64,000 nucleotides of DNA from Diphasiastrum complanatum (Eukaryota; Streptophyta; Lycopodiopsida; Lycopodiales; Lycopodiaceae). The DNA lies in contig CM055106.1 of NCBI GenBank assembly GCA_029204225.1, forward strand, positions 33,638,361-33,702,360, given 5' to 3'. Positions 1 to 64,000 of this stretch are shown piece after piece. The notes below the pieces were generated by a model. It was not told the DNA's origin, ran no database searches, and was given only the letters and a program-made list of their open reading frames with translations. The translations under genes and the position numbers were made by a program. The stretch's first letter is position 1, and every line of letters begins with the position of its first letter.

Positions 1-59
1 ACCAAAAAAGTTGACGAAAAAGCTTTACAACTCCAATCCCTTCGATCTTCGTAAGTCTT

Positions 60-71
60 GCTCTGATACCA
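60..71 (-). other. Primer-binding-site-like motif (Copia type), minus strand
   Basis: The reverse complement reads TGGTATCAGAGC, the usual initiator-Met-tRNA-type primer site of plant Copia elements. It is immediately preceded (to the right on the plus strand) by a sequence that would end an LTR with CA. If real, a minus-strand element starts here and runs off the left edge, with its 5' LTR beginning at about position 73. No coding sequence confirms this inside the window. Confidence 0.5.
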
Positions 72-72
72 T

Positions 73-1049
73 TGTAAGGACTGCCAAGATCTTACTTACA
101 AGACACACACAGAGGAATAAGAATGGAGCCAAACCACCCAGCCATGTACAAGCTATTGATCAATCTCCAATAGCATCACCTCCATGCCAGAGGATAGGAT
201 GCAACTTTAGAGAGTAGGGCGAGTTTCTCCTAGAGGACATGGCCCTAGATTTACCTGTGCATGTGCCCATGCAAGCATATAGTATTCCCATACATGCAAG
301 TCATTACCATTGAAACTCTACACCATGCCAATAGTCGTCCTAACCATTCAATAGCTTCACATGTTATAATATGTGTGACTGGGTTCTCGTACCATCGATG
401 GTGCATCTTAGTTCGAACTATGCAGTAATTGCATGACTTCACAACTATTACCTATACAATTTACTCTAACGATACAGTTGTAATCTTCACGACCGCCACA
501 ACTAATGTATTTATATATACAATAACGGAAACAGAAGAGGACCATGAAAATATCCACCATTGGTGAATCAGAGTCAATAATCAATTAGCAAAAGCATGAA
601 TCAGAGTTCCTCTGTGGACTCCATTGTATCAGACTATCTGATTTCACATAATCAGAGATCATTAGAGAGAGTGAAAGTAGCTCAAGAAGTAGAGATACTA
701 TTCAATTTATAATCAATGTAGTAGGATCACCCATAGTGCATTATTACTGTGAACCATTCTCGGGCACATGAACGTGATTTGATCGTTGTTATTACAACAA
801 CCAATACACAGATTCTCTATTTTCTTTATGTGTGTTTGCACTGATGAATGTTTTCTAATAATTTCTTTCTCTATCACTAATACTCAACTCGAAGGAAACA
901 TGGCTTTCATATATGCCTAACTATATCGCTCTCATGATTGTCTCAAACGCCTACAAATATATTTTTTGATCTAAGAAATACTCTAGATCAACAATTTGGT
1001 AGGTCCTATTATAATTTGAAGTTGTGTTTTCTCTTGTTTGGATCTCATA
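73..1049. other. No gene; probable Copia LTR/leader material
   Basis: This AT-rich stretch has no coding frame that I trust. Its left edge abuts a minus-strand primer-site motif and its right edge abuts plus-strand primer-site motifs, so it probably consists of LTR and leader sequence from one or two Copia elements. I could not find paired LTR boundaries. Confidence 0.35.
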
Positions 1050-1060
1050 TTCAACAAGAG

Positions 1061-1169
1061 TGGTATCAAAGCTGATAGATAATTATTTCTTAAATACTTG
1101 TACCACCTCCAACAAGTGGTATCAGAGCTATCAAGCACACCATCAAAACCCAACAAGTGGTATCAGAGC
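1061..1169 (+). repeat. Three successive Copia primer-site-like motifs
   Basis: TGGTATCAAAGC lies at 1061-1072, TGGTATCAGAGC at 1117-1128 and TGGTATCAGAGC again at 1158-1169. Each is preceded by CAACAAG or CAACAAGAG. A Copia element normally has one such site directly after its 5' LTR. The arrangement may reflect local duplication or successive insertions at the same kind of sequence. Confidence 0.6.
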
Positions 1170-1319
1170 CTGGTCCAAACTATTATAGTATTCAGGACTA
1201 AGTTACCATTTCTTATAATGTTCATCTTGGAAGGTACATCTTCTGATATCCGATTGATCAATAAGTTCAACAAATGATTTCTACATGCGAGAATTCAAAA
1301 TAAAGATGATACTGATTCA

Positions 1320-2040
1320 GTGACAGTGAAATACAGCTCAAGTTGTCACACATAATGGTGATAGCATTAAACTGAGTGTGATGTAAGTCGTGAAGTAATA
1401 ACCTGATCCATACAGCTTCTTTTGAATGCTGCGATATACTCTACCTCTGTCGAAGAAAGCGCAACTCATTTTTGCTTCCTTGAGTTTCACGAAATCGGTC
1501 CCCCTGCCAAATAGAAACAGATTCCGGAGGTAGATTTTCTGGTAGAGACTGTTCCTCCTCAATCCGAGTTGGAGTAGCCTCATTGGACGAGTGGGTCAAT
1601 AGCATTTCAATCGTAACATAAGATGTGATCTAAACTTCCCTGAATATATCTCATCACTCTCTTTAATGCTTTCCAATGAGATATTTTAGGATTAGACATG
1701 AATTGATTTAACGTGCTGACAGTGTATGCTAAATCTGGTCTAGTACACAAAATTGCATACATTAGAGATCTGATTAGTGAATGATAAGGGTACTTCGCTA
1801 AGTCGAGTACTTCAGTATCGGTCTCAGCACAAGAAGGTTTAGTCAATACTGTACTCGGATCCATTTGGAGTATCAATTGGTTTGTTATCAGACATATGAA
1901 ACTTTTCTAAAATGCTTTTTAGATATGCCTGTTGGCTGAAGACATGTTTAGTTATTTTGAGACTTGTGCAGTATTTTGAGACTTGATTGAGTGATATGAG
2001 AGCATGAACTTCGTCCGTCAATGTTATGTATCTTAGTTTA
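1320..2040 (-). pseudogene. Decayed Copia reverse transcriptase/RNase H fragment
   Basis: Reading right to left on the minus strand, the pieces follow Copia polyprotein order. A late reverse-transcriptase segment (FSQQAYLKSILEKFHM) lies at about 1839-2021. The connection region with TRPDLAYTVSTLNQFM and KRVMRYIQGSLDH lies at 1607-1876. An RNase H tail (AVWIRLLLHDLHHTQFNAI, then MCDNLS) is read in another frame at about 1320-1480. Frame changes and stops separate them, so this is a dead fragment. The catalytic YVDD box, integrase and gag are absent. It differs clearly in sequence from the two full-length Copia elements. Confidence 0.85.
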
Positions 2041-2965
2041 TCATGCTTTGTTAGAATTGAATTTCTTCTTATTTGTGAATCTTAGTTTATGTTGCCTTGA
2101 TAGTGTTCTTGATGCTATTATTCATTTATTGGATTGCTTATAAGTTATAACCATAGTTGCTTTAGGCTATTCTTCTTTTCTATACTCTTTGCCTATAGTT
2201 TTTTGATGGTCGTTTATCTTCTCTTTTTGATATTTATTCTAAGACGTGCAATATTTTGAGGGATTGACTTGATTGAGTGGTAAGAGAGTATAATGGACAA
2301 TAGAATTTTTGATTTGTGAATCTTACTTCATGATGTGTAACTTATTATTCATTCATTAGATGATTATAGGTTTAAACAAAATCTTCTTCTTCTCTACTTC
2401 TGATCTTCATTTTTATACATTACAATTAGTAACAACCTAACAAGTAATAATATATTACACATTATCTATTAAAATAATAGTGTTCCCAGGCTGCTCACAT
2501 TGTCTGGGCTCGGGACCTTTTTTTTAAAATTTTTTTTTCTTCATGTTTTTTTTTTTCGGGCAGCGATCGGTTGCCCCATGGGCAGCCCTAACCCTGCCCC
2601 AAAAAAAAAAATTCCCATTTTTCAAATTTTTAGCCCTCTTTATTGCCCACCTACCTAGAACCCTGCCCTGCCCACCCAAAACGCCTACCCGCCCGCAAAC
2701 TTGTGGGCTCACATCGCTAGCTATAATATATAATAACATATTAGATACTAATATGATATATAAAACTGTAATATTTAATAATATAATAACTATCTGTTTT
2801 TTACCAAAGGAATAACTAACTGAAATTTCAAATTTAAATTAACTAATAATTGCATTTTTGTGAATCCAATTGTTGAAGCTACACGAAGAAAACACATTGT
2901 TAAAAATACATTACAATGCTATTATTTATCAATCAAATAGTACATTTCATATAAATTTTGAAAAA
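2041..2965. other. No gene; AT-rich with a GC-rich, homopolymer-rich insert
   Basis: I see no coding sequence here. Most of it is AT-rich. Between about 2480 and 2720 there is a contrasting block with poly-T and poly-A tracts flanking GC-rich words (GGGCAGC, CCCTGCCC, GCCCGC), which could be a small non-autonomous transposon. No target duplication or terminal repeat was recognised. Confidence 0.4.
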
Positions 2966-2989
2966 TTATTCATCATTGTCTATGTCACC
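2966..2989 (-). pseudogene. Severed 3' end of the transposase-like gene (last eight codons)
   Basis: On the minus strand this short piece reads GDIDNDE followed by a TAA stop at 2966-2968. It is in frame with the coding sequence that stops abruptly at 8851 on the other side of Copia-1, once one copy of the 5-bp target duplication is removed. I infer that it is the original C-terminus of that gene, separated by the 5.86-kb retrotransposon insertion. Confidence 0.75.
2985..2989. repeat. Target-site duplication of Copia-1, left copy
   Basis: TCACC immediately precedes the 5' LTR and is repeated exactly at 8851-8855 after the 3' LTR. Five base pairs is the normal duplication length for Copia integrase. 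Confidence 0.95.
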
Positions 2990-3273
2990 TGTGAAAAATT
3001 GTCAACTAGTAGTATTTTCCTAACTTGAGATTTTGTAGGCCTATGGCCAAATAAAAGTTAGAGATAGGTTCATACATGTATGTAGAGGCCCAAAGTATGT
3101 GTACACTACTTTTGAGGTCACATTAATTAGAGGAGGTCGAGTGTGGAGCTCTTCTATTGGCTCATAATTTGGTGCATTCCTATTTGACCAAATTTCTAGG
3201 TATATGGGTGAATCCTATTGGACCCCAATTTTAGCCTATCATAAGACAAGTGGCCAAGAGGCACTATGGCTGC

Positions 3274-3282
3274 TATAAATAG
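3274..3282 (+). promoter_or_regulatory. TATA-like box in Copia-1 LTR
   Basis: TATAAATAG sits 284 bp into the LTR, a plausible core promoter for the genomic RNA. The same box is at 8482-8490 in the 3' LTR. Confidence 0.6.
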
Positions 3283-3427
3283 CCATCTCCACGAGTATGT
3301 ACACATCTCATTTTCATTCTATTGAATGAATGTTATGCTCTTTGAAGGTCCATCTTCTTCTCTCTCACTTTTTTGTTCATATCTTGCATTCTAGCCACTA
3401 GAATTGTGATTTCTTTGTTGCTATGGC

Positions 3428-3441
3428 TTCACACGTGTGAA
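3428..3441. promoter_or_regulatory. G-box palindrome in Copia-1 LTR
   Basis: TTCACACGTGTGAA is a perfect 14-bp palindrome around CACGTG, the core bound by plant bHLH and bZIP factors. The identical palindrome occurs in the LTRs of Copia-2 although the surrounding LTR sequence has diverged. It is repeated at 8636-8649. Confidence 0.65.
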
Positions 3442-3642
3442 ATGCAGGTTGTAGGCTCTGAAGTACGGACAGGGACAGCAAGTTTCTGTTTGTGGAAGCT
3501 TATGATCAGATTTTGATGTTTAGTTGATGTTTAGTATGCTTAACATCACAATTTCTATCATTTTTTCAATCTAGATGTGCATAACTTCCATGGCCAAGAT
3601 CTTTATGAAACTTTAGCATCTTTTGGATCTGAGTTTTTCACA

Positions 3643-3654
3643 TGGTATCAGAGC
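3643..3654 (+). other. Copia-1 primer binding site
   Basis: TGGTATCAGAGC follows the last base of the 5' LTR with no gap. It is the standard plant Copia site, complementary to the 3' or internal part of initiator Met-tRNA, where minus-strand DNA synthesis begins. Confidence 0.93.
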
Positions 3655-4251
3655 ATTAGGCGGCCAAATGTGCAGGTTTTGCCAGATTTAGAAGAGATTT
3701 GTGGGCGAGTTTGCTTTTGTAGCATTCCAATCAAGTTTCTAGCTAAAAATCTTGTTGATTTATGTGTAGAAATTGGATCTTTGTGATCAAAACATCATTT
3801 GTATGCATTTCAATTGAAGTAGGGCGAATTCCCTCTGTACTTATCAGAATAAGGAGACAAAAATTGTTTTGGAAAGAGGGAGATGCAAGATCCAACAAGA
3901 TCCTATTAGTTTTCCATTCTAGCATATAGTTTTTTGATTCAATTTCTTGCTTCTTCATGTCAAAAACTTCAAAATTGATGTAACCCTCTGATTTTCAGTT
4001 TGCTGAATGATTCAAGAGTGTATTTCAATCTTAGGAGTGAGGGAAAAGCAAGTATATTGAGGTTTGGTCTTGGTTTGATCAAGAAATCATAAAACTAGTG
4101 GCTAAAATTAAGGAAAAAGTGAGGAAAAGAGAGAAAAAGTAAGGTTTTAGGTTCCAAATCTTTGTGATTTCTTCTTGTGTTTCATTTGTTGATTCAAGAG
4201 AGTGCTTAGTGCATTGGAACAGGTCAAAGATCAGAGATCAATCATTGCAAC

Positions 4252-7200
4252 ATGGCTACAAATGGAGGCTACATGTTGGAAAGCAATGATAGGCTTACCT
4301 CCCTCAACTATTCTACTTGGAAAGTAAGGATGGAGTCTTTGCTTGAGATGAATGAGTTGATGGATATTGTTGTAGGTGTGGAGGAGAGACCTTTGGCACC
4401 TCAAGAACAATTGAGGTATGACAAGAGGGCAAAGAAAGCCCTTCACATGATCAAGATGAATGTGACAAATGAGCTTATCAAAGAGGTTGGTAAGTGCACA
4501 TCATCTAGTGAAGCTTGGGAAGCCTTGAAGAAGGTTTATGAATCCAAGTCTACTTCTACAGTGTTGACTTTAAGAAGGCAAATCTTTTCTTGTATGCAAA
4601 AGAAGAGTGAGAATGGACATGCTTTTGTTTTGAGAGTTAAAGCATTGAATGATGAGTTAGCATGCATTAATGATGGCATAAATAATGAGGAGCTTGTTCA
4701 AGTGATTCTCAATGGCTTGTTGGATGATCATGCTAATCTTGTTCAAAGTTATGCTATCCAAAAATGTTTACCAAGTGTTGGAGACTTGCAAGAGGTCTTG
4801 TTGGCTGAAGAATTCAGGTTGCAAGCAAGAGTGGGAGCATCTTCTACATCTCAAGGAGGAGAAGAGGAGGCAATGTTCTCTAAAGGCAAGTTCAAGGGCA
4901 AAGGTAAAAGCAATTGGTCTAAAGGGCAAGACCAAGGTGAGCACTCTACTTTTGGCAAAAAGAAGGATAGATCTAAGCTAAAATGTTTCTATTGTGGAGT
5001 CAAAGGGCATTTTGCTAGTGATTGTTTTAAGAAAAAGAGGGATCAAGGGGAAAAGCAAACCAATCTAACTATTGATGAGGGTGGGGATGAGCTTCTTTCA
5101 AATGATGCTTTTGTTATGTCATCTTGCTTGTTGGCTAATCATGGAGACATTGATCCTTGGTGGATTGATAGTGGAGCCACTTCTCATATGACATATCATA
5201 AAGAGTATTTTTCATCTTTAATGGCATTTGATGGTGATAGGAAGGTAATCTATACCGCAAATGATGGTGAGTGTGCAATCAAGGGGATTGGCACAATTCC
5301 TATTTCACTTTCTACAAATAGGAATATAGAATTGAAAGATGTTTTGCTCATTCCATCCATTACCAAGAACTTACTTAGTGTAAGCCAAATGCTTGACAAA
5401 GGATTCAAAGTTGAGTTTGATGGTGATGCTTGCTTGATCAAAAAGGGGTGTAGTATCATTGCAAAAGGGAAAAGGCAAGGGAAATTGTTCAAGCTTGATG
5501 CATGTGTTGTTGCTAACCAAGTTGGATGCATGGCAAATGAACAAATGTCAATTCAAGAGGTATGGCATAAAAGGATGGGACATCTCAACTACAAGGCCTT
5601 GGAGGTAATAGCCAAAAAGGAGGTAGTAAGGGGACTTCCCAAGTCTCTTACTTGCTTGAATCATGTTTGTGAAGAATGTGCTTTGTCTAAATCACATAGA
5701 TTGCCATATACTAGATCTATATCTAGATCTAAGATGCCTTTTTCTCTCTTGCATTCGGATATTCATGGTGTTACTACAATTAGCAATGGAGGTGCTAAGA
5801 TGTATGTAACTTTCATTGATGATTTTAGTAGATTTTGTTGGGTTTATCTACTAAAGAGCAAGGATGAGGTGTTTGATGTGTTTGTCAAGTTCAAAGTTGC
5901 TATTGAGACTCAATTTACAACCAAAATCAAATGCTTGAGGAGCGACAATGGTGGTGAATACATTTCTAACAAATTCAAAGCCTTTTGCGATGAGCATGGG
6001 ATCAAGAGGGAGTACACATGTCCAAGAACACCACAACAAAATGGAGTGGCCGAGAGGAAGAATAGAACCTTGTGTGAGAGTGCAAAGGCAATGAGATTGA
6101 ATGCTAATCTTCCTATACCTTTTTGGAGTGATGCTTTGTTGTGTGCAAATTTCCTATGCAATAGATGGCCAAGTGTTGTATTGGAAGGAAAAACCCCTTT
6201 TGAAGCTTTGTTTGGTACGAAGCCTAATGTCAAGTTTCTAAGAACTTTTGGATGCATTTGCTACTTCAACATTACTCTTGATGATAGAACTAAGGAGGAT
6301 CCATCTTCAAGAAAGGGCATTTTTGTTGGTTATAGTGAAGTAAGCAAAGCATATAGGATTTATGTTCCTTCAATCAAGAAAGTGTTCACAAGTAGGGATC
6401 TCATTTTTGATGAAGGTAACATTCCAAAAGTTGTTTCAAGTGATGATGGTGTTGTTGCAACTAATGTGCTTGATGACAATGGAGTTGATGACACATTGGA
6501 TGTGGATGTTGAAGAAGCCTCTTCAAGTCAAATTCCAAGGAGAACTCCAAGGCATAAAGTGAAACCCTCAAGGCTCACTTATGATGGCAAAGGTAAGCAA
6601 GTGGTGGATGGATCCAACTATGCTTTCCTAACTTCTTTTGATGTACCTTCATGTGTAGATGAAGCAAGGCAAGAAGAGGAATGGATCCAAGCAATGGATC
6701 TTGAGTTTGAAGCACTTATGAAGAACAACACATGGAGATTGGTGGAGCTTCCAAAGGGCAAAAGTGCAATTGGATGCAAATGGATCTTCAAGGTAAAGAC
6801 AAATCAAGATGGATCTATCAACAAGTTGAAGGCAAGGTTGGTGGCTAAAGGTTATGCTCAAGAGCATGGCATTGACTATGAGGAAACCTTTGCACCCGTG
6901 GCAAAGATGGTGAGCATAAGAGTAATCATTTCCCTTGCAACTCTTTATGGATGGGATCTTTGGCAATTAGACATTTCTAATGCTTTCTTGAATGGTGATC
7001 TTGAAGAGGAAGTCTACATGGAGCAACCCGAGAGCTATGTTTCTCATAGCAAGCCTAATCATGTGTGTTTTCTACAAAAAAGTTTGTATGGTCTTAAGCA
7101 AGCACCAAGGAGTTGGTATGCTAGGCTTAACTCTTTTCTACTTTCTCAAAACTTCACTATGAGTGAGTATGATCATTCACTTTACTTTAGAATTAGTGCT

Positions 7201-8202
7201 AATGATGTTACAATCCTTCTAATTTATGTGGATGACATTATTTTAAGTGGAGGGAACAAGGAAGATATAGAAGATATCAAGAAAGCACTAAACAAGGAAT
7301 TTGAAGTGCATGATCTTGGTCTTTTGAGCTATATCTTAGGAATAGAAGTAATTAGAACTTCTCAAATCACTTTTATTTCACAAGAGAAGTATGCTATTTC
7401 TATTCTCAATAGATTTCATATGGTAGATGCAAATCCTATTGATACACCTATGGAATCACATGTAAAGCTAACTATAAGAGGTAATGAAAGATCCTTCGAG
7501 GACATTACTCTCTATAGGAAGCTAATAGGTTCTCTTATATATCTAACCATCACAAGACCTGATTTATCTTATTGTGTTGGTAGATTAAGCCAATTCATGC
7601 AAGATCCTAGCATAGAACATTGGAAACTAGGAAAGAGGATCTTGAGATACATCTCGGGAACAAAAGATTTTGGCATTGTTTATAGAGGCTCATCACCTAA
7701 CTTATTTGGTTTTTCAGATTCAGATTTTGCAGGAGACCTTATGGATAGAAAATCCATAAATGCACATGCTATTTTCATAGGTGATGGAGCTATCTCATGG
7801 ATGTCGAAGAAACAAGCAACTATATCACTTTCTTCTAGTGAGGCCGAGTACAAAGCTTTGACATCATGCACAAAGGAGATGGTGTGGATCAAGAGGATGA
7901 TTATGGAGCTTCATTTGCTGGATTTTTCAGAGAGTCCAATCATCTTTTGTGACAACCTTTCAGCCCAAAGTCTAGCAAGCAATCCGGTTTTCCATGCAAG
8001 GAGCAAACATATCGAGGTGGCTTACCATTTTGTGAGAGAACAAGTGTTGGCAAAAGAGATCAAGCTTGAACATGTCCCATCAAAGGAATGTGTGGCTGAT
8101 ATCTTTACCAAAGCATTGGGAAAGGACTTATTTTTCAAGCATAGAACAAGTCTTGGTGTACTTTCTAAATCTATGCTAAAACTAGTTGAAGAGGGAGTGT
8201 GA
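4252..8202 (+). CDS. Copia-1 Gag-Pol polyprotein, apparently intact
   Basis: This 1316-residue frame has the full Ty1/Copia order. A gag region of the DUF4219/UBN2 type covers about residues 1-190. A CCHC zinc knuckle follows (C245, C248, H253, C258), then the aspartic protease motif DSGA at 306-309. The GAG-pre-integrase region starts about 437. The integrase triad is D503, D565 and E601 with the expected 35-residue last spacing. Reverse transcriptase has YVDD at 992-995, and RNase H shows DSDFAGD near 1156 and SSSEAEYKAL after it. The ATG at 4252 opens a canonical gag N-terminus (MATNGGYMLESNDRLTS) after a 600-bp leader. The stop TGA at 8200-8202 is made by the first bases of the 3' LTR. 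No missing catalytic residue was seen. Confidence 0.97.
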   Translation: MATNGGYMLESNDRLTSLNYSTWKVRMESLLEMNELMDIVVGVEERPLAPQEQLRYDKRAKKALHMIKMNVTNELIKEVGKCTSSSEAWEALKKVYESKSTSTVLTLRRQIFSCMQKKSENGHAFVLRVKALNDELACINDGINNEELVQVILNGLLDDHANLVQSYAIQKCLPSVGDLQEVLLAEEFRLQARVGASSTSQGGEEEAMFSKGKFKGKGKSNWSKGQDQGEHSTFGKKKDRSKLKCFYCGVKGHFASDCFKKKRDQGEKQTNLTIDEGGDELLSNDAFVMSSCLLANHGDIDPWWIDSGATSHMTYHKEYFSSLMAFDGDRKVIYTANDGECAIKGIGTIPISLSTNRNIELKDVLLIPSITKNLLSVSQMLDKGFKVEFDGDACLIKKGCSIIAKGKRQGKLFKLDACVVANQVGCMANEQMSIQEVWHKRMGHLNYKALEVIAKKEVVRGLPKSLTCLNHVCEECALSKSHRLPYTRSISRSKMPFSLLHSDIHGVTTISNGGAKMYVTFIDDFSRFCWVYLLKSKDEVFDVFVKFKVAIETQFTTKIKCLRSDNGGEYISNKFKAFCDEHGIKREYTCPRTPQQNGVAERKNRTLCESAKAMRLNANLPIPFWSDALLCANFLCNRWPSVVLEGKTPFEALFGTKPNVKFLRTFGCICYFNITLDDRTKEDPSSRKGIFVGYSEVSKAYRIYVPSIKKVFTSRDLIFDEGNIPKVVSSDDGVVATNVLDDNGVDDTLDVDVEEASSSQIPRRTPRHKVKPSRLTYDGKGKQVVDGSNYAFLTSFDVPSCVDEARQEEEWIQAMDLEFEALMKNNTWRLVELPKGKSAIGCKWIFKVKTNQDGSINKLKARLVAKGYAQEHGIDYEETFAPVAKMVSIRVIISLATLYGWDLWQLDISNAFLNGDLEEEVYMEQPESYVSHSKPNHVCFLQKSLYGLKQAPRSWYARLNSFLLSQNFTMSEYDHSLYFRISANDVTILLIYVDDIILSGGNKEDIEDIKKALNKEFEVHDLGLLSYILGIEVIRTSQITFISQEKYAISILNRFHMVDANPIDTPMESHVKLTIRGNERSFEDITLYRKLIGSLIYLTITRPDLSYCVGRLSQFMQDPSIEHWKLGKRILRYISGTKDFGIVYRGSSPNLFGFSDSDFAGDLMDRKSINAHAIFIGDGAISWMSKKQATISLSSSEAEYKALTSCTKEMVWIKRMIMELHLLDFSESPIIFCDNLSAQSLASNPVFHARSKHIEVAYHFVREQVLAKEIKLEHVPSKECVADIFTKALGKDLFFKHRTSLGVLSKSMLKLVEEGV
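8188..8197 (+). other. Copia-1 polypurine tract
   Basis: GAAGAGGGAG directly precedes the 3' LTR and would prime plus-strand DNA synthesis. It also encodes the last residues of the polyprotein (EEGV), so coding and replication signals overlap. The same tract precedes the Copia-2 3' LTR. Confidence 0.9.
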
Positions 8203-8850
8203 AAAATTGTCAACTAGTAGTATTTTCCTAACTTGAGATTTTGTAGGCCTATGGCCAAATAAAAGTTAGAGATAGGTTCATACATGTATGTAGAGGCCCA
8301 AAGTATGTGTACACTACTTTTGAGGTCACATTAATTAGAGGAGGTCGAGTGTGGAGCTCTTCTATTGGCTCATAATTTGGTGCATTCCTATTTGACCAAA
8401 TTTCTAGGTATATGGGTGAATCCTATTGGACCCCAATTTTAGCCTATCATAAGACAAGTGGCCAAGAGGCACTATGGCTGCTATAAATAGCCATCTCCAC
8501 GAGTATGTACACATCTCATTTTCATTCTATTGAATGAATGTTATGCTCTTTGAAGGTCCATCTTCTTCTCTCTCACTTTTTTGTTCATATCTTGCATTCT
8601 AGCCACTAGAATTGTGATTTCTTTGTTGCTATGGCTTCACACGTGTGAAATGCAGGTTGTAGGCTCTGAAGTACGGACAGGGACAGCAAGTTTCTGTTTG
8701 TGGAAGCTTATGATCAGATTTTGATGTTTAGTTGATGTTTAGTATGCTTAACATCACAATTTCTATCATTTTTTCAATCTAGATGTGCATAACTTCCATG
8801 GCCAAGATCTTTATGAAACTTTAGCATCTTTTGGATCTGAGTTTTTCACA
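8198..8850 (+). repeat. Copia-1 3' LTR
   Basis: This 653-bp copy of the 5' LTR shows no differences that I can find. Its first five bases (TGTGA) supply the polyprotein stop codon. It is followed by the right-hand target duplication. Confidence 0.97.
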
Positions 8851-8855
8851 TCACC
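8851..8855. repeat. Target-site duplication of Copia-1, right copy
   Basis: TCACC matches 2985-2989 and marks the insertion point inside the minus-strand pseudogene. Confidence 0.95.
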
Positions 8856-10286
8856 CACTAATGCCAAGTTTGCTTGTGCACTTTCGATTACTTTGGAAGG
8901 GATTTTCATAGTCTTTAACAAATTTGGATGTCGACGTGGCCTCCAACTCCATACTATCACTGATATTGGCTCCCAACGTTGTGGATCATAAGAATTGCCT
9001 CTCCATTGCTTTGTCCAACAATTCTTGTACCTTTCTACAATAGAAATATTACCTCTAGCTATTGGAGCCCAATATTGGATTAATACTTTCATATAGTTTG
9101 GTGAATCTTTGTTTTGATCAACATCAGAAAGTGTATCACCTAACCAAATTGGATAGATGTTCTCATTCGGTCGCACTAGCACAAATTGGTCTTTTTGTAC
9201 ATCAATGTGAGGCTTGAAAGAAACTTTTGGCTTTCCTTTGGCTGGTCCACAGTAGTGTTCGTCATCATCATCTTCTGCTTCCACACCATGTCGATCTTCC
9301 ATATCATCATGCATCCAATAAGTTTTTGGCCAAAAATCATCCATCAATTGTGTGTTGTTGGTGAATTGACATTTTCAAGCATATTTGTAATGTCATCCCA
9401 ATATTTGCTGCCTGTAAACTCCTGCCAAAACGAGTTGATTGTCCCTATCGCCCTCAAATGTTGTTCTACTCCTATGAGGCATAATCTCTGCATTGTTATC
9501 CACATAGTCTTGGATAATTGCTTTGGCCATATCCACGTGTTCCCATGCTCGTCGTATTATTCCTTTGTTTCCATGTGTTGCTTTCCTAGTCCCTTGCTCA
9601 TAGGTGGCTTTGTACCAGTGAAATGAAGCCTTTAATATTCCATGTATTGTGTACCATGCTTTTCCACATATAGTTCCCCCACAAAATAACATGGTTATAC
9701 CTCTTTGTTTTCCTTCCTTGTTATGTGAGGCTTGAAGCATATCGTATACATATGTAACCCTGTCAGATGAGTTTGGTCCCCAATATTGTTGTCGAGCATC
9801 TTCAATCTTTTTTCTCTCCACATGTTGGCAACAATTCTTATCACAACAATCAACAACTAAAACTGCACAAATGCTTTCAAACATCAAGAGATGTGGAATC
9901 TTTGACGGGTTTGAGTTACTCTCATTTTTTGATGTCTTTCTATTGACCATTCTATACTTTCTTTTCCTTGCAACTTGTGTAGATTTTGCAATATCAATTT
10001 GCATAGTTGATAACATATCTTGTTTGTGTAAGTAAAAAATGATGTCATCCTCCTGTTGATGGTCAATAAGCTTACTGCCATCCTCCAGTGTCACTTGTGT
10101 GATTGGCCATTTTAAAAGTTGAATATGAATATTTTTCTCTTCATTAATTTCATGGACCACATTATCAATTTGATATATCAGGTTTCCATAAATTTTGGTG
10201 ATATAAAATTGCCCTTCTCCATTAAGTACCCATCTTCCTTTAATACATGGTTCATATGTAGCCTTTGTTTTCCAATAGTTTGACAT
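8851..10286 (-). pseudogene. Transposase-like gene, internally deleted and cut by Copia-1
   Basis: Two minus-strand frames belong together. The N-terminal part (9393-10286) contains a Cys-rich segment (CCDKNCCQH), then KQRGITMLFCGGTICGKAW and a helical stretch ending EIMPHRSRT. The C-terminal part (8851-9347) has EHYCGPAKGKPKVSF, FVLVRPNENIYPIWLG and YKNCWTKQW. From memory these two ends belong to one family of transposon-related proteins widespread in mosses, lycophytes and ferns, with a DDE-type core between them. Here that core is absent: the frames are only about 45 bp apart, with stops between. I therefore call it an internally deleted copy. Its true last codons lie at 2966-2989. The family name is not certain, but coding constraint in both frames is convincing. 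Confidence 0.65.
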
Positions 10287-10830
10287 AATCTTCTACAAGC
10301 ACACTTTGCCCTAGGGGTTTTTCCATTTATGATATAACATCACCCTTCTCCATTAAGTACCCATTTTCCTTTAATACATGTTTCATATGCAGCCTTTGTT
10401 TTCCAATAGTTCGAATGGCTCGATGGGACAAAATTTGGCATAATGGAACCAACAGGCATGGAGAGGCCCTACTTATCCTTAGTTGAGCCATTGTATTTGA
10501 CAATATGTCTAAATGTCAAAGACACATTACCTATTTTTTCAATGAGTATTGAATTTGTTCTAGCTTTTACACAATCTTCTACAAGCACACTTTTCCCTAA
10601 GGGTTTTTCCATTGTTGATATAACATTAGCCTTCTCTATTAAGTACCCATCTTCCTTTAATACATAGTTTGAATGGCTCGATGGAACAAAATTAGACATA
10701 ATGGAATCAACAGGCGTGGAGAGGCCCTACTTACTCTCAGTTGCGCCATTGTAATTGACAATATGTCCAAATGACAAAGGTGCATTACTTATTTTTTCAA
10801 TGAGTATTGACTTCGTTCTAACTCTCTTAC
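10190..10830 (-). repeat. Imperfect tandem duplication at the 5' part of the transposase-like gene
   Basis: Three related units run head to tail, at about 10211-10340 (short form), 10341-10627 and 10628-10825. Shared words include CCATTAAGTACCCAT, CTTCTACAAGCACAC, GGAGAGGCCCTACTTA and TTTTTTCAATGAGTATTGA. On the minus strand the units repeat peptides such as SILIEKIGN, HIVKYNG and NFVPSSHSNY. Stops interrupt them, so they are duplicated remnants of the upstream coding part and not functional protein repeats. Confidence 0.7.
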
Positions 10831-11049
10831 CAACCAAAACAACCAAACCTCCACTTTCATGGGCATCACCAACATCTATAGTTATTGTCCAAAACTTTTC
10901 TTATAGAAAGGACTTTTTAGAGCAACTCATGTGTCTTCTAAGAATAGTAATATTCACATTATCTTATTATCAAGTATGGAATAAAAGATCCAATTAATTA
11001 TGATTCATGGATCATAGTTCAAATCCTAGTTAATATTTGATCATTAGGA

Positions 11050-11930
11050 GGAGACTTCATGGATGGGTTGCCATAGACAAATGAACAGAACGACGTAATT
11101 TGGGTAGTGGTCGACCATCTCACCAAATTGGCTATGTTTATTCTAGTAAAGGCCACTGTGAAGGCTTCTAATTTACCTCAAATATTCATTGAGCATCTGT
11201 TTAGGCCTTACAAATTACTAAGTGACATCATGAGCATCACAATCCGAAATTCATTGGTCACTTTTGGTTGGCTGTATGTGCTAAACTAGAGACAACACTG
11301 AACTTAAGTTCTTTTGATCATCCCAAGATGGTTGGGCTCGGACGGAGAGGACAAATCAAACCATGGAACAAATGCTTCGAGGATATGTTTTCTGACGGAA
11401 ATCTCATTGGGAGAAGTATATGCCCTTGATTGAGTTTGCATATAACAGTAGTAAGAATTCGACTACTAGTTAGCTCGTTCATGCTTATGTATGATTTTGA
11501 ACCTAGATCACCCATTGCAGTTGAAACTCAATCGATCAAGTGTCAAAAAGTAGGGATTTCCTGCACGACATGCAAGAAATGCTATAGGTAGCACGTGAGA
11601 ATGTCCAAAGTGCCCAAGATCGGGACAAGCATTATGCTAATCCAAAAAGATTGTCTCAAATTGGGCGTATTTACAAATCCCAAAGGATTCTAACGTAATG
11701 CATATCTGGAAGCATTACAAACTATCAACTAGATGTAGGAGATCGTATAAAATCTTGAAAAACATTGGATCCTTGGCTTACCAATTGGACCTCTCGGAAG
11801 GAATGCAAGTGCACCCAATTTTTTTTATGTAAATCGACTTAAGAAAAGTCTACGTGAAGGAGATCATCTTAGTTCTGGAAATCGATTGGACATGTTGGAT
11901 GAATCTTCGAGTCTAGCTTTTGCATTTGTG
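11050..11930 (+). pseudogene. Decayed Ty3/Gypsy integrase and C-terminal region
   Basis: Frame-shifted pieces follow Gypsy integrase order. They begin with VIWVVVDHLTKLAMFILVKA and continue through a region equivalent to the second catalytic Asp (now LLSDIMS, with the motif lost). Next come a LNLSSFDHPKMVGL segment, EQMLRGYV, and EKYMPLIEFAYNSSKNSTTS. The C-terminal part has YKILKNIGSLAYQLDLS and then VNRLKKSLREGDHL with a frame break. Several stops and shifts make it non-functional. No gag, reverse transcriptase or LTR of this element is recognisable nearby. Confidence 0.85.
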
Positions 11931-11984
11931 GCACCATAAGATTAGTCATTGCACTTGCCTCACATTTTGAATGAATTTTTTTCT

Positions 11985-12125
11985 AATACTTCTTGAATGA
12001 ATTTCTTGATAAAGACATCTTAATGGAGCAACCTGAGGGCTTCATCAAGCATGGCATGGAGGATAAGGTGTGTCACCTTAAAAGGAGCTTGTATGGTTTG
12101 AAGCGAGATCCAAGGTCTTTGATGG
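11985..12125 (+). pseudogene. Short Copia reverse transcriptase fragment
   Basis: The translation LMEQPEGFIKHG followed by VCHLKRSLYGLKRDPRS matches the conserved Copia reverse-transcriptase segment (EQPEGF...KSLYGLKQAPR). It follows Gypsy integrase debris within about 60 bp in the same orientation, so two unrelated retroelements have been joined by insertion or deletion. The YVDD box is not present. Confidence 0.8.
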
Positions 12126-13596
12126 AGGCTAAATCATCAAGAAACGATAATACACATGGCTAGCACAAGGCATCATGTAGTGCATAATAGAGAAACAAGT
12201 AACATATTGGAAGACATAATCATACATCATGCACATGCCTCACAATTTTGTCTCGTTCTCTCTCACGTTCACTCTTGTTCCCACATTCACGAGACATGAT
12301 ATAAGGGAGCTCAATTGCTATATTCAACAAATAAAGTTGGAGAACATAGAATAGAAATATATTCAACCATATATAGTAGGGTCGAAAAAGAGTCAAGGGG
12401 CATAGTCCTATTGGATCATTTCTAAATTTAAGAGTCGAAGTTAACTTTATTTATTTATTTTTTGAAAGTAACTTGACTTTCCCATGGTTTTATATTTCCT
12501 ATTTGAGTCATGCCACATAGTTCCCTAACTGTGCTTCGAGGCACCTTTGCTATTGAGTAAACTACTCATTACTTCTAGCGTTCTTGGCATATTTACAATT
12601 ATTGGCCCTTTTGTACAAATGCTTTGTTTTGTGGTGTCTGACTTATTTAATCACATAACCTAGTAGTGAGATTATGAGAGCCCTTGCTATTTATATACAT
12701 TGATCTTTATTGGGCAGCTGCATGGTTATGTTAGGACTCTCTATAAATGCCCAACAAAGTGGCTAATAATTTACTTTACAAGTCATTAGGTAGAATTAAG
12801 TTCAAAAAAATTCGCATTCAATTGGGCATAAAAGAGAGTAGTGCAATAATTTAAAGAGTGTTAGAAGAAGTTCATTGTATAAACTTCAATTTTCACTCTA
12901 GTTGTACTCTAGACTAGGTTCTAGGTCAAGTCCTAAATCTCTGAACCTCTTTTATCTCTTTATTAGGGTAAGTGTACTTATCTAATGATAATACAATGTA
13001 ACATGACTTTTCTCCTCCTCTTTGGATTGTTGGTGTTCATGCTAATGATAAGGCTCTAATTATTGTCATTATCTTAACAATATTGGCCATACTTGATTGT
13101 ATTATTTATGTAAAATTGTGGCCGTTTTGTCTAAAAATATACTACTGTCACAAATTTAAAATGACTTATTGGGGTTACACATGTCAAATAAAATATATTG
13201 TGATATAAAACATAATTGAATTTTATTGATAGACATATATGTTCTATTGATAATAATGAAAAAGTTCTTGTTAGTTGGTGATGTTACTCTAGCTTTTGCT
13301 AATTGTCATTACTACCACATCATGTGATATATATTTAGTTAGATTGCTTTTACTATTGAAAACATCTCAATCTTACAGAGAAACTAGAAAAATTCAATAA
13401 ATTAACATAATCTCACTCATAAAATGTACATGCTTACAAATAATTGGTACTTATCTAAACAAGACTTAAATTCTATTTTTTTGTAGAAGAACTTAAACAA
13501 AAATAAATAAAATCGAGAGAATTATGATGATTAACATTGTCCTTTACCTAATAAACAAATATTGTGATAGTTTTTAGTGAGAAAGTTGATTCCAAT

Positions 13597-13618
13597 TATA
13601 TATATATATATATATATA
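13597..13618. repeat. (TA)n microsatellite
   Basis: About eleven uninterrupted TA dinucleotides. Confidence 0.9.
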
Positions 13619-14021
13619 CTATATAAGTTATAAAAACAACCATGTCACATTGTCATTATAGAGCACAATAAATAGCAACTACATCTAACAAAATTCAGAA
13701 GTGCAATTTTTACTACTTATTTTCTTTGAATAGGATAAATATGAAAAATCTCAATATGTTGTAGACTATAACAAACACAAAATTATCTCATGTTATTACT
13801 TTTCATTTGAAAATGGGTGGTTTGCTAGAGTGAGCAAAGGAAAGCTTATAAATGTTGATTACCAGGTTGAACTCCACAATAGTGATAGTCAGCCCTTATG
13901 ATTAGGTGCGACTCTATATAATTAATCTACGCATGGCAACTTTTTTAAAAATTGAACTAATTTGCACAATGCCACACTTTAGAAATGCTCATAGATATCA
14001 CATATAACGTTTATGAGAGTT

Positions 14022-14041
14022 TATATATATATATATATATA
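14022..14041. repeat. (TA)n microsatellite
   Basis: About ten uninterrupted TA dinucleotides. Confidence 0.9.
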
Positions 14042-14559
14042 GTAGCTTACGTGTTGAATGCATACAAAGACCTTTAATTTGATAAATGATTTCAAAATTC
14101 CTCCAAACTAGTCAAGGATAGGCAAGTCAAAACATAAGAAACTTTGCATGTCACTTTTTCATGCATGAATCTAAAACAACTCAAATGTGATTTTAATGTG
14201 CAAACAATGCTCCTGCTATGTACCAATTACCTCATTGAACCAAGGACATATAGATGTCTCCAAACCTTTGATAAGGTGTAAGTCACCAAAGTGAGTGTGT
14301 GGTCCCACACATTGTTAATGGCATAACAGTTAAAGAAAGCCATGGAACCAATGTGATTGGTCGAAACATTGACTAAAAAGTACATAGACAACATCTTCTA
14401 CATGGAACTTAGAAAACCTATAGAGGATGTGGCATGAAAAGAGAAGCTAATAACCATACATTCACTTACCGTGTTGACAAACCTCAATGCTATTGAATTT
14501 CCACCTTTTTAAGGAGTTGAACTCATAAAGGATTATATCTCATAAGTCACAAAATGACC

Positions 14560-15193
14560 TATAAAATCATTGTTTCAGTCAGATGATGCCTATACAGTAT
14601 CGAAAACCTTCGTTGAGCCTCCAGATTGTACATCGACTTCAGATTTATCTAAATTGAGGTGGGCGAAGGTTCTTGGCCAGAAAAAATCCATTTCTTAAGT
14701 CAGAAAAATGATCAGCAATATGCCATTTTGGGAACCTTCATCGAGCACCTTACCCTCATTATGAACCGTCGCTGACATGCTAGATGGTCTTAAAATGTGA
14801 AAATTAGGTTGGCTATAGTCTCAGATCTTGAAAAAATGCATTTATGACAGTACTTGGGCGAAAGACCCTCTTCTGGACGAAGGTTCATACTTCGCCAACC
14901 CTGGAAAATGTTCGCCTGATAGGTTCAGATCCCCAAAAACCTTCGCCGAGATTTTTATAGCCTATTTTCACAGTACTGTACATGCTTACAAATTTTTGTT
15001 CAGAACTGACTAGCCAAACTAGTATTCAGTGTGATGGACTCTCCAAATTCACCTATAAGCTGGCTGAATTCGATTCATTCCTCACTTGTGCTAGCGAAGC
15101 TCTTGCAAATTTTTTTCGTGACCAAAGCCTTCCAAACTTTCTGAACTGCTTTTTGATATACATTCCCGCGTCTTACTTTTTGTTCTGATCATC
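14560..15193 (+). promoter_or_regulatory. Leader or promoter-like region with clustered CGAAGG/GCGAA words
   Basis: Before the ORF at 15194 the words CCTTCG, CGAAGG, GGCGAA and TTCGCC recur roughly every 40-80 bp between 14600 and 14960. A TATA-like TTTTATAGCC lies near 14954. A similar cluster of GCGAA words lies upstream of the possibly related ORF at 54829-55734. I infer a regulatory or structural role, but no factor is known to me. Confidence 0.35.
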
Positions 15194-16505
15194 ATGTCTT
15201 CTACAAATACTTCCCAGTCTCCTCGTTATACTATCCATCGTGATGTCCCATCTACAACGAATATCATGATACTTTCTAACACAAGAATGGTCACTCAGTG
15301 GATGACCCTTGCGGAGCCTTTGCTTACTACAATGGGTATTCATGAGAGAGCCTTTTCTGGGAGAATCAATATGGATTTCATCACTCTTGCCTTCATTACG
15401 TGGAAAGAAGAGAAATCCAAGTTTTATATCACCTTTCAGAGAGCCACACACAAGGTGCACGTAACCGAGGCCGCCCTTGCTACCATAGGCATTGCATTTG
15501 GAACCCAAGCCTCACCCAACCATAAACAGGCCAAACAGGCTACTAAGCCTTACATTGACCTCACTAATGATCTACATTGGACTAATGACGGCTATCTCAG
15601 ATGGCAGAGCAAGATCACACATGTCTCCAAGGTGAATTGAATGCGACCACCCTTGAGCGTGATGCGTATTTTCAGACACAAATACCAGATTATCCGGTAA
15701 CTCCAACCGGGAGATCGCATATTTGTTCAAGAAAGTGGAAACGTACAAAGTGGCCCTTCAGAGATTCCAAGGCCGCTTTGACAGGTTCAAAGGAGGAGCT
15801 TCAGTTGAGTTGGCAAAGGCTAAGGCAACTATCAGTGACTATGAAAAAGCCGCTGCTCAAGTATTGGAAGCCGAATCACAAATCCTAGTTCCGGTCATGC
15901 CGCAATTCTCTCCTTCGCACCAAACTGCAGTTCCAATGGATACAGGATTGGATTCGGACATGGACCAGAGAGGAGCTCTAGAAATAGAAGAACAATCGCC
16001 AATTGCACAGGCAGTGCCAGTGGGTCCATCCTCATCAAGGACCACATCGTTATTCCGAAGGTCCATCAACGTCGAGGACCAGATCCAGAGTTTCTTATCG
16101 CAACATCCACACGAGTCCTCGTGTGGTGGATGGGTCCATAAGTTTAAGACCTCGGAGATAGAGGCCGTCAAAGAATTGGACAAAATACCTGCATTGGGAG
16201 AACAGCCAACATGGAGAGTTACCATTTTTGAGAAACCTCCAGAATCAATTAGGAGTTATGTGGCCAGCCCTCACCAATTGCGGGTAGATCCCTATTATGT
16301 GCCAATGCCGAGAGAAAATAAATGGAAGGAAGTATTGGTTATGGACAAAATCACAATCCATATGCCCAATTGCCAATCATCCATCAACCATATCAGTGGT
16401 CAATATCAGTGGATTTCCACCGGGCCTTACAAGCATACCATCAGGAGTATATCCACTCTCCCGACACGACAATACGACAATCAACAATGTTTGCAAAAGA
16501 TTTAA
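15194..16505 (+). CDS. Unknown retroelement-associated ORF, two exons or one frameshift
   Basis: The first frame starts at ATG 15194 (MSSTNTSQSPRYTIHRD) and runs to about 15640. A second frame continues from about 15723 to 16505. A possible intron runs from AAG/GTGAAT near 15631 to TTCAAG near 15729; otherwise this is a frameshift. The second part begins with a helical, probably coiled-coil stretch (residues after FKKVETYKVALQRF), then an acidic linker, then HESSCGGWVHKFKTSEIE and EKPPESIRSYVASPHQLRVD. I do not recognise a domain. Its position just before a polypurine tract and an LTR-like sequence (16761 onward) suggests an extra ORF between pol and the 3' LTR of a Gypsy element, but no pol is present here. 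Its first 100 residues may be distantly related to the ORF at 54829-55734. Confidence 0.5.
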
Positions 16506-16740
16506 CTCTGTTGGCATCAGTGGCAACCAGATGGGATGATTGCCTTCTTCCTCTAGCATCGATCCAAATAAGCCAATGGCCTCAGAGAATATCAAAGATC
16601 AACTGCCGATTGCTCATTTATATTTTCGTGCAACGATGATGGGAGGCTCCTAGGAATCTCGCTTCACGACCTCAAAGCAGTATCATCTAATAAAGATTCA
16701 TTGCGAAGCTAGTCCCCAATAACTGCATCTCGCAGGTGTC

Positions 16741-17404
16741 ATGGGACCGCCACCAGTTTTGGTGGGGGATACTATTGGAGGGTTTGCGGATCCCAATGCA
16801 ACCGTAACCCTAGTTAATAAGTGAGAGGGATTTGGCACCCTACGTGTGTAAGTCCAATCCGATGATCACATAGAGATTTGATTAATTGAAAGTCAATAAA
16901 AGGACTTTAGGCCTTTTTGCAGAACTTTTAATGTCGCAGGACATAAATGTCAAGGTAGTGAATAAAGTTGGGTTTCCCTCCAATTTGTATGGTTTCCACT
17001 CTTTTTTTAATTTGAATAATTAGGGAGGCGAAATGGACCAATAGGATTCAGAGGCCAGGGTCCTTCTCTCTACTATAAAAAGGGACCAACTCAAGTTCCT
17101 ACACATGTTCATTTTCTCATTTCAGTAAAGCAGATTGGTTATCTTCTGAAATGGATTGATGAATGTCCTTGATCTCTATCACTTTTCCTCCATCTCTCAT
17201 GCTTTCTTTGGATTTTGCTAATTATTGGATCTGAATGTTATTGGGATTGCATGTTGTTATACTTTTTATGAGAGAGAAAGGGAGAGAGAGAAAGAGTAAG
17301 CTATCTTTGTTGTGGATCGTAGTGTTAATGGATGTAGTGTTAATGTTTAGGGTCAATGGATGTTAGAGCTAGATTTGGATCTTCCATTCATGCTGAAATC
17401 TGAA
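16741..17404 (+). repeat. LTR-like sequence with polypurine tract and TATA box
   Basis: GGTGGGGG at 16761-16768 resembles the polypurine tract of Gypsy (Tat-like) elements and is followed by a sequence of LTR character. A TATA box CTATAAAAAGGG lies at about 17073-17084. The downstream region is TC-rich, as is common in LTR R/U5 regions. Exact ends were not found, and the right side is interrupted by Copia material at 17405. Confidence 0.45.
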
Positions 17405-17997
17405 CTATACTATCGCTCTCATGGGAACAAATCTATGCGTGACAACTAACTTCGTCTCTTTGATGCTAGATTGATTAGATCTTGGATTCAGGTTAGGCAA
17501 GGAAAGAAACCCACTACAGTAGATCACCCTCTTGTCATCTCTATATACTAATAAAGAAGTGAAATACTCCTTGTGAGAAGATATGTGTGAGTTTGCTCCA
17601 CTATCAATCCAGCATGGATCAACATCTCTAACAATAGAACTCAAACATGAAGACACCACAAAGGCATCATCGTTTGTGTTTTGAGCATCAAAACCATCCT
17701 CATCAAGAGTTAGATTACCTTGCTTGTCTCCCTGATCTCTCTTCTTTTTGTAGCAATCACTTGCAAAATGACATTTGATGCGCACTTCAATTTAGACCTA
17801 TATTTCTTCTTACCTAAAAAAGAAGACGCACAATGATCTTGTCCTTTAGACCACTTGCCCTTATTGTAAACATCAACTTGTGAAGATCTGACTAGATCTT
17901 GTTGCAAGACAACCAAAAGGACACCTGCGGAGCAAAACCACCCATCCAAATCTAGATCCCTCCTGGAGTTTCCTCCTTGATCTAGCCCCCAAGCCAT
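17405..17997 (-). pseudogene. Copia gag/protease fragment, close relative of Copia-1
   Basis: On the minus strand the frame has the end of a zinc knuckle (IKCHFASDCYKKKRDQGDKQ, first cysteines damaged), a linker, then the protease site WIDSGANSHISSHKEYFTSL. These match the corresponding part of Copia-1 and Copia-2 closely. An upstream frame carries gag linker sequence (NKGKWSKGQDH...GKKKYRSKLK). The rest of the polyprotein and both LTRs are missing, so this is a truncated copy of the same lineage. Confidence 0.85.
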
Positions 17998-18009
17998 AGT
18001 GAAGAATGA

Positions 18010-18360
18010 TCCCCTTCATAATCATATTAACCAGTTTAAGAATCACTTGTAATAGATGGCTGCTGTTGGATCAGTCATAGACGATCAAGATGCAATCATG
18101 AAATTTCTTTCAAGCCTGCCCTCTACATATAAGAACCTTTGTTCTTGTCAATAAAGCATTACTATGGCATCATCACTTAGGACACTTGAATTATGCATCT
18201 ATTTCAAACATGTCCAGACAATCCCTAGCAGTTGATCTCGACTATCCTTTTGGCAAAGTCGATTTCCTTGTCTGCCATAGCTGCATCCTTGGAAAGCGGA
18301 CTAGGATTCCTTTTAGATCAAGTCATAGGCATGCAACAAAAGGTCTGTTAGATCTCTAGG
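18010..18360 (+). pseudogene. Copia gag joined to GAG-pre-integrase fragment
   Basis: A gag piece (DQDAIMKFLSSLPSTYKNLC, typical UBN2) is followed within about 20 codons by the GAG-pre-integrase segment (LWHHHLGHLNYASISNMSRQ, then CHSCILGKRTRIPFRSSH). Zinc knuckle and protease, which normally lie between, are deleted. It belongs to a different Copia lineage from Copia-1 and runs in the opposite orientation to the fragment ending at 17997. Confidence 0.85.
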
Positions 18361-21009
18361 AGATTCATCAAGATAAAAATGACTTTTACTCAGTCCTGGG
18401 TACCCTAGATACTCTCTTGAGTTAAGTACTCTATCCCTAGCATCACATGCCAGAAAATAGCAACCATTCAATCTCGATAAACTTAACTGCTCCTAATTAA
18501 TCGGAGAATTTAGGCTGAAAAATAGTACACAAGCATTCCTTGAATATAATCTGTAAAGGTAAGCAAATTCCTCATAAGTAAACAATTACTTAAAGAAAAT
18601 GCCTGTGAGATCCAAACAATCTCAAGCTTGTACACAAATTTAGAGTTCAAACAACAAATCTAAATTTTAACTCTGCCAATTGATCAAGAATTACTCACCA
18701 TCTTAAGAATCATCATATTTCCATATAATCATCTAGTGACCTTTAAGTATCAATTTATGATCCGTCAATCATAAACATTTAGAATCTTATGATTCGTCAA
18801 TCATAATTTATCGAATTCTAAACCCATACTTAATCATTTAGAGATATTGGAGTATATGCACATCATACCACTCAAGAAATATAAGAAACATTCTGAAATA
18901 TTTTCCACGGAAAATTACTGGACTCCAAGAATATTCTTTCAACCTGATTCTTAACCAGAATATGAGTTCCAAATTCTACAATCAACCTAGTGATTAAAGA
19001 CCAGTATAACATTTGTCTTTAACAAATATAAACTTTATACAATCACCTAGAACCACATCTAGAGATTATAAAGTTCTACTGAATTCCAACTAGATTCAAT
19101 GGTTATCCTTGACATTAGTTAGACTTTGTCATAGAATATGTATATATGAGCTCACTGGGATAAAGTCAATAACTTAGGATATTTCTCCTTCAAGAAATAT
19201 TCTATATCAAGAATCTTCTATATTCTATGCATAGTTCTCATAAACGAATCAGATCACTCACTAATCATGTGTCTTATAAGCAATGTAGATTCAAATATAC
19301 AGTTCCCAGTGAATTCTCTTCACATTGCTTATTCTACCAATTAACTTCAAATCAGGAGTAATCCAATTACTCAAGTGAATTGTAAATGATTCAGAAATCT
19401 TAAATGTCTAGGTGAAGATCTCAATTATACATGTATAACACTATATTTAGATCTTCTTCCAAACCATAAATAAGTTAATGAATTATCCTTTCAACAGAAA
19501 CTCAGTACATAGGAAACACATAGTAGATCCACAAGATTAGGATGTACATAAGCAACTTATCCAACTATGTTCCTATACATAAACATAGACTATTAATTGA
19601 CATATATCCACAATCTGCATATGTTCCTCACATAACTCACTGAGAATCTTGCAACTCAGCTACAAAATAACTCTATTTCTCATGAGTAAATAACATATAT
19701 GGGAAATCCTTGAAGTGAATAACTCCACATCACAAGTTTTCCAACCATCTGACTCTTATTAACAAAATTTCTTCTACCAATCAACCTATAATAGATCTTA
19801 GCGTACAAACCAAGATTAGGCTAACTTATACAGACATCTTTGGACATAGAGTTAAGATTAAAGCTTCATTCCACTGATCCAATCCATAATAAAATGGTGC
19901 TTTTGGTAACAATCAGTGAACCTAAATTTAATCTTTACCACTACTTCCCATATTCATGAATATCTCACAACTCTATCCCCAAAACTCCTCTTGTTTCAGA
20001 TTAATCAAAATAATCACTTAGAGAGTTCCTCTATTTCATACTGGATAGTTTTACCTTTGCAAACATAAAAGATTTTTTTTCCAAAATCAATGTAACTGGC
20101 TGATTTCTTGAAAGACTTATTCCTATCTTTTCTTCCCCCCTATTAAAAGAAATTCATAATCTCAATTTAAAAGTTCCCAGGAGACAACATATAAGATATC
20201 AAAGATTTGAAAAAGTCAGTAATGAGTATCCAATACTATTACAAACCAGACTTTTTCATCAGAAGCACAAAATATCTTATCTCGAATGATAGAAATATTA
20301 CCTCTCAATAATCAACTATCAAACAGAGACTAACATTAGTGTTCAAGAAACCTAAATTCCGAGCCATATTCAAAAAACTTATATGGAAGTACAATATCAT
20401 ATAACTATAACAGTCCTTCAGAATAGAGTTCTACACTAGAAGGAATTATATGAATCTCAATCCAAATGTCATGTATTAAGAAAGTTCTAAAGAGTAGAGG
20501 TCTAATATAATACAAAAATAGATTTAAGGGCTTCCATATTTTGTAATTAATGAGATATCATTTAGGGATCGATCTATATCTCATAATTCCCAAAATACCC
20601 TAAACAAAAACCAATGGACTCTGTTAGTATTACTATTATAGCAATCACTAACCATTGGTCTACAAATCATTTTGCCCAAGAAATCCTTTTTAGAATCACT
20701 AATGTCCCATACCACCAGCTTATCCTCCAAGAATCCTCTGCATCCAAATCTGTTTTGCCCAAAAAGTCAAAAAAGACAATTTGGCTATTCTATACCCAGA
20801 TATAGGATCAAATTCACAACCAATTCCAGGAGATAATCCTAACAATTGAAATCTCTCATGCTTCTTTATTGTTACTCAAAAAATACCATTTCATATTGTA
20901 CCCAACATGGACAAAACAATGTATCATCCAAGTATAGTCGAAATGCCATAAAAGTATTCACTAACCCAAAAGAAATATAGATTTCAACAAAACCGAATAC
21001 ATACTGTCC
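18361..21009. other. No gene recognised
   Basis: AT-rich sequence with frequent stops in all frames. I see no retroelement motif, RNA gene or clear repeat. Confidence 0.55.
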
Positions 21010-21330
21010 TAGATATCCAATTGATAGGGGAAAAATTCCCGACGGGGGATTGGTCTCGCCAAGAAGCCCTACAGGGGAAGGGCCCACACTGCCCTTACGT
21101 GAGTGATTGAGGAATGCCGCTTCCAATCCCAAGGGCCGTCTCAATCACCCCGTGCTCCCTAGCCGATGAGGGTTTTCCAGCCCCCCAGAGGCACGGCTGC
21201 AGGGAGGTGTAATTGCAATCTCAGTCCTATCGGTCTTGAGGCCTAGACCTCTTGTCCGCTAGATCGTCACCCCTCTATGATGAGGGGAGTTGTTCAGCGC
21301 ACTCCCCATCCTAGGTCTCTAGAGGAACCT
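21010..21330. other. GC-rich island of unknown origin
   Basis: Base composition changes sharply here: runs such as GACGGGGGATTGG, GGGGAAGGGCCC and CAGCCCCCCAGAGG stand inside an AT-rich region. Short inverted words (TGATTGAG / CTCAATCA) occur, but no coding frame is convincing. It could be part of an LTR or a small non-autonomous transposon. Confidence 0.4.
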
Positions 21331-24300
21331 ACTATTATCAAGATGAGGTCATATCTATAACTCAGAGTACGATTTTGGGTGGTATTGCCTATGCCAGTGT
21401 CTTTCGTACTTCACAATGGTCGAGATTCACGGCTAGAGGTCACACGAGTGTAACTACTTACAAATGCTTTAGACTTCCGTAGGGGTACTCAATTAACATT
21501 CATAGGTCAAATGAAATGAAGTCATTGTCTATTGACATGTATTTTCTGTAATTTGTCACTAAAGTGTTCAACTGGTCAGGGTGAAATAAGCAAACAATCA
21601 TTAGATGATTATGCTATCATATATCATGATTAGTTTCGTGCAGTGTAAGGGTGCCAATTATACACGCCGCCTTGTTTGATAGGCGGTGGTATTTTGCCAA
21701 ACTTCAGGCTTAGGTATTTCGCTAGGCAGTTCCAATGATGGAGGTGACTATGATGACCCCTAACTGAGGTGGTGTATTTCAACCACGTACGGTGACAACC
21801 CGCTCTTCTATTTCAAAGAGGTTGAGTGTGTTGACTCAAGTACCACTAATTAGTAGTAGCAAGAACATGATGCAACGTATTCAAAAAATGAATTACGATA
21901 GATATTGCATTAACACGAAAGTTTCGAGTGTTTGACTCATGCTTATTTTCTATTTTTTCTTCCCCCACCCTACTACATCACATTTTAGAAGCCATACTAT
22001 TAAACTACGGTCATTCCATATCAAAGTGATAACAAAGTGCAAGCTTAGGATCCTAAACAAGTGTCATTCCACATTTCTTTAACATCGAATTGATAGCAAA
22101 GAGACAGGTACCATATGCAATTGAGGAGCTCGGTGTGCCGTCAAGAAAACCATCAAGTCATGAGTGGGTATTGTGCCAATCCTTCACGCGGCCCTTGTAG
22201 GTCCACGAATGGTAGAGGCATCGAGCTATAAAAGCATGTACTAGTGGTTGACCTGGTGAGTTTCAACAGAGGTCCCATGAGCCTAATATGATTCAACGAG
22301 TTCACAAAAAGGAGACATGGATCCTCGGGCATCTGATCCACCACTGTCAGCCAGGCTGCTCATGGAACTGTAGCGGCTATGGGTTGTCAGATAGAAGGCG
22401 CGCTCACCATACATTGTGAACCTATGGAGTAGCGCTGCTATAGAAATGGGAGCAATTCAAGGATCAATCCTACTGCCAAACATATGTGCATTGTAATAGG
22501 ATGCTCCCTGCATGTTTCAAGTGTGAGGTAGCCACTAGGAGTTGCCTTGATGGTCGCTACAGGTCAGTCGATCAACGGCCAACTGATTCACATCATGGAT
22601 GCATTGAAATCGCCCTTCCACATTGCTCTAGAGGAGCTTTAGGTGGAAGCGTCAGTTGGTCAGACAGTAAACATCAGTTGCGCATTCACATTGTTCTTCA
22701 CGTTTGTGTTTTGGATTTTAAAGGCCACCAGTATTTAATAGAAATGCACTTCAATAAGGCAATGAATTTCTACAATAAAGGCTTAAGTTATGCTTCCGGT
22801 GGAGACACAGATTGGTCACAATCGTGTTTCAAGAGTGTGCTTCAAATATTCCAAGTAATGAGATGGAGAGGCCAGTCGATTCACGGCACCCACTCTCTCC
22901 CGTTCTTATATCCTCTATCATGCCTCTGTATGAAATAACAATTCAGATTTCATGCAAACAAAGATCCCGCACCCTCAACCATGAATTACTACGGCCCAAA
23001 TCCTACCTCACCCCATCAGACAGGATGGAAAATCCTCTTCTCAAACCATGAGGCCTCATCGTTAAAGGAAAAACTCTCTCTCAAAAACCTTTCTAACACA
23101 AAAACTCCAACAACACTCATTCTTACAATCATCAAAATCTAAAAACTTTACCTTCTCATCCTCTCACCCTTCAACGTGACATGAAAGCTTCTTCACATTC
23201 TTGGGTTTTTTCTTGGACCCCAATCTCAAGAAGACCACTCCCTTTTATAGAGGTCACCCAAAGCTCCCCCTTCATAATGCCATCTCTTCATTCTTCAAGC
23301 CTTTCATGAAAAGTGTCCCGCTTTGTACCTGGCTCTTAGTTATGATTTGACCATCAGTGGTACCCTTCCCCATTTGGAAAAGATGGGTTGGAGTCATGGG
23401 TACAAGGGTACCACATGTGTGAGCCACTTTCCTCTTTTGCACTTGTTGGTGGTGTAAATGGCAAGTACTTTACTTGATTGTCTTTCTTAATGGGGTAGTC
23501 CTCATTGCAACTTGTGGTCAACCCCTACCACTTTTAGGTAGGATATTTTGTTATGCACTTTTGGCCTCCACCTGCATTTTTCTTTTGCGTGTCCGTGGCC
23601 CATGGCTTAAGTTGTCGAGGTGCCGTTTCGACTTGCAATTGCCTATAGTTTTGTTATAGTTTCCTTGACCCTGTTCCATAATTTCTGACCGTTTGTTGCG
23701 AGCTAATTTTTTCTTTGTCGGTTTTTTCCCGTGTATCGTTACTGGCGAGCACTCATGACTTGAGGTTTCTTTAAGCCAACTGGTTCCCTGAAAAACACAG
23801 TAGGCAATTTTTGTATTAATAAAAGTAATGGAGTACATTGGAAAATTTGCTCGGCCATGCCGGCTAGTATAATCGCGCCAATTCTAAGGCTGTAAACTAT
23901 ACTATGGGCCATTTCTAAGGCCTCAAAATTTGCTCTAGCCACATTTTGGGTGGGCTGGGACCCCTATCTATGGGCAACTGTGTGCCGATTTTACCATTGA
24001 TAGCCGGGGTTTACATGCCGGTTTTTATACAAAATTGTGAAAATTGCTCTAAATATGGCCCGATTTTTTGTGCAAAAATATCGACTAACACCAATATCTA
24101 TTTTAGAATCGATAAAAAGAACTTAATTCTTTTAACAAGTTAGAACTCTCTTGGTTGTTACAATCATTATAGAGAAATACTCTATAACTGAAAAGAATTC
24201 AAATCACTAGATTCCTGTATGGAACACCTTTTATCTGCTTTACTTTGCAAGATCCAAATCCAATTGCAAACAGAGATGGTTCCATAAATGGATTATCAGT

Positions 24301-26457
24301 CTTGCCACTACATTTCCCTTAGAATCCTCGAATTCTCAAAATTCTAATTCACACAGGCAAAAAGGAATCCAAATTTCCAGAGGCAGTCTTCTTAAATAAT
24401 TCACAATTTTATTCTCACTTGCAATTAGTTATACTTCAGGATTTGGATGTAAATTAAAATAATTGGATCATTAAGATCATCAATCATCTACATCTCAGAC
24501 TTCCACTCTTTCCCCCCTTCCAAAAATGGTTCAGGTTAACAAAACCCCAAATTTGTACTAGGAAACAGTTCAATATGGTATCAGTAACTTTAACACTAAT
24601 CACCCCGACCATTTTAATTGTTCATCATTAAGTTTCGCACTTAATTTTTGGTAAATCCCCTTATGGATCAGCATAGAAACTGTTCCAACTAGATTTACAT
24701 TACTCTTGATCCTTATTGATCCTTAAAAACAAGAAATGCTTTTTAATTGACAGATTCACAAAATCTTCAACTAAAAGTGAAGGGTACAGTGATCTTAACA
24801 ATCGACTGATTTCAACTCCGTAAGATCATTCACTTTATAAGTCATTTTTGTTTGATCAATAATCAATGAATTTGAACAAATTGAAAACGTCCATGGTTTC
24901 TTCAAGTTTTACATAAACTAGGATTTTCAATTTCCATTCAATATGGACCTAAACTGTGAAATTTGATCAAACACCGAATTGACAGTTTCACAATTACGAT
25001 TACATATTGGAAGGAATCTGAAACATCCAACATGCATCCAATATGACATGCAGTGATTTCAATTTAAAATTCAATTTTTACGTAAATAGCCAAGAAACTG
25101 GAAAATTAGCCTAGGGATTTTCAAAATCAGTTTGAAATGGACCAATTGTGAAAATCGATTTATCAATCTCACAGACACTGTCACTTATCGAAACTCGACA
25201 TGCACTGATTTTTTTTCCAAAAAAACGAAAAAGAATCACGTAACTAGCCTAGCCACTAGGAAATCTGCTTTTTGATCTAGAATTGCCGAAAATAGCTTCA
25301 TACATTTCCATCAACAGACAAGCACTACATTGAGTTACAAGCATGCATGCATCAGAACATTTCGAAAATTTTGCAAATTTTAGTTCAAAAATTGCCAAAC
25401 TTCCAACAGCCATAACTTTCTCTACATGACACCAAATTGGTCACTGTAAAGCACAATACGGAGGGAGAGTGGGACTACAAGGCACTTGCCACATCACCCT
25501 GCCACCTAGGCTTCACACGTGCGAGCAATAAATGCACAAAAAATAGGTAGGAGGGCGCACTTTTGGAGAGAGAAATCATCAAAAACTCAACTCTAGCCCA
25601 ATAAGCCTTGGGTTAGAGGTTACAAGCACTCTACTAAGGTTCATTAGAGAGGCATAGAAGCTTCTAAAAGGTCCAGCAAGCAATCATAGGCTCAGTCATG
25701 CAAAAAATGCCTTTTTGGGTTCCTTCAACAAGCAAAACTTCAAGATGGTGGTGTCTAATGCTCACCTATCCAAATTGGCATGATGTTTCAAAACAGACAC
25801 AGTCCATCATATATTTAAGTTTGTAACAAGAATCAATAGGTTCAGACCCTCAATTGAGAGGTATTCGTGCTCAAAAATCATCAAAAATACACTAATTTTT
25901 GGTGTTTTGAGCCCCCTAATGGTGTCTAATCCCTAACAAACTTAATGACAGCTCCGGGTCTCTGAAAACGTTCATACCAAGTCTTGGCTGAGAATTTTGA
26001 GATCTACCCCAAAATTAGTCCAAAAAACATCAAAAAACCTTGTTTTTTGACCAACTTTGACCAATTTTGACCAAAATTTGTGGGGGAAATTTACAAATAA
26101 GTGCAATCAGATCCAAAGCCCTATAAATCCATTGCATGCAAGCACTAAAAGTTCTGATTCTAGTCAAACATGGTTTCTATAGCCCATTTATGGTCCAAAA
26201 AACCCCAATTTTTGGTCCAAAATCACTATCTAATTAATCTTTTGACCATTCAAACATCATGCAATCATTAGATCCAATCATTAATGACTGTAAAACAACA
26301 AGTACAATCTGGAAAACGTACTACATCAGTACCTTTGATCAATTTCAAGCAAAAAACTTCAATTCTAGGTGAAAAATTCACTAAAATCTTCAAAAATCCT
26401 TCGATTTCCACCAAAAATTATGGAGAAAATCCATATTTATGATATGGGGAATGCTTT
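21331..26457. other. No gene recognised
   Basis: Short ORFs occur (for example 22486-22938), but they lack recognisable motifs and have unconvincing composition. The region 25100-26450 is rich in AAAATC and TTTTTGG words and resembles retroelement leader or LTR sequence, without definable ends. Confidence 0.5.
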
Positions 26458-26880
26458 TTGGCGAGCTCTTCAGGGCGAGGTTTTTCGTCCTTGAAGCGAG
26501 CTTTTCTAGCACCCATTCAAGACATCAAAAAATGGTATAGCATAAGGAGCATAAGAAGACAACCATTAGTTGTAATAGGGAACTCTAGACCCAAGAGACC
26601 TACCTACTATGATACATATGGTTTCCACTACATAACCAAGGAGGGGCTTACTAACAGTAAGAAGCTCCATGTTCATATGCATAGCATATTGAGCAAATAG
26701 GCCTCACCTATTCAGGAAGCCTACCTACTTGTAAATGCTCCACTAGTGTCACTACTCCCAGCATGGAAAAATCCTGGAGGCCCAAGAAGAATACTTCTAC
26801 CTAAGTCATTAACTTTGGTTCCCAAGAGAGACAAGAAGTTGAATGAGACACATCTTCATAGCGATGACCTCATTTTATAA
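26458..26880 (+). other. Unassigned reading frame with one internal stop
   Basis: A frame starting near 26458 with a basic N-terminal part (SSLKRAFLAPIQDIKKWYSI) continues past a stop at 26698-26700 in the same frame (ASPIQEAYLLVNAPLVSLL) to about 26880. I recognise no domain. It could be a decayed gene fragment or chance. Confidence 0.2.
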
Positions 26881-27595
26881 AGGTGCAGGAGATATGTCGG
26901 GATTTGCGCCAAGCCAAATACAAATTGATTGGACTACTCCTCTGCTAACGACCTACCCTATAAAGATTACTAGGTGTATCAAGCAAAGAGCTATAATAGC
27001 ATTTCTGATACAAGTCATCAAACAAAAATTCATATTAGACAACTAGGTATTATAAATATCTATTCAGAATAGCAACTCCAGAGTATAAATGTACAAAAAT
27101 ACTTACTGTTAGAAAAATTGACTCACACAACTTACATTCTCTTATACCATGTACATATTCTAATGTATAGATGCTACTCAGCATGCACTAATCAAGACTT
27201 GGATTAAATGTAAGCAGACTGAAGGTAAGTTTACAAGAAGGTGAATCACATGCAGATAAAGGTAAAATTGAACCTAGTTAAGGACATCTTCTTCAATGTT
27301 ACTTAACAACTTGGGATAGTAGTGGATCAATATGAAAGGTGGTGGAGAAAACAAATCTTTCTCAGTAAGACAATAAGACAAACTCTTGAGCATGATGATT
27401 TTCAATACAAGACCATAATTAATTTAATAGTGTACATTTTACCATCAATTAGTGACTAATAACATCAAAACCACAAACTGGGCTGAAAGAGATATCCATG
27501 CAATACTGTTTTAAGTTTGTTCATAAACTAAACAAAAGCAATTGGTGGCTGGAAAGTCTCGAATTAGTCCATGATGATTTTTTTTAAATGTATCA

Positions 27596-30500
27596 CTAAC
27601 TACTCTCCATAGGCAACAAAAAAGTGTCAAACAAAAACTGGTCCTGCTCAATACATATGCAATCTCTATTTAAAGATCCAGCTTGACGTCCCATATTTCC
27701 AGTTCCAGAAAATAGATCCATAATGATGTCACCCGGATTGGTTAACATCTCCACCAAAAACCTGCAAATGCGGAAAGTGTAGCAGAGTTATCAAATAAAC
27801 GGACATAAAAAATGCACCCAATTTGCACCCAATTTATTTCTTGGATGTACCTGCAAAAACCTGGAGACCTCTCAACACCGCCACGACAAACAACGCCATT
27901 TACTTCAGTAACTGTGCTCCCATTAAGGTCAATTACCCAATTTGCCTTTTTGTCAAAAGCAACCTTCGAATCTCGACTAGCAATAGATCTCTTGTAGGTA
28001 GGTTCATGAAACCCTACTCGATGGTACAATGCAACTTGAAGAGAAAAACATCCGATGGTTATTATGCTAGAAAAACAATGTGCCTATTCAAACTTGTGTT
28101 GTGACAAAAGAGTGATTACCTCCTCACATGGATCATGCCTAGTGTAGGCCGCTTCGACCAACACGTTCAAGCAACAATATAGCACAAATCCAAATGACTC
28201 GGCGAATGAGTGTACAATCGGAAAGTGCTTAGGGATGCATGTATAAACAAACCATCCTTCGTCTACAACATACTTTGTTGCAATTTCAAATACTGCCGCG
28301 ACCAGATTAGGAGAAAACTCATTCCAAGCTGGAACACCCGCGTCACTCTCAAAGTGTTTGACTGGTAGAGATGTCGAAAAATCTACCTAGACTAGCGCCA
28401 CTGCAGATTTAGCTAGGATTTCATTTATGGTCAAGCCTGTCATGAGGTTGCGAGTGCAAAATTCTCGCACCTTTTTGGCAGCACTACTTTTTTTCTTGCG
28501 TGCAATCTTGCATATGTCACACAAGACAGCACAAACCTTGCCTTGCAAACCATCTGATGCGTCTGACAAGACAAGCTGGAATTAAATGAGAATCATAAAC
28601 AACAAAATTAAATGTGATGCTTAATGGTGATAATTCCAAAAAACTAAAGCTAGTCAGTCGAGAAATAACCTGGGCTTGTAGCCACATAATCTGCAATGGT
28701 TACATCCACTGGTGTGTCATCGGATGAGACCATGTGAGAGTCATGCAAATCCTCTTCAACCTCCATATCTAAAAATCTCTTAGATCGTTGCTCAGGTCTT
28801 CGCTGTCTAGCTAATACGTTTCTCTTGGAGGCTGATCCTTGTTTGGGGTGGGTGTTTTGTCTTTTGCCTTGTATCATTGCTTGCCCCCTTGCATGCAAAT
28901 CTCTCTCAGAAGGGGGAACTTGGTCTGCTGGGTAATCCAACCACCAAGGATACCACTTACGCTCCCAAGAAGTGATATCCATGTCGTTCCACTCAAGTGG
29001 AAACATGCTCTAGGGTCCATTGATCACTAGCCAGTCAGTTACCTCAATTGGATAGTTTGTTATGGTCTTCTCTTTGAGCAGTGAAGTCAACCATCTGCAA
29101 CAATTTGATTATTTTAGACGAGATATAAAGCTTCAAAATGTGAAAGTCACGGTAGTACCATGACAACTATTTAGACAAATAAAAATAGACAACTATTTAT
29201 GTAGTACCATACCTGTAGACAAGCCTTCGAGCACACAAAACTAGCTCTGGTTGCTTGTCCTCACCAGCTGCATTCTTCATTTCTTTTTGCAAATTAGGAA
29301 AGGCAAGTTGAAAGTGTAATTGGCGTTGTCTCTTGAAGAAGATCTTGTGTCCATCTGGAAGTGAAGAGCCATCATCTGCCATGGCTAGTTGTGTAAGAAT
29401 GCCCTTGGCCATTGCAATCATTTGCCACCAAAAAGTTTCCTTCACCATGTACCGTCTAAAGCTTTTGTTATCGGAGCTCATACCTGTAGCTTCTCTTTGT
29501 TGCTTGTCTCCTCCAAGCAACGCAATGACTTCTTTCTTCTTGTGACAATATGTCAATTTGTGTCATTTGAAAGATGCTTTTATCACACTTGGTGTGTAAC
29601 AGATGCTATGATTGCGTGTTTAGAGCATGAATGGTTACGAGTTACAAACTTACTTCGTTGCGCTAACACAAGATGTTGTGATAGTCTGGAGTTTGTCTTT
29701 AGTCACCACTATTCCCTTCACACTCCAATCCATGTTATACAACATATAAAAAAATCCGGTTCCATTCGTAGGGTTGGCAATGATAGCCAGCTTATACGCC
29801 TTGTTATTTATAGATTTTTTGATAGCCTACAAGCAAAAACTGTTAGTGTTTACCAATTACAGATTTTACCACTGGAATATTGAAAAAGATTGTCACAAAC
29901 CTGTACAGCGATGTCATGGCGTTCCTTACGTTCTTCTTCTGTCAAATGCTGCCCATCTATCAAATAGTCATGCTCATGTACCAATCTATCAAATTCATCC
30001 TGTGCAAAGACAACAATGTTAGTTCCAATGAATCAGTATCCCACCTCAAATAGCTTGATCTTAAACCAATACAAAACAAACCTTGAATACAGTTGTGCAA
30101 GGATAGCCATTGGCACATTGTACCAGGGTTTGTGGGATCCTTTTCTCTCTTTCTTTATCTCAACTTCCATCCAATTCCTGTCTTCGGCCGGCAGGTGCTT
30201 TAGTAGGGTCTGTTTGTCAGCTTGTCCAAACTTTTGCATCATATATATGTCATGTGACAATGTGTGTGGCACAAAGACCCTCGTCAATCTGCAAACACCA
30301 CAAGTTAGGTTTACAAACCTCATTAAAATAAACTACTAATCCACACTATTTAGCACAATGATTTACCTATTGATATTGTGGAGGGCCAATAAAAGCTCTC
30401 CTTGTCCCTTGGAAACATCCAGAAATGAACAATCCACTCGAACATGCTTATCCTTGACGTTTGAAAAAACTGCACCAGCAATGCAAAAAAGAAGGTGAAT

Positions 30501-31125
30501 CATATGACAACAAACAAAAGCATTAGGAAAATTCATTTGACAGTTTTAGACAAAGCACAAGGAGGGAGGCAAATGATCACTAACCCTCTCTTATTTTCTC
30601 CATCCAGGCACAGACTCTGTGGTTTCCATCCCACACAATGAATTTTTTATTCAATAAGTGACTCCATTCATCACTTCTGAGTACTTCCTTTTCAAATCCA
30701 GCATTGATTGACTGCCATATAGGTCCCCACTCCTGCAAATCCAAGTCATTGACCTCGAATTCCGGTTCATTTGCCTTCTTGATTGACACCAAAAATGTGC
30801 CTAACTCTTTCAGGTAGCCATTCATCCTAAATTTATATCCTAAATCCGAAATATTCTTTTGTACTAACCGTATTGATTCGTTGACCACCAAACGACAAAG
30901 TGGTACTGGAGGGGGTGGAGTACTTTTGCAAACACACAGTGAGGCAATTACATCCTGGAGAATGTCTGTCTGAATGACTTTTCCATAATGTCTTATCCCA
31001 TGTTGCGATCGGGTGGGCTCAATGTTGCTTGTATCATTGTCTTCTACGATGTGCGAGGGATCTTCTAAGACATGCAAGGGGTCTACCTCGTCGCCCATAG
31101 CATCAACATCATCAATTTCTTCCAA
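27596..31125 (-). pseudogene. Intron-containing gene with ParB-like motif and DNA amino-methyltransferase-like C-terminus
   Basis: About ten exons can be traced on the minus strand: 31125-30585, 30469-30367, 30288-30082, 29999-29901, 29826-29654, about 29535-29213, 29094-28670, 28575-28120, 28034-27851 and 27761-27596. Most junctions have GT/AG sites and introns of about 75-115 bp. Exon 1 ends with FIVWDGNHRVCAWM, resembling the GxHR core of ParB/sulfiredoxin-like domains. The last three exons look like a beta-class amino-methyltransferase. They contain a motif IV position (VCAVLCDICK, where DPPY/W is expected), GWFVYTCIPKHF, and finally motif I in DIIMDLFSGTGNMGRQA with DCICIEQDQ. TAG stops lie in frame at 29010-29012 and 28387-28389. 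Junctions 3/4, 5/6 and 8/9 do not keep frame with the sites I chose. It is probably a decayed copy. Function beyond domain resemblance is inference. Confidence 0.7.
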
Positions 31126-31382
31126 AGTATTTCTGGGGAGAAGCTATCACTTGTGATAACTTTTTGTGCAATAGGCTTCCATCTGAGATATTAGTGGAAA
31201 GACATCTCATTGTATTTGGTGTCGCCAAGTGTGAAAGAACTTAGAATCTTTGGTTCTCCTTATTCAAGGTATTTTCATATTGGACAACTGAAGGCATTGA
31301 ATTTGAGGATCCCTGGCTCATCATCTTTTGGAATACTTAAAGAGTTCCCCAACTCCCATGAGCTTGGAAACTCTAGGTTCAC
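31126..31382. promoter_or_regulatory. Short divergent intergenic region
   Basis: This gap separates the starts of the minus-strand methyltransferase-like gene and the plus-strand transposase, so both promoters may lie here. A near-palindrome TATCACTTGTGATA occurs at about 31145-31158. No clear TATA box was found. Confidence 0.35.
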
Positions 31383-33860
31383 GTGCACACATCCATGAGA
31401 GCTTTGTCTTATTCTAGTTGGAGGCCCAATCCTATGAAATGCATCAGAGCACTTTCATTCTTAAGTGAATCAATGCAAATTTTATGGCTACATGGCGATT
31501 TCACTAATGTTCAAGCTACCCCTAAAACAAGTTCCAATCTACGGTGTATATGTGACACATTACGTCGGATGGTTTCCAAGGCGAAGAACACAGTCATGCC
31601 TTTAGGAGATGGTCTGGACAGTCTTCTACACCTAAAGAACAATTCAATGTATGACTTCTTTCATGGTAGCAGATTCCCAGGACAAGGTTCTTTAGAAGAC
31701 CGTTGCTTTGTTTTCAAAATGTCAACGAAGGGACCTGCTTCAGGAGTGGATCTAGTAAATCGAATGCGACGAACAAGCAATGGAGATCTCAAGTATGCTT
31801 GGGTTCAACTTGATCACACCAGAAGAGTAATTGGATGGTCAACAATGGCATGCCACGTCTACGACCCAAGGTATCTCTTTTATGTTCCAACAGAGTTGGA
31901 CAAAACTTTTTCCAATTTGAAGAAAAACTTACGAACATGCTCTTGATTGTTTAGGTTCAGTGTACAAGAGCTGTGCGAGATGAAGGAAGAGGATACTGAG
32001 GCACAAATTCTATTCTGGGAGATGCTCAACACAGTCATAAAGTGTTTCGGTCATGACTATGCCTACTTTCATGGATTCATGGCAGATGAGGCCCAAGCGA
32101 ACTAGAGGGCAGTCCGAACAGTGTATAACTATAATGTCATGAGTGGTCGTGAAAGGTCATGTCTATTTCATTAGGAACAAAGCCTTGTGAGACACACCGA
32201 TGCATATGTTCCAAAGGATCAATAGGCTCAACACAAGTTATTATGTGAAAAATGGAGGACTTCCGCAACCAGAGATGAAGCAGGAACACTACAGGTTGAT
32301 TAGGCAGTGGTGGCAGATAGCAAAAGTGAAGGAGTGTGATGTCCCAACATTGGATAGGTGGTTGAGCTGATGGAATGTCAGAATTGCTCATTGGGGCGAT
32401 TTCATGACAACAGTAAGTTGTTTATGTAAAGCAAGACCACAAATTGTAATTTATTCTCACCACAAATTCAAATTGATAACCATAAACCATTTTTTATGTT
32501 AAATTCTAAAATATTTGTGTTTCATTTGATAGGTGTTGGATAGTAACGCCGCTGCAAATACTCCACGAACCAATTTATCAGAATCCAAGCATGGTACCTG
32601 GCTTGCTGGAGAGGGGCCAAAAGATAAAATTTCCTTGTACGATGCAGCTGTCTCTGATATGGCAAATGCTCTTTTGCAAAGTGCAAAACAACATGCATAT
32701 ATTATGGGAAAACATTTGGGAGCTGGACCAAGCTTGAAGAATTTAATTGATAGAAGCTCATCAAAGCATCCATTCAAGCCTACCAGTTCAACAGCTTGTC
32801 ACTGGCACTCCAATGTATCACAACATAGTCAATTTAGAGGGTGAGAGAGAGACCGTGCGACAGAAGAGGAGGCCTTCCTTGGTTGTGGATGTAGAGAATG
32901 ATAGTAGTCACAGACCTAAATTTGTTCATATTACCAAGGAACGCAAGGAGCGAGGCCGCCCCAAAAAAATTATATTTCAAGCAGAGGGAAGTGTACCTGG
33001 GCAAGGTATAGAGGCACCATCGACTTCAAGGGTTCCCCCACAGGAAGGTGACTCTGTGTTCCAAGATAAGCAAGAGGTGGTGGAACGTAAACTACACGAC
33101 ACGTTTTGGGCAATAAGGAGAACTAACATTGGTAGTCATGTGAAGTGTCTCGGATGGATATCCAAAAGTGGAAAATGTAATCGTGCAATAACCAATTAAT
33201 CGAAAAGTACTCCGCGCTATGTTTTTTCTCAGCACGAAGCCATCCAAATGGGAAGTCCCAACAAATGATGTGGTTTGTAATACTGATTGCACCCAATCTT
33301 GGAACCCAGACAAGAGCATTAATCCAACACCTGCAAAACTACCAAGCATATGGCCTGTCGCTGAAGGAACAAAGTTGGTGCAATCAGAGGTGGACATGTT
33401 GACTACTGTAGGATTTCAATTGGAAGTGAAGTCTGTTAGTGTGAATAGTGCTGCTGGTGTTCCCGGCCCCAAACAAGCGGCTGGTCCTAGTAGAGTAAAA
33501 AATTCCAAAACCCACAAATACAAACGACCAAGGCATAGGACAAAAGTATCAAGAATAGCACAAGCACATATAGAGAAAGCCATGATCATGAGTGCTTCTG
33601 TGTTGACAGAGAAGGTAGTTAAAGAGTCACAACACGGAATTTTTGAAATTGAGACTGAATCTTCTCTGCAAGCAGGACTTCATTATGATGTCCATATAAA
33701 TATCAATCCCTCATGTACCTGTCCAGACTTCCAAAAAAGGCTGGCTGAGGCTTGGTGCCAGAGTCTTCAGAGGATGAGGAGGCCATGTTAGCAGTGATAA
33801 TTAAAGGACGAAAAAAGTAGGAAAAATGGTGAAAAAGTTAAAAAGGTGTGGAAACGACAA
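31383..33860 (+). pseudogene. MULE-like transposase with SWIM zinc-finger remnant
   Basis: Successive plus-strand pieces follow MULE-type transposase order. They include LKYAWVQLDHTRRVIGWSTM, then ELCEMKEEDTEAQILFWEML, FHGFMADEAQAN and GRERSCLFH (DDE-core region), and RQWWQIAKVKECDVPTLDRW up to a GTAAGT donor near 32410. An exon from 32533 carries KDKISLYDAAVSDMANALLQ and a basic stretch RKERGRPKK. The C-terminal frame (33219-33791) contains YDVHININPSCTCPDFQKR, the first half of a SWIM (CxC...CxH) finger, whose second half is missing. In-frame stops lie at 32103, 32172 and 32223, and a frameshift precedes 32300. The upstream start is uncertain. It is divergent from the methyltransferase-like gene. 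Confidence 0.75.
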
Positions 33861-33979
33861 AAACTGTGAAATACAAGCGATGGATGACAAGTAGTGTAGT
33901 TCAAAGCGCAGATTGGTGTTCAGTATGAGCAGATGATAGCTGGTAGGAATTTTGGTCACAAAAGGAGAACTTGGTAATT

Positions 33980-34062
33980 GAATAACAGCATACACATTTG
34001 CATTCAAGATCATACATCATAAAAGTGACGTGTGCAATGGCTACAAGATCATCAATGACACT
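33980..34062 (-). repeat. Inverted repeat copy A (partner at 39253-39330)
   Basis: The reverse complement contains CACTTTTATGATGTATGATC and CTTGAATGCAAATGTG, which also occur in the plus strand at 39253-39330. The two copies are inverted about 5.2 kb apart and differ at a handful of positions. Copy A is joined directly to a truncated Copia gag. Confidence 0.8.
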
Positions 34063-34850
34063 TTTCACAAAATGTAATGATTGCAAATTTGCAAGTTATG
34101 CATTCAAATCCACCTCTCATTGGCTCATGAGATCCAATCATGCTAAGACGCATTGATCATGAGGCCAATCATATTAAGAGGTGTAAATTAACTCTTCATT
34201 GATCAGGATCTCTTAAAGATCCATCATACTTGTCAAAGTCTTTCAAAAAGCAATACTTTGAACAATGTTAGCATGAGCATCCAACAAGCCATTAAGAATC
34301 ACTTAAATAAGCTCTCCTTCCTTAATGCTTTCATCAATGCAAGCCCACTCATCATTCAATGCTTTCATCCTCAAAACAAAAGTACTTGGACTTTCTTCAT
34401 TCTTTTGCAAACAAGAAAAAATTTGCCTTCTTAGAGTCAACACTCTAGAAGTAGACTTGGATTCATAAAGCTTCTTCAATGAATCCCAAGCTTCCAAAGA
34501 TGATGTGCACTTACCAACTTCCTTGAGAAGCTCATTGCTAACATTCATCTTTATCATGTGTAGAGCCTTCTTGGCCCTCTTGTCATACCTCACTTGATCT
34601 TGTTGTGTTGCTGGTCTCTCCTCCAAACCTACAACAATATCCAAAACATCATTCATCTCAAGAAGTGACTCCATCCTCACTTTCCACAATGAATAGTTAC
34701 TTGAGGTAAGCCTATCATTGGCTTCCAACATCACTCCAATTAAGACTGCCATGTAGCAATGACCTAATCTTCTTTTTCAACCTGTTTCAATGCATAAAGC
34801 ACTCCTTTGAACAACAACAAATGCTTTCAAAGGAAATCACCAAGGTTTGA
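34063..34850 (-). pseudogene. Truncated Copia gag, copy of the Copia-1 lineage
   Basis: The minus-strand frame (ATG at 34752, ending near 34303) encodes a gag N-terminus very like Copia-1: MLEANDRLTSSNYSLWKVRM, ERPATQQDQVRYDKRAKK and TLRRQIFSC. After about 149 residues it loses frame and passes into non-coding sequence shared with the plus-strand copy at 43130-43890, including the same internal deletion. Zinc knuckle, protease and pol are absent. The two copies form an inverted pair about 8.4 kb apart. Confidence 0.88.
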
Positions 34851-35165
34851 TTCTTATTATTTTCTAGTGTTTTTCTGAAAATAATCGCGAATTTTCTTTT
34901 ATCTTGTCTAAATTTTTTTCGCGACTTTTTTTATTTTATTTTTATTTTATTTTCTTTCTAAAAATTTTCTAGAAATTTTCGAGAATTTTTCTTGACTTAA
35001 GCCTCTAGATCAGCAGTGCCTAACTACATTCTGGAGGACTGTAGGAGTGATTCTGCTGGTAGTGACCAACGATCGCATCTGAACTCCATCCGAATTGTAT
35101 TGAATCGTTTGTTTCGCTTTCACGACTTTCGCGACTTCTTCGACCGACGACTCCTTGTCATCAGT

Positions 35166-35177
35166 GGTATCAGAACT
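35166..35177 (+). other. Copia primer-site-like motif
   Basis: TGGTATCAGAAC, one base off the usual site, lies just upstream of plus-strand gag remnants and probably belongs to the same broken element. The preceding 34860-35165 would be LTR or leader sequence. Confidence 0.55.
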
Positions 35178-35279
35178 GGTCTACCTTGTCATAATCTGAT
35201 GTAGCCAAGAAGCTATCAGATCCAAGAGGCCAAGCATTCAGACAAACAACCGTCAACAAGGGAACAGACTCCAGAAGCA

Positions 35280-36112
35280 ATGGCTTCAATTAGCAACATA
35301 CAGAGCAAGATCTGCACAGTTTTTGATTCTTCATAATCTAGCTTTCTACTCTATAAAGTTAAGACATCACAGATACTCAAGGGTGAGGGTTTATTCCCCT
35401 GGGTGGATGGCACAGAGGAGATGCCTACGACATCAGGCAAAGAGCTACACGAGTGGAGGGAGAAGATTGACAAGGCAGTAGCCTTGCTATCTTCATCCAT
35501 CGAAGATAGTCTTACACTTGACCTGGCAACACTCTCCAAAGCTAAGGAGATGCGGGATGCATAACAAAATCAAGAAGTCAAATCATGATGTTGGAAGATC
35601 AACTGACCAATCTACAGTGGGATGGAAAAGACCTCACTTCTTTCGTAAGGAAGATGAAGGATCTATTTCTATCACTACATAACTCTGGAGCAGAGAACGC
35701 AGTGTCAGCTGAAAAGTAGCTCACTTACCTATTGAGAGCCTTACTCAGATTATTCCAGACGACGAGAACCATGCTCGTGAAAGAGCCCACAATGAACCTC
35801 AAAAAGGCAATTGTCGAGATTCGAGAGGAAGTCGAGGCCAGAAAACATCTTGATCACAAAGATGGTTCTGACCAGGCCCTCTACGGCAACAAAGAAAAAT
35901 CCAGAAAACAATTTAAGTCTAAGAGGGAGTCGAATCAGAGGCAGGAGATCAAGGGAACCAGCACAGGCAACTGGAAGAGCAAAGGGAGGTCAAAATAACA
36001 AGGTGGATAAAAGAAGACTTGCGTGAGATGTAGAAGAGACGGGCACACAGTCGATACATGCTGGCTCAATCCAAAGATTGAGTGTATCCACTGTCACAAG
36101 AAGGGTTATTGT
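35280..36112 (+). pseudogene. Decayed Copia gag with zinc-knuckle region
   Basis: Frame-shifted pieces include a gag core (LHEWREKIDKAVALLSSSI, EDSLTLDLATLSKAKEM), basic linkers, and a terminal knuckle-like segment CRRDGHTVDTCW followed by CIHCHKKGY. The sequence is cut exactly there by the LTR-like repeat that begins TGTGATGCC at 36113. Stops in the gag core show that it is not functional. Confidence 0.7.
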
Positions 36113-36360
36113 GATGCCACAAAAATGTTAAATATTAAATATCAACATAAATATGGCATGATATACTCAAAAATGAAGATATGAGCTGGATAAGTATAAA
36201 TCATGAAGAGGCCTAAGTCTTTTTTTGGGAATATATCTGCTAAGTACTTGCCTTGTAATTAAGGGCAAGACCTTTTAAAGGAAAAGACATTGTCTTGGAC
36301 AACCTTAACTAGGTTGTCCATACGAAACAAATAGATACGAAAAGACATTATAAACTGAGA
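36113..36360 (+). repeat. Truncated LTR-like repeat (TGTGATGCC family), copy 1
   Basis: It begins TGTGATGCCACAAAAATGTT and matches 54295-54545 over about 245 bp with roughly a dozen or more differences, in direct orientation. Copy 2 follows a polypurine tract, which marks this end as an LTR start. Here it interrupts a Copia gag, and its right end abuts a minus-strand Gypsy gag. Confidence 0.75.
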
Positions 36361-37880
36361 TCTTCCTTAGTCATAGATTTGTTCGTTGTTTTGCTAGAGG
36401 ATTTATTCTTCGAGGGTTTTCTACGCTTTGTCGAAGATTTCTGGTCAGGATTCGAGGAGCTTTTGCTTCTCGTTGTGACTTTGAATAATTTCTCCACGTC
36501 ACTTGGCCAGGATTGATCTTCTGTCTTTGCCAATTTTCTTTCAATAACATCAATTCTCTGCACAACAACATCAGTCGCAGCTTTCGCTTTCGTGTCTGTA
36601 TCAGCTGGTGTTGCTACATACTGATATTTGGGTCACGGCTTCTGCGGCTGAGGGCAGTCAGGATACTTGTGGCCAGGCTCTTTGCAATTCAAACTTAATG
36701 GTACATAACCAATCGGCTTTCGCGGTTGAGGACAGTCTGGAGAAAAATGTCCCGGCTCTCCACAGTTGTAGCAGTTGCCCGAAACTGGTTTAGTCGCGGT
36801 TTCAGACTTCGCTGGTCCAACAAATTCAGGAGGATTATGCCTTCTTGGTGCAAACTTGTCCTGCTGGACTGATGCTGCACCTTGTACATAGTTAGTAGTC
36901 GCATCATTTTGAAAAATAAAAAGTACCTCCTGGGGAGGATCTTCAATGTATTTGACATTCACAATAGTGCAGTCTTTCTTAGTGTGTCCAGAAGTTCCAC
37001 ATTTCGTACACCACATTCCTGAGTTGGAAGAAGACGCTTTTGGTCTTTTATCTGCAACTTCAAAGATCTGCACTTTCAAGTCATTAAACTTTTTATTAAG
37101 GTCAGCCATATTACTCTTCCAAAGCTTTTAAACTTTAGAAGTTGACGACTTATCCTCGACAACTTTCGTGTCATCCTTTCGTTTAATTCATCGTTTATTC
37201 TTTCTCTCTCCTTTGTCAGCTTCTGATTCTGATGAATCGCTGCTTTCATATTTTTTGAGCTTGAAGAACTGGTACTTGAATCAGAATCTGAATCTTCATT
37301 GTTGTCACTAGAATCCATCTTCGACTTTCGACGTTTCTTCGTCGATCGTAGCTTTCGTGCTAGTTTCTAAGTCTTGAAATTTTTCGCACTAGCTATTACT
37401 ACTGCTAAGAAGGTATATCCCCCTGTCTGCAATACCGATCAATATTTGGTGGTAGACCAACCAAAAACCATTCGATCTGCATATCTATGGGATATACATC
37501 GGTTAGTTTTCCTATGAGATACTTAACCTTACGTGTATATTTGGAAGGGATTCTTTACTCTTCTTCTGAATATTGTTCAGACGTTCAAGAATTCTAGATT
37601 TGTAACCGATCTCTCTGAACTGGTTCAGAAACGCATCTTTCAGCAAGTACCAGGTTCCTACACGGCCTGGTTCAACTTGATTGTATCATATGCGCGCCTG
37701 CTTTCTTAGCAGACCAGGGAAAATTAGTAGTTTGTCTATGTCAGTTCCCTCGTTATTCGCACTAGCGATTGACTCAAATTGTGAGACATAGCTATCTGCA
37801 TCATCAGAAGAAGTCCCTTTAAAATAATCGTATTGAATTTTGGAGATAGAAGTGAAACGTGCAGCAGGACCCTCCATACC
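36348..37880 (-). pseudogene. Decayed Gypsy-type gag with zinc knuckles
   Basis: Minus-strand pieces in order from the right are an N-terminal gag start (ARFTSISKIQYDYFKGTSSD), a core segment with MQIEWFLVGLPPNIDRYC, and an acidic-serine/helical region. A nucleocapsid part follows with WCTKCGTSGHTKKDC, CYNCGEPGHFSPDC and CKEPGHKYPDC (36633-37109). A basic tail lies at 36348-36563. Frameshifts separate the pieces. A Gypsy-type primer site lies 90 bp upstream of the first piece, consistent with a minus-strand element whose 5' LTR is to the right. Confidence 0.75.
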
Positions 37881-37973
37881 GAAGCTAATTAGGAGTTCAA
37901 ATAACTGGGTAGTGATTTCGTCTAGATTTCTTTGACTAGTATTTGTCAGATTTCTTATAACTTTCCTAAACTA

Positions 37974-37991
37974 TCCCCGACAACAGTGCCA
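37974..37991 (-). other. Gypsy-type primer binding site
   Basis: The reverse complement reads TGGCACTGTTGTCGGGGA, close to the TGGCGCCGTTGCCGGGGA site of Athila/Tat-like Gypsy elements. It lies directly upstream (minus strand) of the gag remnant. Confidence 0.7.
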
Positions 37992-38003
37992 AAAATTGGT
38001 ATA

Positions 38004-39252
38004 TGTTGTACTATACCAACAGGGTTAATATAGATTTTATAGTAAATAATGTCATTCCCACAGAGGACAGCGTTAGAAACTTATGTTTTTGGTACAATTA
38101 TGGCAAGTGGTTTTGAGTGTTATTATGGTTGTCGACAGACATTAAAAAGTAACCAGTATTACTTATATTTGGGATGGGTAGTGTTAATAAATTCAGAACA
38201 ACAATCTGGCCTCTATCGAATTGGATGAAGCGCGTTCTACAAATGAAATGTTATCAGAGTAGTACAACAGTACTACACTCTGGCTGATTAAGGTGTCAAT
38301 CCGAGTAACGTATCAGTTTGGTACAGTTTTTCATAGTCACTGATAGAGAAGTATGTGTGCATGTGAAATGCTAGTCCCTGTTGAGTTATTGGCCTGTATT
38401 TGTGTTTGTAATGAAGATATATGTTTCTAACATATTCGCGAACTATTTGAGTTCTTTAACCATGACTGGACTTTAGTTGTTGAGGACTTCTGTCCAGAAC
38501 ACATTAGTTCAAGAATATGAATAACTATTTGTCTGTTCGTACACGTATGCATCAAACATAACACAAATCCTTGCTGACAACTTAATCAGCTAGAGTGTAG
38601 TTCATTTGTGCTACTCTGATCACATTTTGAAGAAACAAAACGTTTCCGTTTACAAAGCTTTGCTAGCTTTCAGCCCTCTGCCTGATGAAAATGTTCATGA
38701 ACACGAAAGATTCATGAACATCCTGACGAGAAGACACAAACACGAAAGATTCATGAACGAAAATCTTTCACAATCCAGCAAGAGAGAGTCAAACGACGTG
38801 ACACGAAAATCGTCGCGAAACCTTTTCTGCCCTCACGCTCCAAAAGTACTAGCAAAATTATTCAAGTATCTAGAAGTACAGATATTTGATCCGATGACAT
38901 GATGTCAGCAGATACACTCTAGGTCATGGCTAATTTGCCACTCTTGTAATTTTTTCTGATTAGTTGTAGATACTTAATTAATCTAATCTAAAAGTTACAT
39001 AGAGCGACTATATACTGACTGGATGATACTTGAAACACACAGATAGAGAAAAAGTAGTCTGATGCTAGCAAGCAATCAAGACGAAAATACAGAACAGAGG
39101 TCCGCCTGCGTGTGAGACAATTCTCTGTAAACAAGATCCACAAGTCTGCTAGTAAGCGAGACACTACTCATGGGAGAATCGTATTTCTCTCACTCCAACG
39201 CACTGCATGGATCTTCATGAAGTGCTTGAAGAATCCATAAAAAAATCAATAG
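38004..39252 (-). repeat. Probable 5' LTR region of the minus-strand Gypsy element, ends unclear
   Basis: In minus orientation the LTR would end CAACA at 38004, twelve bases before the primer site. The block has no credible gene. It contains a direct repeat of ACACGAAAGATTCATGAAC near 38701 and 38738. A 60-bp piece (38297-38357) recurs inverted at 61050-61110. The far end of the LTR was not found. Confidence 0.45.
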
Positions 39253-39330
39253 ATGATCTTGTAGCTGTTGCACACATGTCACTTTTATGATGTATGATCT
39301 TGAATGCAAATGTGTCTGCTATTATTCATG
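39253..39330 (+). repeat. Inverted repeat copy B (partner at 33980-34062)
   Basis: GATGATCTTGTAGC followed by CACTTTTATGATGTATGATC matches the reverse complement of 33980-34062 closely. Confidence 0.8.
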
Positions 39331-40787
39331 TGTCTGATTCTCTCATCCATTTAATTTCACACATTGGTTTAAATTTCCTTGAATGTTGCATTAGTTTATA
39401 AATGTAGATCAGCAGTGCTTGACTACATTCTTGGTGTGCTTGCATGGTAGAATGATTTCAAGCGATTTCAAGAGTTCAAGAGTGTTCAGAAACTGAGTAT
39501 CCATGACAGGTTGAACCATACTACAACCCCAAGAATCTGCATCTGCTGCCTGATCTGGGCATTGAACCAAATAGACATGATCAAGAACATGCCCAGCTAA
39601 CAACCAGAATGGAGGTAGCATAAGCTGTAACAAGAAACAGTCAATATATGGTAATCTGTTCTTAGCAAATTATTATTAGTCTAGCTATTGATGACTAATA
39701 TTTAGTCTTGTCTTTCGCGACTAATTCACTAATTCACAACTGATTATTAGTCTAGCTCTTCGCGAGTCATTCGTGACTAATAATTTGTCTAGTTGTTCAC
39801 AAAAAATTATTCTTCTGATGTTTTGTTAATGTTTGGCTATGTAATCAGATTGACCGTGATTTCTATCACTAACGTTCTGTTCGTTTCTGATAGGCGTAGT
39901 CATGCTTAGGAAAAGAGTAATATAGCTCATTCCACTGCGCATGAACACTTTCTATTCGAGTTCTCGTTCGAGGTTGGAGTCCGCTTCTCTTCGTGTTCAT
40001 TTTCTTTTCGAGCTATTTTTGTTTCTCACACTCACACACCCTCTTTCTCCAACAAGAGATACTCTTTTAGAATAGCTCGGCTCGGCATCTTGGGGATTCC
40101 TCAGAATCTGCCAACATCATCCCCCCCAAATCTGTTGTAGGACCATTGCAACACATATGGAATGACGTCGTTTTCTACTTGGTGCTTGGAAAAATATGGG
40201 TCTTCTGTCGCTTTCGTAAAACCAAGAGCTTATTTGCCGCAAAATTGTTTCGCAAAATTTGAGGTATTCCAATGGCCTTTACATTCCTGCCCACTTGCAA
40301 ACCTCCTGCGAGTCCTGCTCGCCTTGTCGCCTTGCGGTTTGTTTTCGCGCGCTCATCTTCCTTCCTAGGGCTTCAAATACTTGGAAGCATGATTTGCTTC
40401 CGAAGGGTAATGGCCCCAGCTAGTCTTGTACCTTTTCAATAAATCCAAACTCCTGCCAGTATTCCACCATTGTGACATAACAAGCGGTCTTCTAACTGGA
40501 GGGCTACATTGGGGTGGATCTAAGCCTCGATCCTAGAAACGCTCATGATTCATGAGAAAGGCCATTGACCTGCAATATTCGGCACTCTCTCGCACACATA
40601 AGTCAGCATTGAATTTATACTTGTGGCTAAAATCCAATAGCTGCAGCATCAAATCATCCATTGACGAGCTTTCAAATTTGGCCTCAATATGACAAATATG
40701 GAAATATAGCAAATATGATCAAACTAGTTGAATCTTTCACATGTTTGTTGATGAAACATTCAACAGTACACTTATAGAATTTACAAC
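39331..40787. other. No gene recognised
   Basis: This region has repeated short words around 39700-39800 (TTCGCGA, GACTAAT), which resemble LTR or leader sequence. No coding motif is convincing. Confidence 0.45.
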
Positions 40788-42340
40788 ATGGTGAATTGGC
40801 ATGGCAGACTTGGCGTCCTATACTTCATTTGTACAAATTTGTCAAGATGCCACTCTTATGGAAGCAAAGAACTCGATGGAGGAGGTGGATCATCCCTATT
40901 CTATTGCTGCATCATCGAATGGGGCATCAGAGAAACTAAAATCCACAACATCAGTCAATCATGCAAGAGAGGAACACATGGCCTCATAGTAGAGTGGCCG
41001 AACCAAGTGCCACATGTCACAAAGTTGACCGAGATCGACAAAAAGCTGACCAACATGAGTCTAAGGCTTGCAGAATGAAAATTCTTTAATCGAACCAGTG
41101 TGTATATTGTTTTGGAGATCATGCATGCACTAAATGTCCAATACAAAACCCTCAGTTGAAAGAAAAATAAAGGGCATAATACAGACCATAAGGTTGGAGG
41201 TCAGAATAAAAATAGGTCAAACTTAATGACGAGCCAACAAGAGAATCATTCAACAGATGTCATGAGTTTTGTCCCGAGCACATTAGGACAGTCCTCAACC
41301 GAAAAAGGTGGAGTGGAAGTCTTGGTAATATCATCAGGCATGATCCCGAGTTCAATTGAAGACCATAATGGCTTATTACTCTATTATGTGAAGAGTGAGA
41401 AGGGACATTTGTTACATGTGTATGCTTATCACCTCCAAGGGGATGATATTCTATGCATGGTACGATGTCTCGGATGTGGTGGAAGACATCATCGATCAGA
41501 ATGCCCACATCGAGGTGATCTGACAGTCTTTTTACCTTGGTGTTCACAATGCGGTGTCAACCATCCATGTCTAGATTGTCCATTAAAACAATTACGAAAA
41601 GCTAAGATGACATTATCTTACAAGGACCATCAGGTACCATGTTATCAGGCAATCCACTCAAGATGCACCACAAATGAAAAAAATTAGTGCTACCTGGATT
41701 TGAGACAAGTGGATTTTATGACAATCCTCCCAAATGTAAAAAGTGCATAGAGTTACATCAAATTCAAACGACAACAGTATCATGAGAGACACAGCTGGTA
41801 GAATCCATCAAACAAATTGTAACAATAGAAATTATGAGAATTCTACCCAACCTTCTACAACAAACCATGGATGCTACATTACAACAAGTACCTTTTGCAA
41901 CTAGAACTCTTCGTGAAAAACCGGCACAAGGCTTGCAAGCAAGCATGGTCACACAACCTTCAAGACCTAAGACAATGGGAAGGAAAAGGCTAACCAATTC
42001 CAAAATTGTTGATGGGCAATGTCCAACCGAATCTAGTTATTCCACAAAGCAAGAAACCACCAATACAGTTCCAAATCCAGGTATAACAATGCTCGAAATG
42101 CCACCCAAAAAGGCCAACTGCACAGCAAGAACCAGTGCCTACAATGTCTACGCATTGTTCTCAATTGGTAATATTGACTGCCAAGTAAAGTCTTTAGGTT
42201 AAAGAATACCATGAATACCTAGATAGACTAAGCAGTCAAGCGAGCATGTCTTTTTTACATTACAAATTGAGAGAGACCATGACAATACCATTGGGAGAAG
42301 TAGCGCCTATCTATCATGATCATGGGATTGGATGGTGCAA
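40788..42340 (+). pseudogene. Zinc-knuckle-rich gag-like remnant of unknown family
   Basis: Several short frames in the plus strand appear to belong together. They are an N-terminal piece at 40801-40989, a helical piece VTKLTEIDKKLTNMSLRLAE, a knuckle-like CFGDHACTKCP near 41110, and the longest frame at 41226-41687. The last contains CLGCGGRHHRSEC and CSQCGVNHPCLDC spaced about 17 residues apart. Paired Cys/His knuckles suggest a nucleocapsid of a retroelement, but spacing differs from the usual CX2CX4HX4C. Stops separate the frames, so it is decayed or a spliced gene I cannot assemble. Confidence 0.4.
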
Positions 42341-42559
42341 AATATCCATTTGTCGATGAACAAGGTTACCAAGAATAGCCACCAGACTCATATGAATATT
42401 ATTGAAAATCTGGCAAGTCCATATTTTTGCTGATAGTCATCGAATAAAACTTTGATTTTTACTTAAGCGAATTCAAATCTACGCTTTTCCTTGTGCACAA
42501 AAAAAAATCTATACATATGCTCTTTACAGACTCTGACAATGTGACTCGTCATCATCCCA

Positions 42560-42628
42560 AGTCTATTTCTCTTTCTAACCAAAGATCTTTCAAGTGATTG
42601 GATACTTATGATCTGAAAACTTTCACAT
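42560..42628 (+). repeat. Right end of a Copia LTR (Copia-1 lineage)
   Basis: The sequence ends ATGATCTGAAAACTTTCACA directly before a primer-site motif, matching the style of the Copia-1 and Copia-2 LTR ends. The left part of the LTR was not found. Confidence 0.6.
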
Positions 42629-42640
42629 GGTATCAAAGCT
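42629..42640 (+). other. Copia primer binding site
   Basis: TGGTATCAAAGC follows the LTR end directly, and a gag of the same lineage starts about 590 bp downstream, as in Copia-1. Confidence 0.75.
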
Positions 42641-43129
42641 TGTGTTTCAGGTTATGAAGGAGAAAATTAGATCTATCAATGATTTGGTGAAGATATCAAG
42701 GCTAGAGCATGCTAGAGAGGATTCTACACCAAAATTGAGTTTTTTGCTTTTGTAGATTGGATCTTTTGTAGATCAAAACCCTATATATGTCTATAAACTT
42801 GATCAATTCTAGTTTTTGATTTCACATACTGGATTTGGCCGATTTTTAGATCATTGGATCAGCCTTAGTGGTGGCTAATAAATTGCATAATCAAAATTTC
42901 AGCATTTGCATGTAGATTTGGAATAGTCAATCTTTTGTGATTTTGACAAAACCCTAATTTTGATTGGATATCTAGATAGTGAGGTTTCTGGACTTCATTT
43001 GAGTGTGTTTTAATCTTATGAAGTGGCAAAAGTCATTAGGTTGAGGATAGATAATAGGTTGATCAAGATCCATGATTCTATGTGTTGATTTGCTTGGTAT
43101 AAGTGCTAGAAGAGAATTTTTTAGATAGT

Positions 43130-43890
43130 TTCAACTCTTGGTGATTTCCTTTGAAAGCATTTGTTGTTGTTCAAAGGAGTGCTTTGTGCATTGAAACAGG
43201 TTGAAAAAGAAGATTAGGTCATTGCTACATGGAAACCTCAATTGGAGTCATGTTGGAAGCCAATGATAGGCTTACCTCAAGTAACTATTCATTGTGGAAA
43301 GTGAGGATGGAGTCACTTCTTGAGATGAATGATGTTTTGGATATTGTTGTAGGTTTGGAGGAGAGACCATCAACACAACAAGATCAAGTGAGGTATGACA
43401 AGAGGGCCAAGAAGTCTCTACACATGATAAAGATGAATGTTACCAATGAGCTTCTCAAGAAAGTTGGTAAGTGCACATCATCTTTGGAAGCTTGGGATTC
43501 ATTGAAGAAGCTTTATGAATCCAAGTCTACTTCTAGAGTGTTGACTCTAAGAACGCAAATTTTTTCTTGTTAGCAAAAGAATGAAGAAAGTTTAAGTACT
43601 TTTGTTTTGAGGATGAAATCATTGAATGATGAGTGGGCTTGCATTGATGAAGGCATTAAGGAAGGAGAGCTTATTTAAGTGATTCTTAATGGCTTGTTGG
43701 ATGCTCATGCTAAAATTGTTCAAAGTATTGCTTTTTGAAAGACTTTGCCAAGTATGATGGATCTTTAAGAGATCTTGATCAATGAAGAATTAATTTACAC
43801 CTCTTAATATGATGAGCAATGAGCAATGAGATGTGGATTTGGATGCATAACTTGCAAATTTTCAATCATTACATTTTGTGAAAAGTGCCA
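43130..43890 (+). pseudogene. Truncated Copia gag, plus-strand copy
   Basis: From the ATG at 43229 the frame (MLEANDRLTSSNYSLWKVRM and so on) runs about 114 residues to a TAG in the position of the residue after SC. Further in-frame stops follow in recognisable gag sequence (FVLRMKSLNDEWACI, VILNGLLDAHAKIVQS). After 43790 it leaves gag and shares sequence with the minus-strand copy at 34063-34850, for example GCATAACTTGCAAATTT. Both copies therefore derive from one already deleted element. Confidence 0.88.
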
Positions 43891-43894
43891 TCAT

Positions 43895-44195
43895 CTCATT
43901 AGAAGTCAATATGGAAGCCTATTGACTGTCAAAAAAGTGAGTATTGAGGACCTTGAATAGATCTACCATGACCTACATGTATGAGAGGTTGCACACTAAA
44001 CTTGGATCTTGATGAGCTATCAAACGCAATTTGAATCTAGGCAAGAGCTCGTACACACAAAAGGCAATCATCATCCAAAGTCAAGCAAGTTTCATGCATA
44101 TCCTTCAAAAAACTAAGTAAATCTCATTATGGAAGAGCCAAACAAGCATCTTGCTCTGGGGTAGAGAGAGAAACCAACCAAACTCTCGAGTAGAG
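43895..44195 (+). repeat. Inverted repeat, partner at 60752-61046
   Basis: About 290 bp here match the reverse complement of 60752-61046 with few differences, for example GAAGCCTATTGACTGTC and ACCAACCAAACTCT. It starts a few bases after the truncated gag copy ends. No protein is encoded. Confidence 0.88.
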
Positions 44196-45486
44196 AGAGA
44201 ATAGACCAAAAGTATGCAATTCAAAAACTTGATTAACCCTCAAAATCCAAAAAAATACAATGAAACTCCATATCCATATAGTGGTAGCTTGAGATCCTAC
44301 TCAGTTAGGCATGTAGTAACCTCTAAAAGTGATTGGATCCATGATTTGCACCCCATAATTTGATTGGACCTCAAAAGTCAATGTGGTGCAGATTTTGACT
44401 TATGGTGCACTACTTGCCAATTTGCATCCCTACAATCTAGGACATGTGTCCACACCTCATAGGACTCAATATGGATGTCTTTGCCTATCCTAAACACGCA
44501 TTTTTATTTGTACAAGTCATGAGTGGATTCTGGCCCAACCTCATGATGACACTTGGCATGCTTCTACATGACTAGCTTTTGTCTAGTTTCACACACTTTG
44601 GAAAACAAGCTATTCTAAACCATGAATTGGCTAATGCAAATAGCCCAAAAGAAAAAAGCACATGAAGTACAGAAACAAAGAACAAGAAGAAAAATGAAGA
44701 AAAAGCAGCCAAGCAGGTCCATATTTGTCCATAGAGTTCTAGCTCTCTTAGGGTGTGAAAAGCAAGTCCATTTGCTTGGCCCTTTCACTTGCCACCCATT
44801 TTTTGAATCTTGGCAAGTGAGTTGACGGGGGAAATGGACCACTCCTAGTTTGCATTTGGATGGTAAGTGTTCAATGAAGTGCTACAAGTGTTAGCGTGAA
44901 AGGGTGGAAGGCCCATTTTTTTCCATGGACCAATGGGAGAGCTCTATTTTAAATTTCGGACTTGTCAAGCAATGTAGTGTGAAATTTAGCATGTTCTTTT
45001 TGTGTAGTCCAGTAGAATCATCTCCACACCATGAGTAGAGGAAAGGAGGCCTTCATAAGGTACTTTTAGGTACTATAATTTAGTTGGTGTTTTTTCCCTT
45101 GTTGAAAAGCTTTGAGGATTCAATTTAAGACTCTCCCTTAAAAAAGGGCCAAAAAATGGCTCCACCTTTACAAGCTACGTTTGGAAGCTATCATGAGAAT
45201 GAGAAATATTATGCATAAAACCGTACGTGTCACCACATGAGGCTCCTTATACATATGTTGGCATGCCATAGTTCTCACCTTCATGACTATACCATAAACA
45301 CATCCCCCATTTAAGATCACCCATTAGTTAATTAGTATCAATATCAAAGACATGTGAATCTCTATTCTTGAGTTTATTTATTATGGTTTTCTTCACTCAT
45401 CATGTGAGGCCCACAAATTTTTAGGTTCCATCTACGATTCGTGAGAGCTTATTAATTTCAAGATTTCGTCCACAAGGGCTGTCCAA
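44196..45486. other. No gene recognised
   Basis: AT-rich sequence with short ORFs only; no retroelement or RNA motifs seen. Confidence 0.5.
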
Positions 45487-46059
45487 TCAACTATAGAGAA
45501 AAGAATGAGGTCTCATTATTGGTGTTAAGTGATGGTGGTTCCCAAACTCAATTTGAATTGTCCACTTATGTGAAAACTGAGCTAACAAATTACAAAATAT
45601 GTTTTTTCCTTGGATGTTCCTTCTTGTTTTCATGCATGCATTAGAAATGTCGAACATTGAGGCAAGCTTCACTTTTGAAGGTAGAGAGGCTCCACGTAAA
45701 ATTTTCTGCTGAAGATGTTTGTTGTTTTCCATCAAAATTATATGATACATTAACATTTTGAAAAACAATTTGGCCTTGAAAATGGCCTTATAAGAATTGC
45801 CATGTAGGATGACAACATTTTGGCAATGTAAAATACAAAAATGAAATCTTTTCTTAGCCCGCACAATATTCGATGGTTGGCTAATCTGTGTTCTTTTGTA
45901 TTTGAAAATTATTATTGTAGTGACATTCGCACCTCCCCTCGTACAGTTGCAATAAATTATGATGAGGTCCTTAGGCCAAATCATAATTGAGTTGCCATTA
46001 AACTTGTTGTAAAGGTCACTAGAAAGACTTTTCCCAAATGTAAAGAATTGTCTTGACAT
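45487..46059 (-). CDS. Unassigned 190-residue open frame
   Basis: An uninterrupted minus-strand frame begins MSRQFFTFGKSLSSDLYNKF. It is rich in Ile, Lys and Asn, as expected of AT-rich DNA, and has no recognisable domain, signal peptide or membrane segment. Its length is notable for an AT-rich region but still compatible with chance or a decayed gene. Confidence 0.2.
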   Translation of the reverse strand: MSRQFFTFGKSLSSDLYNKFNGNSIMIWPKDLIIIYCNCTRGGANVTTIIIFKYKRTQISQPSNIVRAKKRFHFCILHCQNVVILHGNSYKAIFKAKLFFKMLMYHIILMENNKHLQQKILRGASLPSKVKLASMFDISNACMKTRRNIQGKNIFCNLLAQFSHKWTIQIEFGNHHHLTPIMRPHSFLYS

Positions 46060-46099
46060 TTTACATTACAGCTGAACTATTTCTATCAAGCGGGGGAAA

Positions 46100-46198
46100 G
46101 TCACTCTTCGTGGCCATTCCGCCATGAAGGGCCTTCGGCCGAGGCCGATAGCCTAAGGCAGAAGACCCTTCTCACGGCGGAATGGCCAAGGAGGTGAC
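46100..46198. repeat. Long imperfect hairpin, possible small transposon
   Basis: Arms of about 34-36 bp (46100-46133 and 46163-46198) are inverted copies, with TGGCCATTCCGCC pairing with GGCGGAATGGCCA. A GC-rich loop of about 29 bp contains GGCCTTCGGCCGAGGCC. The block is more GC-rich than its surroundings. Confidence 0.75.
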
Positions 46199-46492
46199 CT
46201 TCCACGACAGGAAAAAAAAAATTACTTTTTTGTTTTGCCATAACTTTTTTACATGCACCTTCCACATGGAAGGTTATGCAGTGAACGGCACAGAAGGTCA
46301 AGTGGATTATTTTTATGTGCACCTTACGCATGCCAAAAGGTGCATGCATAAAATTTTGGAAAAAAAAAAGGAGGCGCAAAAATTAAGTTCTATGAGGCAC
46401 CTCCTTTTCCTTCATGAAACAACAAAAAGAAATTCATGACCCATAGAATTCGACTAAACAAAGAACAAATTCAAAGGTAGGAATTATGTGAG

Positions 46493-46519
46493 GGAAGGCC
46501 TGGTGGCATCAGGCCTTCC
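46493..46519. repeat. Perfect 10-bp hairpin
   Basis: GGAAGGCCTG and CAGGCCTTCC are separated by seven bases. No poly-T tract follows, and in a plant nuclear context it is not a transcription terminator. Confidence 0.7.
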
Positions 46520-46754
46520 ATGTTGCCTGTGCCCTGCCAGCGAGGCAAGGGCCCTCCCAATGTGGTAGCAGGGGAACTTCCCCCCCCATGATGTCTAGCA
46601 TGATGCTTTCACAAATGATAATCTACTTTAGGTTTTATTTTAAGATTCTTTTCCTAGAACAACTCACCCACAAAGGTGAAACCATAATTTCAAGAAGAAT
46701 GAAGTTATTTGCATGATCATATCCTATAGGATTCAAACATGCCAACACCATATA

Positions 46755-46756
<2 letters not shown>

Positions 46757-46802
<46 letters not shown>
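46757..46802. repeat. (TA)n microsatellite
   Basis: About 22 uninterrupted TA dinucleotides, the longest simple repeat in the window. Confidence 0.95.
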
Positions 46803-46807
<5 letters not shown>

Positions 46808-46924
46808 AAATGCCAACACCATTATTTACTTTTTTTTGTGCTGCTTCTTTTTTTGGTTTTTTTGTGCTCCATTGGCTTTCATCTCTTGGCAACCATTATA
46901 TGATTCTGGTTTTGCCCTTTTCTT

Positions 46925-47090
46925 TCTTTTCCTTCTCCTCAAATGTGAAACGTCCTCGTGAACATATCACCTTTATTTCGAGGAGTATTCGAGAAACATT
47001 CTTGTTCGTCAAATTTTCGTTGAGGCGAAAAGATATTTCTTCGTGTATTTCGTCCTTTAGATATTTCTTCATGTATTTCGTCCTTTTGGC
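46925..47090 (+). repeat. Left arm of an inverted repeat flanking Copia-2
   Basis: About 160 bp match the reverse complement of 54113-54293 at roughly 95 percent by eye, including GAAACGTCCTCGTGAACATA. The inner part contains a tandem duplication of a unit of about 27 bp (AGATATTTCTTC...), which is also present in the other arm. Confidence 0.85.
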
Positions 47091-47318
47091 TTATCCGGAA
47101 TTATTCAGTCTATATGTGGATTGGGAGCGAAACTTTGCAGAATATTTTGCGGAGATTCACCATAATTTGCAAGATAGAAGGAAGTCATTTCGTTATAAGC
47201 AATTTTGTACATATACATTTTGGCAGTTTGGTACTTTTGCGGCGAAGACATCATTTTTGTTCAGAACCTTTATGTTAAAAGCAATTTCATTAGATTTTCA
47301 GCTCGTTACTGTAAAAAA

Positions 47319-47540
47319 ATGACTCTACAAAGTGATTCAGATGAAGATACCAAGTTAACCCAGGAGCTGTTCGATGGAACATTACTCCCGGTTAAGCTAG
47401 AAGAATTTGGCAACTTAGCAGTTGGCCGCTGTCCCAAATCGAAAGAAGACTTGCTCTTGATCGAAGCCCAACATAACTTGGAGCTTGTTCAGAAGTTATA
47501 TAAAGAACTGAATCATGTGAAAATTGTCAACATTTCCTAG
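47319..47540 (+). other. Small acidic open frame interrupted by Copia-2
   Basis: An ATG at 47319 opens a frame beginning MTLQSDSDEDTKLTQELFDG and continuing with a helical acidic stretch. Copia-2 inserted within the codon for His after 'LN'. In the empty site the frame would have ended two codons later at 53956-53958. Family unknown; it might be a retroelement leader peptide, a gene fragment or chance. Confidence 0.3.
47511..47515. repeat. Target-site duplication of Copia-2, left copy
   Basis: AATCA precedes the 5' LTR and is repeated at 53947-53951. Confidence 0.95.
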
Positions 47541-48170
47541 CTAGTTTGAGGCCTAAATTGGCTAAAATTGTAAATAGTTTTGGTTCTGGAGTTTCACACG
47601 TGTGAACCAGGCCACAATGTTTTTATTTACTGTATTTTTTCAGTATGATGAAGTGTCAAACTTCATACCCTTCAAAATGAGACCATTTTGATGTATTTTG
47701 GTCATATAAGCCATTTTTAGCTATTTTTCCTATATAGGGAATATCTAGGGTCAAGTACCTTCTAGAGAGAGGAGAGAGAGTCATCTTCCTCATCCATAAA
47801 TAGTAGGGAAGTCGTGGAAAACAGGTTGGAGAAACCTTTTGTATGCTTCATTGAGATCAATAGATCATTGTCATTGTTTCTTCCTCCATTGAGAGCATTG
47901 TTGTGTGTATTGTCTTCAAGCTATTGTGTATGATCTTAGGTGCTTTCCAAAAGTGATAGGCTGATGTATTATGGACTGTATAATGCTATTTTGGGCCGCA
48001 CTTGATGTTTATGGAAGTTTCCATGTGTGATAAATGCTTTTTGATCAAGTTCTTTGCATTCTAGGTAGCATAGAATGTGTTGCCAATTCCTAGCTTATGT
48101 AGTTTGGAGTGCAAGCATTCAAGCCAATGATCTTGGAGTTTAGATCCACTTAGGATCTGTATTTTTCACA
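47516..48170 (+). repeat. Copia-2 5' LTR
   Basis: It begins TGTGAAAATTGTCAAC and ends GTATTTTTCACA. It contains the G-box palindrome TTCACACGTGTGAA at 47593-47606 and TATA-like words near 47729-47738 and 47793-47801. It resembles the Copia-1 LTR only at its ends and in the palindrome. Confidence 0.97.
47593..47606. promoter_or_regulatory. G-box palindrome in Copia-2 LTR
   Basis: This is the same perfect 14-bp palindrome as in Copia-1, here about 78 bp from the LTR start. The 3' LTR copy is at 53369-53382. Confidence 0.65.
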
Positions 48171-48182
48171 TGGTATCAGAGC
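48171..48182 (+). other. Copia-2 primer binding site
   Basis: TGGTATCAGAGC follows the 5' LTR with no gap, as in Copia-1. Confidence 0.93.
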
Positions 48183-49342
48183 TGGTTGGCTTCTATTTAC
48201 AGTAAGTATTCCATTTTTGGTGATATTTGGATGTTTGATCAAGTTCTAGCATGATTTTGCATTGCTTTGTTGATCAAATCTTACTAACCTTTGTTTTGTG
48301 AGTTGAACTTGTGGATCAAAAGCATATTTCAGGTCTATTGAAGATCAGAGGCTGAAAAGAAACTATTTTGGATCAGATCATAACACCTAATCATTTGTGA
48401 TTGTGAGGCTTGTGCATATTCAATACTAACAATGTTCTTTTCAATCCTATTGTTGACAATCTCCATTCTTGGATGAACACTCTCCTTAAGTGGATGAAAC
48501 TTCTCCTTAAGTGGATGACAAATGCTCTTTTGAGTGAGTTGTAATTCTCCTAAAGGCTGAGCAAAGCTCCCATTTGGATGAAAGATCCCCTTTTTTGGGT
48601 GAACATATTGTAAGCTCCATTGTGAAGAGCATATTGTAAAGATTGTCATCAATTTTGGCATAAATTTTGGTGTACTTTGTTGAGCATGTAAGTAACTCTC
48701 CTTATGTAATTTGATTGGAGCATTTGCTGGAAGGTGTTAACCATTATGCAAGTGTGTTTTCAGGTTCTTAACAGGTTGAGGAACATTCTCATGTGAAGTG
48801 ATCTTAGATCTACATCTAAACACCAAGATTTGACAAGATAGTGAAGCTAGTCTTGTGATTCACTAAGTGTGCTCATTCATTCACCTCTAAATCTTGTATT
48901 TATCACTTGCTGGAGTTTATAAACTTTTAGAAGTGTGGTTTACATGTGGTTTTACAGGTTGAATCAATATGTTAGTGTGTTGATCATATGTTGATCAAGT
49001 TTGTTCATTACTAGGTAATCTTGGCATCCTAGTTTTGGGTATTTTCTAAGAATGCAAGTAACTCTTCACACCATAACTTGATTTGGTCACTTGCTGGAAA
49101 GTTTGAGAGCTTAAGCAAGAGTGTGTTCAGGTTGGTTTGATTTTGTAATCCATTCTTAGTGTGTGCAAAGTGTTGCATGTGTTTCAATCTTCCTTTCTAT
49201 GCTTGGAAACCATCTAGGTTCAAGATAGAAGTGTTTTAGGGTCCTAAATCTTCATAGATCTCTTTATCTATCATTTGTTGAGAGAAAAGTGAGTGCTAAG
49301 TGCTTTAGGACAAAACCTAAAAGTTGAAGAAACATTAGAATC
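48183..49342 (+). other. Copia-2 untranslated leader
   Basis: This 1.16-kb stretch lies between primer site and gag, with no supported gene. It contains short repeated words such as TCCTTAAGTGGATGA near 48482-48520 and several segments with 'TTGCTGGA' about 180 bp apart. It is roughly twice the length of the Copia-1 leader. Confidence 0.7.
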
Positions 49343-52300
49343 ATGGCTTCCAATGGTGGGATCATGCTAGAGTCTAGTGAAAGGTTGAGTTCATCAAACT
49401 ACTCTACTTGGAAAGTGAGGATGGAGTCCTTACTTGAGTTGAATGAACTCATGGACATAGTTGCAGAAATTGAAGAGAGACCTCTCACACTTCAAGAGCA
49501 ACAAAGGTTTGATAAGAAGGCCAAAAGGGCTCTTCATATCATTAAAATGAATGTTACAAATGAACTTCTCAAGGAAGTTGGAAAGTGTCAAAGTGCAAGT
49601 GAGGCATGGAATGCCTTAAAGAAGCTCTTTGAATAAAAGTCCACATCTAGGGTATTGACCCTAAGGAGACAAATATTTTCTAGTAGGCAAAGAGAGGGTG
49701 AAAGTGCTCATGCATTTATCTTGAGAGTTAAGTCCCTAAGTGATGATTTAGCATGCATTGATGAGAACATAAAAGATGGTGAAATAGTCCAAGTTATGTT
49801 GAATGGTTTGCTAAATGAACATGCTAACCTTGTGCAAAGTTTTGCCATTCAAAGAGTCTTGCCAAGTGTGGTTGACTTGCAAGAAATCTTATTGGCTGAA
49901 GAACATAGGTTGCAATCAAAGCTTGATGGTGCATCCTTGCAAGGTGGAGGTGAAGAGGCTTTCTTCACAAAAGGCAAATTCAAGGGCAAAGGTAAAGGCA
50001 AAGGGAAATGGTCCAAAGGTGGTAACTTTGATCATGATGATCACTCTTCCTCTTCCTCTTCTACTAAGAACAATAAGTCAAAGTTCAAGTGCTTTTATTG
50101 TGGGATAAAAGGTCATTTTGCAAATGAATGTTATAAGAAGAAAAGAGAGCAAGGAGAGAGGCAAGGAAATCTTACAATAGATGAGGAAGAACATAACACA
50201 TGTGAATCACTTGTTATGACTTCAAGTTTGTTAGCCAACATAGATGATAATGATCCTTGGTGGATTGATAGTGGAGCCTCATCTCACATGACAAGACATA
50301 AGGAATACTTTACATCCTTATTGTCTTATGAGGGAGAAGGTAACATCATCTACACTGCAAATGATGGTCAATGTGACATCAAAGGCATAGGCACTATTCC
50401 TATTTCCCTTTCAACAAATAGGAAAGCAAATCTTGAAAATGTTTTGTACATTCCTTCAATCACTAAGAATTTGCTTAGTGTAAGTCAAATGATTGACAAA
50501 GGACTTGATGTGGAGTTCATTGGAGATGCATGTTTGATAAGTAAATGTGGATCCTTGATTGCTCAAGGTAGGAGGCATGGTAAACTTTTCAAGCTTGATG
50601 CATGTGTGATCTCTAATCATGAAGGATGTATGGCTAGGGAGCAATTGACAAACCAAGAAGTTTGGCACAAGAGGTTGGGCCATCCCAACTTCAAATCTTT
50701 GGAGGTAATGGCAAAGAAAGAGCTTGTTCTTGGTCTCCCTAAAAGTCTTGTTGCAAACAATAGTGTTTGTGAACATTGTGCCTTGTCCAAATCTCATAGA
50801 CTTGCTTATTCTAGATCTACTTCTAGATCTAAAGAAGCTTTTCAACTTGTGCATTCTGATATTCATTCTTCTAGTACAACTAGCAATGGTGGGGCAAAGA
50901 TGTATGCAACTTTCATTGATGACTTTAGTAGGTATACTTGGATCTATCTTCTTAAAAGTAAGGATGAAGTGTTTGCTGCATTTGTCAAGTTCAAGAATGA
51001 AATGGAAAACCAATTCAATACAAAGATCAAATGCTTAAGATCTGATAATGGAGGGGAATACACCTCAAATAGGTTCAAAGACTTTTGTATAGCACATGGG
51101 ATTAAGAGGGAGATGTCTAGTCCTAGGACTCCACAACAGAATGGAGTGGCCGAGAGGAAGAATAGAACCCTTTGTGAATGTGCCAAGGCAATGAGACTAC
51201 ATGCTAATCTTGCTAAGTCTTTTTGGGGGGAAGCTTTAGCATGTGCTAACTATCTATGTAATAGATGGACAAGTGCTTCCTTGGATGGTAAAACTCCTCA
51301 TGAGGTTCTTTATGGTAGAAGGCCGAGTGTCAAGCATTGTAGGATCTTTGGATGTACATGTTTTGTCAATATCACACTTGATGATAGAACTAAAGAATAT
51401 CCTTCATCAAAGAAGGGTGTGTTTGTTGGCTATAGTGAAGTAAGCAAGGCTTACAAAGTGTACATTCCTTCTACAAAGAAAGTTGTCATAAGTAGGGATG
51501 TCATCTTTCATGAAGAGAATGTTTCCAATGTTGTTGATGTTGATGTTGATGTGCCTACTAATCATCATGATGTGCAAGATGTCTTGGATGAAGATGGAGA
51601 TGCCACTCCAAAGCAAACTTCAAGGAAGACTCAAAGGCAAAGGGCTAAGCCATCAAGGCTAACCTATGATGAAAAAGGAAAGCAAGTGGTGGACAACTCT
51701 AACTTTGCTTTTCTTACCTCTTTTGATGAACCAACTTGTGTAGGTGAAGCAATTCAAAAGAAGGAATGGATCCAAGCCATGGATCATGAGCATCAAGCAC
51801 TCATCAAAAGCAACACATGGAGGTTGGTAAAGCTTCCAAAGGACAAGAAGGCAATTGGTTGTAAGTGGATCTTCAAGATCAAGACAAATCAAGATGGATC
51901 AATCAACAAGTACAAGGCAAGGTTGGTGGCAAAGGGGTATGCTCAAGAATATGGTATTGACTATGATGAGACCTTTGCACCCGTGGCAAAGATGGTAACT
52001 ATTCGAATCCTAATCTCTCTTGCAATTCTTTATGATTGGGATATGTGGCAAATGGATGTTACTAATGCCTTCTTGAATGGTGATCTTGAAGAAGATATTT
52101 ACATGGAGCAACCCGAGGGCTATGTTTCACATGATGAGCCTAATCATGTGTGCTATCTCCAAAAGAGTTTGTATGGGCTAAAGCAAGCACCAAGGAGTTG
52201 GTATGCTAAGCTCAATTCCTTCTTACTTTCTCAAAACTTTGTTATGAGTGAGTATGATCATTCTCTCTACTTTAGATTGAATGAAAATGATATCACTTTA

Positions 52301-53296
52301 CTTTTGATCTATGTTGATGACATTATCTTAAGTGGTGGTAACAATCTAGATATAGATGAAATCAAGATGGCACTCAAAAGAGAGTTTGAAATTCAAGATC
52401 TTGGTAAACTTCATTATATCTTAGGAATAGAGATTATTAGAACTTCTAAATCTACATTCATATGTCAAGAAAAGTATGTTAACTCTATTCTAAAAAGGTT
52501 TCATATGGAAGATTGTAAAGTTGTTTCTACTCCTATGGAATCAAATGTAAAGCTAACTACAAGAAGTAATGAAAGATCCTTCAAGGACATTACTCTCTAT
52601 AGAAAGCTAATAGGATCTCTTATATGGTTAACCATCACAAGACCTGATCTAAGCTTTGTGGTTGGTAAACTAAGTCAATTTATGCAAGATCCTAGTGAGG
52701 CTCATTGGAAGCTAGGAAAGAGAGTACTTAGATACATCTCGGGATCTAGAGATTTTGGCATCTTGTATGGAGGTACTACACCTAACCTTTGTGGATTTTC
52801 AGATTCAGATTTTGCAGGTGATCAAATGGATAGGAAGTCAACAAGTGCCTTTGCAATCTATCTTGGAGATGGAGTGGTCTCATGGCTATCAAAGAAGCAA
52901 CCAACTATCTCTCTATCTTCCACCGAAGCCGAGTACAAGGCATTAACAACATGCACCAAGGAGATTCTTTGGATCAAGAGGATGTTATTGGATCTTCACT
53001 TGCTGGAACCAGAGAAGACTCCAATCATACTTTGTGATAACCTTTCAGCCCAAAGCTTGGCAAGCAATCCTGTTTTTCATGCAAGGAGCAAGCACATTGA
53101 GATTGCTCACCATTTTGTGAGAGATCAAGTCATTGCCAAAGAGGTGGAGCTTCAACATGTCTCTTCAAAGGAGTGTGTGGCTGATATCTTCACCAAACCA
53201 TTGGGAAAGGACCTATATTTAATGCATAGATCTAATCTTGGAATGTGCTCAAAGACTATGTTGAAACTAGCATCCAATGTTGAAGAGGGAGTGTGA
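49343..53296 (+). pseudogene. Copia-2 Gag-Pol polyprotein with a single in-frame stop
   Basis: The frame has 1317 codons before its terminal stop and is open except for TAA at codon 98 (49634-49636), inside gag. Copia-1 has a serine codon at the equivalent place. Beyond it all domains are present: a CCHC knuckle (CFYCGIKGHFANEC), protease DSGA with D at residue 309, GAG-pre-integrase, an integrase with FVNITLDDRTKEYPSSKKG downstream, reverse transcriptase YVDD ending at about 993, and RNase H. An ATG at 49655 could restart translation after the stop but would lack the gag N-terminus. The final TGA lies in the first bases of the 3' LTR. A single change probably disabled an otherwise coding-competent copy, unless readthrough occurs. 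Confidence 0.93.
53282..53291 (+). other. Copia-2 polypurine tract
   Basis: GAAGAGGGAG is identical to that of Copia-1 and adjoins the 3' LTR. Confidence 0.9.
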
Positions 53297-53946
53297 AAAT
53301 TGTCAACATTTCCTAGCTAGTTTGAGGCCTAAATTGGCTAAAATTGTAAATAGTTTTGGTTCTGGAGTTTCACACGTGTGAACCAGGCCACAATGTTTTT
53401 ATTTACTGTATTTTTTCAGTATGATGAAGTGTCAAACTTCATACCCTTCAAAATGAGACCATTTTGATGTATTTTGGTCATATAAGCCATTTTTAGCTAT
53501 TTTTCCTATATAGGGAATATCTAGGGTCAAGTACCTTCTAGAGAGAGGAGAGAGAGTCATCTTCCTCATCCATAAATAGTAGGGAAGTCGTGGAGAACAG
53601 GTTGGAGAAACCTTTTGTATGCTTCATTGAGATCAATAGATCATTGTCATTGTTTCTTCCTCCATTGAGAGCATTGTTGTGTGTATTGTCTTCAAGCTAT
53701 TGTGTATGATCTTAGGTGCTTTCCAAAAGTGATAGGCTGATGTATTATGGACTGTATAATGCTATTTTGGGCCGCACTTGATGTTTATGGAAGTTTCCAT
53801 TTGTGATAAATGCTTTTTGATCAAGTTCTTTGCATTCTAGGTAGCATAGAATGTGTTGCCAATTCCTAGCTTATGTAGTTTGGAGTGCAAGCATTCAAGC
53901 CAATGATCTTGGAGTTTAGATCCACTTAGGATCTGTATTTTTCACA
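53292..53946 (+). repeat. Copia-2 3' LTR
   Basis: This 655-bp copy differs from the 5' LTR at two positions that I can see. It supplies the polyprotein stop codon. Confidence 0.97.
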
Positions 53947-53951
53947 AATCA
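53947..53951. repeat. Target-site duplication of Copia-2, right copy
   Basis: AATCA matches 47511-47515. Confidence 0.95.
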
Positions 53952-54112
53952 TTCCTAAAAATTCATTCGCGTCTTTGTCGTGGTGATGTTTCTATGGGAT
54001 GCTGAACTTTTGAAGTTTAAAGATGTTTTGAAGTTTGATTCCAGTTTTCATCAGCAATTCAAAGATCAACTCAAAACAACCTATTCAATTAAAAGAAACA
54101 GCAAGACATATA

Positions 54113-54293
54113 TTCTCTAAGATGAAAAAATATCTAAAGGAGAAAATACACGAAGAAATATCTAAAGGACAAAATACACGAAGAAATATCTTTTCGCCTC
54201 AACGAAAATCTGACGAACAAGAATGTTTCTCGAATACTCCTTGAAATAAAGATGATATGTTCACGAGGACGTTTCACATTTGAGGAAGGGGAT
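54113..54293 (-). repeat. Right arm of the inverted repeat flanking Copia-2
   Basis: It is the reverse complement of 46925-47090, with the same internal tandem duplication. Its outer end carries a polypurine tract (GAGGAAGGGGA) directly before an LTR start at 54295, so this arm looks like the 3' internal end of a retroelement in plus orientation. Confidence 0.85.
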
Positions 54294-54294
54294 A

Positions 54295-54545
54295 TGTGAT
54301 GCCACAAAAATGTTAAATATTAAATATCAACATAAATATGACATGATATACTCGAAAATGAAGATATGAGCTGGATAAGTATAAATCATGAAGAGGCCTA
54401 AGTCATTTTTCGGGAATATATCTCCTAAGTACTTGCCTTGTAATTAAGGGCAAGGCCTTTTAAAGGAAAAGACATTGTCTTGGATGATTTTTACTAGGTT
54501 TTCCATACGAAACGACTAGATACAAAAAGACATGATAAACTAGAG
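54295..54545 (+). repeat. Truncated LTR-like repeat (TGTGATGCC family), copy 2
   Basis: It is a direct-orientation relative of 36113-36360, preceded by a polypurine tract at 54282-54292. After about 250 bp the two copies diverge. No right LTR end was recognised. Confidence 0.75.
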
Positions 54546-54599
54546 TAACTTTAACTCATAGTTAAGTATGCCTCTTATGGTATAGGTGAACGTATTCGT

Positions 54600-54807
54600 G
54601 TGGATGGGAAGCCTGTGTTGAGAGTTAGTGAGGGTGTGGAGGTGACAGTACATGGTGGGGGTGGTGGTGGGATTGTGAGAGCAAGGGATGGAGAGGAGAT
54701 TGCCTATGTGGACAGAATCACGCCCATAGGATCAGAGCCTAAAGTGCTTGCCGTTCCGGAGCTATCTGCTGCTGCTGCTACTACTTTTCGACGTTGTTGG
54801 GCATGGT
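54600..54807 (+). other. Small Gly-rich open frame of unknown origin
   Basis: A frame with RVSEGVEVTVHGGGGGGIVR and EIAYVDRITPIGSEPK is noticeably more GC-rich than its surroundings and reads like real protein. The frame is open upstream into the end of the LTR-like repeat. No family recognised; it may be a captured exon. Confidence 0.3.
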
Positions 54808-54828
54808 GAAGTAAGGCCGCCTGCTGCT

Positions 54829-55734
54829 CTAGACCTCCTTTGGGACCTGAGATGGTTTAAGGCTCCCTCCGAATTCAGCATATTCTACCCCGATGTCGCT
54901 GGAGAGAATGTCTTGTGGGACATCTGCTTTGGTACTGATTGCCTTCCCTTTCTGCTTCTTAGTAGGTGGGGCTGGTGAGACTGGTTCTGCTGTCGGTTGG
55001 GGGGTGGCTTGCTTTTTTGTGCTTGGATAAACAACATCCAGCTCCTTGATGGCAGCAGCTGTCTTAGACCCCAATTGCTTGGTGATCAACATGTGGAGGA
55101 GATACCCACATTTGGTAGTTGATTTGCGGGCTTTCAGGGCTCTACACAGCTTCTCCGCTACCTTCTCAGCCCACTTATAATTTTGAGTGGGGTCATCCAT
55201 GGTGAGGGTGAGAGAGAAGAGATCGCTCAGTGGAATGCGATCCATCTTGGTGGTATGTACTAAAGCCATGGTGACGATGATCTCTGAGGCGGCCCGTAGA
55301 TGGGGATCCGTGATGAGTCGGATAGCGATCCCATCGTTGGTTTGGGCAATGGTTTTGCCGTCGTCTGTCAGAAACTTGGTGAAGTACTTGGTATCATAAC
55401 TGGTGTCCTTGCCATGGATTGTCTCTCCGAGATTAGGAAAGCCGACACTCTGAAAATCCGCCGAAGAGACGTTGATAATAGAATAACTGCCAGTCTTGGT
55501 TGTAGGCCGGAAAGTTTGGAACTCATCCGAATAGGTCGAGTAAGCTACTCGGATCAGGCTCTCGCTTAGCTGGTCTTGGAAAAGTGTTAGATCAAAACCA
55601 AGGTTGGTGAGGATATCCTTGTCCAGTGTGAGCTGCTCGGTGTACTTCTTAAGAGAGATCATGATCATATCCCCTGAATAAGGATGAGGGGGTTTACGGC
55701 GGTGCAAACTCAGTGAGGAATCACGAGAAGCCAT
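54829..55734 (-). CDS. Unknown 301-residue ORF downstream of a Gypsy pol
   Basis: The first ATG (55732-55734, context GCCATGG) gives 301 residues; the frame is open further upstream without an ATG. The N-terminal 230 residues look globular (MIMISLKKYTEQLTLDKDIL, then NVSSADFQSVGFPNLGETIH). The C-terminal 80 are Pro/Lys-rich with a likely nuclear signal (PPTKKQKGKA). A TATA-like TATATATAG lies about 110 bp upstream. It follows a minus-strand Gypsy pol in the same orientation, where some Tat/Athila-like elements carry an extra ORF. No envelope features such as a signal peptide or membrane segment are seen. The start of the 15194 ORF may be a distant relative. The intact frame contrasts with the broken pol next to it. 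Confidence 0.6.
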   Translation of the reverse strand: MASRDSSLSLHRRKPPHPYSGDMIMISLKKYTEQLTLDKDILTNLGFDLTLFQDQLSESLIRVAYSTYSDEFQTFRPTTKTGSYSIINVSSADFQSVGFPNLGETIHGKDTSYDTKYFTKFLTDDGKTIAQTNDGIAIRLITDPHLRAASEIIVTMALVHTTKMDRIPLSDLFSLTLTMDDPTQNYKWAEKVAEKLCRALKARKSTTKCGYLLHMLITKQLGSKTAAAIKELDVVYPSTKKQATPQPTAEPVSPAPPTKKQKGKAISTKADVPQDILSSDIGVEYAEFGGSLKPSQVPKEV

Positions 55735-55842
55735 GGCAGCAGTGATTTTAGATTGCTCTGAGAATTTTGAAAATTTTGAAAAAATTTGGCATGAACTCGA
55801 GAGCAGCAATCTAAAATGAACTCGTGGAGAAAGGGTGGAGAC

Positions 55843-55852
55843 CTATATATAG
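55843..55852 (-). promoter_or_regulatory. TATA-like box upstream of the 301-residue ORF
   Basis: The minus strand reads CTATATATAGG about 110 bp before the ATG. It may be the ORF's own promoter or an LTR promoter. Confidence 0.45.
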
Positions 55853-55859
55853 ACTTTTT

Positions 55860-56405
55860 TGTGCAGGAATTCGCAACTTCACCCAGAATTCATCCTCAGT
55901 GTCCACGATTTGGTAATGATGGTCGCGAATTTTGAGGCAGCATTCTGAGGGCTTGCGAATTCCTATAAGTGATTTGTGTTGGCCAAAAGAGAGAAAATGT
56001 CTGATAATGCAAAAATGTACCTGATCAGAATTTGCGGAGGTAATAGAGAAATCGTAAGGATCAATTTGAGCTCCCGCGAATTGTCTGCGAATTCTGAACA
56101 TGGGTATCTGATGAAGAAAACTCCATTTTTTTGATTTTTTTGACATTTTTCTTCTGAGATAGAATTCGCGGAGGCCAAAAATAAATCATTCTCTGTAAAA
56201 AAGAGGTCAGGCAAATTCTTTTTGAGATGATGTGAAAACATTTTGTCTGAAACTAATGACTTTTGTGGTTTTCTCAGAGAAGATCTAATAGTATCTTGAT
56301 GGGTGGAACAGCAAATCACAGCAAAAATGGTGTCAAAATGGCATACAAATAATAGAAAAAAGGAGAAGAAGAAGAAAAAATAAATAGTAGAGAAAAAGCA
56401 GCTAA
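55860..56405 (-). promoter_or_regulatory. Spacer with clustered GCGAA words between pol and ORF
   Basis: GCGAATTC, GCGAATT and TTCGCG words recur about seven times between 55868 and 56168. No coding sequence is supported. The block may include an LTR; I found no clear ends. Confidence 0.4.
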
Positions 56406-59400
56406 TACATATCAAGATAAAAACAGAGTTCGTAGTACTTTCTCAGTCGACTTCCATTGACCACAGTGTCGAGGACATCGCCTTGAAGGGTTTGGAGTTG
56501 AACATATCCAGAGGCAAAGATTTTTTTTATGACGTAAGGTCCTTGGCCTGAAAATTTTAGTTTGTCTATGAAGGCTTTGGCCTAGTATAGCAGGTTCTTA
56601 TCGCACACCTAGAAATCTCTAAGTTTCAATGATCGATCATGCCATACTTTTTGTCGTCGTTTGTGGACTTGTTGAGCATGGATGCTGATCTGTCGTGTTT
56701 CACAGAGTTGCTCCAGATGGAATAACCTATTTGCTAGATTCTGAGGAGTATCGAGCTCAAGGTTGTAGGCTACTCAAAGGGAGGGAATACGGAATTCCAT
56801 AGGCATAACGGCTTCTTGACCATATGTGAGCTGGAAGGGGGTTAAGTTTGTAGCTCGTTTTGGGGTAGTGCAATAAGCCCAGAGAGCAGCATGGAGTTTG
56901 AGTTCCCAATTAGATCGGCTGGATTCGACGGTTTTGGTGAGAATGCCACATAGGATTTTATTGGTGGATTCTGCCTGGCCATTGCAGTGTGGATAGTATG
57001 GGGAACTTTTGTGATGTACCACAAAAAATTTGGAAAGAAGTTCTGCTATGACAGAGTTAAGGAAATGTGTTCCCCTATCACTGATAAGCTCTAGAGGGCA
57101 TCTGAACTGAACTATAACCTGTTCATAGAGAAATTTGGCTGTGGAACGAGCGTCAACATTGCGAATAGCTCTTGCTTCAGCCCATTTGGTGTAGTAGTCC
57201 ATAGCTACTATGATGTAACGAGATTGTGTGTGTCGAGCAGCAGGACTAATAGGTCCGACATAATCAATTCCCCATACCTGGAAAGCTTGATTAGTGGTTA
57301 CAGGATGTAAAGGCATGTAGTCTATTTTTTGAAAGCGTTTTGTGCGTTGGCAGACATCACAAGCCTTAGTGTAATTGTGCATATCCTTGAAGAGTGTTGG
57401 CCACCAGAAACCGGCCAAGATGATTTTCTTAGCAGTTGTTTCAGAAGAGAAATGGCCAACACCAATACCTTCATGAGTGAGGGAAATTACAGAGGGGATT
57501 TCTCCTTCAGTAAGACATTGTCGGATAATTCCATCTAACCTTTGCTTGTAGAGTTGTCCTGCAATTAACGTATAAGGTTTAGTTTTGAGGACCAATGCTC
57601 GTTGTTCGGGTTTAGAGAAGGAAGGATCCATCTGTCCTGAAGTTAAATATTCGATAATTTCCTTAGCCCATACAGGTGTAGAGTCAACTTGGAAAAGGAT
57701 TGCATCTGGTAAATCATCATTGACATGTGGTGCAGGTCTTGTTGATGAGATACAACAGTGCTTGATGATCAGTGAAGAATGCAAAGACTTTTCCTAGAAG
57801 ATAATGGCAAAACTTCTGAACTGCATATACCATTGCCAAGGCTTCATGTTCGGTGATGGTATAATTGACCTCAGCAGGTATCAATTGTCGACTAAGAAAA
57901 CAAATTGGGTAATCATTTTTTAATTCTCCCGGTTGGGTGAGCACTGCTCCAATGGCATACTTTGATGCATCGGTATGCACATAGAATTCTTTAGAATAAT
58001 CAGGAGCCTGGAGGATGGGTGCTTTGGTAAGGGCTTCTTTGAGTTGATTGAAGATGACGCGTTGTTCATCCGTCCATTTGAGAACTACAACTACTTTGTA
58101 GATTAAGCGGGCTTTGTTAGTGAAATCAAAAATAAAGCATCGATAGTAGTTGGCGTGGCCAAGGAAGGAGTAAACTTCACGTATCGTACGCGGTTCCGGT
58201 AGATTTTGAATGATAAGGATCTTTTCAGGATCAGTGGCAATGCCATTTCGTGAGATAATATGTCCTAACACAATACCATGGGTTACCCAAATCTGACATT
58301 TTTCAGGATTAAGAGAGATACCGAAGTGTTGACATAGGATAAAAATAATTTCGAGCACAGACAGATGACGTATTTCTTCGGAATGTGTTCCTAAATCGTC
58401 CAAGTAAACTTCTAAGGTATCGCCCATCTGCTAAGGAAAGGCCACTTGCATAACACGTTGGAAGGTGCTAGGAGCATTGCAGAGCCCAAAAGGCATGACT
58501 TTCCAGCAGAAGGTTCCCCATTCTATGGCAAAGGCGATTTTGTGTTGATCTTCTTCAGCGATTTGAATCATATTATATCCGCTAAAGCCATCTAAGAAGG
58601 AGTAAGACTCATCTCTTGCTAGATTTTCTAAGATGGATTCTCTGAAAGGTAATGGAAAATGATCTTGTTCAGTGATGGCGTTACGTTTCTTAAAATCGAC
58701 ACAGATCCGGAGTTTTCCATTTTTCTTGGGGACGATGACAATTGGGAAAACCCACTCAGTATGTTCAATTTCATATATAGATCCCGCATCTAAAAGGCGT
58801 TATAATTCTTCTTTGATCTTGGCCTTATAGATGGGATTGCATCTGTACGGACGACTCGCAATGGGCCTCGCACCCGGTTTAAGTGGGATACGATGCACAA
58901 CTACTTGGGGTGAGACGCCTTTCATGTCTTTATAGGTCCAGACAAAGATATGTCGATATTTTTGTAGGAGCTTTTCAAGCCGTCTTCGTTGTTCGCGATT
59001 GAGATGAGCTCCGATGTGGACAAGATATTCGTTGGTTTCATTTGGCTCACTCAGGGAAAGGGTTATGGTTTGTGCAGGGCCTTCGTAGGGTGAATTACCA
59101 GTGGGCTCACGTTGAGCTTGGGGTAATTTTATTGTGACATCCTCGATCGTATAGTCCTTAAAGTATGCAGGAACATCATGGGCTAGAGATTCTAGGGGGG
59201 CCTTGCCTTTATCTTGCCGAGATGGTGTTTTTTCGGGGATGGGTGTAGGGCTAGAGGCAATCTCAGGAACTTTCCGAACAGTTGTGAGGTCACCTGGCAG
59301 TTGAATTTGAAGTGGTTTTTTCATTTTCTCTTTCATAGTATAACCACGTAGTTGAGGTTTTGGTGGTGGAGAGATAGTGGGCATGTCATGGAGGATCTCA

Positions 59401-59549
59401 TCATCAATTTGAAAGATAGTCTCCTCCTCACAAAGATCCCATGGATAGTGTGAAATGATTTCGCAGTTGAGGGCATTCATTAGCAGTGTGATGTTGTGAG
59501 CAGATTGAACACCAGACATTTTCGATTGTTGGAAAGGATTACTCAGCAA
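56406..59549 (-). pseudogene. Ty3/Gypsy pol with several stops, apparently lacking protease
   Basis: Minus-strand pieces are collinear with Gypsy pol. The lead-in has NREQRRRLEKLLQKYRHIF. Reverse transcriptase has VIVPKKNGKLRICVDFKKRN, GTFCWKVMPFGLCNAPSTFQ and YLDDLGTHSEE. RNase H shows FYVHTDASKYAIGAVLTQ and FLSRQLIPAEVNYTITEHE. Integrase has an HHCC region (CDVCQRTKRF), GIDYVGPISPAARHT, LISDRGTHFLN and CNGQAEST. A C-terminal tail with FSGQGPYVIKKI ends near 56406. In-frame stops lie at 58800-58802, near 58430 and near 56773. No DTG/DSG protease motif is present between gag and reverse transcriptase. The RNase H and integrase style recalls non-chromovirus elements of early land plants (Selgy/Phygy-like), from memory. 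Confidence 0.88.
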
Positions 59550-60226
59550 TTTGTTTCATGGCGGTTTGGAAATTGGCAGTGAGTTTATCCATATGTGATT
59601 GTTGAGCTTTTTGCTAGGTTTTCATTTGCTGTAGAATTTTAGAAGAGTGAGCAATATTATCAGACTTAGGATGATTCGGATTCTTAGATTTCTTTTTACA
59701 ATGGTCAAAGTCATCATCGGAACCTTCGTCTTCTTCACGGATAGCATCGGTCATCACATCTTTAAGTTGATCATAAAGGTCAACTGGTTTGAGTTCACGG
59801 TGGATGTTTTTAGGCAATCCAACTAAAAATAGTTTTATGGCCATGCATTCAGTGATATTTTTATCAACACATTCTACTTTGAGACGTTTAAAACGCTCAA
59901 TGTAGTTTCGAACAGACTCTTCGCGACGCATCTTGATATGAGTAATTTGAATGAATGGGCTCTGAGTCAATTTGGATGGTTTGAAACGCTTAATGAGAGC
60001 TTCCTTGAGGGTGGTCCAAGAAGCAAGATCAGGAGTTTCGAGATTCAAGTACCACTCCTTGGTGGTGCCATAGAGTACCATGGGAAATAGGCGAAGCTTT
60101 TCAGTTTCAGAGGTATCTCCATAAAAATGGCATGCATTATCAAAGTCTTGGAGAAATCGGACTGGGTCAGATTCGCCATCTTACTTTGTGCATCGATACG
60201 TGGAATTCTTCGTTCCATTCGGCTAA
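59470..60226 (-). pseudogene. Gypsy gag with zinc knuckle
   Basis: The retrotransposon gag domain is clear: DPVRFLQDFDNACHFYGDTS, TTKEWYLNLETPDLASWTTL, and the conserved MRREESVRNYIERFKRLK. A frameshift near 59615 separates it from the knuckle CSICSQHHTANEC at about 59475-59515. A second frame change near 60180 separates it from a possible start at 60226 (MERRIPRID). It belongs to the pol that follows on the same strand. Confidence 0.85.
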
Positions 60227-60751
60227 TACTAAACAAATAAGCAATAATGAACATGCCACAATAAAACCGATGAAAAGGAGGCAAGAGGAGACCCGAGCAC
60301 CTTCCCTCAAGCTATGCACCTTTCCAAGGGGAACACAAATGAAATAGAATGATAATTCTCCAAAATAGAGAGCAAGATAGCTTAATCTCAAAAGTGTCAT
60401 TTACAATGCAAATACCTCTCCTTTTATGGCAAGGAGGGTCTTCCATAAGTGTCTACTAACTTATGGGACTAATCTGTTTCTAGCCTTTCTAGAACTTCTA
60501 ACTTAGGATTTAGAACTTCAATTTTCTTAACTTAGGACAACTTAAGATAAAATATTTCTAATCTTAAGTTTCTTGAGTCTAAGTTCTAAATCTAAGTTTA
60601 AGCTATTTTATTATTATTTAAGCTTCTACTCATGGACTTACAAAACACATGCCATGGCTTGAAGTTTATTGACAAATACTCATACGTGGTCTTACAAGAC
60701 ACATGCCACGGAGTTTTATTATTTTTTTATTTTCTCTGTGTTAGCATAGTT
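60227..60751. other. No gene recognised upstream of the Gypsy gag
   Basis: AT-rich sequence that should contain the leader and 5' LTR of the minus-strand Gypsy element. No primer site or LTR end could be identified. Confidence 0.4.
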
Positions 60752-61046
60752 TCTAATAACTCAAGAGTTTGGTTGGTTTATCTCTCTACCCCAGAGCAAG
60801 ATGCTTGTTTGGCTCTTCCATAATGAGATTTACTTAGTTTTTTGAAGGATATGCATGAAACTTGCTTGACTTTGGATGATGATTGCCTTTTGTGTGTACG
60901 AGCTCTTGCCTGGATTCAAATTGTGTTTGATAGCTCATCAAGATCCAAGTTTAGTGTGCAATCTCTCATACATGTAGGTCATGGTAGATCTATCCAAGGT
61001 CCTCAATACTCACTTTTTTGACAGTCAATAGGCTTCCATATCGACT
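60752..61046 (-). repeat. Inverted repeat, partner at 43895-44195
   Basis: The reverse complement matches 43895-44195 over about 290 bp with few differences. Confidence 0.88.
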
Positions 61047-61049
61047 TCT

Positions 61050-61110
61050 AACACACATACTTCTCTATCAGTGACTATGAAAAACTGTACCAAAGTGATA
61101 CGTTACTCGG
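61050..61110 (-). repeat. 60-bp fragment of the Gypsy-type LTR at 38.3 kb, inverted
   Basis: CACACATACTTCTCTATCAG and the following 40 bases match the reverse complement of 38297-38357 almost exactly. It lies directly next to another repeat's end at 61046. Confidence 0.8.
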
Positions 61111-61560
61111 ATGCCGAATACAAGGTATTTGTGCAGACAAGTAAACTAGTTTAAAGACAGTTTTTTAGACATGCATTGAAAATAAAAAATAGAAATTCAA
61201 AGTTCTAAGTAGCCAAAATTCATTAGTATTTCACCACAATTGGAATATTGTTTGACCTTCATTCGAATTTTAATTTGAACTTCAATTGACATTTGAAGTT
61301 GAGTCAACATTTGACCTTTATTTAACAGTAAATATTCGACGTTCAATGTTTCGACAATCAACATTTGACCTTTATTTGGCAATCGACTACTAGCACAACA
61401 TCCAAGGAGGCATGAGACTCTTTAAGTGGCATCTATAAATTCAAGATGTTACTACAAGGCTCTATTTGAGGAAGAAGTTTTTTTGTTGATAAAATATCAG
61501 AATCTTGTATTATTAGTGATTATGTAAACCATTTTAGATTCATGTTGAATCAATTAGCAG
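61111..61560. other. No gene; short repeated words
   Basis: The word ACATTTGACCTTTATTT occurs twice about 55 bp apart near 61310 and 61365. Nothing else is recognised. Confidence 0.45.
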
Positions 61561-62640
61561 TCGTTTGCTCTCCAATTTTTGATTCAAATATATTACTATA
61601 TATTCTACCACATTTTATGAATATAAAGTAATGTTGGTTACCACACAGTTTCATATAAGATTGCAAAATGTGACCTCCATTCTTTTCCAAGAACAAAGTT
61701 TAAGGAAGCAAAGTGGTTCAAGTTTTACAACATTGCCTTGTTCTCCAAGAACAAGCATTACAAGAGGCATTCCAAGAATGCTAAATCCTCTACTCTTGTC
61801 AACAACATGCAGGAGAAACAAATCCCTCCAACAAAGTTTAAGTCAATTCCAAACAATCAAAAATGGATTTTTTGGTACGATAAGAAACCTGGCCATGACA
61901 TTAAAGATTGCATAACCAAATTGCAAAATCAGGGCATTCAATGAGAGTGAAAGAAAACAACATCAAAATGTAGCAACTAATCATCAAGGCCCCTAGACTA
62001 CATTTGAATCAAAATCTATTTTGCTCAAGCTTCATCACTTTTAAACGTATATTGTTAGTACCTCAACTTAGGAACTACCCAACAAGAGAAGTTTGTTAAA
62101 ATTTTTTAATACTTCACATCATAATAAGTTTATCTATGTGGGAGGCTTAAGTCTCACCAAATCGAAGGCCCGTGCACTATGCAAATTTCTCTGCAAAATG
62201 GTACTCAAAGACTTATTACTGATGTTCTCTATGTTTTTTGATTAACTAAATGATTATTATCTATCAGTAGAACTAGAACATACAATCTAGTTCACTGATA
62301 AGAAATGTCGGATTCTAGTATATAGAAAAGCTCTTGCTAAAAGCATGAGAAATGGTTATCTTTATAAATTTAGTAATGATTCTTCATACAAAACTCAAAT
62401 CTCATTTGAGAGTACTAATATTCTATGACATTAGAAATTAGGAAATCTTAGTATGAGAAGCTTAAGATACATGTATGAAAACCAACTGGTGAATGATCTC
62501 AATATATGCAAATATTTCTCTTCCACTTGCAAGTGTGACTCTTGTATTTAGACAAGCATGTAGGAAGTAGATTTTCTAAGAATCAAGACTTAATCCATTT
62601 GGATATTTGTGGGCTAATCTGCTAGAAAGCCATAAACCCC
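61561..62640 (+). pseudogene. Decayed Copia gag-to-GAG-pre-integrase fragment
   Basis: A zinc-knuckle region with damaged cysteines (WIFWYDKKPGHDIKDCITK) is followed after stops by protease-downstream sequence (KALAKSMRNGYLYKFSND). A GAG-pre-integrase remnant comes next (KLGNLSMRSLRYMYENQLVN, then CKCDSCI). Frames shift repeatedly. It is from a Copia lineage other than Copia-1. Confidence 0.75.
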
Positions 62641-63376
62641 AGCCAGCCATATCCAAGCTTGCTTGGAAGAGGAGGAGAGAGAGACTGGTCGCGGGACAGC
62701 CTGCGCGCCCACAACCATTTTAGCAACTATGTGTGTTTATGTGTCCAGCATGCCAGAGAGCCCTTACCAGCGTCCAAAATCATTGTGAATCACAGGATTC
62801 AGTTCTACATCCATCAAGGATTGAGATTCAGGTAGATAAGGATTTTTGATCATCTTGCAGCCACTTGATCTACTTGGATTCAATTTAAGGGTCATTGAAA
62901 GGACTTGAAGTGCAATAAGCACTTTAGTTTCATTCAAAATTTTCACTATGAAATAAAGGTTGGGTCCCATTTTGTTGAAAGGTAAAGTTCTTTCACTTTG
63001 AAGAAATAGTTGAAAAAGCTAAAAAGCCTCTAATTTGGACCTCCTTAAGCGTTTTTTGACCAAATGAAGGGCTGTAGCCTCCAAACGAAGGGCACCTTGA
63101 ATGTACTTACAAGTATGGTACATCAAAATAGAGTGATTGCCACGGAAAAAGTGTTTGGATAATTCCAAATGTGACTTCCCCACCTTATAGCGCACGAAGT
63201 GAGAATTCATGGTAAGAAACATTTCGGAAAGCGAAAGTGATTTGGCTTCCAATTTGGTGGCAAAGCAGTGGGTGGCCTGGTAAGCCAAAAATTGTAGGTC
63301 ATTATGTTTTAGTTTTGACATGACTGTTGGCCTTGGCATGCTCTCTTAAGCCTACATGTCGAGTTTTACGTAATTT
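62641..63376. other. No gene confirmed
   Basis: A minus-strand frame at 63019-63339 is open but has no recognisable domain. The region directly precedes a plus-strand Copia gag and is probably its leader. Confidence 0.35.
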
Positions 63377-64000
63377 GGAGATGGCCAACTTCAATCAAGC
63401 AATTTTGGGTGATGCAAGTAAACTCAATGGGGCTTCCAACTATAACATCTGGAAGTTCAAAATAAAAAGTATATTGATGGAGACAGAGCTATGGGATATT
63501 ATTGCGGGCATTGAAATAAGGCCAAAACACCACCCTTGCATGCCACGACTGCCAGGGGAGCTTGGGAAGCTCTTAGAACACAATTTCAAAATTTCAATTC
63601 AGTTCGAGCTATGTTCCTGAAGTCAAAATTGAACACTATTAGGATAAAAGAAGGTGAAATGGTGGGATCTTTCTTCACCAGGATCAAAGAGCTGAGAAAC
63701 CAACTTGTGGCAATTGCAGAACCAATCAGAGATGTAGAATTGGTGCATACCACAATGAGCGGAGTATCAGAAGGCCTATAGATGTTTGTAAGTGGCATTG
63801 CCTTGAGAGAGGGATTGCCTACCTTTAAAGATTTGCATGGAATCATGTCGCAGGAAGAGCAATGACAAGAGGCAGTAAATTCAAAGCAAACTCCATAGGA
63901 GGTTCAAACATTGTTGGCCAAGAATAAACAAAAAGATTGAAAAAGAGTTCCAAGGAAGGGCAAGGATGATGAGGACGAGGGAGAGTCATCATCAAAGCCG
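63377..64000 (+). pseudogene. Copia gag, continues past the window end
   Basis: It starts at ATG 63380 (MANFNQAILGDASKLNGASN, then YNIWKFKIKSILMETELWDI). It shifts frame near 63530, then continues TARGAWEALRTQFQNFNSVR and RIKEGEMVGSFFTRIKELRN. These are typical DUF4219/UBN2 gag segments. Two stops follow near 63779 and 63863. It differs from the Copia-1 gag. Zinc knuckle and pol would lie beyond the window. Confidence 0.8.

Follow-up and report, generated by a model that had tools for sequence, protein, structure and literature searches.

A decayed, probably Mutator-like transposon with a divergent ParB-like and amino-methyltransferase-like gene in Diphasiastrum complanatum

Two intron-containing genes face away from each other in a 64,000-nucleotide stretch of the Diphasiastrum complanatum genome (contig CM055106.1, positions 33,638,361 to 33,702,360; the whole stretch is referred to as the window). 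The pair raises the question of whether a transposase and a methyltransferase-like protein were once encoded by the same mobile element, as the initial annotation had proposed, and what such an element could gain from the second gene. Both genes are present at the proposed place, one with ten exons on the minus strand (31098-27596) and the other as transposase pieces on the plus strand (31440-33749). The locus is likely to be a dead two-gene Mutator-like transposon, composed of the transposase and a divergent accessory gene for a ParB-like and beta-class amino-methyltransferase (MTase)-like protein. Its features are as follows.

26437-26445: TTATGATAT, 9 bp outside the left end, presumed to be half of a target duplication of which the other half is lost
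26446-33749: two-gene MULE remnant, delimited by the left terminus common to other copies and by the stop of homology on the right, where the end is lost
26446-26518, minus strand: MTase-side terminus, starting with GGGGAATGCTTTTTGGCGAGC, and subterminal repeats
27596-31098, minus strand: ParB-like/amino-MTase-like pseudogene of ten exons; homologous exons occur in 20 genome loci, not all ten in each
31098-30585, 30469-30367, 30288-30082, 29985-29901 and 29826-29654, minus strand: exons A, B, C, D and E
29538-29213, 29094-28670, 28562-28128, 28034-27851 and 27761-27599, minus strand: exons F, G, H, I and J
30616-30627, minus strand: GNHR box of the ParB-like domain in exon A, from a profile match
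28372-28383, minus strand: motif IV position, DFST in the window copy, from the profile alignment
27599-27761, minus strand: exon J, with the last part of the motif X region and the SAM-binding motif I (PF01555)
27695-27718, minus strand: motif I, DLFSGTGN, inside the PF01555 match
27598-27596, minus strand: stop codon of the MTase-like gene
~31110-31220, plus strand: degenerate piece of a copia integrase, in the intergenic gap
31440-33749, plus strand: MULE-like transposase pseudogene, in pieces with frame changes and stops; genome match at C15:33669800
33684-33737, plus strand: SWIM finger, first half (CTC), from a sub-threshold match to PF04434

The window copy is decayed and dead. All nine introns of the MTase-like gene have GT-AG borders and eight of them are phase-compatible, exons E and F being joined out of phase. 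The resulting reading of 872 codons contains two in-frame stops. The stop preceding motif IV was considered as a former glutamine codon, which was rejected because the ten relatives listed have tryptophan. Stops in aligned exons are found in all 21 sequences examined. The first ~250 residues of the transposase, present in the fullest pair found in the genome (locus L039 on C23, which has exons A-J of the MTase gene and segments M0-M5 of the transposase), have no match within the window.

The element extends to the left beyond the MTase-like gene, as far as position 26446. Its terminus on that side is shared by nine of the 20 loci fetched, one of which (L042) represents the locus of the window itself on a different contig, and is ~79% alike in subfamily B. 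On the right, homology to the C15, C23 and C3 copies ends at ~33749, where the element is truncated. Because the right end is lost, no inverted repeats framing the gene pair are found among the 25 longest of 64 within the window. The inverted repeat at 33979-34056 and 39249-39328, considered as the element ends, is part of another repeat. Nested elements fill the window.

Element ends are preserved in a related copy at C15:31188030-31198251. It is flanked on both sides by an exact 9-bp target duplication, CTTCTCAAG, as in Mutator elements, and has short imperfect terminal inverted repeats (GGTGTGAATTTCTGGCGAGCTTTTT and GGGGAATGCTTTTTGGCGAGCTTTT). This copy sits within a duplicated cluster, and most of its transposase N-terminus is missing. 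Inverted ends and a target duplication had been expected around both genes; in the C15 copy they enclose the transposase together with MTase exons H-J, the final three, whereas exons A-G have no match there. An exact target duplication is seen in this copy only. A copy on C17 is an imperfect second case, as its flanks agree at seven of nine positions by eye, and a script search allowing one mismatch returned none. Among the copies examined, none has both whole genes together with both ends. GGCGAGCTTTTT units are repeated near both ends of the element.

The assignment of the transposase to the MULE type is based on the 9-bp duplication and ends of this relative, as well as on motifs identified visually, namely an aspartate and a CxxH pattern which we take to fit the MULE signatures. 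However, the transposase sequences submitted have no match to a MULE domain in Pfam, and the MULE type named in the initial annotation is probable with that qualification. The predicted half of a SWIM finger is found, with a PF04434 score of 13.9 bits that is below the cut-off of 19.6.

The C-terminus of the accessory protein is a predicted beta-class DNA amino-MTase domain. The window gene matches PF01555 with 34 and 35.8 bits (E = 1.1e-8 for the latter; Pfam cut-off 26.7), and relatives reach 38.8 bits (L036) and 38.5 bits (L055 of subfamily B), all of these matches being confined to the last ~45 residues. Alignment to phage MTases by hhalign gives E = 1.4e-10 over 52 columns with default settings, and runs end to end only under laxer ones; with a profile of the family the alignment covers 186 columns (E = 6.8e-11). 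In the profile alignment with 15 phage MTases, DFST falls on DPPY. Motif IV precedes motif I in the alignable domain, as in beta-class amino-MTases, and the order of motifs noticed in the initial annotation is borne out.

The catalytic motif IV, (D/N/S)PP(Y/F/W), which includes DPPY, is present in none of the 19 copies that cover the position. It is exactly D-F-P-T in seven of them and one or two residues off in the other 12. Because relatives most often have D-F-P-T, the explanation of DFST as decay alone was rejected in part. The aspartate and a neighbouring aromatic residue, phenylalanine, are kept in most copies, as is motif I, and in divergent copies RGGAERSP replaces HPTQKP. With a D-F-P-T-type motif IV and RGGAERSP, the protein may have an altered activity or none: the catalytic step may have changed, or may have been lost, leaving just binding.

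The N-terminus is probably ParB-like, with a domain that would extend from exon A into exons B and C, and is separated from the C-terminal domain by a middle part of ~300 residues. A GNHR motif of ParB/sulfiredoxin type had been claimed; the motif stands at its position, is intact in eight of the 13 copies covering it and is, like motif I, usual in relatives. The ParB label is less secure, as the best ParB profile match falls at GNHR with a weakly significant score that two of 300 and one of 200 shuffles attain. No ParB domain was matched in the N-terminus in Pfam, NCBIfam or the PDB, and two AlphaFold models of exon A (pLDDT 42 and 39) give no support for the fold. The window stretch 10342-10824 is a candidate link to ParB.

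It is possible to imagine that two unrelated transposon genes became adjacent by chance in a repeat-rich region. The nested elements and the copia fragment between the genes, which has 60% and 46% amino-acid identity to the copia integrase at 6109-6183 and 51200-51316, speak for such an origin. However, the genome of 1.74 Gb contains numerous copies of the MTase gene, which fall into three or more groups of about 50% identity, and among the matches listed a transposase lies within 20 kb of 14 of the 86 MTase places and of none of the other 72. Ten of these 14 pairs are divergent, three head-to-tail and one convergent, so the divergent arrangement anticipated for homologues is mostly kept. In 1000 random shifts the mean number of divergent pairs was 0.18 and the maximum two. 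This genome-wide test and the duplication-bounded C15 copy, which contains parts of both genes, reject chance adjacency, whose probability is negligible. The proposal of a mobile element that once carried both genes is thus supported. Alternatively, the MTase-like gene could be Pack-MULE cargo, taken up passively from the host and useless to the element. MULEs carry host gene fragments (PMC6446971, in the part available), and the copies examined are decayed. However, the arrangement is found in three divergent groups with the MTase gene on the same side, and exons H-J share the duplication-bounded copy with the transposase, which a Pack-MULE would lack. Changes between groups also indicate purifying selection on the MTase protein, with an omega of 0.19 between B and C, and a pN (0.26-0.28) far below pS (0.78-0.79) between A and B. 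Passive capture is accordingly very improbable. The MTase-like gene probably helps the element, because its relatives show these signs of upkeep by natural selection. Relatives in viral contigs were not found with any of the four queries.

The two-gene transposon could have used the accessory protein in more than one way. While one gene encodes the transposase, the divergent one would encode a ParB-like and SAM-binding protein. Its ParB-like part may hold or clamp the element DNA, with the units repeated close to the two ends as possible sites, and its SAM-binding part may modify (4mC or 6mA) or mark that DNA, so that the element would escape silencing or be recognised by the transposase. With a probability approaching one half, the protein is instead a catalytically dead MTase relative that binds SAM and DNA as a structural or anti-silencing factor, VANC-like in effect, without methylating. 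This variant of the best explanation is compatible with its transposon part. It agrees with the replacement of both DPPY and HPTQKP across groups that are about 50% identical, together with the retained motif I, whereas the conserved motif I, aspartate and adjacent phenylalanine speak against it, and amino-MTases tolerate some variation at motif IV. A doubtful, stronger version is that a vascular-plant MULE lineage encodes a sequence-targeted amino-MTase with a new D-F-P-T motif, whose clamp loads at terminal repeats and whose 4mC/6mA mark repels host 5mC silencing; such a lineage would be a possible source of plant amino-MTases. DNA methylation silences transposons, and an element with its own selected amino-MTase-like protein would allow a direct test of a foreign DNA mark against silencing in plants. 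The changed motif in divergent copies poses the biochemical question of an altered enzyme versus a reused binding domain.

Phages encode ParB fused to an N6_N4 MTase (PMC12704722, in part). Fusions such as M.PhiCh1-I resemble the element protein in having an N-terminal part with a GxxR box followed by a PF01555 MTase; ParB_N of PhiCh1 scores 23.7 bits, just below the cut-off of 26.3, and nine further phage proteins were only aligned. The phage fusions are 408-480 aa long and have DPPY or SPPY, along with HPTxKP in most cases, whereas the element protein has ~870 aa, the middle insert, DFPT, RGGAERSP and introns. VANDAL/Hiun MULEs of Arabidopsis also carry accessory genes (VANB, VANC) and have no or short degenerate TIRs (PMC6446971); VANC counters silencing sequence-specifically (PMC6446971, PMC10398659, PMC5735166). 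The likeness is by description, and in the available parts of these sources an MTase-like domain is not mentioned for VANB or VANC. Enzymes of epigenetic marks are likewise described, in the portions available, on other mobile elements: TET/JBP in fungal DNA transposons, SET in oomycete MuDR and DNMTs in retrotransposons (PMC12730594, PMC5890265), which differ in chemistry and enzyme family.

The accessible text of PMC12477816 already describes a ParB-MTase gene lying opposite the transposase in Sola1-1_Ec32 of Ectocarpus, and cites relatives in transposons of green and red algae; among the literature matches listed for such a gene in MULEs or land plants, this source alone was relevant. As described there, Sola1-1_Ec32 is a large DNA transposon that likewise combines ParB-like and N4/N6 amino-MTase parts, the former only probable here, in a single protein, encoded on the strand that does not carry the transposase. 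By the same description it is a Sola1 element of a brown alga, with 21.5 kb and 1104 aa, whereas the present element is Mutator-like, ~10-11 kb long, with ~870 aa, in a vascular plant. New are the occurrence of such a pair in a MULE of a vascular plant and the altered catalytic motif common to divergent copies. Genes of the same description in Sola1 and in this MULE suggest, by analogy, that unrelated transposon superfamilies acquired the same kind of module, which may be of general use to transposons. Amino-MTases had been called unusual in plants, which holds with the caveat that the available part of PMC8885841 mentions a 4mC enzyme in Marchantia.

The window contains a minus-strand methyltransferase (MTase) gene and, facing away from it, the remains of a MULE-like transposase:

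31098-27596, minus strand, MTase gene of ten exons (A-J) with nine short GT-AG introns
31440-33749, plus strand, fragments of a transposase-like gene interrupted by stop codons and frameshifts, with half a SWIM finger at the end, its score under the Pfam cut-off

In our exon reading, the MTase gene encodes 872 residues with two in-frame stops, and eight of the nine introns are phase-compatible. Exon A carries the GNHR motif, and the last ~55 residues match PF01555 (N6_N4_Mtase; E=1.1e-8, 35.8 bits, cut-off 26.7). The initial annotation of a GNHR motif and an amino-MTase C-terminus in this gene, with transposase segments and half a SWIM finger on the opposite strand, is thus borne out. By sequence, the PDB entries closest to the MTase reading are adenine MTases of the DpnA type (E=2.4e-4), with M.PvuII at 0.005, and the phage-family search led to DNA methyltransferases (9.7e-8). 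The start of the transposase is absent from the window, with a copia fragment near its expected position, and the homology of the element ends on the right at ~33749. In another locus (L039:6242-7102), a 287-residue open frame represents the transposase N-terminus; it includes a Cys/His-rich part and has no Pfam match at all.

The window corresponds to C15:33638361-33702360 in the Diphasiastrum assembly. This assembly of 1.74 Gb, with chromosome-sized contigs numbered to at least C23, contains at least 192 matches to MTase-domain exons at E<=0.001. Twenty loci of 9.9 kb each were fetched. One of them (L042, contig C1674) is the window's own locus on a second contig (99.95% identity over 9901 bases) and is therefore not independent of the window copy. 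The other loci were divided by exon H identity alone into group A (64-86%), group B (L049-L053 and L055; 44-51%), and group C (L054; 48%). Among the matches listed, 11 MTase places with 78-82% identity cluster at C15 30.3-31.9 Mb, and three further copies (C7:30576027/30583397, C7:6433767/6426449, and C3:74131423/74137419), whose MTases are ~42% identical, have both genes on one strand with the transposase upstream and perhaps form a fourth group.

The C-terminal ~250 residues of the window protein were aligned to 15 phage MTases, of which five were tblastn matches to the domain and ten were M.PhiCh1-I itself or alignable to it over the full length. With the single window sequence, hhalign gave E=1.4e-10 and a default alignment of 52 columns around motif I, extending end to end at laxer settings; the plant family profile gave 6.8e-11 and 186 columns including motif IV. 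The domain is, judged from its sequence, of the beta class, with motif IV followed by X and I and an unusual motif IV, because the alignment places DFST of the window on DPPY (14) or SPPY (1) of the phage references. The motif-IV-like position proposed ahead of motif I was thereby recovered. The HPTQKP box of the window MTase is also substituted. In a survey of 20 rows, motif IV reads exactly DFPT in 7 of the 19 that cover it and differs by one or two residues in the other 12 (DFST 3, YFPT 3, DFLT 2, and NFPT, HFPT, DLPT, and NFST 1 each; HFPT belongs to the single group C copy). DPPY occurs in none of the 19. GNHR is intact in 8 of the 13 rows covering it, and RGGAERSP and DLF(S/A)GTGN are the usual forms at the HPTQKP and motif I positions.

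The ParB-like part of the window protein matched nothing in the Pfam, NCBIfam, PDB, and phage-family libraries. Its best match to a profile of ten PhiCh1-like proteins was at GNHR and the next strand, with a weak score reached by 0 of 60 and 2 of 300 shuffled sequences and by 1 of 200 column-shuffled family alignments. AlphaFold predictions of exon A had a pLDDT of 42 alone and 39 with seven relatives. Among the six of the 15 phage proteins that were scanned, PhiCh1 alone matched ParB_N (23.7 bits, cut-off 26.3). Despite the weak score, the N-terminal part is probably ParB-like, since PMC12704722 gives the same domain order, ParB-like then MTase, in phages, and such proteins are described for algal transposons.

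Divergent transposase pieces lie upstream of the MTase in five of the 20 loci (L036, with one 41-residue piece, L039, L042, L046, and L051). A query with the transposase N-terminus added the group C locus L054, in which exon A is inverted and a search for an element end found none; the other 14 have no transposase pieces within the stretch fetched. The fullest pair, L039 with its extension, has MTase exons A-J, the transposase from N-terminus to SWIM, and, of the two element ends, the one on the MTase side; the other was not found in the extended stretch. Genome-wide, 86 MTase places, after rows representing further exons of one copy had been dropped, were compared with 150 transposase places, both from the matches listed. 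A transposase match lies within 20 kb of 14 of the 86; ten of these pairs are divergent, three head-to-tail, and one convergent. Shifting the places at random 1000 times, with randomly drawn strands, gave a mean of 1.03 for any pair (maximum 7) and 0.18 for divergent pairs (maximum 2). Some places are not independent: C1674 is the window locus, the C4 and C7 pairs look duplicated, and several small contigs resemble second copies of chromosome places. Even allowing for this, the two genes are associated far more often than chance would give, and groups that are about half identical in protein share the association. The divergent neighbourhood that was to be looked for among homologues is found at 10 of 86 listed places.

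In group A, the MTase-side end lies ~0.9-1.2 kb past the MTase stop; in two group B loci, L049 and L051, this distance is ~1.75 kb. The end reads inward GGGGAATGCTTTTTGGCGAGC or GGGGAAAGCCTTTTGGCGAGC, followed by further GGCGAGCTTTTT-like units, and was seen in nine of the 20 loci, L042 included, with position 26446 as its start in the window. A C15 copy supplied the end on the transposase side, GGTGTGAATTTCTGGCGAGCTTTTTGG. Outside it stands CTTCTCAAG, which recurs beyond the MTase-side end; a nine-base target duplication is a mark of Mutator elements. One strand of the flanked unit (C15:31188030-31198251, 10,222 bp) carries transposase pieces M1-M5 together with the final 61 residues of the N-terminal query; the opposite strand carries MTase exons H, I, and J. 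Because M1-M5 and exons H-J lie between the CTTCTCAAG flanks, the outer parts of both genes sit in one inserted unit. Terminal repeats and a target duplication, suggested as a check on both genes, thus enclose transposase pieces and exons H-J, but exons A-G had no match anywhere in the unit, and this copy is without the ParB-like part. The ~5 kb at C15:31191192-31196160, where exons A-G and the transposase N-terminus are expected, match none of the MTase or transposase queries and probably represent an insertion or replacement. The copy belongs to the C15 cluster and shares its flank with L043 and L047 (the latter at 25.7 Mb); this locus was therefore copied after the element had inserted. Both kinds of end are present in a C17 copy (~12547346-12558681, of which the outer parts were fetched), with flanks that, read by eye, agree at seven of nine bases with two transitions; a scripted search allowing one mismatch found no duplication there. 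A C3 copy has lost its transposase-side end.

Selection was assessed in 14 pairs over codons in tblastn-aligned exon parts, the exclusion of unaligned parts lowering pN somewhat. Between groups A and B, pS is 0.78-0.79 and pN 0.26-0.28, with dS saturated; between A and C, the values are 0.76-0.79 and 0.29-0.30; between B and C, dS is 1.9-2.1, dN 0.37-0.39, and omega 0.19. Since pN is well under pS between groups, with the low omega of B against C, we conclude from these codon counts that purifying selection acted on the accessory MTase-like protein during the divergence of the groups. Within groups, omega is 0.27-0.80, as expected of decaying copies. All 21 sequences have stops in their aligned exons (one to eight each), and many individual MTase exons are open among the genome matches listed.

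The analysis shows a family of transposons with two genes, one of which encodes an accessory protein that selection has conserved. The ParB-like part may bind the element and the SAM-binding part may modify or mark it; such a mark or binding could aid against silencing or in transposition. The chances that the MTase domain still transfers methyl groups, or no longer does so, appear nearly equal. Sola1-1_Ec32 of Ectocarpus has a ParB-like/amino-MTase gene opposite its transposase, according to PMC12477816, which cites similar ParB-MTase proteins for green and red algal transposons; Arabidopsis MULEs with anti-silencing genes are described in PMC6446971. In the literature searched, mostly outside subscription journals, we found no MULE or land plant reported to carry a ParB-MTase module.

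Other repeats surround the element. On the minus strand, window positions 10342-10824 and 9396-10292 hold repeated sequence similar to the N-terminal part of ParB-like exon A (34% over 56 residues), adjoined by a 299-residue open frame of another element. Two copia elements, at 2990-8851 and 47516-53946, have LTR pairs that are 100% and 99.7% identical, and in their coding parts CG and CAG/CTG sites are nearly absent, with observed-to-expected ratios of 0.10 and 0.13 in the former, 0.06 and 0.18 in the latter, and 0.41 and 0.77 in the whole window; this near-absence may reflect avoidance of methylation targets. A copia-gag-derived repeat (33979-34850, 39249-39328, and 43131-43891; inverted copies, 91% and 92%) starts 230 bp past the point where the MULE is broken off on the right.
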